DNA of 64,000 bases from Maylandia zebra (lineage: Eukaryota > Chordata > Actinopteri > Cichliformes > Cichlidae): assembly GCF_041146795.1 (NCBI RefSeq), contig NC_135187.1, forward strand, positions 4,227,556-4,291,555, in the 5' to 3' direction. Every line of letters starts with the position of its first letter. Positions within the stretch are counted from its first letter, which is position 1. The notes below the pieces were generated by a model. It was not told the origin of the DNA. It searched no databases and saw only the letters and a list, made by a program, of their open reading frames with translations. Position numbers and translations under genes: made by a program. This document shows positions 1 through 64,000 of the stretch, piece after piece.

Positions 1-660
1 TCCCAGCTTGAAAGTTATAATTAAAGTCTTTATGCTTTCCTGCAGCCCAGCTCAAACAAACGGGGCAAACAAGGGTCATCTTGTTACACAACATTAAATC
101 CCATAAGCCATGTCCATGTTATAATGTTAAAGGGACAGATCACCAAAAAATCAAAACAAAAAAACTATTCATATTGTTCATATTTTCCCTCCAATTCTCT
201 ACATTCATAATGCTCAAAATTTTTTTATGCGTTTCAGTTTTGAAGATATCAGCTGTACCAAGGTCTGCCTTTAATATACATTACTGTAATCTACTGTCCA
301 GTATGGCAGTCACCGTGTACAGTATAAAGAAAAAACTGCAGCAAATCATGACTGTGTGACTTAAAAGAAGAAAATGAGAATCTAGCTAGAAAACTGGGCA
401 CACCAAGTAAATAACTAAAAATCTAGAGGATAATAAAACGCTAACGGCCAAAGAACAACAACAATAAAACATGTACTATGGCTAATGCACAGAGACTTCA
501 GCAATGCAGAAATCACATTTTGATTTTCAAGATTTTAAGAGCCGTTTCTCATGCAGAGGCAACTTTATCCCAGAAACCTTACAGTAGATATTTATGATTC
601 TGATTTCAGCCCTTAAACGTGTCTTTAAAGCAGCACTGCTTTAAGCAGTCTGGCTGTTAC
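1..660. other. phc1 intron at left edge, no exon seen
   Basis: By position this is the intron downstream of the last phc1 exon visible here. A short plus-strand ORF at 81-359 shows no recognisable domain and its composition is like the AT-rich DNA around it. The FCS zinc finger and SAM exons expected next in phc1 are not found and must lie to the left of the window. Confidence 0.6.
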
Positions 661-3600
661 CTGTTGCTGTGGTAACAGTCTCCGACGGGTTAGTGTCTGG
701 ACTGTCGTTAGTCAAATCTTCACCAGCCGAGTCCTTGACTGGACCGCAGACCTGTCAAACACAAATTCAGTTTAAGAGTCAGCGACCGACAAAAACAAAA
801 CAAAAAACAAACTACAAATCCCATGTACTCACAGGGAAAGGCTCCGCCCCCTCCTGGATCACAAAGCCCTCTATGAGGTGTGTAAGAACCTGCGGTTTAA
901 CCACAGCTTGAGGTGGAGGAGCTCTCTCACCCTGACCACAAGTCCCACGGGACACCAGCAGCACTGGAGAAGGAGAGGATGCAGGAGGAGAAGGAGAGGA
1001 TGCAGGAGGAGGAGGAGGAGGAGGAGGAGCAGCAGAGCCTGGAGAGGTGAGAGGAAGATAAATACTGTTTTTCACCGAGTGTGTGTGTTGACAGTATTTT
1101 ACAGGGATGTATTTCTATGTTATTACCTGCATCGACGGGATTGGCTGGGATGGCCGAGGCATGATCTCTGACTGGCTGGAGCCGTGGAGGGGAGGGGCCA
1201 TGTTCGTCATTGGCTGAATTCGAGTCTGATTTTCTTTTCAGAGAGCCAGTCGTCTGTTTACTCTAAACAGAAAGTGCCAACAGATACAGACAGACACTGA
1301 GAGTGATTGTAGGATGTAATATTTACACAAGGAGCAGTTATGGCTGAGTAGCGTGTTTGTTTTAGTGCTAGAACCCAAAATCACCATCTGTGACATGTAG
1401 AAATGTGTGTGGGTTAGAAAAACATCAAGTCTGATTCATGAGAATCACTTAAATCCTGCTTCAGCTGACCTGTGGCGTCTGACCTCCTAATGAGTCTCCA
1501 TTGGTGGTTACACCAGCTGATGCTGCTCTCTGCTCTTCGGTCACCAGGTGGAGAGAGAGGGAGGAGCGAGACAGCGAGGGGGGAGGAGATGAAATGGTGG
1601 AGGGCCAGCAAGAGGCAGGGCTTGAAGCCAGCTGTCTGTTCTGACTCTGTCCAGAGCTCTGATTGGCTTGTGGATGCACCTGAGACACCTGAGCCAAGGG
1701 GGGAGCCTCCTGGGGTGACTGAAGCGTCTTCAGCCCCACCCCTCGGCCGACGACTCCACCCTCCCTGGAAGCGATGGACGCCACCATGGTGAGCAGACTA
1801 GAGGAGCTGCTGAGGACGGCGGCACCATCCTGGCTGCAGCTGCCACGGGCCAGAGCGAGAGCCTGGGCATTTCCAAGTGTGCTCTGCCTGGCTCCCACTA
1901 TCTGCACTGGGATGTGAGGCGTGTGGGGAGGCTGGCTGGAGCTGCTGGCAGGCGGCGGAGCAGGCAGGATGGGAGGGGGGTTCCTTGAAGGAAGCTGGAG
2001 GGGCAGGCGGAGCCCCTGTAAAGTTTTAGGTTGGATGGGGATGGGTCCGTTTCCGTGGCCTGATTTCTCAGCACCGAGTGAGGTTTTCTGTAGAGGCTGC
2101 ACCACCAGAGTCTGAGCGTTGACCGCTGGTTTGATGGTTGCCGTGCCCACCGGGTACCCGTGGGGCTGAGATGTGGCGTTGGATGTCAAGACCAGAGTAT
2201 GTGCTGCTGTGGGAGCTGTGGTTCCTGTGGTGAGGGTTCGAGTACCGTGGAGTAAGAGCTGGGAGAGAGGGATGGAAGACGACGAGGACGACGAGGCACC
2301 GGAAGAAGAGACAGGGTGAGCTTTGAGATTAGTAGGCTGGGGGTAGGTAGGGATTTTGATGTGGGATGGCTGGGGCTGAGGCTGGCTTGGTTTGGTGGGG
2401 GACTGAGGGGTAGACTGGTGAGAGGGCTGGACCAGCGAGTAGGCAGCTGGGAAAAATAAGAATGAAAATATATTAGTGTCTATTTAGTGATTCATCACAT
2501 TTAAAACGGCAGTTCACCCCCAAATTAACGTTACGTTACATATAAAAGCATTTAAACCTGAATCACTGTCATGAATTTGCTTCAATATTATTATAACTAA
2601 AATGAGAAAGTCCAAATTAAGTGTACGCTTCTGAAATTTCTGCCAAATCCACCACAGGCTCCATCATCATACACAACCTTCAGAGCATTACAAAGCTCAT
2701 TTATATGTTTAATTCCTCTTCTTTCTTTCCTACCCGAGTCACTTCTCTCTGGGGCTTCAGTCTTAACACCCACACCTTTAGGACCCGACAGACCTCGCAT
2801 GGCTAGATTCTGTACCTGGAGATGGAGCACAGAGCAAATGTTTGGGTGAAAACACCCATCTGTCACTTTGTTGCTGAAGAACGAAAGAATGTGTCTTCAA
2901 GCCATGAGAACATTTTTATGTTAGCCACACACCTGGTCGTTATCAGATTGGCTGCTGGATGAGGAAGTCGGAGGCACTTCCTGCTGCTGTTGCTGAGCCT
3001 GTGGCTGCTGGGCAACAGTTGCCACAGCAGTAGTTGCAGTGCTGCCGGGCATGAAAATGAGCTGGGAGGGGATAGGCGTCCTAAGGGAGCGGTTCACCTG
3101 CAGGACAAAAAGACATTAAAGCCATTAAAATGCACAAAACTGAGCTGCCGCACATAAACCATCTGATCAAACTCACTCTCAGGTACATCTGGCCCTGCCC
3201 TCCGGCTGTCCCACTAAGCAGCACTGATTGGCTGATTGTGGATGTTGCTGAGGCACCCATTGGACGGCTGCTGGTTGTAGACCCTGATCCAGATGTTACA
3301 TTGACCTGAAGAACAGGAACGTGCATCTTTAAGATCTTTTGTGGCTCGAAGGAAAAAAAGCGGTACTGATTTTGTGGCATAAAGAGCTATCGTTTTTGTA
3401 TGATTACGTACTGCGGTTGTGCTGGTAGTCTGAGAAGAGCTACTGCTGGAGGGGCTTGACTGACGACTGGCAGCCAGAGTGGCCTTAAAAAAACAAAGAA
3501 AGTAAAACGAAGAAAGGGAAGAGACAGAGAAAAAAAGCAGCTTAAGGTTTCAATAAACTCCAAACAAAATGAAAACTGAGATGTTTACAGAGGCTGTTGT

Positions 3601-5578
3601 GTGGTTGATGCAAAATATGCTCAGCTTTGTTTCTGGCCACAAAGCCTCCATGTTTTACAACCCACAGCTGTCCAGCATCGACTGTAGACGTGGCCTCCCC
3701 ACCTTTTTCTTCTGGTTTTCATGGGAGTTAATTATTGCATGCAAGTAGGTGGCAATCTGTCTTATGCAACGCTGTTATAGCGTCATCATGTATCGTTTTA
3801 TTTCTTACAATAGTTTTTCTTTGTGCTTTGCAAACAACACGTGCAGGATGTTTATAACTTCCTTTACTTGAAAGAAACAAAGTGAAATTTGCACACACCT
3901 TTACCTGTTGCACAGCTGCCAGGTTCTGCAGCTGTGCTGCGTTGTTGATCTGCTGCTGCAGCATCAGCTGCTGGAAGTACTGAGCGGCATTGGGCTGCCT
4001 CTGTAACGCCTGCAGGGCCTGGAGGGAGGAGCAGACGGCCAAAAATGAAAACTGAAGGAGGGACAGCATTTTGGAGAAGGAGAAGAAAAAAAGAAAAGGG
4101 GGAGGGAGGAACGGAGCATGAAGGAAGTAAAGTGCTGTGAAAAGATGGGGATGGAAAACATGACGGCAAAGAGTCAGAAGAAGACATGAAAGAGTGAGGG
4201 ATGGGAGAAATTTAGGATGGAAAAGGAAGTGCAGAGAAAATTGAGGGGATAGAGCAGACTGAGAGAAACGAGTGCAGAAGGAGCAGAGAGAGAGCGAAGC
4301 TGCAGAAACCTGCCAGCTGCCTGATGTATGAGGGGAGGCTCGTACAGTAATAAGTCGGGGGATGAAAGCGAGCGCGGCGGGCTGGATTAGTGTGTGCCGG
4401 GTGACAGAGACAGATGGCCGTGCAGGGTGACAAAAGCCTGAGAAAATAACACCCAGCCTCCATCACACCCAGCACGACTCGGTCTCTTTTCTTTACCCCC
4501 CCCGATTCAGTCAGTCTTCATCAGTTTCTGTCCATCGGCTAACACATAAATCAGAAATTATGAAGACAAATGAGCCACACACACACTTTCTGCCCCTGCT
4601 TACACGCAAACAGTCCATGTTTACGCTGCAGCCAAAAACACAATTTGGACACGAAAATGCAAAGTGATATCATCATTTTCTATTAATTTTTATTACAATT
4701 TTGTTCACTGGCAGGATTATAAATGCTCCGCCTACATCACAGTGAAGGTTTTGCCACAGGGATCTATTTTACGTGTTTCACGATGCATCTGAAATGAGTT
4801 TTAAACTATGCAAAGAACCAAACGCTCCCACGAGTCACGTTTTTAAAGTCTAGACCTGAATCTAGACCTGTATACATGCAATCTAATCCCCAGGCATGCA
4901 ACCTACTTTTAGCCCAACAATAACAACTCGAAAGCAGAACAATGCACCATGCTGCCGGGCTATCACCCTCAAGGTATGGTTCAAGTGTGAGAACAGCGAG
5001 ATATTAAAGATGGTAGGGGTCATTAAAAGCCACCCCATGAAGATTATGACCACTTCCTACTTGGGGAGGGGAGTTTTTGAGGATGAGCACTGGTTTCTAA
5101 TCAGGGATGTCTCCCTTTTTTCACATTTACAAACAAAGAAACGCATTTCCTGTCGAACAAAACTTACATTTTTAAGCATTTTAAATATTTTTTACGCGAT
5201 GCCTTTTCCCCCCTTTGTGCACAACAATCCTGGCACACTTGGATTATTACTGAGGCCCAAAACTGGAAATCCAGCTAACTAACATGTGTGTTAGTTTTTA
5301 ACTGTTAAACTAAACTGATCTTAACCTGAATTCTAAAGGCAGCTGTGAACCGAGCCTTTAAAAGCTTTTTCCATGAAGTGAGGACTCATTGTCAGCGTGT
5401 GAAAATCAATGTGGTCTGGTCCTGTAGCCACACAGGTATAAACACTCACACCTACCTGGACCGCCTGCCTTTCATACAGAGACATGGAATTCATGGGAGA
5501 GGGGCGGGAGCTGGTCCCAGACGGAGCGCTTCCATTGGTCGAGGCCCCCTGCTGGTTCTGCTCTCCGTCTGTCTCCAT
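661..5578 (-). CDS. phc1: Polyhomeotic-like protein 1 (PRC1 subunit), 3' end outside window
   Basis: Nuclear Polycomb repressive complex 1 subunit. Coding exons in transcript order: 5456-5578, 3905-4018, 3412-3483, 3177-3305, 2933-3097, 2734-2815, 1470-2446, 1127-1262, 833-1038, 661-751, all joined in phase (about 700 codons). The start ATG lies in a good context just after an acceptor. The N terminus carries SMSLYERQAVQ and LQALQRQPNAAQYFQQLMLQ, both typical of PHC1. Later come QSVLLSG, QMYLR, AQTLVVQPLQ, HIPVQIVGARQ, a KRKSDS block matching PHC1 KRKADS, and homology domain HD1 (QAVVKPQVLTHLIEGFVIQE, then GAEPFPV). The HD1 exon also codes a proline run. FCS zinc finger and SAM are missing only because the window ends. 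The long glutamine-rich block I recall from mammalian PHC1 is not seen; only a short Q run remains in exon 2933-3097. PHC2 fits less well because its N terminus differs. Confidence 0.93.
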
Positions 5579-7500
5579 GGCTGCTGAGGAGACAGATGAG
5601 GCGTCCGTCAGTCAAACACAGGATGAAACAAACACCAGTTTCTCTCTCTGCGAGAGTCTGATGGATAGAGGAGGAAAAAAACTCCACACCTGTCACGGTT
5701 CCTGACAAACAGCAGACCTCACAGAGTCGAGATGCTGTGAAACACTTTTTACAGCGTGGATGACTGATGTAGTTCTGCTGCTGGTTATTTTTAACACTTT
5801 CAACATTTTAAAATGTTTTCATTTTTTATGGCAGTAAATCACAACGACTGAGTGTCTCGCTGACAGCTGTTTTTTCCCATCGCCACCATGGAGACGGACA
5901 CAATGCTCCACAGACCAGTTTACACCTTTAAAGGGCTTCCATCAAGCTTTTCCTTTTTTCTGTCACACACACACGCATGCACGCACACTATAACGGATGG
6001 ATTTAGTATGGACGTTCATATGAAAGATTACATTTACTGCCCTCATTACTTGAAACTTTGGTAAATTATATGCAGTTTTTTCCTGCTTGGATCTGTAGGA
6101 TGTCCAAATAAGGGGACATCTCAGGTATACAGAAGCTCCACCGACCTCCTGTTCAAACCTTCTGCTTATGAGGGGCAGCCAATCAACAGAAAGTTGACCT
6201 AAGGGGCAGTCGATGAACTGAGTAGCTTCACCAAAGCCCAATATAAGACCGATCCACCACATTCTTGTTTTACATGCTGTGGACAAGCTGCAGATTCAAT
6301 TTTAACCCCCTCACACTAACCACACACAACATGCATCCTGCAGACAGGAAGACTATGAAAGTACCTCTAAACTGCACAACTAAAATGATTAATGAAATCA
6401 GGTTGCATTTACAGATTTGCCAAATTAATGTAAGTCAGGCTGTCACAGGGATTGTGGTAAAAAAACAAAATCATAATAATAATAATAATAATAATATTCT
6501 TTACATATATGCAGAAAATGAGGGAAAAATGTGCAAAAAAAAAAAAAAGATATCTGTCAAATCATTTTGCAAATGCTTTAAACTCAAAATGCGAGAGCTG
6601 GAGGTGGAAAGGATTCTGCAACCATGCACAAAATTCAGTCATCTCTGATATTAAAGACGTGGATTTTTGACACAATATTGCCATCATCACCTTTATCATC
6701 AATGCATGGTTACTGTTACACACTAATCTGTGTGTAAGAAAAAGCAAATATTTGCTGTAACGTATGAACCTCAGAGTGAAGTGATAAAAGACAGAAGTCT
6801 GTGCATTTTCTTCTTATTTTTGACCATTTGATAAACAAAGGTGTATTTTATGCTTGTGTAAATTAAAGCTCTGCATTAGATTTTTTTCTTGTTCCGTTTT
6901 GCACGTCTGGACATGCAGGAAAAGGCCTGGAACGTGTGAGGGGATGAAGATGGCAGCTGTAAAGATATAATTAACTGTAACATGCAATTTAAAAATGCAC
7001 ATTCATTTCCTCTTTGCAGCAGTTTATCATTTTAATCAGGTTATCTGGTTTAGGTAGGAAGTCATTATAAAGCATCCATTTTCGGGGATTCACAGGAATA
7101 AAACGGGGAAACGTGCTTTAGTACAAAGGCTCCTGCATGAGAAACATTTCCAAAAGCATCGCTCACACAGCCTTTCTGCATCTACTTCACCACCTTACAG
7201 GACTTGTTCAGACCAGGTGTTCACAATCTTTTTTTTTTTTGCAGTTTCCTTTATCACTGCTCCTCCTCCTCCAACCATCCTGTCCCAGCACCTACAGTCT
7301 GCCTCCGTCTCCAGCCTCCACCAGCTCAAAAACAGCCACCTGAGCAGCTCACACAGCGCTAACGTTAGCTAGCCATCCTCCATGTTTCAGACCAGTTAAC
7401 ACTGGATCCACCGGAGGCTACTCCTCCTAGCCTCCCGCTAGCCCCCCCGCCTCCACCGCTGCTGTCTGGCTCGTTAACGCGGCTCTCGCTCCGACCTTAC
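5579..7500 (-). other. phc1 intron 1
   Basis: Intron between the noncoding first exon and the ATG exon. It holds an (AAT)n run near 6472-6496 and an A-run near 6535-6548. ORFs inside it have no domain and are taken as chance. Confidence 0.6.
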
Positions 7501-7790
7501 CGTCACCGCTCCGGGTTCGTCCGGCTCCTCCTGCACCGGCTGCCCGCTGCAGAGCGACACCGAGCGATGCAACGATCCGCCGGGCTTCTTGTCTGCGTTG
7601 TGCCCGGTGCTGCTGCTCTTTTCGCCCGTCTTCTTCTTCTTCTCTGTGCAGGACGCTCGAAGCGGCAGCAGCAGCACTGATTTTACTGTTCTGCATAAAT
7701 TTGCAGCTGATGTGTGGAAACGCCTCCTTCTTTTTTCTGCTCGGCCCTTTCCGGCGCTGCACGATGACGGAGCAGGACGGGGACAGGGGC
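7501..7790 (-). promoter_or_regulatory. phc1 noncoding first exon and promoter region
   Basis: On the minus strand a strong donor (GTAAGG after GGTGACG) ends at 7501. The DNA upstream is GC-rich with many CpGs compared with its surroundings, as expected for a housekeeping promoter and 5' UTR exon. The transcription start cannot be placed exactly. ORFs on both strands here (for example 7427-7762 and 7589-7891) are explained by GC content. Confidence 0.55.
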
Positions 7791-8229
7791 TCACTTTACC
7801 CCCAAAGGCTTCGGGATCAACATGCTTAGCATTATCTCAAACTTCATGTTTTACTGGACACCAGAGTAGTTTTGCATTTTTCACAACTTGACATGATACT
7901 TGTTCATCCTGCACCTATATTCATCTGACACAAGGTGGTTCAGCTTCCTCCCCCTCCCTTCCTTCTGATTGGCTGACACTTAACAACAGAAGGTTTGAAC
8001 GGCAGGTGGGTGGAGCTTCTTTTCCTGAGATGACCATTTTAGGGATATCTTGTCTTTATAACTTCATACTAATAAAAAAAAAGGTATACCTGTCTGAAGT
8101 CAAGTGTTTAGAGCAATGTGAAGGAATTACTTGTGGACACACGGATCTCATTATTTTTAACTTTGGCCATGTTTAATATGAATGTCCACCAATGGAACAG
8201 GAGATATAAGGTATGATATATAAATATAT

Positions 8230-8700
8230 ATAAGGAGAAACTGAAAAAAGATTCACCTGGGTACCTGCAGTCATTCTATACCAACGTATTCTAGAGTCAA
8301 ATGTGAGACCATCTGCCCAACAGCTTCAGCCTGAGCGACACTGTGTCGTGCAACAGGCCAATGATCCCAAGCACAGCAGCAAATCTGCAGCAGAATGACT
8401 GAAAAAGACGAATCATGTGGTCCAATCAATGGCCAGACTGCAATCTAACTTGAGCTGAAATGCTGTGTCAGGACCTCAGGAGAGCTGTGAATAAATAAAT
8501 GTCCACACACCTCAATGAACTGAAGCAGCGTTGTAAAGAAGGCTTTGCTGAAATTCCTCCTCAGCCATGACTGATAAAGACACACAGAAAACCATGACCT
8601 TAAGTTATTGCTGATAAAAGTGGCTCTCCGAGTTATTGAATCGTGGGATGTACTCACTTTTTCAAACACCACTTCTGCATTTTGGCTCAGTTTTTATTGA
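8230..8700 (+). mobile_element. Degenerate Tc1/mariner-like transposon remnant
   Basis: One plus-strand frame reads NDPKHSSKSAAE and then, past stops and frameshifts, further transposase-like C-terminal sequence. NDPKH is the usual context of the second catalytic Asp in Tc1 transposases. No intact ORF or clear terminal repeats are seen. It lies between the divergent ends of phc1 and slc2a3. Confidence 0.5.
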
Positions 8701-8751
8701 ATAACTCAGAATAAGTCAGTGTTTAGATTATGAGGGAGGAAAATGTAATAT

Positions 8752-8985
8752 CCTTTTAAAGTCTGAACCATGAAATAATTGCCAGAAAATTCTAAAAAGT
8801 CTTTTTTGAACATGGAACATTTATTGAGCCTCCTGACAAATAAAAAATATATTAATTTGCATAGATTAGTTTTAATTTGTATCATATTTGCTGCACCTTG
8901 TATTTTTTTTGCTCAATAGTGTATTGTGCAATCTCAAAAACTCATAAAAACTGTATGTATCAAATATGATACACTACGTGTTAAG
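8752..8985 (-). mobile_element. Second, older copy of a TTAA-type MITE
   Basis: This stretch is a diverged reverse-complement relative of the MITE at 19912-20191. Shared blocks include a TTTTAATTTGTATCA segment, a TATCAAATATGATAC segment, and the terminal CCTTTTAAAG/GTCTGAACC-like block. The TTAA flanks are decayed. Assignment rests on by-eye similarity between the two sites. Confidence 0.5.
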
Positions 8986-9059
8986 AGGATATTATAAACA
9001 AAATTTCATGAGTGCTGAAAGAAAGATGGTCACACTGTGTGTAGTTACATGATGAATAT

Positions 9060-12000
9060 TTTATTTAACAACATTATAATAACTGGTTTGTACAGTACAA
9101 ACAAAAAAGGCCGGGGTGCATCACTGTTGTTGCACAGAAAAATGTAAAAAAATAAAATAAAATAAAAAGCTAAATCACCAGCTTGGTCTATTTCCATCAA
9201 AACATATGATCAATATCACTTGGCTTCATTTTTGGCTGCCACTCAAAGACGATCCATAAAGATAATGGCTTTTTGAAACATGTCTAAAATAACACCCAGT
9301 CACTAACCACAGCACGGCCTTCAAGTTTCAGATGAACCTCGTTTATTGTTACTGAGTAAACCAGCGAGTTCTTTCTAACGTACTGGAAGCAACGGGAAGC
9401 TTTCTCACAAAGACACACATTTAATAACAGTGAGAGAGGCACAAACAGAATTACAGTACATGACACTCAAACATCTATTTACACATCAACAACACACGTT
9501 AGGACCAAACCGACGCCGGAAACACAAACAGAACAAAGATCACAGCAGCCAAAGTGAACTGTTGAGACCTGTTCCTTGGTGATAGATTCATATCTATGAC
9601 GATGCATGAATATTACCAGAACTGCTGGTTTAAAACACAAAAGCTTTGACAGTTTATTGTGAAATTTTCAAGTGTAACAATATGGCTAAAAGTCCTAACC
9701 AAACTGAGCAGTGCTAAACACCTCTGAGTGTAATGTGACCAGGCACGTACAGCCGGTGGACAGTAAAGAGCAGGGACAGCAGTGTTAGTCTGTGAGTTGA
9801 CTCTTACTCACAGGCAGATTGTGTACAATGTGCAAGGGTACTAGTTAACCAGTTAACATCCACCAGGTCTCAGGCGATCTAAATGATTAGGGCTGGGTTA
9901 ATATCCACCACATTTCAGGGAGCTTTTGCTTACTTTACACCCAAAAAGGAAGCAGAAGAATAGACGAACTACAATCTAACACGGCCACCGGTGATCTGCT
10001 GGATGTTAAGAGCCAAAGAAGCAGAGTGAGAGATACAGTAATGACAATGTGCACCCCGAACTAAAAAGGAACCAAACACACATACAATGGCCAAAGTCAA
10101 CATATAAATAGTACTCTATTAAAAAATACATATTTACAAATTAACAGCTATACTATCTTTGTACAGTAAGTGGAAGGTTTTGAGGGTTTTGGGTTCGTAG
10201 ATGTGCATAAAGTAGCTGTTGGGAGCAGTGTGAGCCTGGGTCCATATATCTGTTTTAAATCCTTTCAAATACATTTGGGATGCACTGCAGTCAAAGCAGG
10301 GGTTGAATCAGGGCTGAGTTACCCCAAATCATTCAGGTTTTAAAGCCCTGTTGAAGAAGTTTTGCCAACTTTAACAAACAATATTCACTTTTCCACCACA
10401 GTTAGAATAAGAGGTTCTAAGTTTACAAAACAGCTGTGAAAATACAGGTAATTTTGAATATTAGATACTGCACAGTGCTGTAATATTTTTACAGCAGGAA
10501 ACTGTTGTTGTAGATTACAGTAGGAACACTGTAAAATAACAGATTCATGCTTGCAAATATTAACTGGAATATTGTTACAGTGTTGTTGTGAAGGTTGCAA
10601 AAATCCAATCTTTCCACATCAAAAGCAAGCTGTACGTTTTTAAACTCCATTTTAAACATTTTGCTCCACCCGTGACCTCAATGCTGAGAGCAGTGAACTC
10701 AAATCTTGGAGGTATCCTGTATCACAAAAGGCCAACAGGGCAGGCTGTGTAATAGAAAGAACTTTAAATATCAGACTCAGTGTTAGTGCCATTGAAGAAG
10801 CTGCGTGTGACTAAACAGGGTCGAGAGACTAAACACAACACTGAACACCACCGGCGAGGAGGAGCGTACCGCACCCCTCCCTCAATGCAAGCACAGTACA
10901 TCACCCACAAATACAGCAATACACAACAAAGTCATGACTGCACAAACAATCCCCTCATTGCAAGAAATATTCCTCTCAATAAATCTCTCAAGTTCAACAG
11001 GTCTGCAAAGTTATATATTTCCACCATTTAAATGAGGCAGGTAGCATTGAAAGAAGTCGTGTCCACACAAATATTCTTCCAGCGTACAATAATTACAATA
11101 AATTCATAAATAAATACATAAATCAATAAATATATCCTCGTTGTGCAGCATGAGTGAAAATAGCTTTTTTCATGAAACTACAGGAATTCACGCAGTCACG
11201 ACAGAATGTATAAAATATACTTTGTGTCACACATGTCTACACCACACACACTGCACACTGTTTGGAATACATAAATCTGTAATGGCTGATGGTGCTACTC
11301 TTCAGACAAAGCGTCACAATGTTGGCAGGATCTGGACCCAAGCACGTAAAGCCAGACTCACACCACACAGATGTGGTCTCATTTCTACAAATCGTGGTTG
11401 TTAATGTTCATTTTATTATTTGGGAATCACTATTAATGTATGAAATACACAAGACTGATTGTTGCTTATTAAGTCATTTAGTCTTACAGCTTTTGTAAGA
11501 ATAAACAATTTTTATACTCTTACAGTGTTGCGTCAAAGGTTCGTTTTAGTGCATTTGGGCCATTCGAAGGATTTTTAAAGCATTTGAAGACATTCTTCAT
11601 GTCACGTTAACAAATCTGATGCACGTATGGGAAAAATTAGCAGAAATGAGGAAAGATGAAGTTCATTTTGACCTGAAGGATGAAATAATTTAACGCACTT
11701 TCTCAGAGCGAGCTGAAATGCACTGGAGGTTACGTAACCTCGGTTCTCTGAGTGTTCCCGTAATCAAACAACAGAAAGAAAGCTTTAAAGAAGACTCCAG
11801 CATTCGGAGCACATATGTAATAAAGTCTGCTGGAAAAAAAAGGTTTTGCCCTCCAATCACTGGGTCCTGCATCCAGACCAGCTGCTTCCAGATGTTTTTT
11901 TGTTTTTTGTAGAATTAAAGCCCCAGTCAGTCCTTTGCAATTTCTGTATATAAATAAAAACAAAACCACATACAGTTCCATTTCAGAACGAAAACACAAT

Positions 12001-13618
12001 ACTAAAAAATGTCCACTATGTCATTTTCCCTTTGTGGAAAAAAGTATAATTTAAAATAAAAGCCCATGAACCATCACAGACAGCTGTGTCACCCGTTATC
12101 CTTACAGTATTAGCACTTCCCCCTTTAATGGTCTCTGCCCATTCTCAGCTCACTGAGAGTTTAGGATTTTTTATCTATTCTAACATCAGCTGTGACAGAT
12201 ATAAGTGTTCTGCAGGTAAATATAGTTTCGATTATTCTGTAGGTTAGACATAAAGCGCTATTGTGCTCAATGACTTCTACGTTGCTGATTTTGGCTCTAT
12301 TGCTTGCGTTGCCGCTTCTCTGGTTAACAAGGTGCATTAATGCATCTAAATCTCTGAGCTACATTTTAGGTGATGGACACAGAGCTTATTGCAAACTCTG
12401 TGTCCCTCCTTGGGGCAAATCTGGAAAGCACTACAGTTCTTTGTTTGATTTCTAACTATATACTCTATACAAAAATCAGTTTCTAAGGTTATAAATACTA
12501 TGATAATTTTCCCTTTAACAAAATAATATACATTGCACGCTACCCCACCGTAATCTACGTGTGTAAAATAATTAAAAGGGTTTTTGTTTACAGGACACAG
12601 TCCTAAAAATAATAAATCTTTGTATATATTCAGTGTCTATATAAACATTATATAGAATAATTATAACTTTAAATTCTCTGGTGAACGGGACATTTTTTGG
12701 AGTAAATTTGGGATTCATCACCAACTACATCAACTCTAAGATCAAAGATGAAGCAGAACACCTCTGCAATTGTCAGTTATTACTGAGGGTGGCGCCAAAC
12801 TCCAAGTAAGCAAAGGCATAGTAGATTACAGCTTTGGCCATCTTATGAGCTTTCAGAATTTCTACAGTTAGCGTGACCTGTGCGGCTGTTAAATCCCCGC
12901 CGTGAAGAGCCGATTTCAGGTTGTGTGTTCACCATTTCTTTGGCTTTGCTCTTCAGAGCTCTCTGTGAGCACTTAATGAAATGCTGAAAGCAGAAACTGC
13001 AATTATCCTTTCAGACCTGCGATTTGAGAACGTTTCCATATACATAATTGCAACAAAATCTACAATAATATACGAACTACAGCTAAAATATACACGGCAC
13101 TATACTGCCCACTACGACACATGTCTAATATTTTAAACAGAAGTGTGTCAGTTTAAAAAAATGTGGATCATTGTTATTCTAACATCACTCAGGCCTGAAC
13201 TCAAACACCTACACCCCTTCATAAAAGCGTCATCATTTCACCTTGACTGTTACCCGGCACCTGCTTCAATTTTGTTTTACAGTGTGTCATCCTGAGACTC
13301 ACTGCCGTGTTGAAAAAGAGTCACACTGTCAATGAGTGCAGTTGAATTCCTAGGAATGTATGTTTCTTTTCAAAGGAAGGGAGGATTTAAAAGAAGGAAG
13401 CGTGAGAACGTTCAGAAAAACAAGAAGTCCAAAGTGCGATGATGAGAGCAGAAAGTAGGACCTTTCAAAGGTACAAACCCATGAACTCGTAACGCTATTG
13501 TTATCTAAGCCTGCTGTAAAATAAGCTTTAGTTCCAATTTAGAGTATGTCTAAAATTGCTGTGGCTCTTCCTTCGTTTATAACCTCTCTTATCCATTAAA
13601 ACCTCATCTACACCTGCT
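9060..13618 (-). other. Probable long 3' UTR and downstream flank of slc2a3
   Basis: About 4.5 kb downstream of the slc2a3 stop codon, AU-rich, with no exon and no recognisable transposon. Possible polyadenylation hexamers on the minus strand occur in several places, including near 9060. An ATTTA-rich cluster lies at 11097-11134. How far the transcript really runs cannot be settled from sequence alone. Confidence 0.4.
11097..11134 (-). promoter_or_regulatory. AU-rich element candidate in slc2a3 3' UTR
   Basis: On the minus strand this reads as a cluster of overlapping ATTTA pentamers (ATTTATTG, ATTTATG, ATTTATTTATG, ATTTA). If the slc2a3 3' UTR reaches this far, it would be a typical AU-rich mRNA stability element. 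Confidence 0.4.
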
Positions 13619-16600
13619 CTACTTGCTCTCCTGTTTAGCTTCAAGAGGTGTGGTCTCAGCCACCGGAGATGGAGCTGCTGCTGGTGCCTCCACCAGTGGG
13701 ACCTTCTCCTTCACAGGAGAGGCAGGAAGTGTCACAGCAGTGCTGGCACTGGCTGGAGGATCCTCGGTGGACGAGGAAGGAGGAGGTGCGGCACTACTAA
13801 AGCCACGAGCAATCTCATCGAAGGTCTTGCCTTTGGTCTCGGGCACTTTGATGAATGTGAAGATGAAAAAGACGATCAGTAAGCCGGTGAAGATGAGGAA
13901 CACCCACGGGCCCAACCACCCCTGAGGAGAGGAGAGAGCAGAGTCAGAATGATCTACAGCAAAATAAACCACAAGAAAAAAACGATCACCTCTCCCTTAC
14001 TTGAAGTGTGGGGAAGCTCATTCCAACCAGGAAGTTAGCCGTCCAATTACAGCAGCCAGCCAAAGCCATGGCTGCCGGGCGGGGCCCCTGGGAGAACAGC
14101 TCGGCCACAATGAACCATGGGATTGGACCGGGGCCCAGCTCAAACATAGCCACAAAAAGCATGACAGCCAAGATGGCCACGTAGCTCATACCAGGGATTT
14201 TATCCTGCACAGACAAAGAGAATGAGCTACTACTGCAGGATCACAAAGATTAGCTTATCTAACAGTTAGTGAGAGCATGCAATGGTGAATTATTTGCTTT
14301 TCAGTGGAACTAAGTATATTTATTTGCTCCTTAATTATTTATTATTTTGTTTTTAAATTTTTTCCTACGTTTCCACATCTTTATACAAACCACTGACTGA
14401 AAATGGCAAGGGACAAAAATACAGAAAAAAGTAATAATATTAAATAGAATAATTAACCAATTAATTGCTTTTAAATATGTAAATGCTATGGGAAATAACT
14501 GATGGAAATACTGCATCGGCCATTCAATATAGCAACAAAACCAAACAGCTGATGTTGCATTTACTTTTGTTTTGGCTGTGGAGAGAATCAATCACATCTT
14601 TGTTCTTACTCCGTCTCTGTATTGCTCTCTGACGTCACCAAACTCACCAGCAGGAGGGACACAGTCATAAGCAGAGCGCTAACCGCCATCCCACCCAGTC
14701 CCAGGAGGTGCAGAGTCCTGCGCCCTGCTTTCTCCACTAGGAACAACTGTAGGACAGGGACATTGTGAGTGACGTGTGCTTCCCAGCGCACACAAACGCA
14801 TACCAAGATGAAGAAGACACACGGCGGCGTCACTCACAGAAACAATGGTGAAGATGGTGTTGACGACGCCGGCTCCGATGGTGGCGTAGATCGGCTTCTG
14901 CACACCGGCTGAGGAAAAGATCCCAGTGGAGTAATAAAACACCTGAGTGAGGTAGAGAGGATGGAAGTGAGAATATGAGGGATGTAATATTACCTCATTT
15001 ATAACAGTATCAAAATAAATGATGCATATTTTATTTTCCCGCTGACCTCCATCTTTTATAAACCAATTTTTCTATAGGATCCTTCTGGGAGCTGCCAACA
15101 GCGAGAATATAACAGCCCAACCTACCCAACATCCAGGAATAATAGCTACACACAGTTTTATAGCATGACGTTGCTTATAAGACATTTTTTAGTCAAATAA
15201 CAACCTTTAGAGGACTTTTAGCCAATATTTTTTTCAAATTAACTAAAAGATCCAGACATGTAATAACAAATGCTCAGAGCGCTAAACTGCCCTCCATCTG
15301 TGACTCTGACCTGTGGTTTGAGCAATACCTTCTAGCACTGCTGTTATTTTTATTTTTATAACGTATATTTATCAGTTTTATTATATAGATTTTTTTTAAA
15401 ATGAAGGGCACAGGAAGAGCTAAAAATAAACATTAAGCTTCCATCCATCCAAGTCAGGGCCACCAGGGAGGCTGGAGCCCATCCCAGCACTGTCACAGGT
15501 TGCACAGAGGCAGGCAATCACTCTTGTTTATATTCACAACACAGCCAAATTCACCAATTAGCTTAATGCCATGGATGTCTATGGAAGGAAGTCAGAGTAT
15601 CCGAAGTAATCCCACACAGGGATAGGGAGAACAAGCTTCTTTCTGTGAGCTGACAGCACTAACCACCGCAAAGCTGCACCAAAAACAGACAATAAAACCC
15701 ATTAAACTTACAGCGTTAATTCCTGACAGCTGCTGGGAGAGCTGCAGCATGACGGCGATGAAGAGGGGCTGTCGGTACGCTGCCGTGCGGAACAGTTCAG
15801 CGATGGTTACTTTCTTCTCCTTGGCCATCTTGGCGCTCTCCTCCTTCATCTCCTGCAGATCTTTGCTCACATCCTCAGAGCCACGCAGACGCACAAGCAC
15901 TGCGGACAGAACAGAGACAGGTTTTGTTCACCTTTACAGATGCAAAAGACAAAAAAACAAAACAGCAACAACAAGAAGATGTAGACATTCAAGAGTAACA
16001 TGCTGGAACAACAACTTACAGCTATCGGACAGAATTCACCACAGTTCATGTGCAGATTAATTTTCATGGATGTTTATCACACATCAAACTCAGGACAGGC
16101 TCCTGGAATCCATGAACTGCATTTTAAAATGAGCTATAATCTTATAATGGCCACCAGCAGGCACTACACAGCAGGATTCACACAGGCTGAGTTCAAAGTC
16201 TTTTCCGACATAATGTCAGAGTTTGTTTATTTAAAAAAGACAATCTGCATATTTATTCCTTCACAAAAGATTGTGAGTTATAGCAGCTTTGTTTATCGTA
16301 ACCTTTATTCATAACATCAGGACACATTGCTAAATTTTGCTTTCTGTAGAGAATCTGCAGTCACTAAACAGTCACAGTAACTGTGTTTGTTTATCTTATG
16401 GAGGCATGAAGGAGAAGTGGGTCAGGGCCTCAGAGTCAAACCAAACAGGCCACATGTTGAACAGATGCCAAAACCTTCTGTCTGTTCAAGGACTCTCTGA
16501 TCACGCTCGACCTTCCTCCTGACTCCGCTGATCCCACCTCTGTGTATCTGTAACGAATCCCTCTCCTTCTCACTGCTTCTGTCGCTGTAATGCTGCAGTG

Positions 16601-19600
16601 CTGTAGTAACTGCTGAGTCGTTCCAACATTATTACATGAAGACACTGTGTTAGTCAATGGGACCATCTCAAGGTGGTCTTTAGCAGTAATGCTGGTGCTA
16701 ATAGAATACATATTATAGTGTTATAGGTGCCGTGGGGATAGAGACAATAAAGCTAACAACAGTGAATGACTGAAGTTACGTTTCTATTGGTGGTAGTTTA
16801 ATTTAGTTTATTGAAATCCTTATTATCCCCATTAGTAGCAGTTATACAGTAATAGTAGCATTTACAAGACTATACTTGGTATGTGTTGTGCTTCATATAT
16901 TTTAAGGTAAAGTGATTAATTTATTAGTAGACAGTTTCTTTGCTCTTACTTTGAAAGGCCAGCCACTGCTAATGAGCTAGCTCTTGCTAGCTCAGCGTGT
17001 TGTGATGGTTTTGAATATAAGTTTGCTAACTCCAGTCTCTTTTCTTCTACTGCAGCTTCCATTCTGCTCTGGGCTTCTACTGTGAGGTGGTGCGCCATTC
17101 TAATCAGAAGCTAAAAAAAGGTGGTGCTACTGTGACCTCACTGAGGCTTCAGAGGAGAGAGAGAAACACCACCACCAGGTGCAATCCAAGATGTTGGAGT
17201 CCATCCATGCACAGCAGCAGGAAATGCAGTAATGTTGTGTGTCATTGCAGTATATTTATAGATGTATTATTGTGTACCGTTGCGTGCCTCCTCTTCCTGT
17301 TTGAGGTTGATGAGCAGGAAGCGGGGGCTCTCGGGACAGAAAGGCAGCAGGATGCATTGCAGGACAGCGGGGGCCACAGTCAGGGCCAGCAGCAGAGGCC
17401 ACAGGTTGTCTGAACCCAGCAGAGCTTCCAGACCAAAGATCTAGACATCAGGGGACACAGAAAAAGGGTAAAACTGATAAAAACAATAAAACTCAATCAG
17501 TTTGAATGCTTACTGTGTATCCTAGCTGATATCCTCTTGTAGATACTACTATGTAGTAAGACAAGACTAAAGAATATCTTGTTTTAAATTCATGCATAAC
17601 TTTCATATTTCACGGCCTCACAGTTCCTCCACCCCTCCCTGACCCTGGTTCTCCTGGAGGTTTCTCCCTGTTAAAAGGGAGTTTTTCCTTCCCACTGTCA
17701 CCAGGGGGCTTCCTCATAGTGGGCCATCTAATTGTTGGGGTTTTCGCTGATTTATTGTAGACTCTTTACCTTACAATATAAAGCACCTTGAGGTAACTGT
17801 TGTTGTAAATTTGGCGCAATATAAATAAAATTGAATTGAAGTAGAATCACTGTAGTGATCACTTTGGGCGGCTTTTGATCTTTGCTTTGTCACGTTGGCT
17901 TTTTTTCATTTGTAAAAACTAAAAGAAAGATGGTTTGTCCTCATTAGGAATGACATTTGTCTTAGCGTGTGGGACTGTATCCTAAGGTTTCTGTTGTTAA
18001 ATTGTAATTAAGTGAACTTTAACTTTCTGGAAAAGTGTAATGCATTGTAATGCATTTCTTTTCTTGAGTAACGACCACAGCGATGATAATTATCCATATT
18101 AATTAATAATGAATTAACTCCTATAACTCAAAGACTTCTTGATACAAACTAGGTTTAGCTCAGATGCCTGAAATGAACCTAATATACATGTCTTCTGAGC
18201 TTTGACTTAATAAACTTTCAATTCAACTACATTTGATTAAATAGCACCAATTTACAAGAGCAGTCACCTCGAGGCACTTAATATTGTAAAGTAAAACCCC
18301 TGCAGCATTAAACAATCAGATCCGTGCAAAGCTTACTCCAGCAAATTACATTAATTTCCTAAAGCAGTCAAGCAGTCACACATCTCTAGTGTGCAGTTTT
18401 TAGTAGAGCTGCTGACCTGAGCGATCAGGATGCCCACAACCACGCCGAGCTGGTGCAGAGTGCCGAAAGCTCCGCGGAGCGGCGTTGGTGACACCTCGCC
18501 AACATACATGGGAGTCAGGCCAGTAAAAAGGCCACAGAAAAGGCCAATGACCAGACGCCCAGCGATCACCATCTCGTAGGAGGAACAGATGGTGGAGAAG
18601 CCCATAAGGAGGCCGCCGATCACTGCCAGAGAGTTCACCAGGATCATGGAGCGACGCCTGAGGATGAGGAGGTTGAGGAAAGAATATGAATGTTAATGAT
18701 TAAAAAAACAAAAAAATGTACAAAAAAACTCCACAACTTGATGCTAAAACGTTTGACAAAGGAAAACTAACATTTTCAACCAAACTCCAGGGAGGAAAAT
18801 TAAAGCTAATGTAGAAGCCCCAAAGACTGAAACTCCTGGAATGACGTCTCAAGGCTGGTTCCAAAAGTATCCATAGATTTCCATGTTAAAAGGCTTAACT
18901 TTAGTCGAAATAAAAACAAAAAACAGTTTAAATACAGTTTAGGTTATATGGACACCATCTTTTCATTTTGCTAGCCAACACTAGCATTAGCTGTGTGTTA
19001 ACTTCCCAGTAACTTCACATGGTGACTGGCAGCAGACTCACCACAAATAAACAATTTAGAAGGAAATGGAGAAATAAAGGAACAACTCTGGGGAACGTTA
19101 GAGCAGAGCAGCGAACTCAGGACAGACACGCTTCATGAGATCCATTAACAGTAATGGGCTGTGATGGTTCAGCTGTACCGAACAGGAAATGCACAGAGCC
19201 AATGTAGTGAAAAACACTGCTGTGACTTAATGTCCACAAAACTGCTCTAAAAGTAAAAACAACAGTTCTTATAGAGAGGCTGTAACTAAAAGGTTTTTTG
19301 GCTAAAGATGGTGAAAGAAAATAAATCTTGCATGTTACCTATAATATTACACAACAGGATGAAGAAGGTTTCGTACCTGCCAAACCGGTTAGCTATGACA
19401 CCAACACTAAAGGAGCCCACCATGCCGCCCACACTGAAGATGGAAACAGCAACGCTCCAGACAATGGTGCAAACACCAGGGTCGATTTCCTCGTTATATC
19501 GCTTATACCAGGTTACGTTGAAGAAAGATTTGAGTTTCTGTAGGCAAAGATGGATGCACAGACAGAGGATGAGAAAACAGATCAATTCACAGAACTGGCC

Positions 19601-20463
19601 AGACAGAAGAATAGACAGAACATTATAGTATTTGGTATTTTATGTGTTCAATAAACAAAAAAATAACTATATTTAAAACGAAGATAAAGTTAGAAAGTGA
19701 GAAAAGTGGGTAAATGGAGAGATCTGTTTCAACCAAAACAACTTTTTCAAAGAGGGTATTTTTGTTATTTATTCTTTCACATTAATAAAGCACTGACTTT
19801 TATCTCTTAGTTAAGTAAAATAAAAATCTCCCCCAAATTAACACAAACATTTTATAATTTAAGCCTTAATATAATTCTGATGTAAATTTGCTTCTCTGAA
19901 AACAAGCAAAATTAACCCTTTAAAGCCAAGCGCATCATATTTGATACATGTGTTTTTAAGACTTCTACATATTCAGTGTGACAAAAAATGATATAAATTG
20001 CATGACACATTTTTAATGACTAACTTGCAAATATATGTCTGATGTAGCAAATGTGATACAAATTAAAACTCATATATGCAGATTAAGATTTGAGAGATTT
20101 TTATATATTTTGTTTAAAGGTTCAACAAACACTCCATTATCCAAAAAAGTTTTCTGGCAGTTATTTCACGGTTCAGGTTTTAAAGGGTTAAAATGCAGTG
20201 ATGTGAGCACCACAGTTCCTCTGTTATCTTGTGGTTTATGTTCAACCCACCTCGGCTGTAATGCTTGAGAAATCAGATATTTGTATTTGCAATCTTTACA
20301 ATAACTTATATCTCCTACAGTATGAAGCCTACATCACATTAGATTGCTAATATTCACCAACCATCTCTGGAGCATTGATGACTCCTGTGTTGTAACCAAA
20401 CTGCAGAGAGCCGATGACGGCGGTGGCGAGGGAGAACAGGAGATAACCTGTGACCTGCTTGTC
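13619..20463 (-). CDS. slc2a3: Facilitated glucose transporter GLUT3
   Basis: Twelve-helix plasma-membrane hexose uniporter of the SLC2A family. Exons in transcript order: 20362-20463, 19377-19537, 18417-18657, 17278-17440, 15712-15899, 14838-14942, 14648-14746, 14001-14204, 13619-13921, about 520 codons, all phases consistent. Visible hallmarks: [11 protein letters not shown] in helix 1, an NVTW glycosylation site in the first outer loop, NRFGRRRS after helix 2, [28 protein letters not shown] at the end of the first half, QQLSGINA with the QLS glucose-selectivity motif, [20 protein letters not shown] and VPETKGKTF. The C-terminal tail is long and rich in Pro, Ala and Ser. The donor of exon 20362-20463 is weak (GTTGGT), but the join gives INAPEM-KLKSFF as expected. 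The start codon is not in these exons; in family members a small first exon supplies it, and a candidate lies at 28661. SLC2A1 is the main alternative; linkage to phc1 favours slc2a3. Confidence 0.92.
15430..15570 (+). repeat. Dispersed teleost repeat, copy 1 of 3
   Basis: A CCATCCATCC start, a GGCTGGAGCCCATCCCAGC core, a ...TCACTCTTGTTTATATTCACA stretch and TTCACCAATTAGCTTAA match a very common fish dispersed repeat. Diverged copies occur near 42680 and 52325. It lies in a slc2a3 intron. Confidence 0.5.
17611..17842 (+). mobile_element. LINE 3' tail (L2/CR1-like), truncated
   Basis: Contains GTTAAAAGGGAGTTTTTCCT, then ...ATATAAAGCACCTTGAGGTAACT... and ends in ATAAATAAAATTGAATTGAA. This is the familiar 3' tail of abundant teleost non-LTR elements that end in short ATTGA repeats. 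Only the tail is present, as expected for 5'-truncated insertions. It sits in a slc2a3 intron. A small related scrap (AAAGCTCTTTGAGGCGACT) is at about 43840. Confidence 0.7.
19912..20191. mobile_element. piggyBac-like MITE with TTAA target duplication
   Basis: The segment is bounded by TTAA on both sides. Inside, CCCTTTAAAGCC at the left end is mirrored by GGTTTTAAAGGG at the right end, one mismatch over the 12 bases. TTAA duplication plus CCC-starting inverted repeats is the piggyBac signature. There is no transposase ORF. It lies in the slc2a3 intron between exons 20362-20463 and 19377-19537. Confidence 0.7.
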
Positions 20464-22289
20464 CTGGACGGAGAAAGAAGGGGAATGAAAGGAGGAAGAG
20501 GAGAAGGGAGAAGAAGAGGTATGACAAAGATATTGAATATGAAATTTTATATCATAATGGGATTTTAAATCATTGCAGGAGGCAGACAGATGCAATAAAA
20601 TGCAGAAGCTGACGCCAGACAGGTCAGAGATGCAGCGTCACAGGAGCAGTGATAGCAGGAATCAAACGGTGAAGTCACTCGGGCTGCACGTAGAAGCGCT
20701 CACATGTAGGGACACACACTTACTCGTCATCTTTGAACTCTAATTAACATACCTGCTGCTACCACAAATCACTGCTATTTATTCTTCAGAGGACGTTCTT
20801 AAGGTTAAAGGCAAATAGAAAAATCATGAAAAGATATACTCGAAACAATAATACACAAAAAACTCAAGTGCCTTCTGGGTAGAGCCATGGCTCTGTGATC
20901 AGCTGTTTTCCTGCTTGTGTTTGTCCTTCCTGAAGATAATCAACTGAATGCAGACGAAATTCAATCCTGAAGCCGTCATCTGGTCCTGCAACAGAACCGG
21001 GCCTCATAACACAATCTATTCATCTATTTAATGAAATTAGGGTGTGTGATAAAGGAGCCATCACTGTTGTTATTGCAATCAGATGTTCGTAAGCTTCAGT
21101 AATGCTGATAAGATATGATGAAGAGTTTTATCAGGGTGGGTTTGCTCTTTAAGTATCATGCTTCTGTTATTGCTTTTACTGCTTTTATTTCTAAACTGAA
21201 ATAATGGCTTAATTAAGATTTACTTTTGCCACATTACCCTTATCTTAAGGATAAATAACATTCTTTCTTTTGCATTATTTGATTAGTTGTGTTCCATAAA
21301 CCCAGACTCTGAAGGTCTGAAGCTAGTCTGCTACTCCTGGTTCTGGTTCCAAGTCTAGATGGGCATCCAGCGTAAAACCTAATCAAATATGTCGATCCCT
21401 CTGCTGTGGTGACCCGCTCAGCAGCTGAATGCGTTTTTTGAGTGATGATTCTACACGTGCAACTTTTGTCCCCATTATCATCAAAATGTAAGTTATAGCT
21501 TGCTCACTATTCATTTAGGTAAGCACTTAAAAATAACTGCCTGGAGGCATTTTCAGGTTGACTGGCAAGAGTTGCTTCTGGAAGGACTTTGGTACAACCA
21601 GGTGCAGGATATTTGTTCTGCTTGAAAAGTTAGATTCAATATTTGTGAGTCTGCTATATTTAGAGTGCAGATTGCCCTTCACTTTTCTTCATTGCCTTCT
21701 GCACAGTGCAATGACTTTAAAATCATAATTGAAATACATTTAATATAATAAGCTTGCTATGGATTATGCTAAATCAACAGCACAATAAAGTGTGCAGGAA
21801 ATAAAATCCCTGTAGCTTTTTCTCTCTCCCTCTGATTGGTCGTGTTTAACCAACACCCCTGAGACAAAAAAAATCCTGAGAAGTGCAGTGTACGCTAATA
21901 ATATGTGACCTCGCCGTGATATTGTTGTACCAAGGGCAGCATATCACCTGAGGCCCATCGACATCTCTATGCGGCCTCAAAAACAGCAGTCAGTTCCGCC
22001 CCGTCAGCAGTGGGTCTCCTTATTACCAGCTGCATGCTGAATTACTAACATCAGCAGAAACAAAGACACAGTGGCCCAATTTCTGCTGCTGTGACCCAGT
22101 TTGACCTGAATCTCATGACTAGGATCAATTTCTCAAACATAAGTATAGAGTTCTTTGATAAAGTCGACCTTCATTGACCCTTGATTGTTAACAGGAGGGA
22201 TTAAAACAACAGCGCCATCATGAAAACTGTGCTTTGAGATCCATGATAAGTAACTGTGATCTGTATAGGAGTCTAATGGGAGTGTAATG

Positions 22290-22950
22290 TAAAGAAATTT
22301 ACTTGCTGGAATGTGTTAATAATCTGGCAGCGGCATTTGGTGTTGTCTGGAGATGTGAAAAGATAATTGATCTAAGTCAAGAAACAAGCTATTACAATAA
22401 TCTAATCACAAAGGCACAAATGCAGGAACTCCAGTTCCATCAAAGAGACCACATGTTGCAATTTAGAAATGTTCCTCAAATGGGAAAAAAAAGGAATGAA
22501 ACACTGATTTTACATGCAAGTCAAAACCCAGAGAGGCATCAAATATAACACCAAGATTTCAGACACTGTGACTGAACAATAGGATGTAAGAGTTTGACTG
22601 AAATTAGAATATAAACCAGGAGGGGCTATGACCATGGCCTCAGCTTTGTTGGTGTGTAAGACAAGGTGAGAGTGTCAATCACTGATATGGGTTAAACATT
22701 GTAGTAAGCTTATATATATAGCCTTTGCAGGTGTTGACACTTGGACATTTGAATGTCATCAGCATATAATTGGAACAAAAAATAATTCAGAAAAAGATTT
22801 AATGATGACAGCTAAGGGAAGGAAGTAGAAAAATGTAATGGGCCTAGGACTGAACCTTGTGGAACCCCACAGGTTAGAGAAGCAGTGTTAGAGTAGAACT
22901 AAGAGAGACAGAACATAAGAGAAAACTCCCATCCAATACACAAGAAAAAA
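22290..22950 (-). pseudogene. LINE reverse transcriptase fragment, 3' half
   Basis: Read on the minus strand with frameshifts, this shows CGVPQGSVLGPI (RT motif), then LYADDIQMS (catalytic YADD), an NLGVILD-like block and LDYCNSL. This order is standard for L2/CR1-type non-LTR retrotransposons. Several stops and frame changes show it is dead. It is the downstream half of the element whose upstream half is at 24173-24360. Confidence 0.75.
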
Positions 22951-24172
22951 ACAGTTAAATGCCGAGCCTAATGACTATTTCTATCGTTACAACGCCGTTA
23001 CCGTTACTAACAAGAAAATGAGGTGCGGCCGCGTTACTATTTTTCAACAAACAGACGGTTGAAGCTGTGTTCAGCTTACCGCATCTTATATGGTGTTTTT
23101 TCCTGAATAGTTTTGTCACGTTTACTGTCTAAGGACAGCACTAGCAAGCACTCTCTGCTTATGAGCAAAAACCCCCCAAAAACAATAAAAAAACAAAACA
23201 AAAACCTTTCGTGTTGGTGGAAAAATGCACCATGTCGACCAATCAAAAAATGATATGGGAACATGACATTTGGTTGTTTAGGAAGAGGGGAAGTTTTAGG
23301 AGTGACGGTGAGAGAGAGAGAGAGAGAGAGAAAGAAATACTGCAGAAAAAAAGAGAGAGAGAGAGAGTTTTGAGATGTGAGATATTTGTGACGTTTAGCA
23401 TGTTTGGAGTGTGTAGGTAATGTGTTGTGTTATGTAGTTAGTGTGTAGTGTTGTGGATAGTTTTGTGTTGTGTGTCAGATCAATGAGGTGACTGCTGTCT
23501 CCAGGTAGAAACAGGAGTGATACACCTGCTGCTGGCAGACCTGCAAGTATCAGGCTGTGATGTTTATAGTGGACAGAAATTATTTTTTTAGAGTGGCACA
23601 AATAATTTGCGTGACATCTTATTGAAATCAGAACAGCTGATTGTTCTGTAAATAGTTTGAAATGGTTATTTTAAAAAAAAAGGGTAAAAGGTAAAAGGCT
23701 GCAAATAACTTGTGCATATGATTTTAAAATTGACAATTTATATTTGCATTTAAAGAAATATGATTCATTAAACATGTTTGTGGTTGTTACAGTAAAAAAA
23801 ATATAACTTTTTCTACTGGGATTTTATGTTTTTTGTTTGATTTTAGATCAATTGTGTTAATACAGTATGTCAAAATGAAAACATGACTGTAAATTCAGAC
23901 ACGTGAGGTTGTGCTGAAAAGAATGATACCAAACAAGGCAAACAAATAGTTTTTAAAGGTGAAATGTAGAGGAAACATCAAAAGTAGTAAAACATGGCCA
24001 GTTATACCCTGGACCCCAGAGGGTTAAACTTTTTTTTTTTAAGTAACACAATAGTTACTTTTCAAGTAATTAATTACTTTTAGAACATTGTAACTCAGTT
24101 ACTAACTCAGTTACTTTTTTGAAGAAGTAACTATAATTAATTACTTTTTCAAAGTAACTTGCCCAACACTGG
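22951..24172. mobile_element. hAT-like insertion inside the LINE
   Basis: The LINE reading frame stops at FDTLD (24173) and resumes below 22950. The DNA between has a right end reading, on the minus strand, CAGTGTTGGGCAAGTTACTT, the common terminus of nonautonomous teleost hAT elements with TAACG/GTTAC-rich ends. A related GTTAC-rich block is at about 22985-23040. The left inverted repeat is not intact, so the exact left boundary is uncertain. It includes (GA)n tracts at 23310-23365. Confidence 0.5.
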
Positions 24173-24360
24173 TCAAGAGTATCAAAGACTGCACTTTGAT
24201 CAAGTAAAACAATTAAAAAAGAATTGCCTGGATCAGAATAGCTTATTAAAAAGACGAGTCTCAGTCTGTCATGTTGCATGACAGGGATGTGAATGTACTT
24301 AAAACAACTGGTACCCTCATTTTTATTTCTTGAGATTAAATAAATCATAAAGTGCACTCT
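24173..24360 (-). pseudogene. LINE reverse transcriptase fragment, motif A half
   Basis: The minus-strand frame reads ...SDPGNSFLIVLLDQSAVFDT..., matching the RT domain motif LLDLSAAFDTVDH of L2/CR1-like elements. It belongs with 22290-22950 and is split by the hAT insertion. Confidence 0.7.
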
Positions 24361-25049
24361 TTGGATATAAAGACTATTTTGCTTCTCCCGTCCTTAAGGA
24401 TTTGTGTAAAATATAAAAATAATCAATAATCCTCTGAGACACCACAAACTAAAAGCCTCGACATCTCTCTGGGTGTGTCTGCTAATGGACATCAGAGCAT
24501 TTGTCTGTATTTAATGGATGTTATGATATAAACAATCACCAAAAAAGATTATCTTTAAACTGCAATTAAAATTTTGAAAACTAGAAAATATCTGCAAACA
24601 TGTGGCTGCCAAACAGTGGTGCTGCATGTTAAACCTGTGGAGTAAGGACCTTCAAGTGTTCATTTATTATTATTAGGCTCATATGACCTCAAAATCAACA
24701 TAGAGGTTATATGACTGAACTGACTGATGAAGAAGAAGAAGAGAAGAAGAAATCAGTGGCTTGCACCAACTACAAGGGGTCAACCTAAACACTGTAACTG
24801 CTGTAAGGTGAGAAGATGGAGCCGTTTTACACAATTGTTACATAGTTACTGAAGGCTGTAATAAGTTTCTGTGAAAAAAAGAGTCAGAATTTGTGAATGC
24901 AGCCCTCCTCACGTGTCTGAAATCATCAGCATCAGTTCAGCTGAAAGTTAATTAACCGAGACACAGAAAAAAGGCCTCCAGCATGACGTAGGAACAAAAT
25001 GAAATTCAGAGTGTCTTAGCTGTAAACCGCTCTCCCATATCCTATGACA

Positions 25050-25150
<101 letters not shown>

Positions 25151-26644
25151 TTCTTTCTACATTTGACCTCAGTTTCACCTTTGTCTTCCTCTCCGTCATC
25201 CTTTTCATCCTTTTTTTTTGTCAAGTCACAGTGACTCAGTAGAATTCGTCAGTCACCTGACAGCACCCAAAATATCTCAAATAGCGATCAATGAGAAGGT
25301 TAAATGTCTGTACAGCTACATTTCAGCTACACTTTGACATCTGTGATCCAGAGGATTGTAACCTGTCCATCTACTGTGTCTGGGGGACACATTCTTTCTT
25401 CTAACTGCCGAAGCTCTTCTTGATTTTATGAATGAAACACTTTATGATTATATTTTGAATTATGAAGGTATATCCAACTGGATTTCAAGCATTTTATTCA
25501 CATTACTGCAAACATTTGAAGGACTTAATGGTCCTTTTAAGAGAACCTGTTTCATGCAAGGGCGTGTCCAGGAAAAGGAGAGGGTGGTGCCAGCAGATTG
25601 GACCTTAATGTTGTCCCAATCCCACTGGACTGGACTATTCTGGACTATCTGCAACATTTAAGTGATGTAATCATTACTTAATCAATAATTATGGTCCACT
25701 AATATGCCACTTTGTCTGTGATTATTTGTGATGAGTACTTTTACTTAATTACTTCAAGTATATTTTCTAAAACACTCTCAGAAAAGCACTCTTAGACTAC
25801 TCAGGTAGAAGTTAGATTTTTACTTAAGTAAACAACCTAAATCTTCTTTTACTACTTTGCTAATGACTCAATCAATATAAAACAATTAGCTTAATAATAG
25901 GACTCCTGCAGAGTTCCATATTTCATTTAATACCATTTGATTTAGTGCACATGTCTGTGCCTAAGCCTGGAAATTAGGATTTTCTAAACCAGTTTTCTAC
26001 ACTGTATAGTTCTGATAATATACTCTTCCAAGTCATTATTCTTGGTCTCCCACGTCTTAAAAAAACCCCTGGAAACACCTCTGGTTTCATGCAGACAAAT
26101 GTAATAATCAAGCTCCTAAAAACACTCTAAACAGGAGAAGGACAAACTTGGTAGTAGCCTGTTGCACCAAACACATTTGCTGAACAGATGCTGTGTTACT
26201 ATGGCAACCTGTCTCATGATAACAGCAGCAGATCACACTGTTCCAGTGTGCAGAAATCCTCCCTGATACAGCAGAACACAGATTTAACAAACAGATATTT
26301 CTGTGTCGTTTATACAACCTACATGTCATTTAGTACAACTGTGTGTATCAGATGATCACATGACGCATACATTAGACCTCTGTGCTCATACTGCATCTTT
26401 TTTTTTAACACAACGTGTGTACATTTAAACCTCCACCCCTTATTCCACTCCTCTGTCCATCCATCCAAGAACGCCCACAGCTCCCCCTCCTCCCTCCTTC
26501 ATCTCCATGGCAACAGCCTGGAGGTGACACGTTTATTGACAGAGGCTGAAAGTAACCACTGTGCAGCAAACATGCGGCAGCGTCTCATTCACTAAAGTAT
26601 CACTAATCCACAGCAGCGCTGCACGGAGGTGTGTGTGCATGCGT

Positions 26645-26645
<1 letters not shown>

Positions 26646-26711
<66 letters not shown>
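26646..26711. repeat. (CA)n microsatellite, about 66 bp
   Basis: Perfect CA dinucleotide run, preceded by TGTGTGCATGCGTG, which can pair with it. Confidence 0.97.
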
Positions 26712-26713
<2 letters not shown>

Positions 26714-28660
26714 TACGATGAGTGCATCTGACCTACATCTGCACTCAGCCAACCAGCTCATAGTCTCTGAAGACTGAATTGTTGAAGGTAACCAGGGAGC
26801 AGGGTTAATGTATTGATCTGTTCATTATGAAGGACTCAGGCTCTTCTGTGAGGGGAGGGTGTCACAGGTGTCAGGTGGTGTACTGACAAGCAGATTCATA
26901 ATTTGTATGAACAGAGGAGGGTGGGGCAGAAGGAGGCCATATGAGCAAGGCTATAATTGCTTCAGTGTGTAAGGTTAGTCATAAATATCTGAGTCACTAA
27001 ACATTTAAAGACAAACAAATCCTGTGAAATTGGACCTTGTACTCACCACCAAATATCTGACGTCTTTTGTATCACCTACAGAAACAATTAAAAGGTTTTT
27101 GTTTCACTGGATATTTTTAGGAAACAATTCCCTCTTTTGTTTTAAGACATTTCCTTGTTAAATTACAATAAAGTACAACAACATCAGCCATTATTAAATC
27201 AGCACTATTATTAAATTGTTGTGACTGTAATCTTTGACAGAAGTTTCTTAATAAAAAAGATTTTTAAGATTCCTAATGTAATCTGCACAGTTTATAACTG
27301 TAAACATGTAACTGCATGTACCTTAATACTGTACAAAATGACTTTTAATTAATTGCTTGAAATTAATCTTTCCTCATTTTTTTCATGTGAAGATTTCAGA
27401 TTACATTTAGAACAAAAAGTAGTTTTTTGAGTCAAATAAATGGAAACACGAGCTAAACTACTGGGAACCTGATGTTCTTCATATGTCACATACTTTCCAC
27501 CATAGCATTGATTTTTGGGAGGAAATAAAATTGCTTTCTTATTTTTGTGTCAAATGTAGTGCCATGCTTTGTAACTAGAAAGCAAATCTTAAGGCTTCAT
27601 TTATACTGCAAAAGGTTTCAGCAAAATTCATTTAGCTTCAAACTGACATCTACTATGAAGGTTGTGTATCTCTGACAACCTGTTAGACTGTGACAACCAG
27701 AAAATATGTAAAAGTATCTGAATTTGAGGCAATTTATAGTTATGTTAACCTTTGGAAGCATATTTTCTTGTCCTCTCACCCTACATGTCTAATCTCTCTC
27801 TCATTAACCTAAAACAAACATACAGTAATAAAACTGAAAGTATAAAGTAGAATGAAATATGCATTAAGTCGCACAAAATCAGACACTGCTACTGAAATGA
27901 CAGATAATACCAGAATGCACAAACATACACATGGTGCACATTTGATACCCATCTGCAGAGCTTTGCATGACTCAGAGAGCTCTCATGGCGCACATACTGG
28001 CTTATACCACCCACACAGCTTCACTTACACTCTATATAGAAAAAAAGGGAAAGTATTAAAAAGAAATCCTTTAGTTGCAGTGACTATTCATCTGTTTTTC
28101 ATCCAGTTCACTAAATGCAAACTGGAGCAGTAGGCCTGTTTTGTCCTACAACCGCTCTCTCTCTCTCTCTCTCTGAATGTGGGTCACACAGAATAAAGAA
28201 TATTAAAATCTCTTGCCTGACTCTCCATCTTTTCAAGTCTGTCTGGGCGAACACCGGGCAAATTTTAGGATTTCCAAACTGCAGGATGGAGTCTGGAGCT
28301 GGGAGCTTCAGGTGGTGTTTAAAAGGCTTCGCAGGACCCGCCCGTCGGTGCTGAAAACTGCAGGAAAAGGAGGAAACCTCATTAGGCGCTGTCCGTGGTA
28401 CCAAACCGACTCCATCAGGGAGGACACGACTACTCTCCCCTCATTTCCCATCAGAAACCGATCTCAAGTTATCCGTACCATGCTGCTATAATGCAGGTTT
28501 AAATGGAAAGAAAAAGTAGTTGAAATAATAAAGTTAACCTTTTTGTACTCGCGCGGCCTGATGCCGGTCAAAGTGGAGGTGTAGTAGATTATTCCCACCC
28601 CCTGCTTGCCCCCAAAGACCCTTAACCCGTGCACAAAGCGGACAAATAAAGGGTTCTCAC

Positions 28661-29000
28661 CTGTCGTGACTGCCAGTCCGGACACAGGAGCTGCAGCGGT
28701 GGCTTTTTGCGGCAGTGCCTCCCTTCTTTTCTCATATAGGCTGTGCATACGGGAGCTGCGAGGGGAAGCGCACGTAGTTGTAGTCTGTTTGAAGCCAGCC
28801 TATGAGAAATGAGGACGCAGGGACGCCGTGAATGTGGCCGCGCCCCGTCAGAGTTTGACGTGCAGGATCTCATGACTCCTGCGCATCATCACCGCATCCC
28901 GTGAGGAGAGGCGGCGTCTATGTCCTATTATGGATACAGCCTTATTTCGGTTAGTTGGTCAGCTCAGTTAACGAAAAGACTAGGCGCATGCGCGGACGGA
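28661..29000 (-). promoter_or_regulatory. Candidate first exon and CpG-rich promoter of slc2a3
   Basis: A consensus donor (ACAG|GTGAGA) ends at 28661 on the minus strand, and the DNA from about 28250 to 29200 is unusually rich in CpG for this window. A frame open through this exon, with in-frame ATGs at 28873 and about 28737, ends in phase 0. That is the phase required by the slc2a3 exon at 20362-20463. The implied N terminus (ending CPDWQSRQ) is longer than the usual few residues of GLUT1/3, so the exon may instead be 5' UTR, or a small ATG exon may have been missed. The link to slc2a3 is inference. Confidence 0.35.
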
Positions 29001-30259
29001 GTTTGCGTGAGCGAGTGTGGTGGGGGATGATAATGGTGAACCCTTCTTCCTCCCTGCTCCGTCCTGGTGTCCTCCTCGGCTTCCCATGATGCATCTCGCT
29101 GGTGACCTTGACAGAAGCCAGTGGACGACTGATGCTGCAGATGTTGATGCGAGGCGGGCAGTTGCCAGGGCAACAGGTCATGCAGTGCGGCACACAGGAT
29201 ATTCCAGCTGCAGAAACAACGCTGTGACTTTTGCACACTCACGAACATCCTCTCAGAATTTGTGAAGCACGAGCAGAGAAAAGCCACCAGTATGAGCTGG
29301 TGCTGAAATCACGCACGCACTGCAGTTCTATCACGCTCACGATTCGCGCGTGACAAAGATACAAACAAAAATCAGCTGACTCCCTGGAGGAGGTTTGTGT
29401 GGAACTATTATGCAATGAACGTAACACTTCTGTTCTGCCTCAGTGAATTTGTTTAAAAATAAATAAAAATCATTTGAGATTAAAATACAAAATAACCTTC
29501 TTTGCCTTTCGTTGTTTGACCTTAGCACATATGTTTCCTGGCACGTTTTGTCTTAGCAGCCACAACCACTAAGAGCAGTGTTAACCGCTTAATAATTAGA
29601 GAATACGTTAAAAATGATCATTTAAAATCTGATCACACAGACATGCCTTGGAGATGGAGGCCTTGTAAGTGGTGTGGTGAATAGACTTTTGACAGTAAAT
29701 TCATAGCATAAAATCAACGTTTATAGTTTATGTTGAAAGTTATTTTTAAAGGTACAGTTCAGAAGAATGACTGTTTCCGTTTTTAGTTCAATCATCTTGA
29801 GCTGCATCTCTACAACAGCTTTCAGCTCTCATTTTTTGTTAAAAATCTTGAATAAAGTTAAAGTTTAAAAGCAAATCATGGCACAATAAGTCATTTATAT
29901 AACGATGCGCACCACTGTTTTCATGAGCCGTCTGATGATGCAACACTTTTGCATCGTGGGTCAGCATCATCTCCTTTCTTACCATAAAGGATGGGCAAGT
30001 GTCTCCTCTCCTAAAGGAGGTAATAAAGGAAGCATTGAAGCACCTTTCTGTAGTATTTAGAGAATTCAAACACTTGTTATAATGGCTGCCACACAGACAC
30101 AGCTAAAAGCCTGAGTAAACTGTAAATTACAGCTGTCAATTAGCAAAAGTCAGACATGACTCATAGTAACATTTTATTATGACATTTTTGTACAGAAATA
30201 TTGGAGTTTTTCACTTTTATATCTTAAGATGAGACAATTGGATGGAGATCAACATTTCC

Positions 30260-33200
30260 TTAAATCTTCCCAGGGAAGCTTCCTGCCTCTATCTGATCGT
30301 CCCATTTCTGAACCTGCAGGAAAGAAAAAACAGGAAAAAATCAAAAAGTGGAGCAATAAATGCCTAGAGTGGAAACTAGCCTGAAACACAGCTGTGACTT
30401 TTACAACTTTAAACGTAGAGCTTCTAGGTGATGAGTGAAAAAGAAAACTGATGACTAAATTAAAATCAAGAATTTTGGAACAGAAGCAAATGAAGGTGCA
30501 GCCGAGTGAGACAGTGAGATTTGTTTCACGTGTAACTTACCCAGCTGATTGGGCAGAGACTCTTGTAGACTCTGCGGTACCAGTCACAGGGAGCCGTGTC
30601 CTGGTCTTTGGCTGACAGAACTTTGTTACATCTGTGGAAGTCTGTAACAAAAAGAGGGGGACGAGCTGTCAAACCAGAGATGGACACTAAACAGCCAGCA
30701 AAGCCAGTCGGTGTCCTCGAGTCCTTTATCTGACTCAAGGACTCGAGTCAGATAAATGAGCCTGATTCTGTTTATCTGCAGTTTTCCTCCAACATCATAC
30801 TATTGTCACTCTAGGACCATCAGAGTCACCGACCACAATGCCACACTAACGCATGGCTTGTTGAAGTGTAGACCTACAAAAATCAACCATAAACCGTGTA
30901 TATTTATTTGAAACATCAGCATTTTAGCTGTCGCCCTGTTAGTTTTTGGAAGCCAGCAGAGACGTATATGGTATACGTATAATGCTACGTTGCTAGCAAG
31001 CTGTATGTTCATACTCGCACAGGTGCAACACACCTGCCAAGTAACAGGCCAATAAAACACTTGAATTTCACTCACTGAAACAGAAGCACAAACTTCTTGA
31101 ATGATCTATATTTGACAGCAAGACATTTTTCATGTGATTTTAATAAAACTGCTCCAAAAACCTTAGACAGCACAAAAATAGTAAGGAGGCTACACTTCAC
31201 TGTTAGCTCACGTGCCATTAAAAGAGACCAGACGTCTAACTCGAATGACAAAATCAATCAGATTAAAAAAACAACAACAAAACATCCAAATCATCCTCTC
31301 TGGAGTTAAGTAGGAAACTACCCATTATATATGCTGACGCTGCTGTGACACGATAGTCTCAAAGTCCTCATTTATCTTACATGGAACTGTTGTTAGAAAC
31401 CCAAACATCATTTATTTATGAGCCAAATGTCAACATGGTTTTATTATGTGACCATAAACAACCACGGTTCAGTCACGATTAACTTTTATAATTAAGAACC
31501 ACAAATCATAAAATGCCGATACACCCTGACATTTATTGTCGCTCAAAAAACAAAAAAAACTAACCCAAACAAAACCACAATCTGTTTCTGTCCGTCGGTG
31601 TGATGCGTTCGGGCTGTCACGTCACAGGACAGGAAATTTTAAAGAAACTTGTAACAAATAAAATTGTATTTTAACATTGTGTTAAAATACAATTTAAAAA
31701 AATATAAATTCAGATACATCATGAGTTTGGTTTGAGCTCTTGAGTTTCAGACTGAGTGACTTACCTATTAGTAAGTAAAATAATTAAATAATAAACTAGT
31801 CAAAAATTGTTTTAACATCAGATTGAATGTTGAGATATCAAAGTTATTTTGGAACTTTTGAGAAATTATGTTTTATCCTTAAAATATTTGATTATTTTTA
31901 ATCAATAATAATAAAATTAAGATTTATCTGATCAAAGTTGAAATAAGTACTTGACATATTTTTGAACACAATAACTAACATTGACATGTATAAAATACCA
32001 ACAAATATGTTGAAATAAGAAACAGTTGCATCGGGGGAGATGCAGTTATCACTCCTCTTAAAACTGTTGTAATTTTCAGCTGTTATATACATTAAATCCA
32101 ACAAATATAAGTATTCATGGTAAAATAAGTGGTAATTTATACAAAAACAAAACAAGGAAAAATAACTTCCTATTTGTCAACCACTCATAGCAAATTCTCC
32201 TTTTTAAAATCGGGCTGTCAACACGCTTATTTTAGATATTTCAAAGTCATTCATCCATCCTTTTCCTCCACAGCTTAAAAATGAAGCCAGTGCAAACGCA
32301 CCAAGAAGGTTTTCTAATGGGCACCTAAGCCTGACTGCAGAAGTGATTCCCAATATCCACAGAAGTAAACGTGTTTACAGCCTGCTACACAAATGGTTTT
32401 GGTCTCTACAGAGTTCTCCCTTCATAACAGCCTCAGGGAGACGTTCAACAGTGAACTGAAGCAAACGGCTGTCTGCCAGGCCTAATGTCTGATAAATAGT
32501 CACTGAACTGGACCTCCCAACCATCTCTGTGATGTTTGGGCATTTGGAGCATTTTTAATAGATGATCTGTAGCACGTATGCTGTGTGCTACAGATCATCC
32601 AGGAAGAGTGTGCTTTAGTTTTGGCGAGTCAAGTTTTTGTGTTTTGTTACTCTGTTACTTACCATTTATTTATCTATTGATAAATAGATATCAGTGTGTT
32701 GCACTTGAACACTTTATGAATGCTGCTTGCTAACCAAGCATTACTGATTGCGTTGTGCCCCATCATCCATATAAGGTAACTTCTGGCTTCAAACCCTGCA
32801 ATAAACAGGAGTTTCATTAGCCTGACTGGTTATGCCTGAGAAAAGATCATAGGTGTGTTTCACCGTTGTACACATGGAATAAAGGCCTTTCTGGCAGGAA
32901 TCAAACTTCCCCCATGTGCAGCTTTTTTACCCTGAAGTGCAAAACTAAAGTGTCACAGCATTGTTATTGGTCAATTCAAGTAATGGCCCTGTAACAGTTA
33001 TTCAGTATCAGATTACCAAAATGATTTAGGTTACAGTCACTTCAGATTGAAACTGAGTCTCTGTGTCTGGGTGGCATTTAGTTTTTACTGCACTTCCACA
33101 AAGACTGATGAAAACTTTTACTCTGAAAAATCAGCAGAGAAGCAGCATTAATCAAAACATTCATTACATATGCAGACGGATCAATACGTCTAACGCAGCG

Positions 33201-34376
33201 GTCCCCAACCTTTTTTGCGCCATAGACCAGTTTATGCCCGACAATATTTTCACGGACCGGCCTTTAATGTGTCGCGGATAAATACAACAAAATAAAACTA
33301 GTACCAGTACCGGAAAAAAAAGAAGATTTATTCATAACACACGTGAAAAGACCCAGGAAAACCGAGTTAAAGATAAAAACGATAACAAAATAACGCTGAA
33401 AACCGATAAAAACCCTGAAAACCAGACATTTCACACCTGAGCCTCAACTCTCGCGGCCCGGTACCAAACGACTCACGGACCGGTACTGGTCCGAGGCCCG
33501 GGGGTTAGGGACCGCTGGTCTAACCTGAAGCTGAATCACAGCAGCGATGAAAGAGATAATTAGAGAGTGCATTTAGTCTGCAGCAAATCCACCGTCACAC
33601 TGGGCTTTAGCATAGAAGGAGATGTGTTTAATTCTTTGAGTTTTCATTTGAAATAGAAACTAGCAGCAAAGCAACTTAGATTGATTTAAATATTGAAATT
33701 CAGACATCAAGCATGGGTTGTGTCGATTGTCAAAACTCGTCGTCTCACATTTCTTTATAAATTAAGAAACACAGAAATAAAATTGACCAGAATAAGTTTG
33801 GAAGTGAGAACTGCTGCAGTTTAAACCCTCAATTAGTCTCAAATGAAAACAACAAAATCCACAGTCAAGTATTGGAAATACTCAGCAAACATGCCAAAAG
33901 CAGCTTTTATGTGAATAGATGATGAAATCAAAATGAGGGGGGGGGGGAAAAAAAGCAAGCAAATAAGTGAGAATTCAGCTGAAGGCCCCGAAAGACTCAC
34001 AACGCTCAACAGATTTGCAGGTTTCCTGTTCTTCACACATTTATGAGAAGCCAAACATTAGTCTGAGTGAAGACCCAGGCAAAGCTGAAGAGCACAGGTG
34101 CAAATAACCTGTGGCCATTTTTACCTGTCTGATTTCAAAGTTCAAGTTGTACTCAGTGTAAGAGGAAACAAGGAACTGGACCTGCGTTGGTCTGATGGAA
34201 GAAAACACTGAATTATGACAAAGGTTGACATGACTTTGCGTCGACACTGTGCAGCAGACGGCTCATTTACCCAGGTAGTTCTGGAAACAGTTGCGTGTCT
34301 GGTTGGTGTTGGGGAAGCGGGCATCAAACGGAGCCGTCCTGTAGTTCTTGATCTTCTCCTGGACCGCGTCTGACAT
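30260..34376 (-). CDS. cox6b1: Cytochrome c oxidase subunit 6B
   Basis: Nuclear-encoded subunit of mitochondrial complex IV on the intermembrane-space side, where it links the two monomers. Exons: 34271-34376, 30541-30641, 30260-30313; 86 aa, the exact family length. The protein starts [20 protein letters not shown]. The CHCH fold is clear: CFQNYLDFHRC is C-x9-C and [12 protein letters not shown] is C-x10-C, the COX6B spacing. It ends EAGSFPGKI, as in mammals. A 1-base phase joins exon 1 to 2 through the Asp of DFHRC. The first intron is about 3.6 kb and carries a hAT MITE. No mitochondrial presequence is expected, as these proteins are imported by the MIA route. COX6B2 is the alternative paralogue. 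Confidence 0.95.
30716..30756. repeat. Overlapping perfect inverted repeats
   Basis: Two interlocked palindromes: CTCGAGTCCTT (30716-30726) pairs with AAGGACTCGAG (30737-30747), and TTTATCTGACTC (30725-30736) pairs with GAGTCAGATAAA (30745-30756). It lies in the cox6b intron just upstream of exon 30541-30641. Confidence 0.85.
32340..32460 (+). repeat. Fragment of a teleost dispersed repeat
   Basis: The stretch GTAAACGTGTTTACAGCCTG followed by ...AATGGTTTTGGTCTCTACAG... resembles a segment seen in many fish genomes inside transposable elements. The family is not certain. It is in the cox6b intron. Confidence 0.35.
32561..32599. repeat. Perfect 15-bp inverted repeat, 9-nt loop
   Basis: GATGATCTGTAGCAC at 32561-32575 and its exact reverse complement at 32585-32599 are separated by 9 bases. 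It lies in the cox6b intron with no nearby gene signal. Confidence 0.9.
33188..33525. mobile_element. hAT-like MITE with 8-bp target duplication
   Basis: Element at 33196-33517. The left end CAGCGGTCCCCAACC is mirrored by GGTTAGGGACCGCTG at the right end, one mismatch. It is flanked by GTCTAACG (33188-33195) and GTCTAACC (33518-33525), an 8-bp duplication with one change, as hAT elements make. The interior is GGTACCGGTCC-rich and has no transposase ORF. It lies in the cox6b intron. Confidence 0.85.
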
Positions 34377-34973
34377 TTTTCAGCTGCTGGAGGTCTGCAC
34401 AGGATCAACAGCATGTGAGCAACGCTTAAATGTGACCATGCTGCACACACGGACTACAAGAAAGCGTTTATATCCACAAAGGATCCTAATAATAGTCAGT
34501 GAGCGCTACTTAAATAATATATCTTTAAGATGCGCTCTTTAACTGCAAACATTTATGCTGTGTGCCGATTTAAACACGTGACTACACCGCCATGTGAAAC
34601 GTGATCCACTGTGGTCTTAAATATGTGTTAAATAATTTCAGAAAAAAAAGAGTAAAAATACAGCTTGTTCGGCATGAGCAAAACTAACTTCTAATTTGAT
34701 ATTAAGCCCATTTCCCCTGCCAGTAACTGGAAAATAAAACGAGAGTCCTGATGAATCCGTTCATTAACGACGTTATCGATAAAAATAGAAAGTTAAGATT
34801 AATCCTGCTCAGCTGTTTGTATAATCTCACACAGCTTTTAAAACATTTTCACCACAGAACAAAAAGAAAAAAAGCACAAAAACAACTCACAGAGGCTCTA
34901 AACTGCGCACACACTTAAAATAAATTATCATCGACTCGCTATTCACGTAGAAACCTTAAGAAAACCGACTTAC

Positions 34974-35110
34974 CGTCGACAAATCAATTCCGTTATAATC
35001 CGTGTTCCCGGTGTTCTGACAAAACAGTGCGCTGGCAAAGCATGCTGGGAAAAAACGGCCAAAAAAACCCACACAACAAATGGCGCCTCCACCAATGTTT
35101 GGAAAGGCAG
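34974..35110 (-). promoter_or_regulatory. cox6b noncoding first exon and promoter
   Basis: A strong donor (GTAAGT) at 34974 ends a small noncoding exon. Just upstream on the minus strand is TTTCCCAGCATGCTTTGC (35035-35052), very close to the ZNF143/Staf core TTCCCAGCATGC. Next comes GGCGCCATTT (35078-35087), a YY1-like site. Both are common in promoters of nuclear genes for mitochondrial proteins. There is also a CCAAT box at about 35091 on the plus strand. Confidence 0.6.
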
Positions 35111-36093
35111 CACTGCCACTTGCTGGACATACAGAGGAGCAACAAGCACAGATTTATTTTAACATAAAGGACTAAAAGAAAGAAGCCATGCTCAAAGTGT
35201 AGTTCTTTGCATCAGCACGTCTGTTCTGCTTGATTCTGTATTGTTGACTTTTTCATTTCATGGTCTTTTCCAACTGTTTTTTTTAAGCGTACCATGATTT
35301 TGGTCTTTAATTGCTTGTAAGGTGCCTTTGAGCATCTTGGAATACACATATGAATAAAATCTAAACCATCTCAGTAACCTTGTGTCCAAACCGCTTGACC
35401 TGAGCTGGATCTCTGATGTATTCATTTCTAATCCATGCTGGTCACCCCCAATATAAATCTGAGCATCTCCAGCTTGGCCTCCTGTGCTTTTGTTATTCTC
35501 ACCACACTCAAATCATACATCGTGTCTCTTGTAAACCTTGCTGCTGCTTTTCTGTTACAAATCACCCCTGACACTCACCTCCACCCGCTCTACCCTGTTG
35601 CTTTTGTTGGTTGACCCCAAGTGTTTAAATTCACCCACCTCCGCTTGCTCCTTGCAGCTGGACTATTACAACTGTCTTCCTCCTTCACACACATGTATCC
35701 TGTCCTGTTCTACTGACTTTCATTCCTCTTCACACAACAAACGTGATAAAATTATGAATATATTAAAATTTGCATTGCTATAAAATTTAAAGATCAAATT
35801 GATGGATCAAGGCAGAAAATTCCTGCAGCTCCAAATTAGCAGTGAATAATAATAATAAGCTATAAAATTACCAGGATAAACCTTAGCCTCCTGTGCATAA
35901 ATTGGGAAGATCTCACATCAGGTTTTATTTGAATTAGTATGAGTTTGCCCCCCCCCCCCCCCCCAAATAAATAAATAAATAATTGTAGATAGATAGTGGA
36001 TAAAAAATGAAGCTGAAAAACACAATGAAAGCACAGAAAAACATCGGGGATTTCTTCATTAAAATGTTTATTTGCTATAAAGCTATTTTGGTG
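35110..36093. other. Intergenic region, cox6b promoter to lectin stop
   Basis: No exon is seen. It holds a 17-base C run at 35948-35964 followed by (AAAT)n. Short ORFs here are not supported. Confidence 0.6.
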
Positions 36094-39000
36094 TCAGGTC
36101 AGAGAAGCTTGCCTCCTCTCACAGATCGTCCGCAGCTTGTTGGAGCATCTGAAAGTGAACCAGCTCCTGCTGTACACGACCCTCGGGGTGAGTCGACCAC
36201 ACAGATCCACACTGCTTTCACCCGCGTTATCCGGGTCGCGTGCCCAAAACCTGCAACACACACTTTATTCTGTTACCGTGGCAACCGATTCTCTGACATA
36301 TGATAATGTTCATAATAAAACTCCCACAGTGTTTTAATCCCCTCACAGTAAATCCACAGTGGGAAGACACCGTGGTTAGGTTGCTTAGGAGTGAAATTCT
36401 CAGCTGCTTTGCAAATCTCACTTATACATAATCCACAATTACTGATGTGTGATTACCTTTTGTAATCTCACTACAATGTTGTGTTTTACTGAATTCAAGA
36501 CCAAGACCTCCAGATTCCAGAGTTCTGATCGGGTATGCTCAGTATGTGCCACACAAAGAAAGCCTCAGAGGATCTTATCCCCCAGTGTGGGGAACCACAA
36601 CACAAAGATATTGTAATAATATTCATCAGGTAGTTTTAATATTGTGGCTGATCAGTTTAAATAGTATATACAAACAGGAAGGGAAAAATGTGATAATATT
36701 TGATTCCAACAAATATTTTACTGCTACTTAAATCTTATGCTTCTTATAATTAACTACTAAATGTTATTTGATTGTGTTGTCATCTTTAAAATTAAGATCA
36801 AACTCATATTCCATTATTGTTTATTATCTGCTCTTTAATTTGAGCATTTTACTTAAATTCTGTTCATCATTGTTGATTCTCAATTGTTTAAATGCACCTG
36901 TTATGTTATTATTAATAGCACTATTAATATTATTATTATATATATATTAATACTACTATTCTTACAATTGCTATGAATATTGCTAACATTGCTATTACTA
37001 ATATTATTATTATTTCAACTGCTTTTGAAAAATAACAGACAAATTATTGGATAAAGTAGTTATTGTCTTCTTAAATCCCAAATGGGAGATAACAGGTTAA
37101 AGGAATGTGGCAGAATGAGATGGTGAAAACTGCACCAATGAAACCAGCTCCAAACAAGCGCAGCAAATGACAGATGACATTAAAGTGGCTCGGTGTAATT
37201 AATGTGAATGTATTTTTATATTTAGACCATGAGGAATGTTTGACTATGAACAGGGACACATACATTTTTAATATCTAGTCCTCTCATAGTTTTGTGTCCT
37301 GACAGCTGATCTGGCAAAATGTCCTCAGCCTGAGACAAACTTAAGGAGGAGAGATCAGCACATACTTGCTCTTCACCTTCTGAGCCCTGTTTGTCCTGCA
37401 CCACCTCCTCCTCTTCCTCATGCCTGTCATCATACTCACTGTGGTCCCTTCTCCAGCAGTGAGCCATCGCTCCACTGCCAGCCGCCGTCAGCGCCGCTGC
37501 TCCTCAGGCCTACCCAGTATGAGTCCCCCTGACTCAGACTCTGGGTCTTCTCCCACAGGAACTCCTGAAAAACATGTCAAACGTTACCATTTTGCAGAGA
37601 GAAGCCTTAATTTCATTCCTTAAGAACATTCTCTTTACTGTTGATCAATCAAGAACACAAACTGTCTCACATGTACAGTAAAAGAGCGAAACACAAAACC
37701 TCATTTGACCTCAAGCACTGGCCGCTCCTGCAGACGTCTCCATATTTCATAGAGGCCTTAAATCTATTCTTAACTTCTCTTCCTGGTGGTATGAATCTGT
37801 ATGTCAAATAGTGTGTCCAAAAGGTAGGACATATCAGGAAGGGCATGTCAAATATTTACAACTGGACAGAGACTGAATATGTCATTAATGCAGGGAAGAA
37901 GATTTGTGAGAGGAGAAGGGTTCCAGCAAAGCTAATTTAATATTTATTATGTGCTTGATGAATAAATATAAACTGGAAATGACAGGACAGAGCAGGTGGA
38001 CAGAGTAGTGTGTGTGTGTGTGTGTGTGTGCATTCACCTGCTCCTCTTCCGTCCTTATTATAGCCATGACGCCCCCCAGTGCCATGCAGTGGTACTGACT
38101 ACTGATCCAGTCAGCTCTGTCCTGGCTGAAGAGGAAACATTTCTGTCCCTGAGGCGTCCAGCCAGGTAAGCATAGGCTGCACTCTCTTTCTGAGTGAACA
38201 ATAATAATAATAATAATAAAGAATAGGTAAAAGATGTGGCTCAGATTACTCACCCCTCAAAGTTTGTTTAAATCTACTTTAAGCTTCAAAAGACCTTAAA
38301 TGTCAAGCCAGGGTAAGTTTCAGCAGTGATTTGAAATTTTCTAGCATCCTGTACATCTCAGTACAGTATTACTGTTCTCAGTATGAAATAATCCTACAAC
38401 AGCACTGAAATCATGACATATTTTTCAACAAACTGCATTTTGAGTGTGTAAATGATTAAACAACAATACAGTGCTCCACAAGCAAGACTTAAATTTGGAT
38501 TGTGTATTAGCTACAACCGTTTAAAAGTTACTACAGCCCGACAGTCTGAAGGTGTTAATGTCAGGTTTCATTCTGAAAAGCCTGTAATAGTTTTATGGTA
38601 GTGTGTTTTTATGTTGTGTCATAAGTAAGTGGTATAAATATGTTTTCTACTTTATTTATATCACTGATTACAGACTGAAAACAAACAGACTAATATTACA
38701 CATCCAGTTTCACTGGTTTAAATCAGTTTATCTAACATACTGGAAACTCGTCATATGTAATATGACACAAAAGCTCAAAGTGGATCTGTTATCTGAATCT
38801 GAATCACGCTCGAGTTGTTTGTCTTTTTCACAGCATAATGGAAATCAGAGCTTCTTTGTTAAATGGGTTTTTTGTAAACAGTTGTCTATATTTAATCTGC
38901 CGCTTGTTTGGCAGCGTGACTGGGACATTATGTGGTTGAAAGAAAAATGACCAAACTGAAACTGACATTTCTCTCTCACAAACTCGTCTGTGGTTAAATA

Positions 39001-41830
39001 CTCGACCTTTATATAAGGGATTCATTAGCTTCTTTACCTTTCTGTTACAGCCTTATAATTAGAGCCAAGCCTCAGGTAAACCTTTACACTAAAACCACCC
39101 AGTTATCCACTGATGCGTCAGTTTTGAAGTCTGGCCATAGAAATGCCTGAAAACAGACACAGTGTGTACGAGGAACTGTCACAGGAACATCTTCGAAAAG
39201 TTGTGATTTTTGTGGGTGTAAAAAATGATTTTTTTCTCTGGATTTTCTCTTAACACTTGTAGCTCTGAATAAAAAAGCACCCAGACTCACCACCAGTGGT
39301 AGCGTTGCTGATCGGGCAGTACTGGTTTAGAGCAGGGTACTGGGAGAACAGGAGCTGATATGACTGGTTGAGCTTCTCCAGCCCGATTCTCAAACCTCTC
39401 AGTTTGTTTTCCTGCAGGGCCGACTGGGACTGAGACACCAGTGTGAGCTGAACCACTGTGGTATCAAACACACACAACACACGCAGCACAGTGTCAGAAG
39501 ATTGCATACACAATGTCTCATCACCCGTTACCATGGATACGGGATAATAGAGCAGTGTCAGACAGAAAGCAAAGCAGACTGACAGAGGTGAAAAAAGGGA
39601 TGATTCAAAAAGAACAGAGTTAATCCTCTCTGCAAGCCATCGCGTAACAGAATTTATTCTAAAATAAGACGCAGAGACCGACGGATTTATTTCTCGACAA
39701 AATGACAAAAGACTCGTCCTGCTTTTTGTTGAAACACCAGAATCATGGTAAAATCTTCCTGCAGTACCTCCATATGTACGCTGTATACTAATGCAGTGCT
39801 CTCCAAAGGCAGGTTAGCAGTAGAAGAAAATGTATTTATTTATTTTTGTCCCTTTAGGCATTTAAAGTTCACAAAAATACGCCAATGACATAAAATTTGA
39901 GACTCCTGGTAACATTTGATAATAAAACCTCAAACTGTTTTTGATATTTAGTATCATTCTGTCTGTAAAAACAATTACTCAAAAAGTTTAGATTTTAAAT
40001 GTCATGCCACATTTGACCTCTGACCTCTCCTTCAGACATTTAACAAAACAAAAATATTTAAAAAGTCTATTTAGTGTCATTCTGCCGCCTGAATCTTGTG
40101 TGAATTGTGACATTTTCACACCTGCAATCTCTTGAGTGGTGACTGTTGTTTTGAGGCTCCTCTTCACTGCGTTTTCTCTGAACAGCTGCAGTTATTTTCT
40201 GGTCCTGTGTTCATTTTGAAGCCAACCAGTGGTTCAAAGCTTTTCACGCTGCTGTAAGTAATATATGCGTCTTTGTTTTCGTTTAGATGAGCCGTTTTTG
40301 TGTGGCAGCCAGCACACCTCGACATCTGTGTATCAGCAGATGGAAAGAGTGAAAGAAAGAAGGCTAGTTACACACAACGCCTTTGTGTGAGCGCAATCGA
40401 TGCAAAAGGAAACACCTGGGCAACAAGTTACATTTGCCAGTGTGAAGCGGGTCCACTCTACATAACAACACAGCCAAATTTCGCTATGCTGTTAGCATTC
40501 GCTTGGAGAACTTTAAAAATCATATTATTCTGAGCTCCACTATTAGCAAGGATCTATTACACTCACTCTCAAACAAGGCCCTACGTTTTTATCCAACATG
40601 ATGTGTGTTACTTCACTAATGAAATCCACTCTTTCTGTCTTTATTTTCTTTAAACCTTTGAGTATAGGATTTGGCCGGCGAGGATAGGCAGTATCTCAGG
40701 CACCACTGAGCTGTAGGTTCAACACAGACTAAAGTAAATGCCATGTACAGGCAGGTGCGGTGTAGAGATAAACTCAACTTTGTAAATTTTTGTAAATTAT
40801 TTGAAAATATTCAAAATATCAGTTAAGGTCTTATATGTATATCAGCACATTATCTCCTTCTCCTTTTTTCAGTAACCCGTTCCCATTGGTCAGTGAGTTT
40901 TATAGATGCAAAGAGGCACTCACAGCAGAGAGTCTGGAGCAGAATGATGATGGTCAGTAGAAAGCAGAGCAGACAGAAGTAATGAGCCAGCTGTCTGTAG
41001 TGACCTGAGAGAGCCGACACAACAACAAAGGGAAAAAAGAAAAACACTTAAACATTTATAGACTTTTTTTACATTTCAGCAGGAGGAGACTTTGGCAAGC
41101 CTGGGAATTTCATAAAAGACCATTTCACCCAAAGCAGTCCAACAGGCCAGCAGAATATTCCTGTTGAAATACAGCATCTCTTTTTGTGTTGTGTTGTTGC
41201 TTTGGGCTGCTTTATTTGGATGATGGCTTTAAGACATAGCAGACTTGTTGCCCTGCATGGTTGATGAGTATGGGTTGCATCAGACACAGGCAGATCAATG
41301 AATTGATAGATTTAGCTCTAATTTGATGAAATCTGCCACCAAGACTTCAAACATCTCTCTGATCCCAAGTCTGTAGATTGTTTCTGAAAAGAAATATTGT
41401 TAATGTTGCATTTTCAAAATCTATATTACAAACCCAGAAAATAAAATTCACTCTAATGTAAAGGACGAGGCAACTGTAAAGCTAAAAAATAAAAATCAAG
41501 CAGACACCACCGTGGATGAGTGGGAACATTTTTATTATGTTGCAGTCACTATTGTTGTCATCTCTGCTTCTTCAAAGCAGAATGAGCTCATTAATTAAAT
41601 CATTAGCTAACATGATAATGAGCACACCTCAACAGTGTTCTTCTTAAACCCACTCGACCCATGCATGCAATTGAATTTAGTGTTAAACAGGCTAAGAAAT
41701 GACTAATACTAAATAAATAAATAAAACCAATTGAAATACTTTATAAAAAGAAAAGCTAATTACTTCTGTCTGTGGATGCTTCCAGCTTTTTTTCTTCTTC
41801 AAGCAGAGTCGATCCATTATTCACTCCCAT
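36094..41830 (-). CDS. Type II membrane C-type lectin-like receptor
   Basis: Complete 248-aa protein on six exons: 41764-41830, 40924-41004, 39291-39455, 38038-38189, 37440-37564, 36094-36250, every phase consistent. The start is in a strong ACCATGG context. Residues 1-30 are a short cytoplasmic tail with an EEEKK stretch and no ITIM; about 31-50 is the membrane helix (FCLLCFLLTIIILL). A stalk of about 54 residues follows, heptad-like, with NQS and NAT glycosylation sites. The C-type lectin domain begins ECSLCLPGWTPQGQKCFLF, the long form with an extra N-terminal disulfide. It includes YWVGLRS, WQWSDGS and a C-terminal SWFTFRCSNKLRTICE. Calcium ligands are altered: DPDN stands at the EPN/QPD position and WFT replaces WND, so classical sugar binding is doubtful. 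One exon each for tail, membrane helix and stalk plus three for the lectin domain is the NK-receptor/CD209-type layout. Ortholog unknown. Confidence 0.9.
38010..38030. repeat. (TG)n microsatellite
   Basis: Short TG run immediately downstream of the donor of lectin exon 38038-38189. Confidence 0.9.
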
Positions 41831-42679
41831 GGTCTCATCCAGCAGAGAATCAGCACAGGATTTTTCTTGAGTTATTACAGCATGGATGCATAACTTTTCA
41901 GTCACCAACAATCCTTTGTGTTCCAGCAGCAGGTACCAACGAACAGCCCAGCGTTCCTCTGTTGAGGGATTGGTGTGGAATGATGTCCAGTATCTCATAT
42001 GAATATTAAAATACTGACTCCCCTGCAGCCGTATGCAAAGCAGAGCTGGGTCTGATAACCAAACAAGTCTGTTAGAGGAAGAGTCAAAGTCATTCTTTAT
42101 TTCTCCATTAGTGTGTGTTCAAATCAACATACAGTTAGTTTACCTACCAAATAACTGCACATATCACCCTGTTAGGGACACCCATGGAAAATGTTTGCTG
42201 CCAGACCAGATTCACCCCTTCAAAGTTACAATCGAGCCTTCTTTATACCTGAAAATGGCATTGACCTCTAAAAAAGGGGGAAATAGATACATACACATTT
42301 CAATGTATGCATGGGTGACATATTAAAGGAAAAAAAATGAACTAAAGTGCGTTGTTAAGATATTAGGCCACCGCCTACTGCTAGAATAGCTTCTGTACTC
42401 TTTGGCATTTGTTTTTCAGGTTTATGGATGAGGGTTAAATGCTATTCCTTCACAGTATAAACATATAAGCTGTTAAACATGTCTACCCAACATTTTGCAC
42501 TGCAGAGGCCATATGCTTTACACAACTGTCATCCTGGTGAAAACATTCATGTGTTTATAATGGATGGAGGAATCTCCAAAGAGAGCGTTCCCATCAGGGT
42601 AAAAATGTTTAGAATTAAGGTGATCAGTCAGAACAACTGTGTGTGATCTGCAGTGGCACTTTCTTCTAAAAGAACCATT

Positions 42680-42850
42680 TTCTTAGCAGCTTATCCAGTT
42701 CCCAGGGGCTGGAGCCTTTGCCTTCTGTCATGAGGAGAGAGGCTGGGTACATCCAGATACATCCTTTCCTGTCTAACACACACACAGGCAATCCTTCATG
42801 CTCACATTTATACCTATTATGAATCATTAACAGTAATGACCAACCAAGAT
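42680..42850 (+). repeat. Dispersed teleost repeat, copy 2 of 3
   Basis: Shares the CTTATCCAGTTCC...GGGGCTGGAGCC core, the GAGAGAGGCTGGGTACA block and GCTCACATTTATACCTAT with the family at 15430 and 52325. Diverged. Confidence 0.5.
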
Positions 42851-44494
42851 TCCTTTTAGAAAGATTTTCCTGTTCATTTTTCTTAAATTCTGATTAGTTT
42901 CTCTATATATTTTCCCCTGGTTGGTTGGTAACACTTCCTTGCACTGACTTTAAGCCCCACCAGAGGGCCCACTATATAGTTTGAGAACCACTACTGCACT
43001 GAAATCTGTACAAACAAACAATTAAAGCTGCCTCCCACAGAACAACAGGGGTTCAGATTTTCCCTTAAATTTGTCACCTGCCTGCATTTATGTCTATCTG
43101 CATAATTATTTAACACGCACAAGCAGCAATCATGACCAGCGTGTGATTGTATGTGCAGCGTGTGTGTCAGAACACATAGGTCATTGTCTTCTTCAGTCAT
43201 ACACACAAAAAAGTGTGTGAGATGAAGTGATCTGTGCAGAGATATAAGTCTGCTCCCACTAATGAGCGATTTAAGTCCCATAAAATACTGTATGCATACA
43301 GTAGAAGTAATAATAATATAATAATACTACCCAATAGTAATAATAGTTTTATTCAAAATACTGAAATATTTACATATATTTGACAGCATTTATAGAGCAT
43401 TTCTCTTCTTTTTCAAGTTTTACATTTCAGTTTATACTGTAGTTTTTGGCTTACACGTGTGGGAAGGGGTAGTGGATTGAATACAATATTATACTCAGCA
43501 TATTTACAGCAAAAGACAAAAAACAAATTTAAAGAAAAAATAAAGAAACCAAAAAAACTATTAAAATGTGCACTGAAGGTGAGGATAAGCAAGTATTTAT
43601 GTTAATAATGCATTTTAAAGTTTAGCTTACAAACTACACATTTTTGTATTGGAAGAAGGAGGTATAAATGTGAAGTATAGGAGCACAGACAAAAGAAGCA
43701 CATCATATATATATATATATATGTCACATCATATATAGATGTGTGTAGAAACATATGAACATATGGAGAAAATTTGGAGAATTTTTTTTTTTGGTTTGGA
43801 TTAAGATAATTTGAAAATATCTACTTTACCTATATATAAAGCTCTTTGAGGCGACTGATTCTGCTGAATTAAATTCATTGGAGGATACGTGAGTTTAATT
43901 CAGAAGGGCTCTAATTAGCAAATATCTAACAGTTTATTTCAAAAGATGAGCTTTACAAATAAACACAGGGTTAAGTAAAAGTTGCTTACAACCAGAGAAC
44001 AATCATAATAAATACTTTCATATTTGATTCACGTGTACAAAAAACCCAAACTCTTGTTATAAAACAATGAAAGTGCAGCTACAAATGATTAACACGAGAT
44101 CAACAATGTCTTTTTACAGGTTTAGCTTCTGTGTGTCTGACTCTGCCATGCGGTTTGAGCTTGTCGGAAATAAGCAGGATCAGATCAGTTGTTCACAGGT
44201 AAATCCCACTGTAAGCCAGTGGTTGCCCAAGGAGACATCAGCATTAGCGCGGTGACACGTTGTTAACCTGAATTGATGCAGTCAGGTGGCTCGTGGCTGT
44301 AATGTGTCGTGTCTGACATTGAGCTGTTTTGCTCTTATGTAACAAACCTTTCACAATGATTCATTTACAGACAGAAGAAAAACCAAAGGTTAAAACATTT
44401 TCAGTCCTGCATTGACAAAATGCACGATTTACTGTTCTGAACATGTACTCACATTGTAAAGCCACACAAAAGCATGTTATAGTTAATTCTACAA

Positions 44495-44525
<31 letters not shown>

Positions 44526-44526
44526 A
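44495..44526. repeat. Poly-C run followed by (CA)n
   Basis: Seventeen C in a row, then a short AC run. On the minus strand this is a G tract. Low complexity. Confidence 0.95.
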
Positions 44527-45212
44527 TATTTTTAGAGTTTTCAATATGAAATACTAATACAAAAAGAATAGTCTGCCAAAATCTCAATGTGCAAAACAAC
44601 AGTGCTTTTCCCTGCTGTGTACTGCAACCTTTCTATCGGTTCTTTAGCAGCACGCACAAGTCCTCACTCAGGTTTCTATGTGGCTTCGTTTAGCATCTCT
44701 TTCACCTTCTGTAATGTCTATGTTGCTCATAAACCGCACAGAACAAGCTAGCGCAGGGCAGTTAATGGTAAACCAGCAACCTTTGGGCCTGTTCCAATTG
44801 AAAGAAATCCTATTATGTGTGTTGGATCTCTTAGAGGTGCTGCAGTCATGAGCGTGCAGCCAGTAAATCCAAAGCCCTGCACTCTTTGGAGCCTTCAAAG
44901 GTGTCCTGCTGGGAGCGTTCGAGCGAGGAAGTGAGGGTGTAGGTGGAGAAGGCAGAAGGATCCGGCAGGAATGGAAAAATACAAAAAAAAAACAAACAAC
45001 CAAAGTCCTCACACTGCTCGTGGCCCACAGCTGAGCTTGTGCTATTAAAGTTCTGCAGCCAACATGATGGAAGAAGAAATGAAAGAAACGATCGCTTTAT
45101 GGTTGACCAATGATCAAATAATGTATTTCCACTTGTCAGCCATTTTTGACACAACAATGTTATCAATTACTAGAAAAGGATAATCCTACAGCCCTGGGGT
45201 CAGCGTCCATCT

Positions 45213-48200
45213 TTAGTGGCAGGGATCAAAAGAAAGCTCAGTGAGGCCTCCGTGGAGCTCAACCGACTCCTCCGACCATGACATGACATCACCAACAAGG
45301 TGGCCGCCACAGGTTGCTTGGCTGTAAATCTCACTGGATGTCAACACTCTGGACCAGAACTGGAGGTCTGACAGCTCTCCCACAAAAGACTGAGTGACGT
45401 CAAAGCGGCCTCCCATTGTGTCCTGTGGAGGGAGAAGCAAATGTGTCAAAATGTAGAGCTGATATTTAAAATGTTACTACCTTCTAGGGATTAGAAAGTT
45501 GTTCTATAAGATATGAAACTGGTAAAAATGACATTTTTAGTTTGACACAAATTTGATTTGTTTCATCAGTAAAGCCGAGGCCCTAAAAATGAAGCCAATA
45601 CTAGAATGTCTTAACCCTGCTTTCTTTCTAATGACCAACATCATTTAGACAATAAAGATTCAGTGCATATGTTTATATCTACTGAAAGGCACTATACAAA
45701 GTCAGCTGTTTCAAAAAAACTTAAAAAATTAAAACTGACAACGTTTGGCCTTACAAGCTCAGCTCTCCACACTACAGACAGACTATCAGTCACAATAAAG
45801 AGACCCTCTTACAAGTCCAAGGTTTAACATATCCAGATGCCATAAAATAATCTGGTCCTTAGCCAGTCTTAAATGAGATAGATATAACAGATGAACTACC
45901 AAACATGACATATTAGATCATATCATTATTTAACAAAAATTAAATCACAATGCAGCAGCAGTATTGATACGAATTAAAAAGGAAAGTAGGAGCCAGGTGC
46001 TGGTAATCTATAGAAGCAGAAGCTTTAGCATTTTTCAGGTCAGGAAGTGTAACACAATGCCAAGAACAAAACATATGATCAATGATCAGAAACACTTGTT
46101 CCTGCCCATCAGTCTGGAAAGGATTATAAGGCCATTTCTGAAACAAGTTCAAGTCCATCATTCTACTGTTAGACAGATTATTCACAAGTGGAAAGCAGCT
46201 GCCAATCTTCACAGGAATGGAGGCCATGAAGTGCTCAGAGAAAATGCACAAAAAACGAAAACCTCATCTGAAGACTGTAGAGGCCTCACTTAGCATGTTA
46301 AATGTTAAAAGCTTAAGCTTGCAAGTAAGTTACAAAACAAACCACAAGACAACTGCAACAATGTCCTTTGGACAGATGAAACCAAAGTGGGAATGTCTAT
46401 ATGCAGAAACCAATCACTGCTTATCAACACATACGTCTAATACACTGTCAAGCACGGTGGTGGAGGGGTGAGGATTTGGACTTGTGTTGCAGCCACAGGA
46501 CACAGGCACTTTGCAGTCATTGAATTAACCTTGAACTTCTCTGTATACCAAAGTGTCTAATATGAGGCCATCTTTTCAACAGCTAAAGCTTGGCTGACAC
46601 CTGCTCGTGCAACATGACAATGATTCAGAGAATGAAAGCAAATCTACAACAGTATGGCTGAAAAAGACAAGAATGCATTGAATGCATTGAATGCAATACA
46701 ATGCAGAATTACAAAAGCCCAGTTAAAATCCACACCTCAGTTTCATTAAAATGCTGTGGTGGTTAAGGCAGCTGTGCATAAACGAATTCCTCTAAGAGTC
46801 AAACAGATAATTTTACATGAAGTTACTGCCACTAATGCTGGTTCTACAAGATGCTTTGGTTTAGTTTTTATTAAATAAATAATGACCCACACATTTGACT
46901 TTGTATTTACTCAATTTAAAACCTCTTATAGCAAACATTGGGGTATAAAATGAATTGGCATACCTATATCTGCTGACATAGTCTGTATGTGACATTATTA
47001 TCCCACAGTCAGAAGGCATGTTGTGTGTCATACCTGCTCCTGACCAAGGATGAAAATCCCTCCTGGTTTGATTGGGTGCCAGGCTGACAGGTTCTGCCCT
47101 GTGCCTTTCTTTGCTCCATCCTGGTAGGCCTCCCAGACACCATCACGTGTGGACCACGTCACGCACACGTGATGCCACTTTTCATCTGTCATAGTTATGG
47201 GCAAAGTCGCCGCCTAAAGAACCAGGTGGAGAGACAAAAAAAAAGAGATTTTATTTATTTATTTACTTATTTTTTAATTTTTATTTGGAAAAACGTCTCA
47301 TAACCTTCAAGTAAAAGATTATCCAAGGGTCGCGATGGCACGGTTTACACCTGATCAAGCCTTAAATGATGTGAGATGTTATCATGTTGATGGAGTAAAA
47401 AGAAAAAAAGACTGATAGCCTGCCATTAATTTTGCACGAGTATTCACACAGTAGCAAGCCTTATCTGCAACTGTTATCGATTGTCGGGAAAGTGGATTAA
47501 TACAACGTGTGAATCTTCTCTCATTTCATCCTCATAAAACATTGTAGAAAAGTAATTAAACTCTTAGATTAATCTACATTCTGAGATCATTGAACTGTGT
47601 CAATGATCAGTTTGATAACTGCCAAGTGTGTGACTCACAGACAACAAACACGTCAGTTTATCCCTCCTGGTATTGTCTGTGCTACAGACAATTAGGCCAA
47701 TCAATTACAATAATCAGATTATTGTGTTGTTCGTTTGTTTGTTGAGCTCACTGCACGAAGTACTGGGGCACAGAAGGGAAATAGACAAACACCTGTCTTC
47801 CGTTTAGGGGAGAATTAAAGATTAGGAAGCTAATTGACTAATTGAATTATTTGTTTGTCAGCAGTCTGACTGGGTTACTGTCTGATTACTGTCATTTGAA
47901 CTGAGACATCTGCAATCTTTTTCTAGGAGAAACAACCGAAAGACAATTGCAGGGGCTCGTTATATATGTCTAATCTGCATTAGAAGTATACAGAGAAGTA
48001 CCAAAATGTGAACAATTTGTTACAAGTGAAAACAACCAAAATAAATATAAAAATGTTTAAAAAGTCAAAATCAATGTATATTATGCCAATGAAGTTTGAG
48101 GATATTATACATTTTAAGAAGACTGTTTTAGTAAAACTAAATAATAAATACATAAATTACAGCAGATATTCAAAATGCTAATCACTGTTAAAAGGAACAA

Positions 48201-51200
48201 CCAGTAAATGAGCTCTATAGTTTTTGTGTATGAATTTGAGTATGTGATTGTGACATGAGATGACAATATTATATATATCATTTACATTGCTCTGGAGTCT
48301 TTACTAGAGAAGTTTTTGGCTAGTTGAGAAAAATATTCACACCCGAGTAAATTTGGCAGATTATCATCTAGCTCTGACTCTTATTTCTTGGTGGTACGGT
48401 ACTACTAGCTGTCAGTAACACTGGTCATGTTGGTGAAAGTATATTCTTTTCTCTACTTTGGTACAGCCAAACTAGTGTGGAGTAATGCTGAACTTATACC
48501 TTGTTACTCTTTGATGCAGTGAAACGTGAGCTAGTTCTAAATCATCATCACACATTAGCAGATAAAGTCCTTCTTTTGCTCACCACAAGCAGTTTATACA
48601 ACCCGACCCTGCTAGACTTTGATTAGTCAGGATAACCTGGATTGTATGTGGTCTACAAACAGGAAACCAGATAGCTTCTGGGACCAAACATCTTCTGACT
48701 TGCCTAGAGATTCTTCACATTGATGTGCAAGTATTTTCTTACAGTGATAAATTATTTAGTGACTGGTAAAAAGATCCCATAAACCTTTGCACTATAGGCT
48801 GAGCTTCAGAACTAGCTTTTGTGTCCAGATTCATCAACATTTAGATCATAAATCACTGTGACATGACATGGTGACAGGCTTTACCTTGTCATTAATTAGC
48901 AGCTCCATGGGATTGCTGCCCCATTCAATTAGTACCAGCTCATTAGCTTGCCCGGGCACCGAGTAGGAGAAGGGAGTGCCAAGACCAGGACCTGCACCTG
49001 CCTTCAGCCACAGGCAGATGGTCAAGGCAAAGATCTCCGTCACCACTGACCGCCTCATCCTGCCATACATGTAGTTAGTCCTCATGGGGAAGTCTAACAG
49101 GAAGGCAGTGGGACTCTTTAGCTTTTGGTTCCCTGGTGAGATGGAGAATAAATTTAGAGTCATGTTATTCATTTGTGATCAACAAATACTGCTGTCAAAG
49201 ACTTTTGTTAGACTATTTTCTATATGCATTAGAAACAAACAAGTTATTTTTTTCTTTTTCTTGAATTGTTCCTTTTTCTGACCCAATTATTATGGAGATA
49301 TTCTCTATCTACATGATATCAATATAATTATTAAAGGCAAAACAATGCTCTGTGCTTGCTTTCATCATTCATCATATAAATGAGGTAATTATGGGTCATA
49401 ATAATCTACTAGCACCAACCACAGCAACCTAACTAATGGGGTTTTTTTTTATAGGGCAACCTCCAATAAAAGCCGGATAATAGTAGGTACAAAGATATTC
49501 TGTAATTATTAAATAATAAATGAGAATTCAAATTCATCCCTAAAATAAATCATGAGTGTGTGTAGCTATGTCTGTGTGTGCATGTATGTTTACCATGGTC
49601 AGTGCTGCTGTGGTGCAGTTGGCTTAGTACTGTTTCCAGCTTGCTGTGTCCAGTGCCCCTCAGACTCGTTTCTTTACTGGTGTAAGGAAGCCGTCGCGGG
49701 TGATGATCATTGTCATGGTGGTGGTCATCGTGGTGGTCATTGCCATGATGGGTGTCATGATGATCATCGTGGTTGTCATGATGATCATCATGGTGGTTGT
49801 CATGGTATCCAGGTCGATGGTGGTAATCGTGATCTCTGTGATGACTGTCATCATGATGACCATAGTGATCATCGTGATGATCGTCATGATGGTCATTATG
49901 GTGGCTGCTGAAATGATTATAATGCCGACCATGGTGCCCATCATAGTGGTGGTCACGATGGTGATCACGATGGCGATTATGGTGTCCAGTGTGGCGGTTG
50001 TACCAATGCCTATTCTGGTGGTTGCTGTGATGGGTATTGTGGTGGTCCTCATGGTGGTCCTCATGATGGTCATCATGGTTGTCATCATGATGGTCATCAT
50101 GGTGGTCATCATGATGGTCATCATGGTGGTCATCATGGTGGTCATCGTGGTGGTCATCGTGGTGGTCATCATGATGGCTATTGCCATGGTGGCCATCATG
50201 ATGGCTATCATGGTGGCTGTTGCCATGATGGTCATCATGATGATCTCCATGGTGGTCATTATGGTGACCATAGTCATGGTGATCTCTGTAGTACCTGTGT
50301 AGCTGTTCCTCTAAAGCATTGATCTTCCTCTGCAGAAGTTCTCTCAGGGAGCTGGAATAGGAGCTGGAGGAGTTCCTGGCCTGTAGACAAAGAAAATAGT
50401 GCTTAATAACTATACCTACCTATAAATGATCTATTACCTCCACAGAGTGAAAACATCAATCCAATCAGGTTCTGCTATACTTTGTGTACTTAAAACTGAT
50501 AATCCCCATCAATGTAGTAACAATTTCTTCTATTTAAACCACAGCAATAGCAACAGAGTTCAACAGGTCCTGCTGACATTGTGGGGGATCTTCATAGAGC
50601 GTCTCAGCGATTTGTGCAGGGCAAAAATGATGTCAGCACTGACCTGGCTCACTTGAATAAAGAGAATTGGATTTTGGATTATTGCTGAAAAAAGGTCTCA
50701 AAAATAGAAATTTAGAATATGTAGGTGTTTTGATAACTAGTATAATCATCACAAATCTAAGGACCCTTTAGGATTTTTGAAAGATTAAGTACCTTTATAG
50801 TAAAATGAACTATGGTAGTATGACTTTAATGTTCCCACCACAAAGCTCCTATGTGTGGCATCATGACATTTAATGTCCCTGAAGAACTTGGGTTTCCTGA
50901 AGCAGGTATTTGGGTATTCAGTTTCATATTTTAAAACAAAATGTGAAAACATGTGTAGGACTTGCGTTAACCACAGACCTCATTTGAAACATTCCAAAAA
51001 TCTATTTAAGTAAGGCACTGATTTCAAGACAAGGCTATTTCAAACTCATTACTGGAGAAAGATACTGACTTTAACTGCATGATTGTGACTCCTTGTCAGT
51101 TTTGTCTATTAGCAAAACTATAAAAAAAGATGTCAAAGAAAAGGACTGTAGGGGGAGAAAGGTGAGTGCTGGTAATAAGAGTTTTACAACAACAACTTTG

Positions 51201-54200
51201 CATTTTAATGCTTTAAACAAGAACCAAAGGTTATATCAATACAATAGTACAAGAGGAACTTCAGTATGACATTTAAAAGTGCAGGGGGAAAAGTTTTCTT
51301 GTCCTCTTTTTTCCTCTCCCTCCTTCATCCTCGTCTTCCTCACCAGCAAATCCGACTTTGTTCCCTGCCAGCACACGCCACGATTAATAGCCTTGTCAGG
51401 AAGGATGAAGCTAATTGAAAGTGAGGTTGGCTAGCGCCCTTCGGTGCATGGCCAGAGGCTGGTGGTGTAGACATCCTGTTAGAGGGAGAGGCTGAGGGTA
51501 AATCCTGGCACCAGTTCTGTTTTGTCTCACACCTTCAAGTGAGATCGAAAGGGATTTTTGGCAACACTTTCCCTCAGCATGACCTGAGACCACCTACACT
51601 AATAATGAAGCTTTTACAGGCCAGTTGGCAGCCAGGTTTAAGACTCACATTACGACATCAGAATAATGAAACTATAACCAAAGTGAGACAGCAAAACCAC
51701 TTAAATAGTTGGGAATCTGGAAGGATTATAACAACTGTAAAAAACATCATTAAGATGTTTATTGCTTTGTAAGTTTATGTTAATGAATTTAACATTATTG
51801 TCTTTTTAAACAACACAAACACTTGATATGAACCAGAGTTATGTTTTCATTTTAAGAGACCTCTAGCCCTTGTCTTAGTAAGTGCCTGTATCATTTTTCT
51901 TGGTGTTGTTCTAATATGTGTTTAATGTTGTAGAGGGTCTCATTATAAATTAGTTTTTGGTGTTTGAACCCAGTGAGGGGGTTGATATGTTAATAAAGTA
52001 GTATTGGTCTGTATGAAATTTTCCCCATTCACGACAGCTATATGGGGAGTGAATTTTAATATGCTTTACATGCTGTAATGTTAACAAATCTGATAGTTGG
52101 TTCCTTTTTATCTTGTTCAGCTTTTGATTGTACTTGGGGTATTTTGTTCTATGTCTGTTTTCTACCAGCCAAAGTTGTCGTAGTAAATTATAGACACCAT
52201 GGTGATTGTAGTAGGTTTGGGTAGATCAACACCCAGTCTCCCAGTCGAAAGTTATACATGTTTGGACATTCCTGTTCTATTATACTGGAAACCCATGTAA
52301 AATTTGTTGGAGGACTTATTAAATAGGAATTCCATCCATCCATCCATCTCTGCTGCTTATCCTTATCAAAGTCATTGGACGGCTGGATGAGAGGTGGGGT
52401 ACACCCTAGCACCCTAGACTTTCTTGCTGTGAGGCAACGGTGTGCTTTGGAAAGTCTTTGAAATAACTGACTTTCTATGTCAATAACTAACTGATGCTGT
52501 TTGAGGGGAGCTGGAGCCGAATGATTCAGTTTCTTTTATTTTATAGTGACAGAAGAAATAAAGATGGCTTGGAGAACAGTGAAGGAAATTGCAGGACTTC
52601 ATGGAAAGTTTTGAAAATATGATCCTGTAACCTTATTGCAGTTTTCATTTGCACTCTTCCACATCCTGCTGGCTGTTAGACAGTCGTGGGTTTCCAGCAT
52701 GACTGTACTTTTGTGAGAACCACAAGACAAAACTTTGATTTGCATTTGGTATGAATTCATTATAACAATGATTAGTAATTAGCTGTGTAGGGTAAACATT
52801 CATTTTAAATATATAGTTATATTATAAATATATATTATTTTAGAGAGTGTTTTTAGAGAGAAAGTGATATGTTTGTGTGTTCGTGTGTGTAGTGATTTAC
52901 TTTAAGGCAAGAGATTACACACAAGTTCAAACACAAAAAAGCTAAACCAGTATACAAGAATTACTGGGGAAAAAAGATTTTTCTTTAATCTAAACTCTTT
53001 GTCATTCTGTCGGTGTTTAAATACTATAGACTGCTTGTTTTCCACCAGGGGAGCTTAACTTATCCTACTCCTGCTGGCACACAGAGGTTAAGATCAGGGG
53101 TGAGAGCTAATCAACTTAGAGCTTCTTCCTGTTTTGAGCTCGACCTTGGCCACTGATATCCAGGAGAAAGACAGAGAACGATGCAGAGACATTAACTCTG
53201 AGACAATAGTCAAGCAGCTTTCATATTAGCATTGTGGGTGGTACGTGTTTCATAGTGACTGGTGGGTGGTTTGTGATGAGTGTGTGAGACAGATTGCCCA
53301 CAACTTCTGAATGCTATTTTTTTTAATTTCCCCCAAATTATTACAAAAACATAAATTAAAAAATTAATGATTTAGTCCTGAGAATATGCATTAACTATGA
53401 TGCAGTAAAATGTACAACATCCATAGAATAACCTTCAGGTTACTATGTCCTAATGAAACATATCCCTCGTTTTGGCAGCAGATAACAAAGGCAGCTGATT
53501 CGGTGACTGAGCATGTGACTCTCAGTGACGTAAGACGTGACCCCAATTAAGTCAAACCTTTAATAGACTTCTGCTTGTCTGCAGCTTTTCTTTGCAGACA
53601 CATTATAGACAATTTGAATTTTCTTTGTGCAAAAAGTGTAGTAGGTAAGGTTTATAAAGTACACATACGCACTCACAAAGTGCCTGACACACAATTACAA
53701 TTAAAAACAAATAAATGAATAAATAATTAAAAGAGAAATAGTAAAACAGATACATAAATAACATGAGAGCATTAAGAAAGCGCAACTCCACCCAAATGGC
53801 GCGGACCACAATTACCACGATTAAAGCAGCTCGAGCTCTTATTGGTATCTACCATCACACAAAATTGTGATATTTCAAAACATGGGGACCCTAGACTGTT
53901 AACAAACAGATACTAAGCTCACCAATGACAGCACTCAAACTCCACTGATACAAAAAGGCTTTCAATGAACAACAACAATGAACAATGCTGTGGATTATTC
54001 ATTGCTGTGCATTGTTTCTGCCCTCAGAAAGCTTGGAATAGTGAAGAGGTCCAGGCACACACGGTAAAGTCACCGTTTGGTAAGCTAAGATTTTAACAGC
54101 CATTTCCCTCATAATTTATTGCAGTGCAATCTCAGTTTAATTACTCGGTTCATACTTTTTAGTATTTCTCCTGCATAACTGAGGAAGATATTCAGTGGAT

Positions 54201-55275
54201 GTTCCCATGCAGCTCAGACTTTGGCAAGTAGCTCTCATGCATCTTTGAAATTTAAAAAAAGGTCATTGTGCAGCAATTTTTAAAGCATGACACTTTTAAA
54301 AATTGCAAAACAAATCAAACTGAAGATACTGCATGGTCCCAGTCACCTGTCCTAGTGCGCAGTGAGTTCATTTATCCAGTTGTGATTTGTTTTTATTAAG
54401 TGCTATTAAGTGAGTACGCTACAAAAAATGATCAAACTATAATCTTTCATGCTTACCTGCAAGTTCTCCAGCCTCTCCTTTAGTGTCTGCAGGGTTTTTC
54501 CAGTCTGTTCTGGAGAGAAGGAACTGTGTTTGCTATATGACGAGCCCTTCCTGTTGTGGTCCAGTCTGTGGCTGCCGTGGGAATAATGGTGGTCATTGCT
54601 GTGATATCCTGAAGGCCCATGGTGCAGTGACAATGATGCATGATGGCTGCCGTGATGTCCATGATGGTCGTCATGGTGGGTACCGTGATGGTTGTTATGG
54701 TTGTTATCATGATGGTTTTCATGATGGTTTTCATGATGGTTGTCATGATGGCTATCGTGATGGCTATCGTGATGATTGTCGTGGTGGCTGTCGTGATGAC
54801 TGTCATGGTGACCAGTGCTGTGGTGACCCCCAAAGCCCTCACATAAGGTGAGCTTAGCATTCAGCTCCCTGATTGTCTCTCGCTGGTCCAGGATGGTTTC
54901 CTTCTGCCTCACAAGGCTCTCACGCAAATGCAGAATAGTGGCTTTGGCCTCGTCGGACATCATGCCTCGCCTGCTCCCGCCATTGTGGTCACTGCTATGG
55001 CTGTTACTGCTTGGTCCATGGGGCACATTGGGTGGTGAGAAGCAGCTGGGATCTGCTTCTGGGGGAATGGGAGTACAAACAAATTTGGGGCTAATGCCAT
55101 AATCATATTCTATGCCAGGTGAACTACCTGCTGCTGCTGCACATGAAAGGAAGTAATAGAAAATAAGAGATCGTAGGGGGATGAAAGGGAGGACAAGCCC
55201 CAGAGTAGCTCCCACCCGTTGCACGTGCTTTGTAGACAAAGGCATTTGGCTCAGAGGACGGACGTCTCTGGCCAT
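45213..55275 (-). CDS. Neuronal pentraxin with two giant His-rich inserts
   Basis: Secreted or membrane-anchored pentraxin; neuronal pentraxins cluster AMPA receptors at synapses. Exons: 54457-55275, 49594-50380, 48885-49132, 47034-47213, 45213-45422; 2244 nt, about 747 aa, against about 430 in NPTX1/2. All phases fit. Residues 22-50 form a hydrophobic signal or anchor ending CAAAAG, then FVCTPIPPEADPSC. Coiled-coil segments: about 107-145 (RQKETILDQRETIREL), 258-273 (LQTLKERLENLQ), 285-300 (LRELLQRKINALEEQL) and a short KLETVLSQLH near 525. The pentraxin domain (about 537-747) has MRTNYMYGRMRR, GTPFSYSVPGQANELVLIEW, the signature HVCVTWST, WHPIKPGG, LGQEQDTMGGRFD and FVGELSDLQFW, closest as I recall to NPTX2. 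His tracts lie at about 151-240 and 307-500, each in a linker between coiled coils. No clear promoter is seen upstream of the ATG. I place it in the NPTX family with confidence; the paralogue is open. Confidence 0.93.
46030..46860 (+). pseudogene. Degenerate Tc1-like transposase
   Basis: Plus-strand frames read RPFLKQVQVHHSTVRQIIHK (a Tc1 HTH-like block), then, after a frameshift, TMSFGQMKPKWECL and SNTLSSTVVEG, relatives of the Tc1 W-SDE-TK and N-T-VKHGGG segments. Stops and frame changes show it is inactive. It lies in the pentraxin intron between exons 47034-47213 and 45213-45422. Confidence 0.65.
49700..50281 (-). repeat. In-frame His-Asp tandem repeat, pentraxin exon 2
   Basis: 194 codons on the minus strand, mostly CAY CAY GAY GAY. 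The core is seven or more perfect HHDD units, with HHED, HHDG, HHGN and HHDN variants on the sides. About 85 residues are histidine. The frame stays open throughout and the tract is flanked by normal pentraxin coiled-coil sequence, so it is coding rather than noncoding minisatellite. Confidence 0.92.
50381..54456 (-). other. Pentraxin intron 1
   Basis: A 4-kb AT-rich intron between the two His-rich exons. Apart from a dispersed repeat near 52325 I see nothing in it. No His-type tandem repeat is found inside the intron, so the two coding tracts are separate. Confidence 0.6.
52325..52425 (+). repeat. Dispersed teleost repeat, copy 3 of 3
   Basis: A CCATCCATCCATC start, CTGCTTATCCTTATC and GAGAGGTGGGGTACACCCT match the family at 15430 and 42680. 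Truncated. Confidence 0.5.
54556..54825 (-). repeat. In-frame His-rich repeat, pentraxin exon 1
   Basis: Ninety codons on the minus strand. The first half is a regular four-residue unit, HHDS, HHDN or HHEN, about ten copies; the second half is looser (HHGT, HHDD, HHGS and YHSNDHH types). About 39 residues are histidine. It starts right after LCEGFGG and ends before the next coiled-coil segment. Confidence 0.92.
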
Positions 55276-58200
55276 ATCTGGTCAGAGTCCAAATTATTCC
55301 TCGGAAATTGACAGTCTTCAAAGGCTTTAGTTTTGTGGGGACAAACACCATCAATAGAAATCATTTGCTTCTGATTGAGAGGTGTTGGTGCTAATCATGT
55401 CAACAAAATAAATTCCCTTTAGAGGATAAGTGACAGAAACTCCAAGGAAGGGCTCTAAAAACACAGGGAACATTGGGAACAAAGGAGACTGTTAAACTCC
55501 AGCTGCTTGTCTTCAAGAACACCTTTTAGAATCACGCAAGCTTTCTTGGCACCATGGTAAGTTAACAGGTTGAGAAAGTTCAGCTGATAGATTCATCCAC
55601 TTTGTCTGAGATGAGGTGCTGGGGCATCGCCAGACAGGTGATTTCTTCTGGCTTCAAAGACCTTCTGTGTTCGATGGCCAGGAATAATCCTTTTAACTTT
55701 GGCTTCTAACTATCCATCACATTGCCATTACCTACTGGGAGACAGAGAAAACAAGACATCAACAAAACAAGTCAAGAAGAAGAGAGACATAATGGAAACA
55801 AACAGCTAGCTCAAGCTTTGATCATCTCCACTCATGGTTTTAAGTATTATTTACAGTGCAATCAATATATGATTCAGCCAACTGGAAAACAACAACAACA
55901 ACAAACCCAAAAAGCTACAGGTTGAGGAAAAAGTAAGACTGTCAAGAGGCAAAGTGAGACAAAGCAGAGAGGAGAGAACAGGTTTAAAGGACAGGAATTG
56001 GGTTATAACTGGAGACCATCTTAATTACTAAGTGAGTTTCCGGTTCACACTCATCTTTGAACTTGAGAATATTGATGTAAACAAAACCATAAAGAGTTTC
56101 ATGACTCAATCATGGTTTTGATGCACTCATATTGAGAAGGAAAACTAGATAAACACCTTTTTCAACATTACCTTAAAAATCTGCTTTTGTTATAGTTCTA
56201 GCTGCAGGAAGGTACCAGAGCTGTTCAGCATCATAAGCAGTTGATCTCCACATATTAAAATGCTCATCCATGTGGTCAGCATGTTTTATTTTAACCAGCA
56301 GACTGCAGTTTAAGTTTAATGACTCACACACAGACAGACGCCACAGAGGGGAGGGCTGATTGGTGGTGGTGGTGGTTGGGGGTCTTCAGGGGTGCAGCAG
56401 GCCACAGTATAATCAGATTATGGTCAATTAATCTTCCGTCAAAGCCACAGGGCAATCATTCGAATAATGAAAGCTGGTTTTCTGCTGAGACAAGGGCATG
56501 CCTGTTGAGCCCAGTCACTCACACGAGTCTCATGAATCAGTGTCAGAACTTGTCCGCCTTCAGCCTGCCATGCTGACTGACTGTTTAAAAGCAGCACGGC
56601 GAGGAGAGACAGAGTCATACTCAAAGAAGAGGGATGTCCACATTATTATTGCACAGAAGAAAAGCATTCAACCACATCTACTGTACAATAGGTGTTCCTT
56701 ATTGATGATGGACAACTAATAATAATGTATTAATAATTTATTTTTTTTGTTTATACTTGTTCTGTTAGACCTGAACAGCAGAGCAAGAAACATGCATCAA
56801 CCGCATGCTCGTTGGTCTTGCCCGAGAGCGCGATGCAAAGCCAAGAAGAACAAGTTTCAGAACACACAGGAAAAGATAAGGAGCTTGTTCTTTCTAAGCT
56901 CCTTATCTTTAAACACCCACAACACACATTACATTAAGTACAAACATCCGATTTTCTGGCACCGCCCTTTCTGTGACACTGTCCTTCTGAGAAAAACGAC
57001 AATGACAATACTTTTTTGCGATTTTAGGCATTTTTTTTAAATTACATATTAGCTTAGAATTTCTGGGAAATATACCAGTTGTCTTTCTAGCGAAGGGGTA
57101 AATAAGAACAGCATGTGTGTACAGTAAATATGAAACTACAGCCAACAGCCACATAGCTTTCCATGAAGACCAAAAACAGAAAGCCTTTGCTTTGTCTAAA
57201 GGTGACAACATCCACCTTTCATTAAGTCTAAAGCTCACTAATTGATGAGCTCTAACTTGTTAGTCTAATTTGTACAAAACCTGATATGTTAATGTGATAA
57301 GGTATGAATTGTCAGGAGATTTTCTTTACAGGATACAGTGACTCTCTGATTCTCACTTACTTCTGCTAAATTTGACAGAAGTTTCTCTTTTTTACCAGAA
57401 GAAATGACCGATTTAGCATTGAGGCATTATTTCTATAAACACAACACCAGTGCTTACTATCAAAATGATAAACAGAACCATACAACGTACCACTTTAGTG
57501 TAATGATTTGGATGAAATTTAAATTTTAGAGAATTCTGGCTGATACTTTGATATAACATCTGAGATCATTAATAGTTTAATGGTGTCTCATATTTCATTA
57601 TTAGAAACACCGCAGGATTCATCAGCCATTTCTTAAAAACAAAAATGTTTTTGTTGAGAGGCATTTAACGATGTGCACGCAGCCACTACGTGAGAGCCAT
57701 AATCAAACAGTGTGCCCTGCTGTCTGATACTTAAGGACACCATTAGTGGAGATTTACATGACATGATACCTCACTGAGACACGTGGCATCACATGCTAGT
57801 CCAAACAGCATTGCTTTATGTACAACGTTATAATGATTGCTTGTGTTTATAACCTTCCTTTGTCAAAGATGGAAAGGGTAGGAGAACCTTGGACCTGCAT
57901 ACATTTTTTCTTTGCCTTGTGGGGAAATGATCAAGTTTCCATTGAGCCAACTTTTAATTTGGCTCCACATAACCTGGGCTGAGTGAGATCTAACTGTGCT
58001 CTTGTCATGTGAAAGTAGTACAACAACTTTAAATTTGCACATTTGCACAGACTGATAACTGGTTGCTGTCTTTCTAATTTTATATAGGTTTCCATGCTAG
58101 CATGAATGCAAAGACACAAATCAACACACCATCTGTGTCACTTTGTTGTGCCTTCATGTTCGTGATGTGTCTTGAGGTTTGCAGAACGCTGTTAAAATTT

Positions 58201-61200
58201 AGCAACGAGCAAAAGTGAGACTTACGTTTATGGAGGCTGCACAGACACCATAATGGTTGAAAGTATTATATAGCAAAGCTTACAAAAAGTAGGTTGCTGT
58301 AACTGCTCCTGATGATTATAGTGGAGACTTTTAAAATATATTGTTGTTTTTTTATGATTCATTATGTTTTTGTAAATAGGATAAACAATGAACTCCGCTA
58401 TAATTTGGTGTCATATCAGTATTATACTCTGTCTTTGCCCACCATGATCAAGATAGATGGCTGGATGGATTAATAAACAACAAAAGTTTATATTTAATTA
58501 ATCAAGTTATCCTTCATTAAAAAAAAGGACTTATTAAAATGTGTCACTGACTTATAAAATATGTTGTATGCTGTGTATAAAACTCATTTAAAAATCCATA
58601 AAGCAGGTTTTAATGCTATAAAGCTGTTCTCCAGTACAATATAGAAAGGATGTTTTATTTTCATATTTAAAAAATATATTCTTAAAATTCAGAATATAAT
58701 CGCAGACAAAGCAGAAACCTTTTTCTAACTTCTATCAAATTTCCCAAATGTCATCGTTATTTTTCCTTCCTTTTCAAATGGAATTGTTCACATTAGGTTT
58801 CCTTAACCCTCACGTCAGAAATTATTATCTTTTGTCACTTTCACTCCTTCAGTAGTTAAAAGCACAAAGTGACAGCGCTCCTTTGCAGATTCACTACATC
58901 AAGCTGATCTCGTCATCTGATCAGCTCATGTTTCCCCCGTACGGATCACATCCGTGTCCTCATAGCTCCTGCTTCTTCTTTCAAGGGTGACGGTCAAATA
59001 GGATTGGTTGGATGTAATGCTCTTTAATGAGGGATTGACTGCAGGGTCCTGGTTCTGCCAGATGATCTCCCTCCAACCCACAAGTTGCTGTTGCCACACG
59101 TGTCACTGCAGAAGAAGCGCATGTGCTTGACACGCAGCCAGTAGCTTGTGTATTAATGTAATTTGCATTAATACACATTTTGCAGCTTTTCCTAACAGCT
59201 GTCTTATTTAAATTGCTTATACAATCGAGTATTTCAGTGGCTTTTCCAGCATTTATAATAGATTTGAAAAGCTTTGTGTGTTGACAGAGCTCAAGTTCAT
59301 TTTGTGCTTGTGTCAGGTGACACAAAAAAGCCCGTTTTTATACTACATTTGTATTTTGCTTTCATTAAGATGTGCACTTTGAAGGCCCTTGCTTGGGTCA
59401 GTTATACACTTTCAGTTTTCAACTGAGTGGCCTGTCTGCAGCTTAAAGGCACTTTGATGACTGATGATGCATAGATGTTGTGATATGTGTCAGAGCACAG
59501 ACTCCAAAAGGCTGCAGGACAATTTCACTTGAAGTAATTGAAACTTGGACCAGTGTGTTTAGATTCACTGTAGAGTAAGTGACACAATGCCTCACATTGA
59601 TACTGATTGGCCTTCACTGATTTAATAACCTCCAGGGCCGTGCTTCCGAAGAGGATTCATTTGACAAAATATAAATGTTCACTAGGAAAAGTCAGACGTG
59701 CTGCAGTAGTGTTTAAGTGTGAACAATCTCACTGTCAGCTGTTAGATTGCTATGGTGACCACTGTAGGATGAAACCATTTTAAACAATTAAGAGATTAAA
59801 AACATTTAGCCTGTACCTGTGGCTAGCCAACCCGATTTTACTACTGTGTATGTATAAAAACATTCGTGTACACGCCATATTATTAAAATACTACAGGAAA
59901 AAAAACCCTAAACATATTTTGCAGTATTTTACAATTTTATACACAGGTCACTCACAAACTCTGGCTGCCATTCAGCTGTAGTGATCGTAGCCTGTTGGTC
60001 TTGTTCATTTTTGGGAGACTGCAAAACTCTGTGAAGGGAGTCAGATATGAGTTGATGAATCGGTGAGTCACTTCTGATCATGTGATTTCAAGGAAAGTTG
60101 TCGAGGATATCCTGAACTGTTGCTGTTGCTAGCTGTTAACAGTTGTTAGCTGGAACTAGTGAAACTTTCTTTGAAGTGGATGTAGCATTGTTGGACTTGA
60201 ACGCTTGTGTTTCATGTGGTGTGAGAATGTAATCAAACTGTTTATTGGTGAAAAAATGTGATTTTCAGGATACTCTAACTTTAACTGACATCATGTTAGC
60301 TCGTAACCAGCTGCTGTTGTTGTTTAGCTGGCTCATCAGCTGTCCAGAGATGGGATGGACTCATGTCTAATCTGCTGACTATCAGGACTACATGAGTATA
60401 TTTATGTAACTTTTCATGTGTTACAGCCCTGACTTCAATGCAGGAAGTGAGACTTGAGTTGAGGAGAAGGTGGGTGAGGTTGAACTGAGGGAGGAAGGAT
60501 CAGCTGTCGAAGAGATGCATAAAGATAAGCAGATAGAGTTGGTGAAAACGTACATATATAAATGTTAAAGGGTCACAAAGAAACTTATTAGGCATACTGC
60601 GTATGTGGTTGGTCTCTAGTCACATTCGTAAAACATGATTAGGCGGAACGGCAAAGTCCATCCAAGTCACTCTATTTAAGACAGTGAGACAGTGTCTGCT
60701 CCTACTGTGTGTATTTTTTAATGGATTCAATTTAAGTACATCAGAATGCATCAATTTGTTGGAAGACATAATTACACAAGTACAATGTTCTCTTTTTTGC
60801 TAAATAAACTTCATGACATCTGACATATTTAAAGCCAAAAGATGATTATTCCCCAAAGTACTGTTGTATAAAAAAATTAGTATAGAGAGTTTAAAAATGT
60901 ATGCCTCGAGACAGTCATTTTTCAGAATCTGCTGCATAAATGAAAAACAAATCAGTTTAAAAGCAATGCCACGTTTGTGCCTGACAGCATCTATCAAATG
61001 CCTCCATATATAAGATTACACACAAAAGAGATTTGGCAATCACATCCTGAGCAGCTGGTGCAGTGTGTACTTTGTATTAGCATAAAACTATGAGTGAAAG
61101 TAAGTTTTTAATAATTTTATCTGTTCTTATGTGAGGATACTCTTCATTATTAAAAGTTTGGTTAGGTATGTTATGCAAAAGAAACGCCTCAGAGTGCGTT

Positions 61201-64000
61201 AATGAGCGAGTCTAAGTCCTAAAAGCAAATTAATCTTTTCTTTTTTAGTTGTGAGATGAAAAAACTGTTGAATGCTCAGGTGGCATTTTTAACACCATAA
61301 CTGGTTGGCTTGTTTTTAAATTAAGTTGCATATTAAAATAATTCAAAAGGTCTGAATTTCAGTCAATATTTTTTAAGCTAGTGTTTCAACATTTAATGAA
61401 GTAATAAATGAGTTAGTTTGTCATTTTAGATTTCATTATGAAATCTAATAGAATTACAGTTATTTAAAGAAAACATTACCTTATGTACCTGCTGTATCAT
61501 ATGTAGTTTGTTATTTTAATACAAGATTCAAACTAAACATTAGCTTTTCATACTGTAGCTTTAATAAATAATAAATAAAAAAGTATTTTAGTAGCAATAT
61601 TATTACTCCCTATTAATATAATCACCAGTGGAAGAGCCTATGAGCCACTGTTGTTTTTATATTGGGGATATATAGGATATAACATCATCTTGCAGGCAAA
61701 AATTTATTTAAACGTCTTATTCACAATGACACCATATTTAAAAGTCCTTATGTGTCTTTTTTGTTGTTCAGATTTGTATTTTGTTGTTAAAGCTCCCGTT
61801 TTACCTTTGTCAACATGAAAAAATGCCGAAAAATTCCTGACATCGCTCAGTAAAAACAAAGCTGCATGCTTGAAGTCTAGTAAAATAGGGTAACGTTTAA
61901 CATGACCGCTGCACCAAATTACAGAGACATATTACTAAGCATTATAAAATATACCTGCTTAGCTGACTGTGTTTTGTTTCCACAGACATGCAAATCGTTC
62001 CAAATTACAACTGAAATGACTCCTCCGCCCTGGAAATATACAGCAGCCATATTGTTACAGTGAACCAGCTGACAGACAACAGAATGTGATCAAGCATGAT
62101 AACAAGCACTGCGCCGATATGTCGACTCATACACTAAAGCTCTCTGCCTTCCTGTCAGTACAAAGCAGGCAACATTTTAACAACTGGAAAAAGGATAAAG
62201 AAGAGTTACAGGTGTCCCTTTTGAACCTAATCATGCCTCACATTCACACAGCAACATGAAATTACAGTTTAGAGCTGGTTGGGTCAACAGCCCTCTACTG
62301 TGAAGCCGCTAAGTGCGCTGGTTGCTGAGAGGCTTTGTCGCACCCTTGTACTTTTTAATTTAGTGCATTTTGATGTCAGTAAATTAGCCAACTGTCATTT
62401 TCACAAAAGTGAAGCCTTTTACTAAAACCTGAGCATCATTTCCGACACTCGATTCTGTGAACTTTGTCCTCAGTCACTACCCACAGCACATGCTCATAGG
62501 CGACAAAAGCCTTGTAAATCTTGTATACCAACAGTTTTGCCTTCAGTGTGAAAGACCAGTACGCCATCAAAATCACTACACATCTCACTCTTATCGGCCT
62601 GTCAAGATCAACTTGTCTCAAAACTTTACATAAAGTCCACATTTTATAAGGAAACATGGTTTAAAATTGTGGGGAAAAAAGCCAAAACATGTTGTAATAA
62701 TAACTCTACTTTCCACCAGCGCATAATGTAAATGTTCATCATATGAACTCAGCCATTCCCTTTGTGTCAAGAATTAACAAGTTAACACATTACCTGACTT
62801 TACTATGGTCCAACTTCAGAGACCACCCTCAGTGTGGTCACCATAATCAGGATAGTTGTGGCAGTGTGGAAAGCTCTTAGGCTCAAGTGTTGAGAGTGGC
62901 AACATTAATCAACCAATGTGACAATACACTGGCTTAGCACAACAGTTCATATGGATGGCGCCATGCAGGAAGCTCAGGTTTCTTAACAAAGGTCCAGACA
63001 GTGCAGTGTAACAGGCGGGTCTTTGACTAGAGGGCATTTTAATTCTCACGGGTAGTAAATTATCTTTTTTCTTTATTTTTCAGCACTAAAAGCATTCCCT
63101 GTGTCTCTGAGGACAAATCTTTGCTGTCTTTATGATGTTTTTCTTTTTTTAATTTTTTTTTTTATCTGTGTCAGTTTTCTTTGGTGCCTTGATTTCCTAA
63201 AGAGGAACTTCAGGTAGGCCTATTAGTATTTCCCATAATTGTAATGTCCAGTATCGATTCTGCAAAGTTTGATTTTCTTCTCATCATTTTAAGGGTTAAA
63301 GTTGCAGTTTTCACAATAGCTTGGTTGCTTATCAGTGCTCTTTGGTGAGAACAGGTGTCACATTTCTAAAGATGTGGACTTCTGATCTGAACTGTGATGG
63401 ATCACCTTCACATTTTGTTTGACCTCTTTAAGCTGCCTCTGCCCTCGCTGTAGCTAACGAAGAGGCATGAAGCCAAAGGCTCAGTGCCGCACGTGGCCCC
63501 AATTGATCTCCACTGAACAGGTTTGACCAAAGACTTGTTGGGATACACAGGAAGGGAACGTTATCACAGGTATGCTATTGCTATACTGCACAAATGTTCA
63601 CTGAAACAAGAATCAATGAACGAAATAAGTGTAAAAAATCCCTGAGATACAACCGTGGATATAAGAAGGTACCAGCAACAGAGCTACTACAGAAAATCTG
63701 AGAAGAATCTTCACTTTTAAAATGTTGCACCCATGAAAGAAGTTGAGTTCAATAAAATGCCAAATACGTTGAAATCTTAGCTTCACGTGAGCCAAAGCTC
63801 ATCAAAAATACACTGAATATAACACAGACGGCTGAAGGTGTATGCAGAGATGAGGACAAATCAAATATTATAAAACCTCTTATGTGTTAAACTAGTAACA
63901 GAATATTAGCATGCAGAAAAAAAATACTATAAGTAGTAAACAAAAGACTGAAAACTCTTAAAAGTAGCCATAATTATGCTGAATATTACTTCACTGGTGA
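55276..64000. other. Region upstream of the pentraxin, no gene recognised
   Basis: AT-rich DNA of 8.7 kb with only short ORFs and no conserved domain that I recognise. The 114-codon minus ORF at 58981-59325 has no recognisable family. Inverted repeats occur at 56872-56910 and at about 59150-59178. The pentraxin promoter should lie at its left end, but I cannot place it. Confidence 0.5.
56872..56910. repeat. Perfect 15-bp inverted repeat, 9-nt loop
   Basis: AAAGATAAGGAGCTT at 56872-56886 and its exact reverse complement at 56896-56910 are separated by 9 bases. It has the same geometry as 32561-32599 but a different sequence. Confidence 0.9.

Follow-up and report, generated by a model that had tools for sequence, protein, structure and literature searches.

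Two duplicated neuronal pentraxin genes with histidine-rich linkers in the cichlid Maylandia zebra

Two copies of a neuronal pentraxin gene have been kept after an old duplication in the genome of Maylandia zebra, both with predicted linkers enriched in histidine, and as judged from their domain sequences they form a fourth neuronal pentraxin subfamily in this genome, beside NPTX1, NPTX2 and an NPTXR-like pair. The His linkers look like an old property of this subfamily, and a metal or pH function for them is a good hypothesis. One copy lies in the window analysed here, i.e. the whole stretch of 64,000 nucleotides at C21:4227556-4291555, and the other on contig C11; the copies were compared with each other and with their paralogs, all within one genome (962 Mb searched, in 63 contigs).

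The window gene, its protein and the C11 sister copy

The window gene is a neuronal pentraxin gene of five exons on the minus strand (55275-45213). Every intron is GT-AG and the exons are in phase (entry phases 0/0/1/0/0), giving 2244 nt that encode 747 aa and a stop codon with no internal stop. The initial annotation had proposed five phase-consistent exons and about 747 aa, which was borne out, and the bounds that it gave for exons 1 and 2 were exact. It had also described His tracts of about 90 and about 194 aa with about 125 His; the tracts are present, with bounds that correspond here to 104 and 219 aa and 128 His, out of 142 in the whole protein. The features are the following:

54457..55275, minus strand: exon 1 (819 nt), with the N-terminal hydrophobic segment, Cys 67/78/145, coiled coil 1, His linker 1 and the start of coiled coil 2 (splice sites, phase, cysteines, heptads)
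54517..54828, minus strand: His-rich linker 1, residues 150-253, 104 aa, 40 His (coordinates derived from residue bounds and exon 1)
54660-54807: 12-bp tandem array inside linker 1, 12.3 copies, 76% matches (Tandem Repeats Finder)
49594..50380, minus strand: exon 2 (787 nt), with the remaining coiled coil 2, His linker 2 and a short remnant ahead of the pentraxin domain (splice sites, phase, heptads)
49643..50299, minus strand: His-rich linker 2, residues 301-519, 219 aa, 88 His (coordinates derived from residue bounds and exon 2)
50040-50266: 12-bp tandem array inside linker 2, 18.4 copies, 78% matches (Tandem Repeats Finder)
48885..49132, minus strand: exon 3 (248 nt), first part of the pentraxin domain (splice sites, phase, PDB alignment)
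47034..47213, minus strand: exon 4 (180 nt), middle of the pentraxin domain, terminating in GQEQ (splice sites, phase, PDB alignment)
45213..45422, minus strand: exon 5 (210 nt), end of the pentraxin domain and stop codon (splice sites, phase, PDB alignment)

The identity as a neuronal pentraxin claimed earlier is upheld by an intact domain with a PF00354 match above cut-off (E 1.9e-31) and by its PDB matches to neuronal pentraxin-1 (6ype, E 2.2e-90, 61% identity to the NPTX1 chain) and neuronal pentraxin-2 (9lad, E 5.6e-90, 58% to the NPTX2 chain); the remaining 13 of the 15 PDB matches have E 5.9e-27 or weaker, the next one being 3flp, a SAP-like chain (5.9e-27). The PDB alignment also places the stretch GQEQD..GG.FD.TQ in the domain, as in NPTX1 and NPTX2, and we take it to be the calcium site. 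According to the accessible part of one study, the PTX domain of NP1 has two Ca sites (PMC12799932). An Rfam scan of the window at gathering scores returned no match.

The closest paralog of the window gene is located at C11:23062233-23066536 and is intact, with five exons in the same layout encoding 594 aa and 52 His. The two genes share 73% identity in the pentraxin domain, and His/Asp-rich linkers occupy the same two positions in both; the C11 copy differs by its shorter linkers (191 linker residues in total vs 323 in C21), its fewer histidines and its much weaker DNA repeat. Of the 114 aa in linker 2 of C11, 27 are His and 34 are Asp/Glu. Linker 1, of 77 aa, contains 13 His, a modest enrichment. 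The initial annotation had looked to relatives for a lack of His or a broken frame, and the one relative examined in this respect, the C11 paralog, is intact and His-rich.

With a crude heptad score, coiled coil 1 of the window protein covers residues 108-148 and a second heptad stretch covers 256-309, ending where tract 2 begins; tract 1 begins directly after coiled coil 1 and the third cysteine. By this score, heptads are present in coiled coil 1 and in the initial half of coiled coil 2, and are missing from its latter half. The C11 protein gives the same picture, whereas in the three paralogs scored the heptads continue to the end of coiled coil 2, interrupted in one of them by a gap of one residue. 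Tract 2 had been placed in an existing linker between the coiled coils and the head; going by the heptads, it rather takes the place of the latter half of coiled coil 2. With a His tract in that place, the stalk below the heads would have been exchanged for an apparently flexible acidic-His tether, and the predicted protein reads as one in which a stiff stalk has been replaced in this way. The N-terminal cysteines are retained in both copies, as residues 67, 78 and 145 of the C21 protein and 47, 58 and 126 of the C11 paralog. Like NPTX1 and NPTX2, the window protein has three cysteines associated with coiled coil 1, and predicted coiled coils followed by a C-terminal pentraxin domain; unlike them, it is 747 aa long, carries two His-rich linkers, appears to have lost the latter half of coiled coil 2 to a His tract and falls in a separate clade. 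In the accessible text of PMC12799932, the three N-terminal cysteines serve the oligomer disulphides of neuronal pentraxins, and NP2 assembles via the cysteines of coiled coil 1, with a trimer as the smallest unit and larger oligomers in the presence of calcium.

Subfamily membership and age of the His character

A pentraxin-domain protein search of the genome gave 39 matches from 43 candidates, 24 of which fall in eight loci that show a three-exon pattern of the neuronal type: the window gene, C11:23.06 Mb, C4:20.2, C8:11.2, C6:40.8, C4:16.4, C6:11.5 and C4:13.9. Linkers were read in these eight neuronal loci, and the remaining 15 matches (including C3:33184662 and C8:212547) were set aside. 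In the six genes other than the C21/C11 pair, linker 1 measures 37-67 aa (His 0, 0, 0, 0, 0 and 2) and the segment of coiled coil 2 that tract 2 replaces measures 22-26 aa (His 1, 0, 0, 0, 1 and 1). All four linkers of the pair are His-rich (40/104, 88/219, 13/77 and 27/114), against 0-2 His in each of the 12 paralog segments.

In a domain tree of 10 rows that included the PDB chains of NPTX1 and NPTX2, the C21 and C11 genes form their own clade (support 100/99); C6:40.8 and C4:16.4 group with NPTX1 (97/98), C4:20.2 and C8:11.2 with NPTX2 (96/93), and C6:11.5 and C4:13.9 pair together (100/99). The last two have a membrane-anchor-like segment at the N-terminus, from which we take this pair to be NPTXR. 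These groupings amount to four subfamilies, each with two genes. The 10-row tree is a 13-row set (L004 had no row in it) minus three distant rows (the 3flp chain, L001 and L008); in the 13-row tree, where the branches of the distant pentraxin outgroups are very long, the C21/C11 pair was not recovered. Since the distant rows were dropped, the 10-row tree has no known root and no order among the four subfamilies is read from it. Membership of the window gene in NPTX1, NPTX2 or NPTXR was considered and rejected because of the separate C21/C11 clade (100/99 in 10 rows; pair not recovered in 13). The initial annotation had spoken of a separate branch of pentraxins and, within this genome, the word is correct, since the His linkers are common to the sister gene and missing in the six other neuronal genes. 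Such a fourth subfamily is not known from mammals. Pattern scans gave 2 matches in viral_contigs and 8 in genome_contigs, none of them confirmed; these are viral and prokaryotic collections and therefore have no bearing on other fish.

The two copies also share neighbours, presumably PHC1 and SLC2A3. A genome search with a PHC-like window exon gave 2 matches in all (25 candidates), the exon itself and one on C11 at 23.91 Mb. The SLC2A-like query, from a window gene with a confirmed Sugar_tr domain, has 30 matches, the best beyond C21 being on C11 at 23.80 Mb (68% identity; a C5 copy has 66%). The C11 neuronal pentraxin (23.06 Mb) is located about 0.7 Mb from these C11 copies. The shared neighbours could stem from a block or whole-genome duplication, for which we infer the teleost genome duplication as a natural candidate. 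Between the pentraxin domains of C21 and C11, dN is 0.17, dS is about 1.8 (saturated) and pS is 0.68, and with such a saturated synonymous distance the His linkers look old. The His counts of the paralog segments suggest that the His character belongs to the subfamily as a whole and, most simply, predates the C21/C11 split; a gain in both copies after the split is not the simplest reading.

Repeats, selection and splicing of the tracts

The His linkers are well outside chance. Identical 12-mers recur in the longest C21 run (CATCATGATGAC x5), which suggests that recent slippage is also at work. Tolerated growth of a minisatellite, in which slippage of a 12-bp CAY-CAY-GAY-GAY unit fills a soluble spacer and the histidines have no further function, is the main rival to a responsive tether, a possible explanation that we hold to be less probable. 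It accounts readily for the 12-bp arrays in both exons, the identical units and the great difference in linker length between the copies (323 vs 191 residues). It fits less well with the window gene having the same kind of sequence in two separate exons, with six other neuronal pentraxin genes lacking His linkers, and with the C11 paralog, which is His/Asp-enriched at both positions although the repeat is nearly erased. As only a weak, short 12-bp array is left in the His-rich C11 linkers (63% matches, score 46; TRF), the composition has outlasted the repeat.

Codon positions bear on the same question. In three of the four tracts (all but C11 linker 1), transitions between neighbouring repeat units number 5/8/23 at codon positions 1/2/3 (p 0.0002) with overlapping unit pairs, and 4/6/17 (p 0.0012) when CpG sites are removed. 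This synonymous excess at third positions is contrary to simple minisatellite growth; with disjoint unit pairs it is milder (6/12/20, p 0.011), which leaves that explanation some ground. The linkers are probably under some selection.

It was also considered whether the tracts could be absent from the mature protein, either spliced out or belonging to a decaying gene, which appears very improbable. In its favour, four of the six reading frames across the tested tracts have no stop or almost none, so that an uninterrupted frame there carries little weight on its own; the predicted coding status rests instead on conserved in-frame flanks and on the C11 paralog. A check of splice sites by simple consensus rules on DNA detected no donor-like site in exon 2, which holds tract 2, and three in-frame donor/acceptor-like pairs in exon 1. 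The GTGAG..CAG pair that would remove linker 1 alone creates a stop codon at the join, whereas with either of the two other pairs part of coiled coil 1 would be lost along with linker 1, and no stop would arise. On the other hand, the splice sites of the gene and its pentraxin domain are intact, dN is far under dS, and the C11 paralog has the same layout with no donor-like site in its exon 1 by the same rules. From this check the tracts were judged unlikely to be an unspliced intron or exitron, the two exon 1 pairs leaving some room for it.

Possible function of the linkers and its implications

With a His pKa of 6.5, the computed charge of the C21 linkers is +48 at pH 6.0 and -36 at pH 7.4, whereas that of two comparison paralogs stays between +0.1 and +1.1 over pH 6.0-7.4. 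The number of linker histidines per hexamer would be 768 (128 x 6, by arithmetic). Together, the computed charges and this His load favour a metal- and pH-responsive tether as the explanation of the linkers, with a probability of about 0.45. The protein would be secreted and, by way of coiled coil 1 and the three cysteines, would assemble into trimers and hexamers held by disulphides, presenting Ca-binding pentraxin heads on long flexible tethers rather than on a stiff stalk. The tethers would act as polyvalent His/Asp surfaces whose charge shifts between secretory-granule pH and extracellular pH, and they should bind Zn/Cu at neutral pH. The spreading, stacking or cross-linking of oligomers would thereby become metal- and pH-dependent, and so would the clustering of partners of the pentraxin heads. 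In the window copy, the tethers may have been lengthened by recent expansion of the 12-bp repeat.

As far as computed charge goes, a response to pH suggests itself no less readily than metal binding. A pure pH switch, with metal incidental, would have the protonated, positive linkers pack with acidic granule partners, or bind an anionic matrix in acid niches, and become repulsive once released at pH 7.4. Both the charge reversal computed for C21 and the composition of the two copies (rich in Asp/Glu and, apart from His, poor in Lys/Arg) agree with it. It is nevertheless unlikely as a full account: the C11 linkers show no reversal, being computed to reach only neutrality at pH 6 (-0.3 at pH 6.0, -26.5 at pH 7.4), and on general chemical grounds densely packed HHD units make good ligands for metals as well. 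Histidine-rich glycoprotein, which is extracellular and has a long His-rich region linked with zinc and pH, may work in a similar manner; its fold and repeat differ and homology is not claimed. The suggestion of the initial annotation that such proteins act in plasma-like settings found no support in this analysis.

The gene is very probably annotated somewhere; zebrafish nptx1l is possibly the same gene. For nptx1l, expression is reported from the cranial ganglia, the spinal cord and the pharyngeal arches and not from the forebrain (PMC4690400). Three further papers, which mention nptx2 (PMC9073690) and nptxrb (PMC9227717) and measure nptx1 ("neuronal pentraxin-1-like") by qPCR in brown trout skin (PMC8770521), contribute nothing decisive. 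A keyword search of titles and abstract beginnings, with subscription papers mostly outside its reach, gave no described His-rich pentraxin; the His character, and the fact that two old duplicates have it in common, seem to be undescribed.

Neuronal pentraxins cluster AMPA receptors and their assembly proceeds in calcium-tuned steps, according to the accessible text of PMC12799932. The broadest proposal, that a subfamily missing from mammals uses His/Asp tethers in place of the stalk and thereby makes synaptic receptor clustering zinc- and pH-gated, is doubtful. A subfamily with built-in His tethers would nonetheless be a natural test of whether synaptic zinc and acid tune pentraxin assembly, with a ready control set in the two copies, one with long and one with short tethers, and the six paralogs that have none. 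The pair also offers a case in which a low-complexity composition has apparently survived an old duplication as the underlying DNA repeat eroded.

Neighbouring genes and the fourth intron

1-7800 and 13600-20640, minus strand: PHC-like gene (by eye) and SLC2A-like gene (sugar transporter, by Pfam)
37885-38256: ORF resembling a C-type lectin-like domain exon (by eye)
45934-46471, intron 4 of the pentraxin gene: putative Tc1/Sleeping-Beauty-type remnant (sub-cut-off Pfam HTH_SB)

Outside the window, the best copies of the PHC-like and SLC2A-like genes are both found on chromosome C11, at 0.7-0.85 Mb from the pentraxin paralog. The ORF at 37885-38256 gave no Pfam match at E 0.1. The intronic segment reads like a decayed transposon, with an HTH_SB match at E 0.0013 that falls under the curated Pfam cut-off; a second ORF within it had no match in the Pfam search.

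Other pentraxin loci in the genome

The NPTXR-like copy at C4:13856904-13859264 (L042) evolves much faster than its NPTXR-like partner, with a branch of 0.75 vs 0.07 in the unrooted 10-row pentraxin-domain tree. Further pentraxin-domain exons are clustered at C4:34.72 Mb and C11:20.37-20.42 Mb, and some of the domain matches in these clusters contain stops.

The sister gene on C11

The N terminus of the sister gene (C11:23062233-23066536; L029:1233-5536) appears signal-peptide-like by eye. Its linker 2 is Asp-richer, a composition that possibly reflects a different metal or calcium preference.
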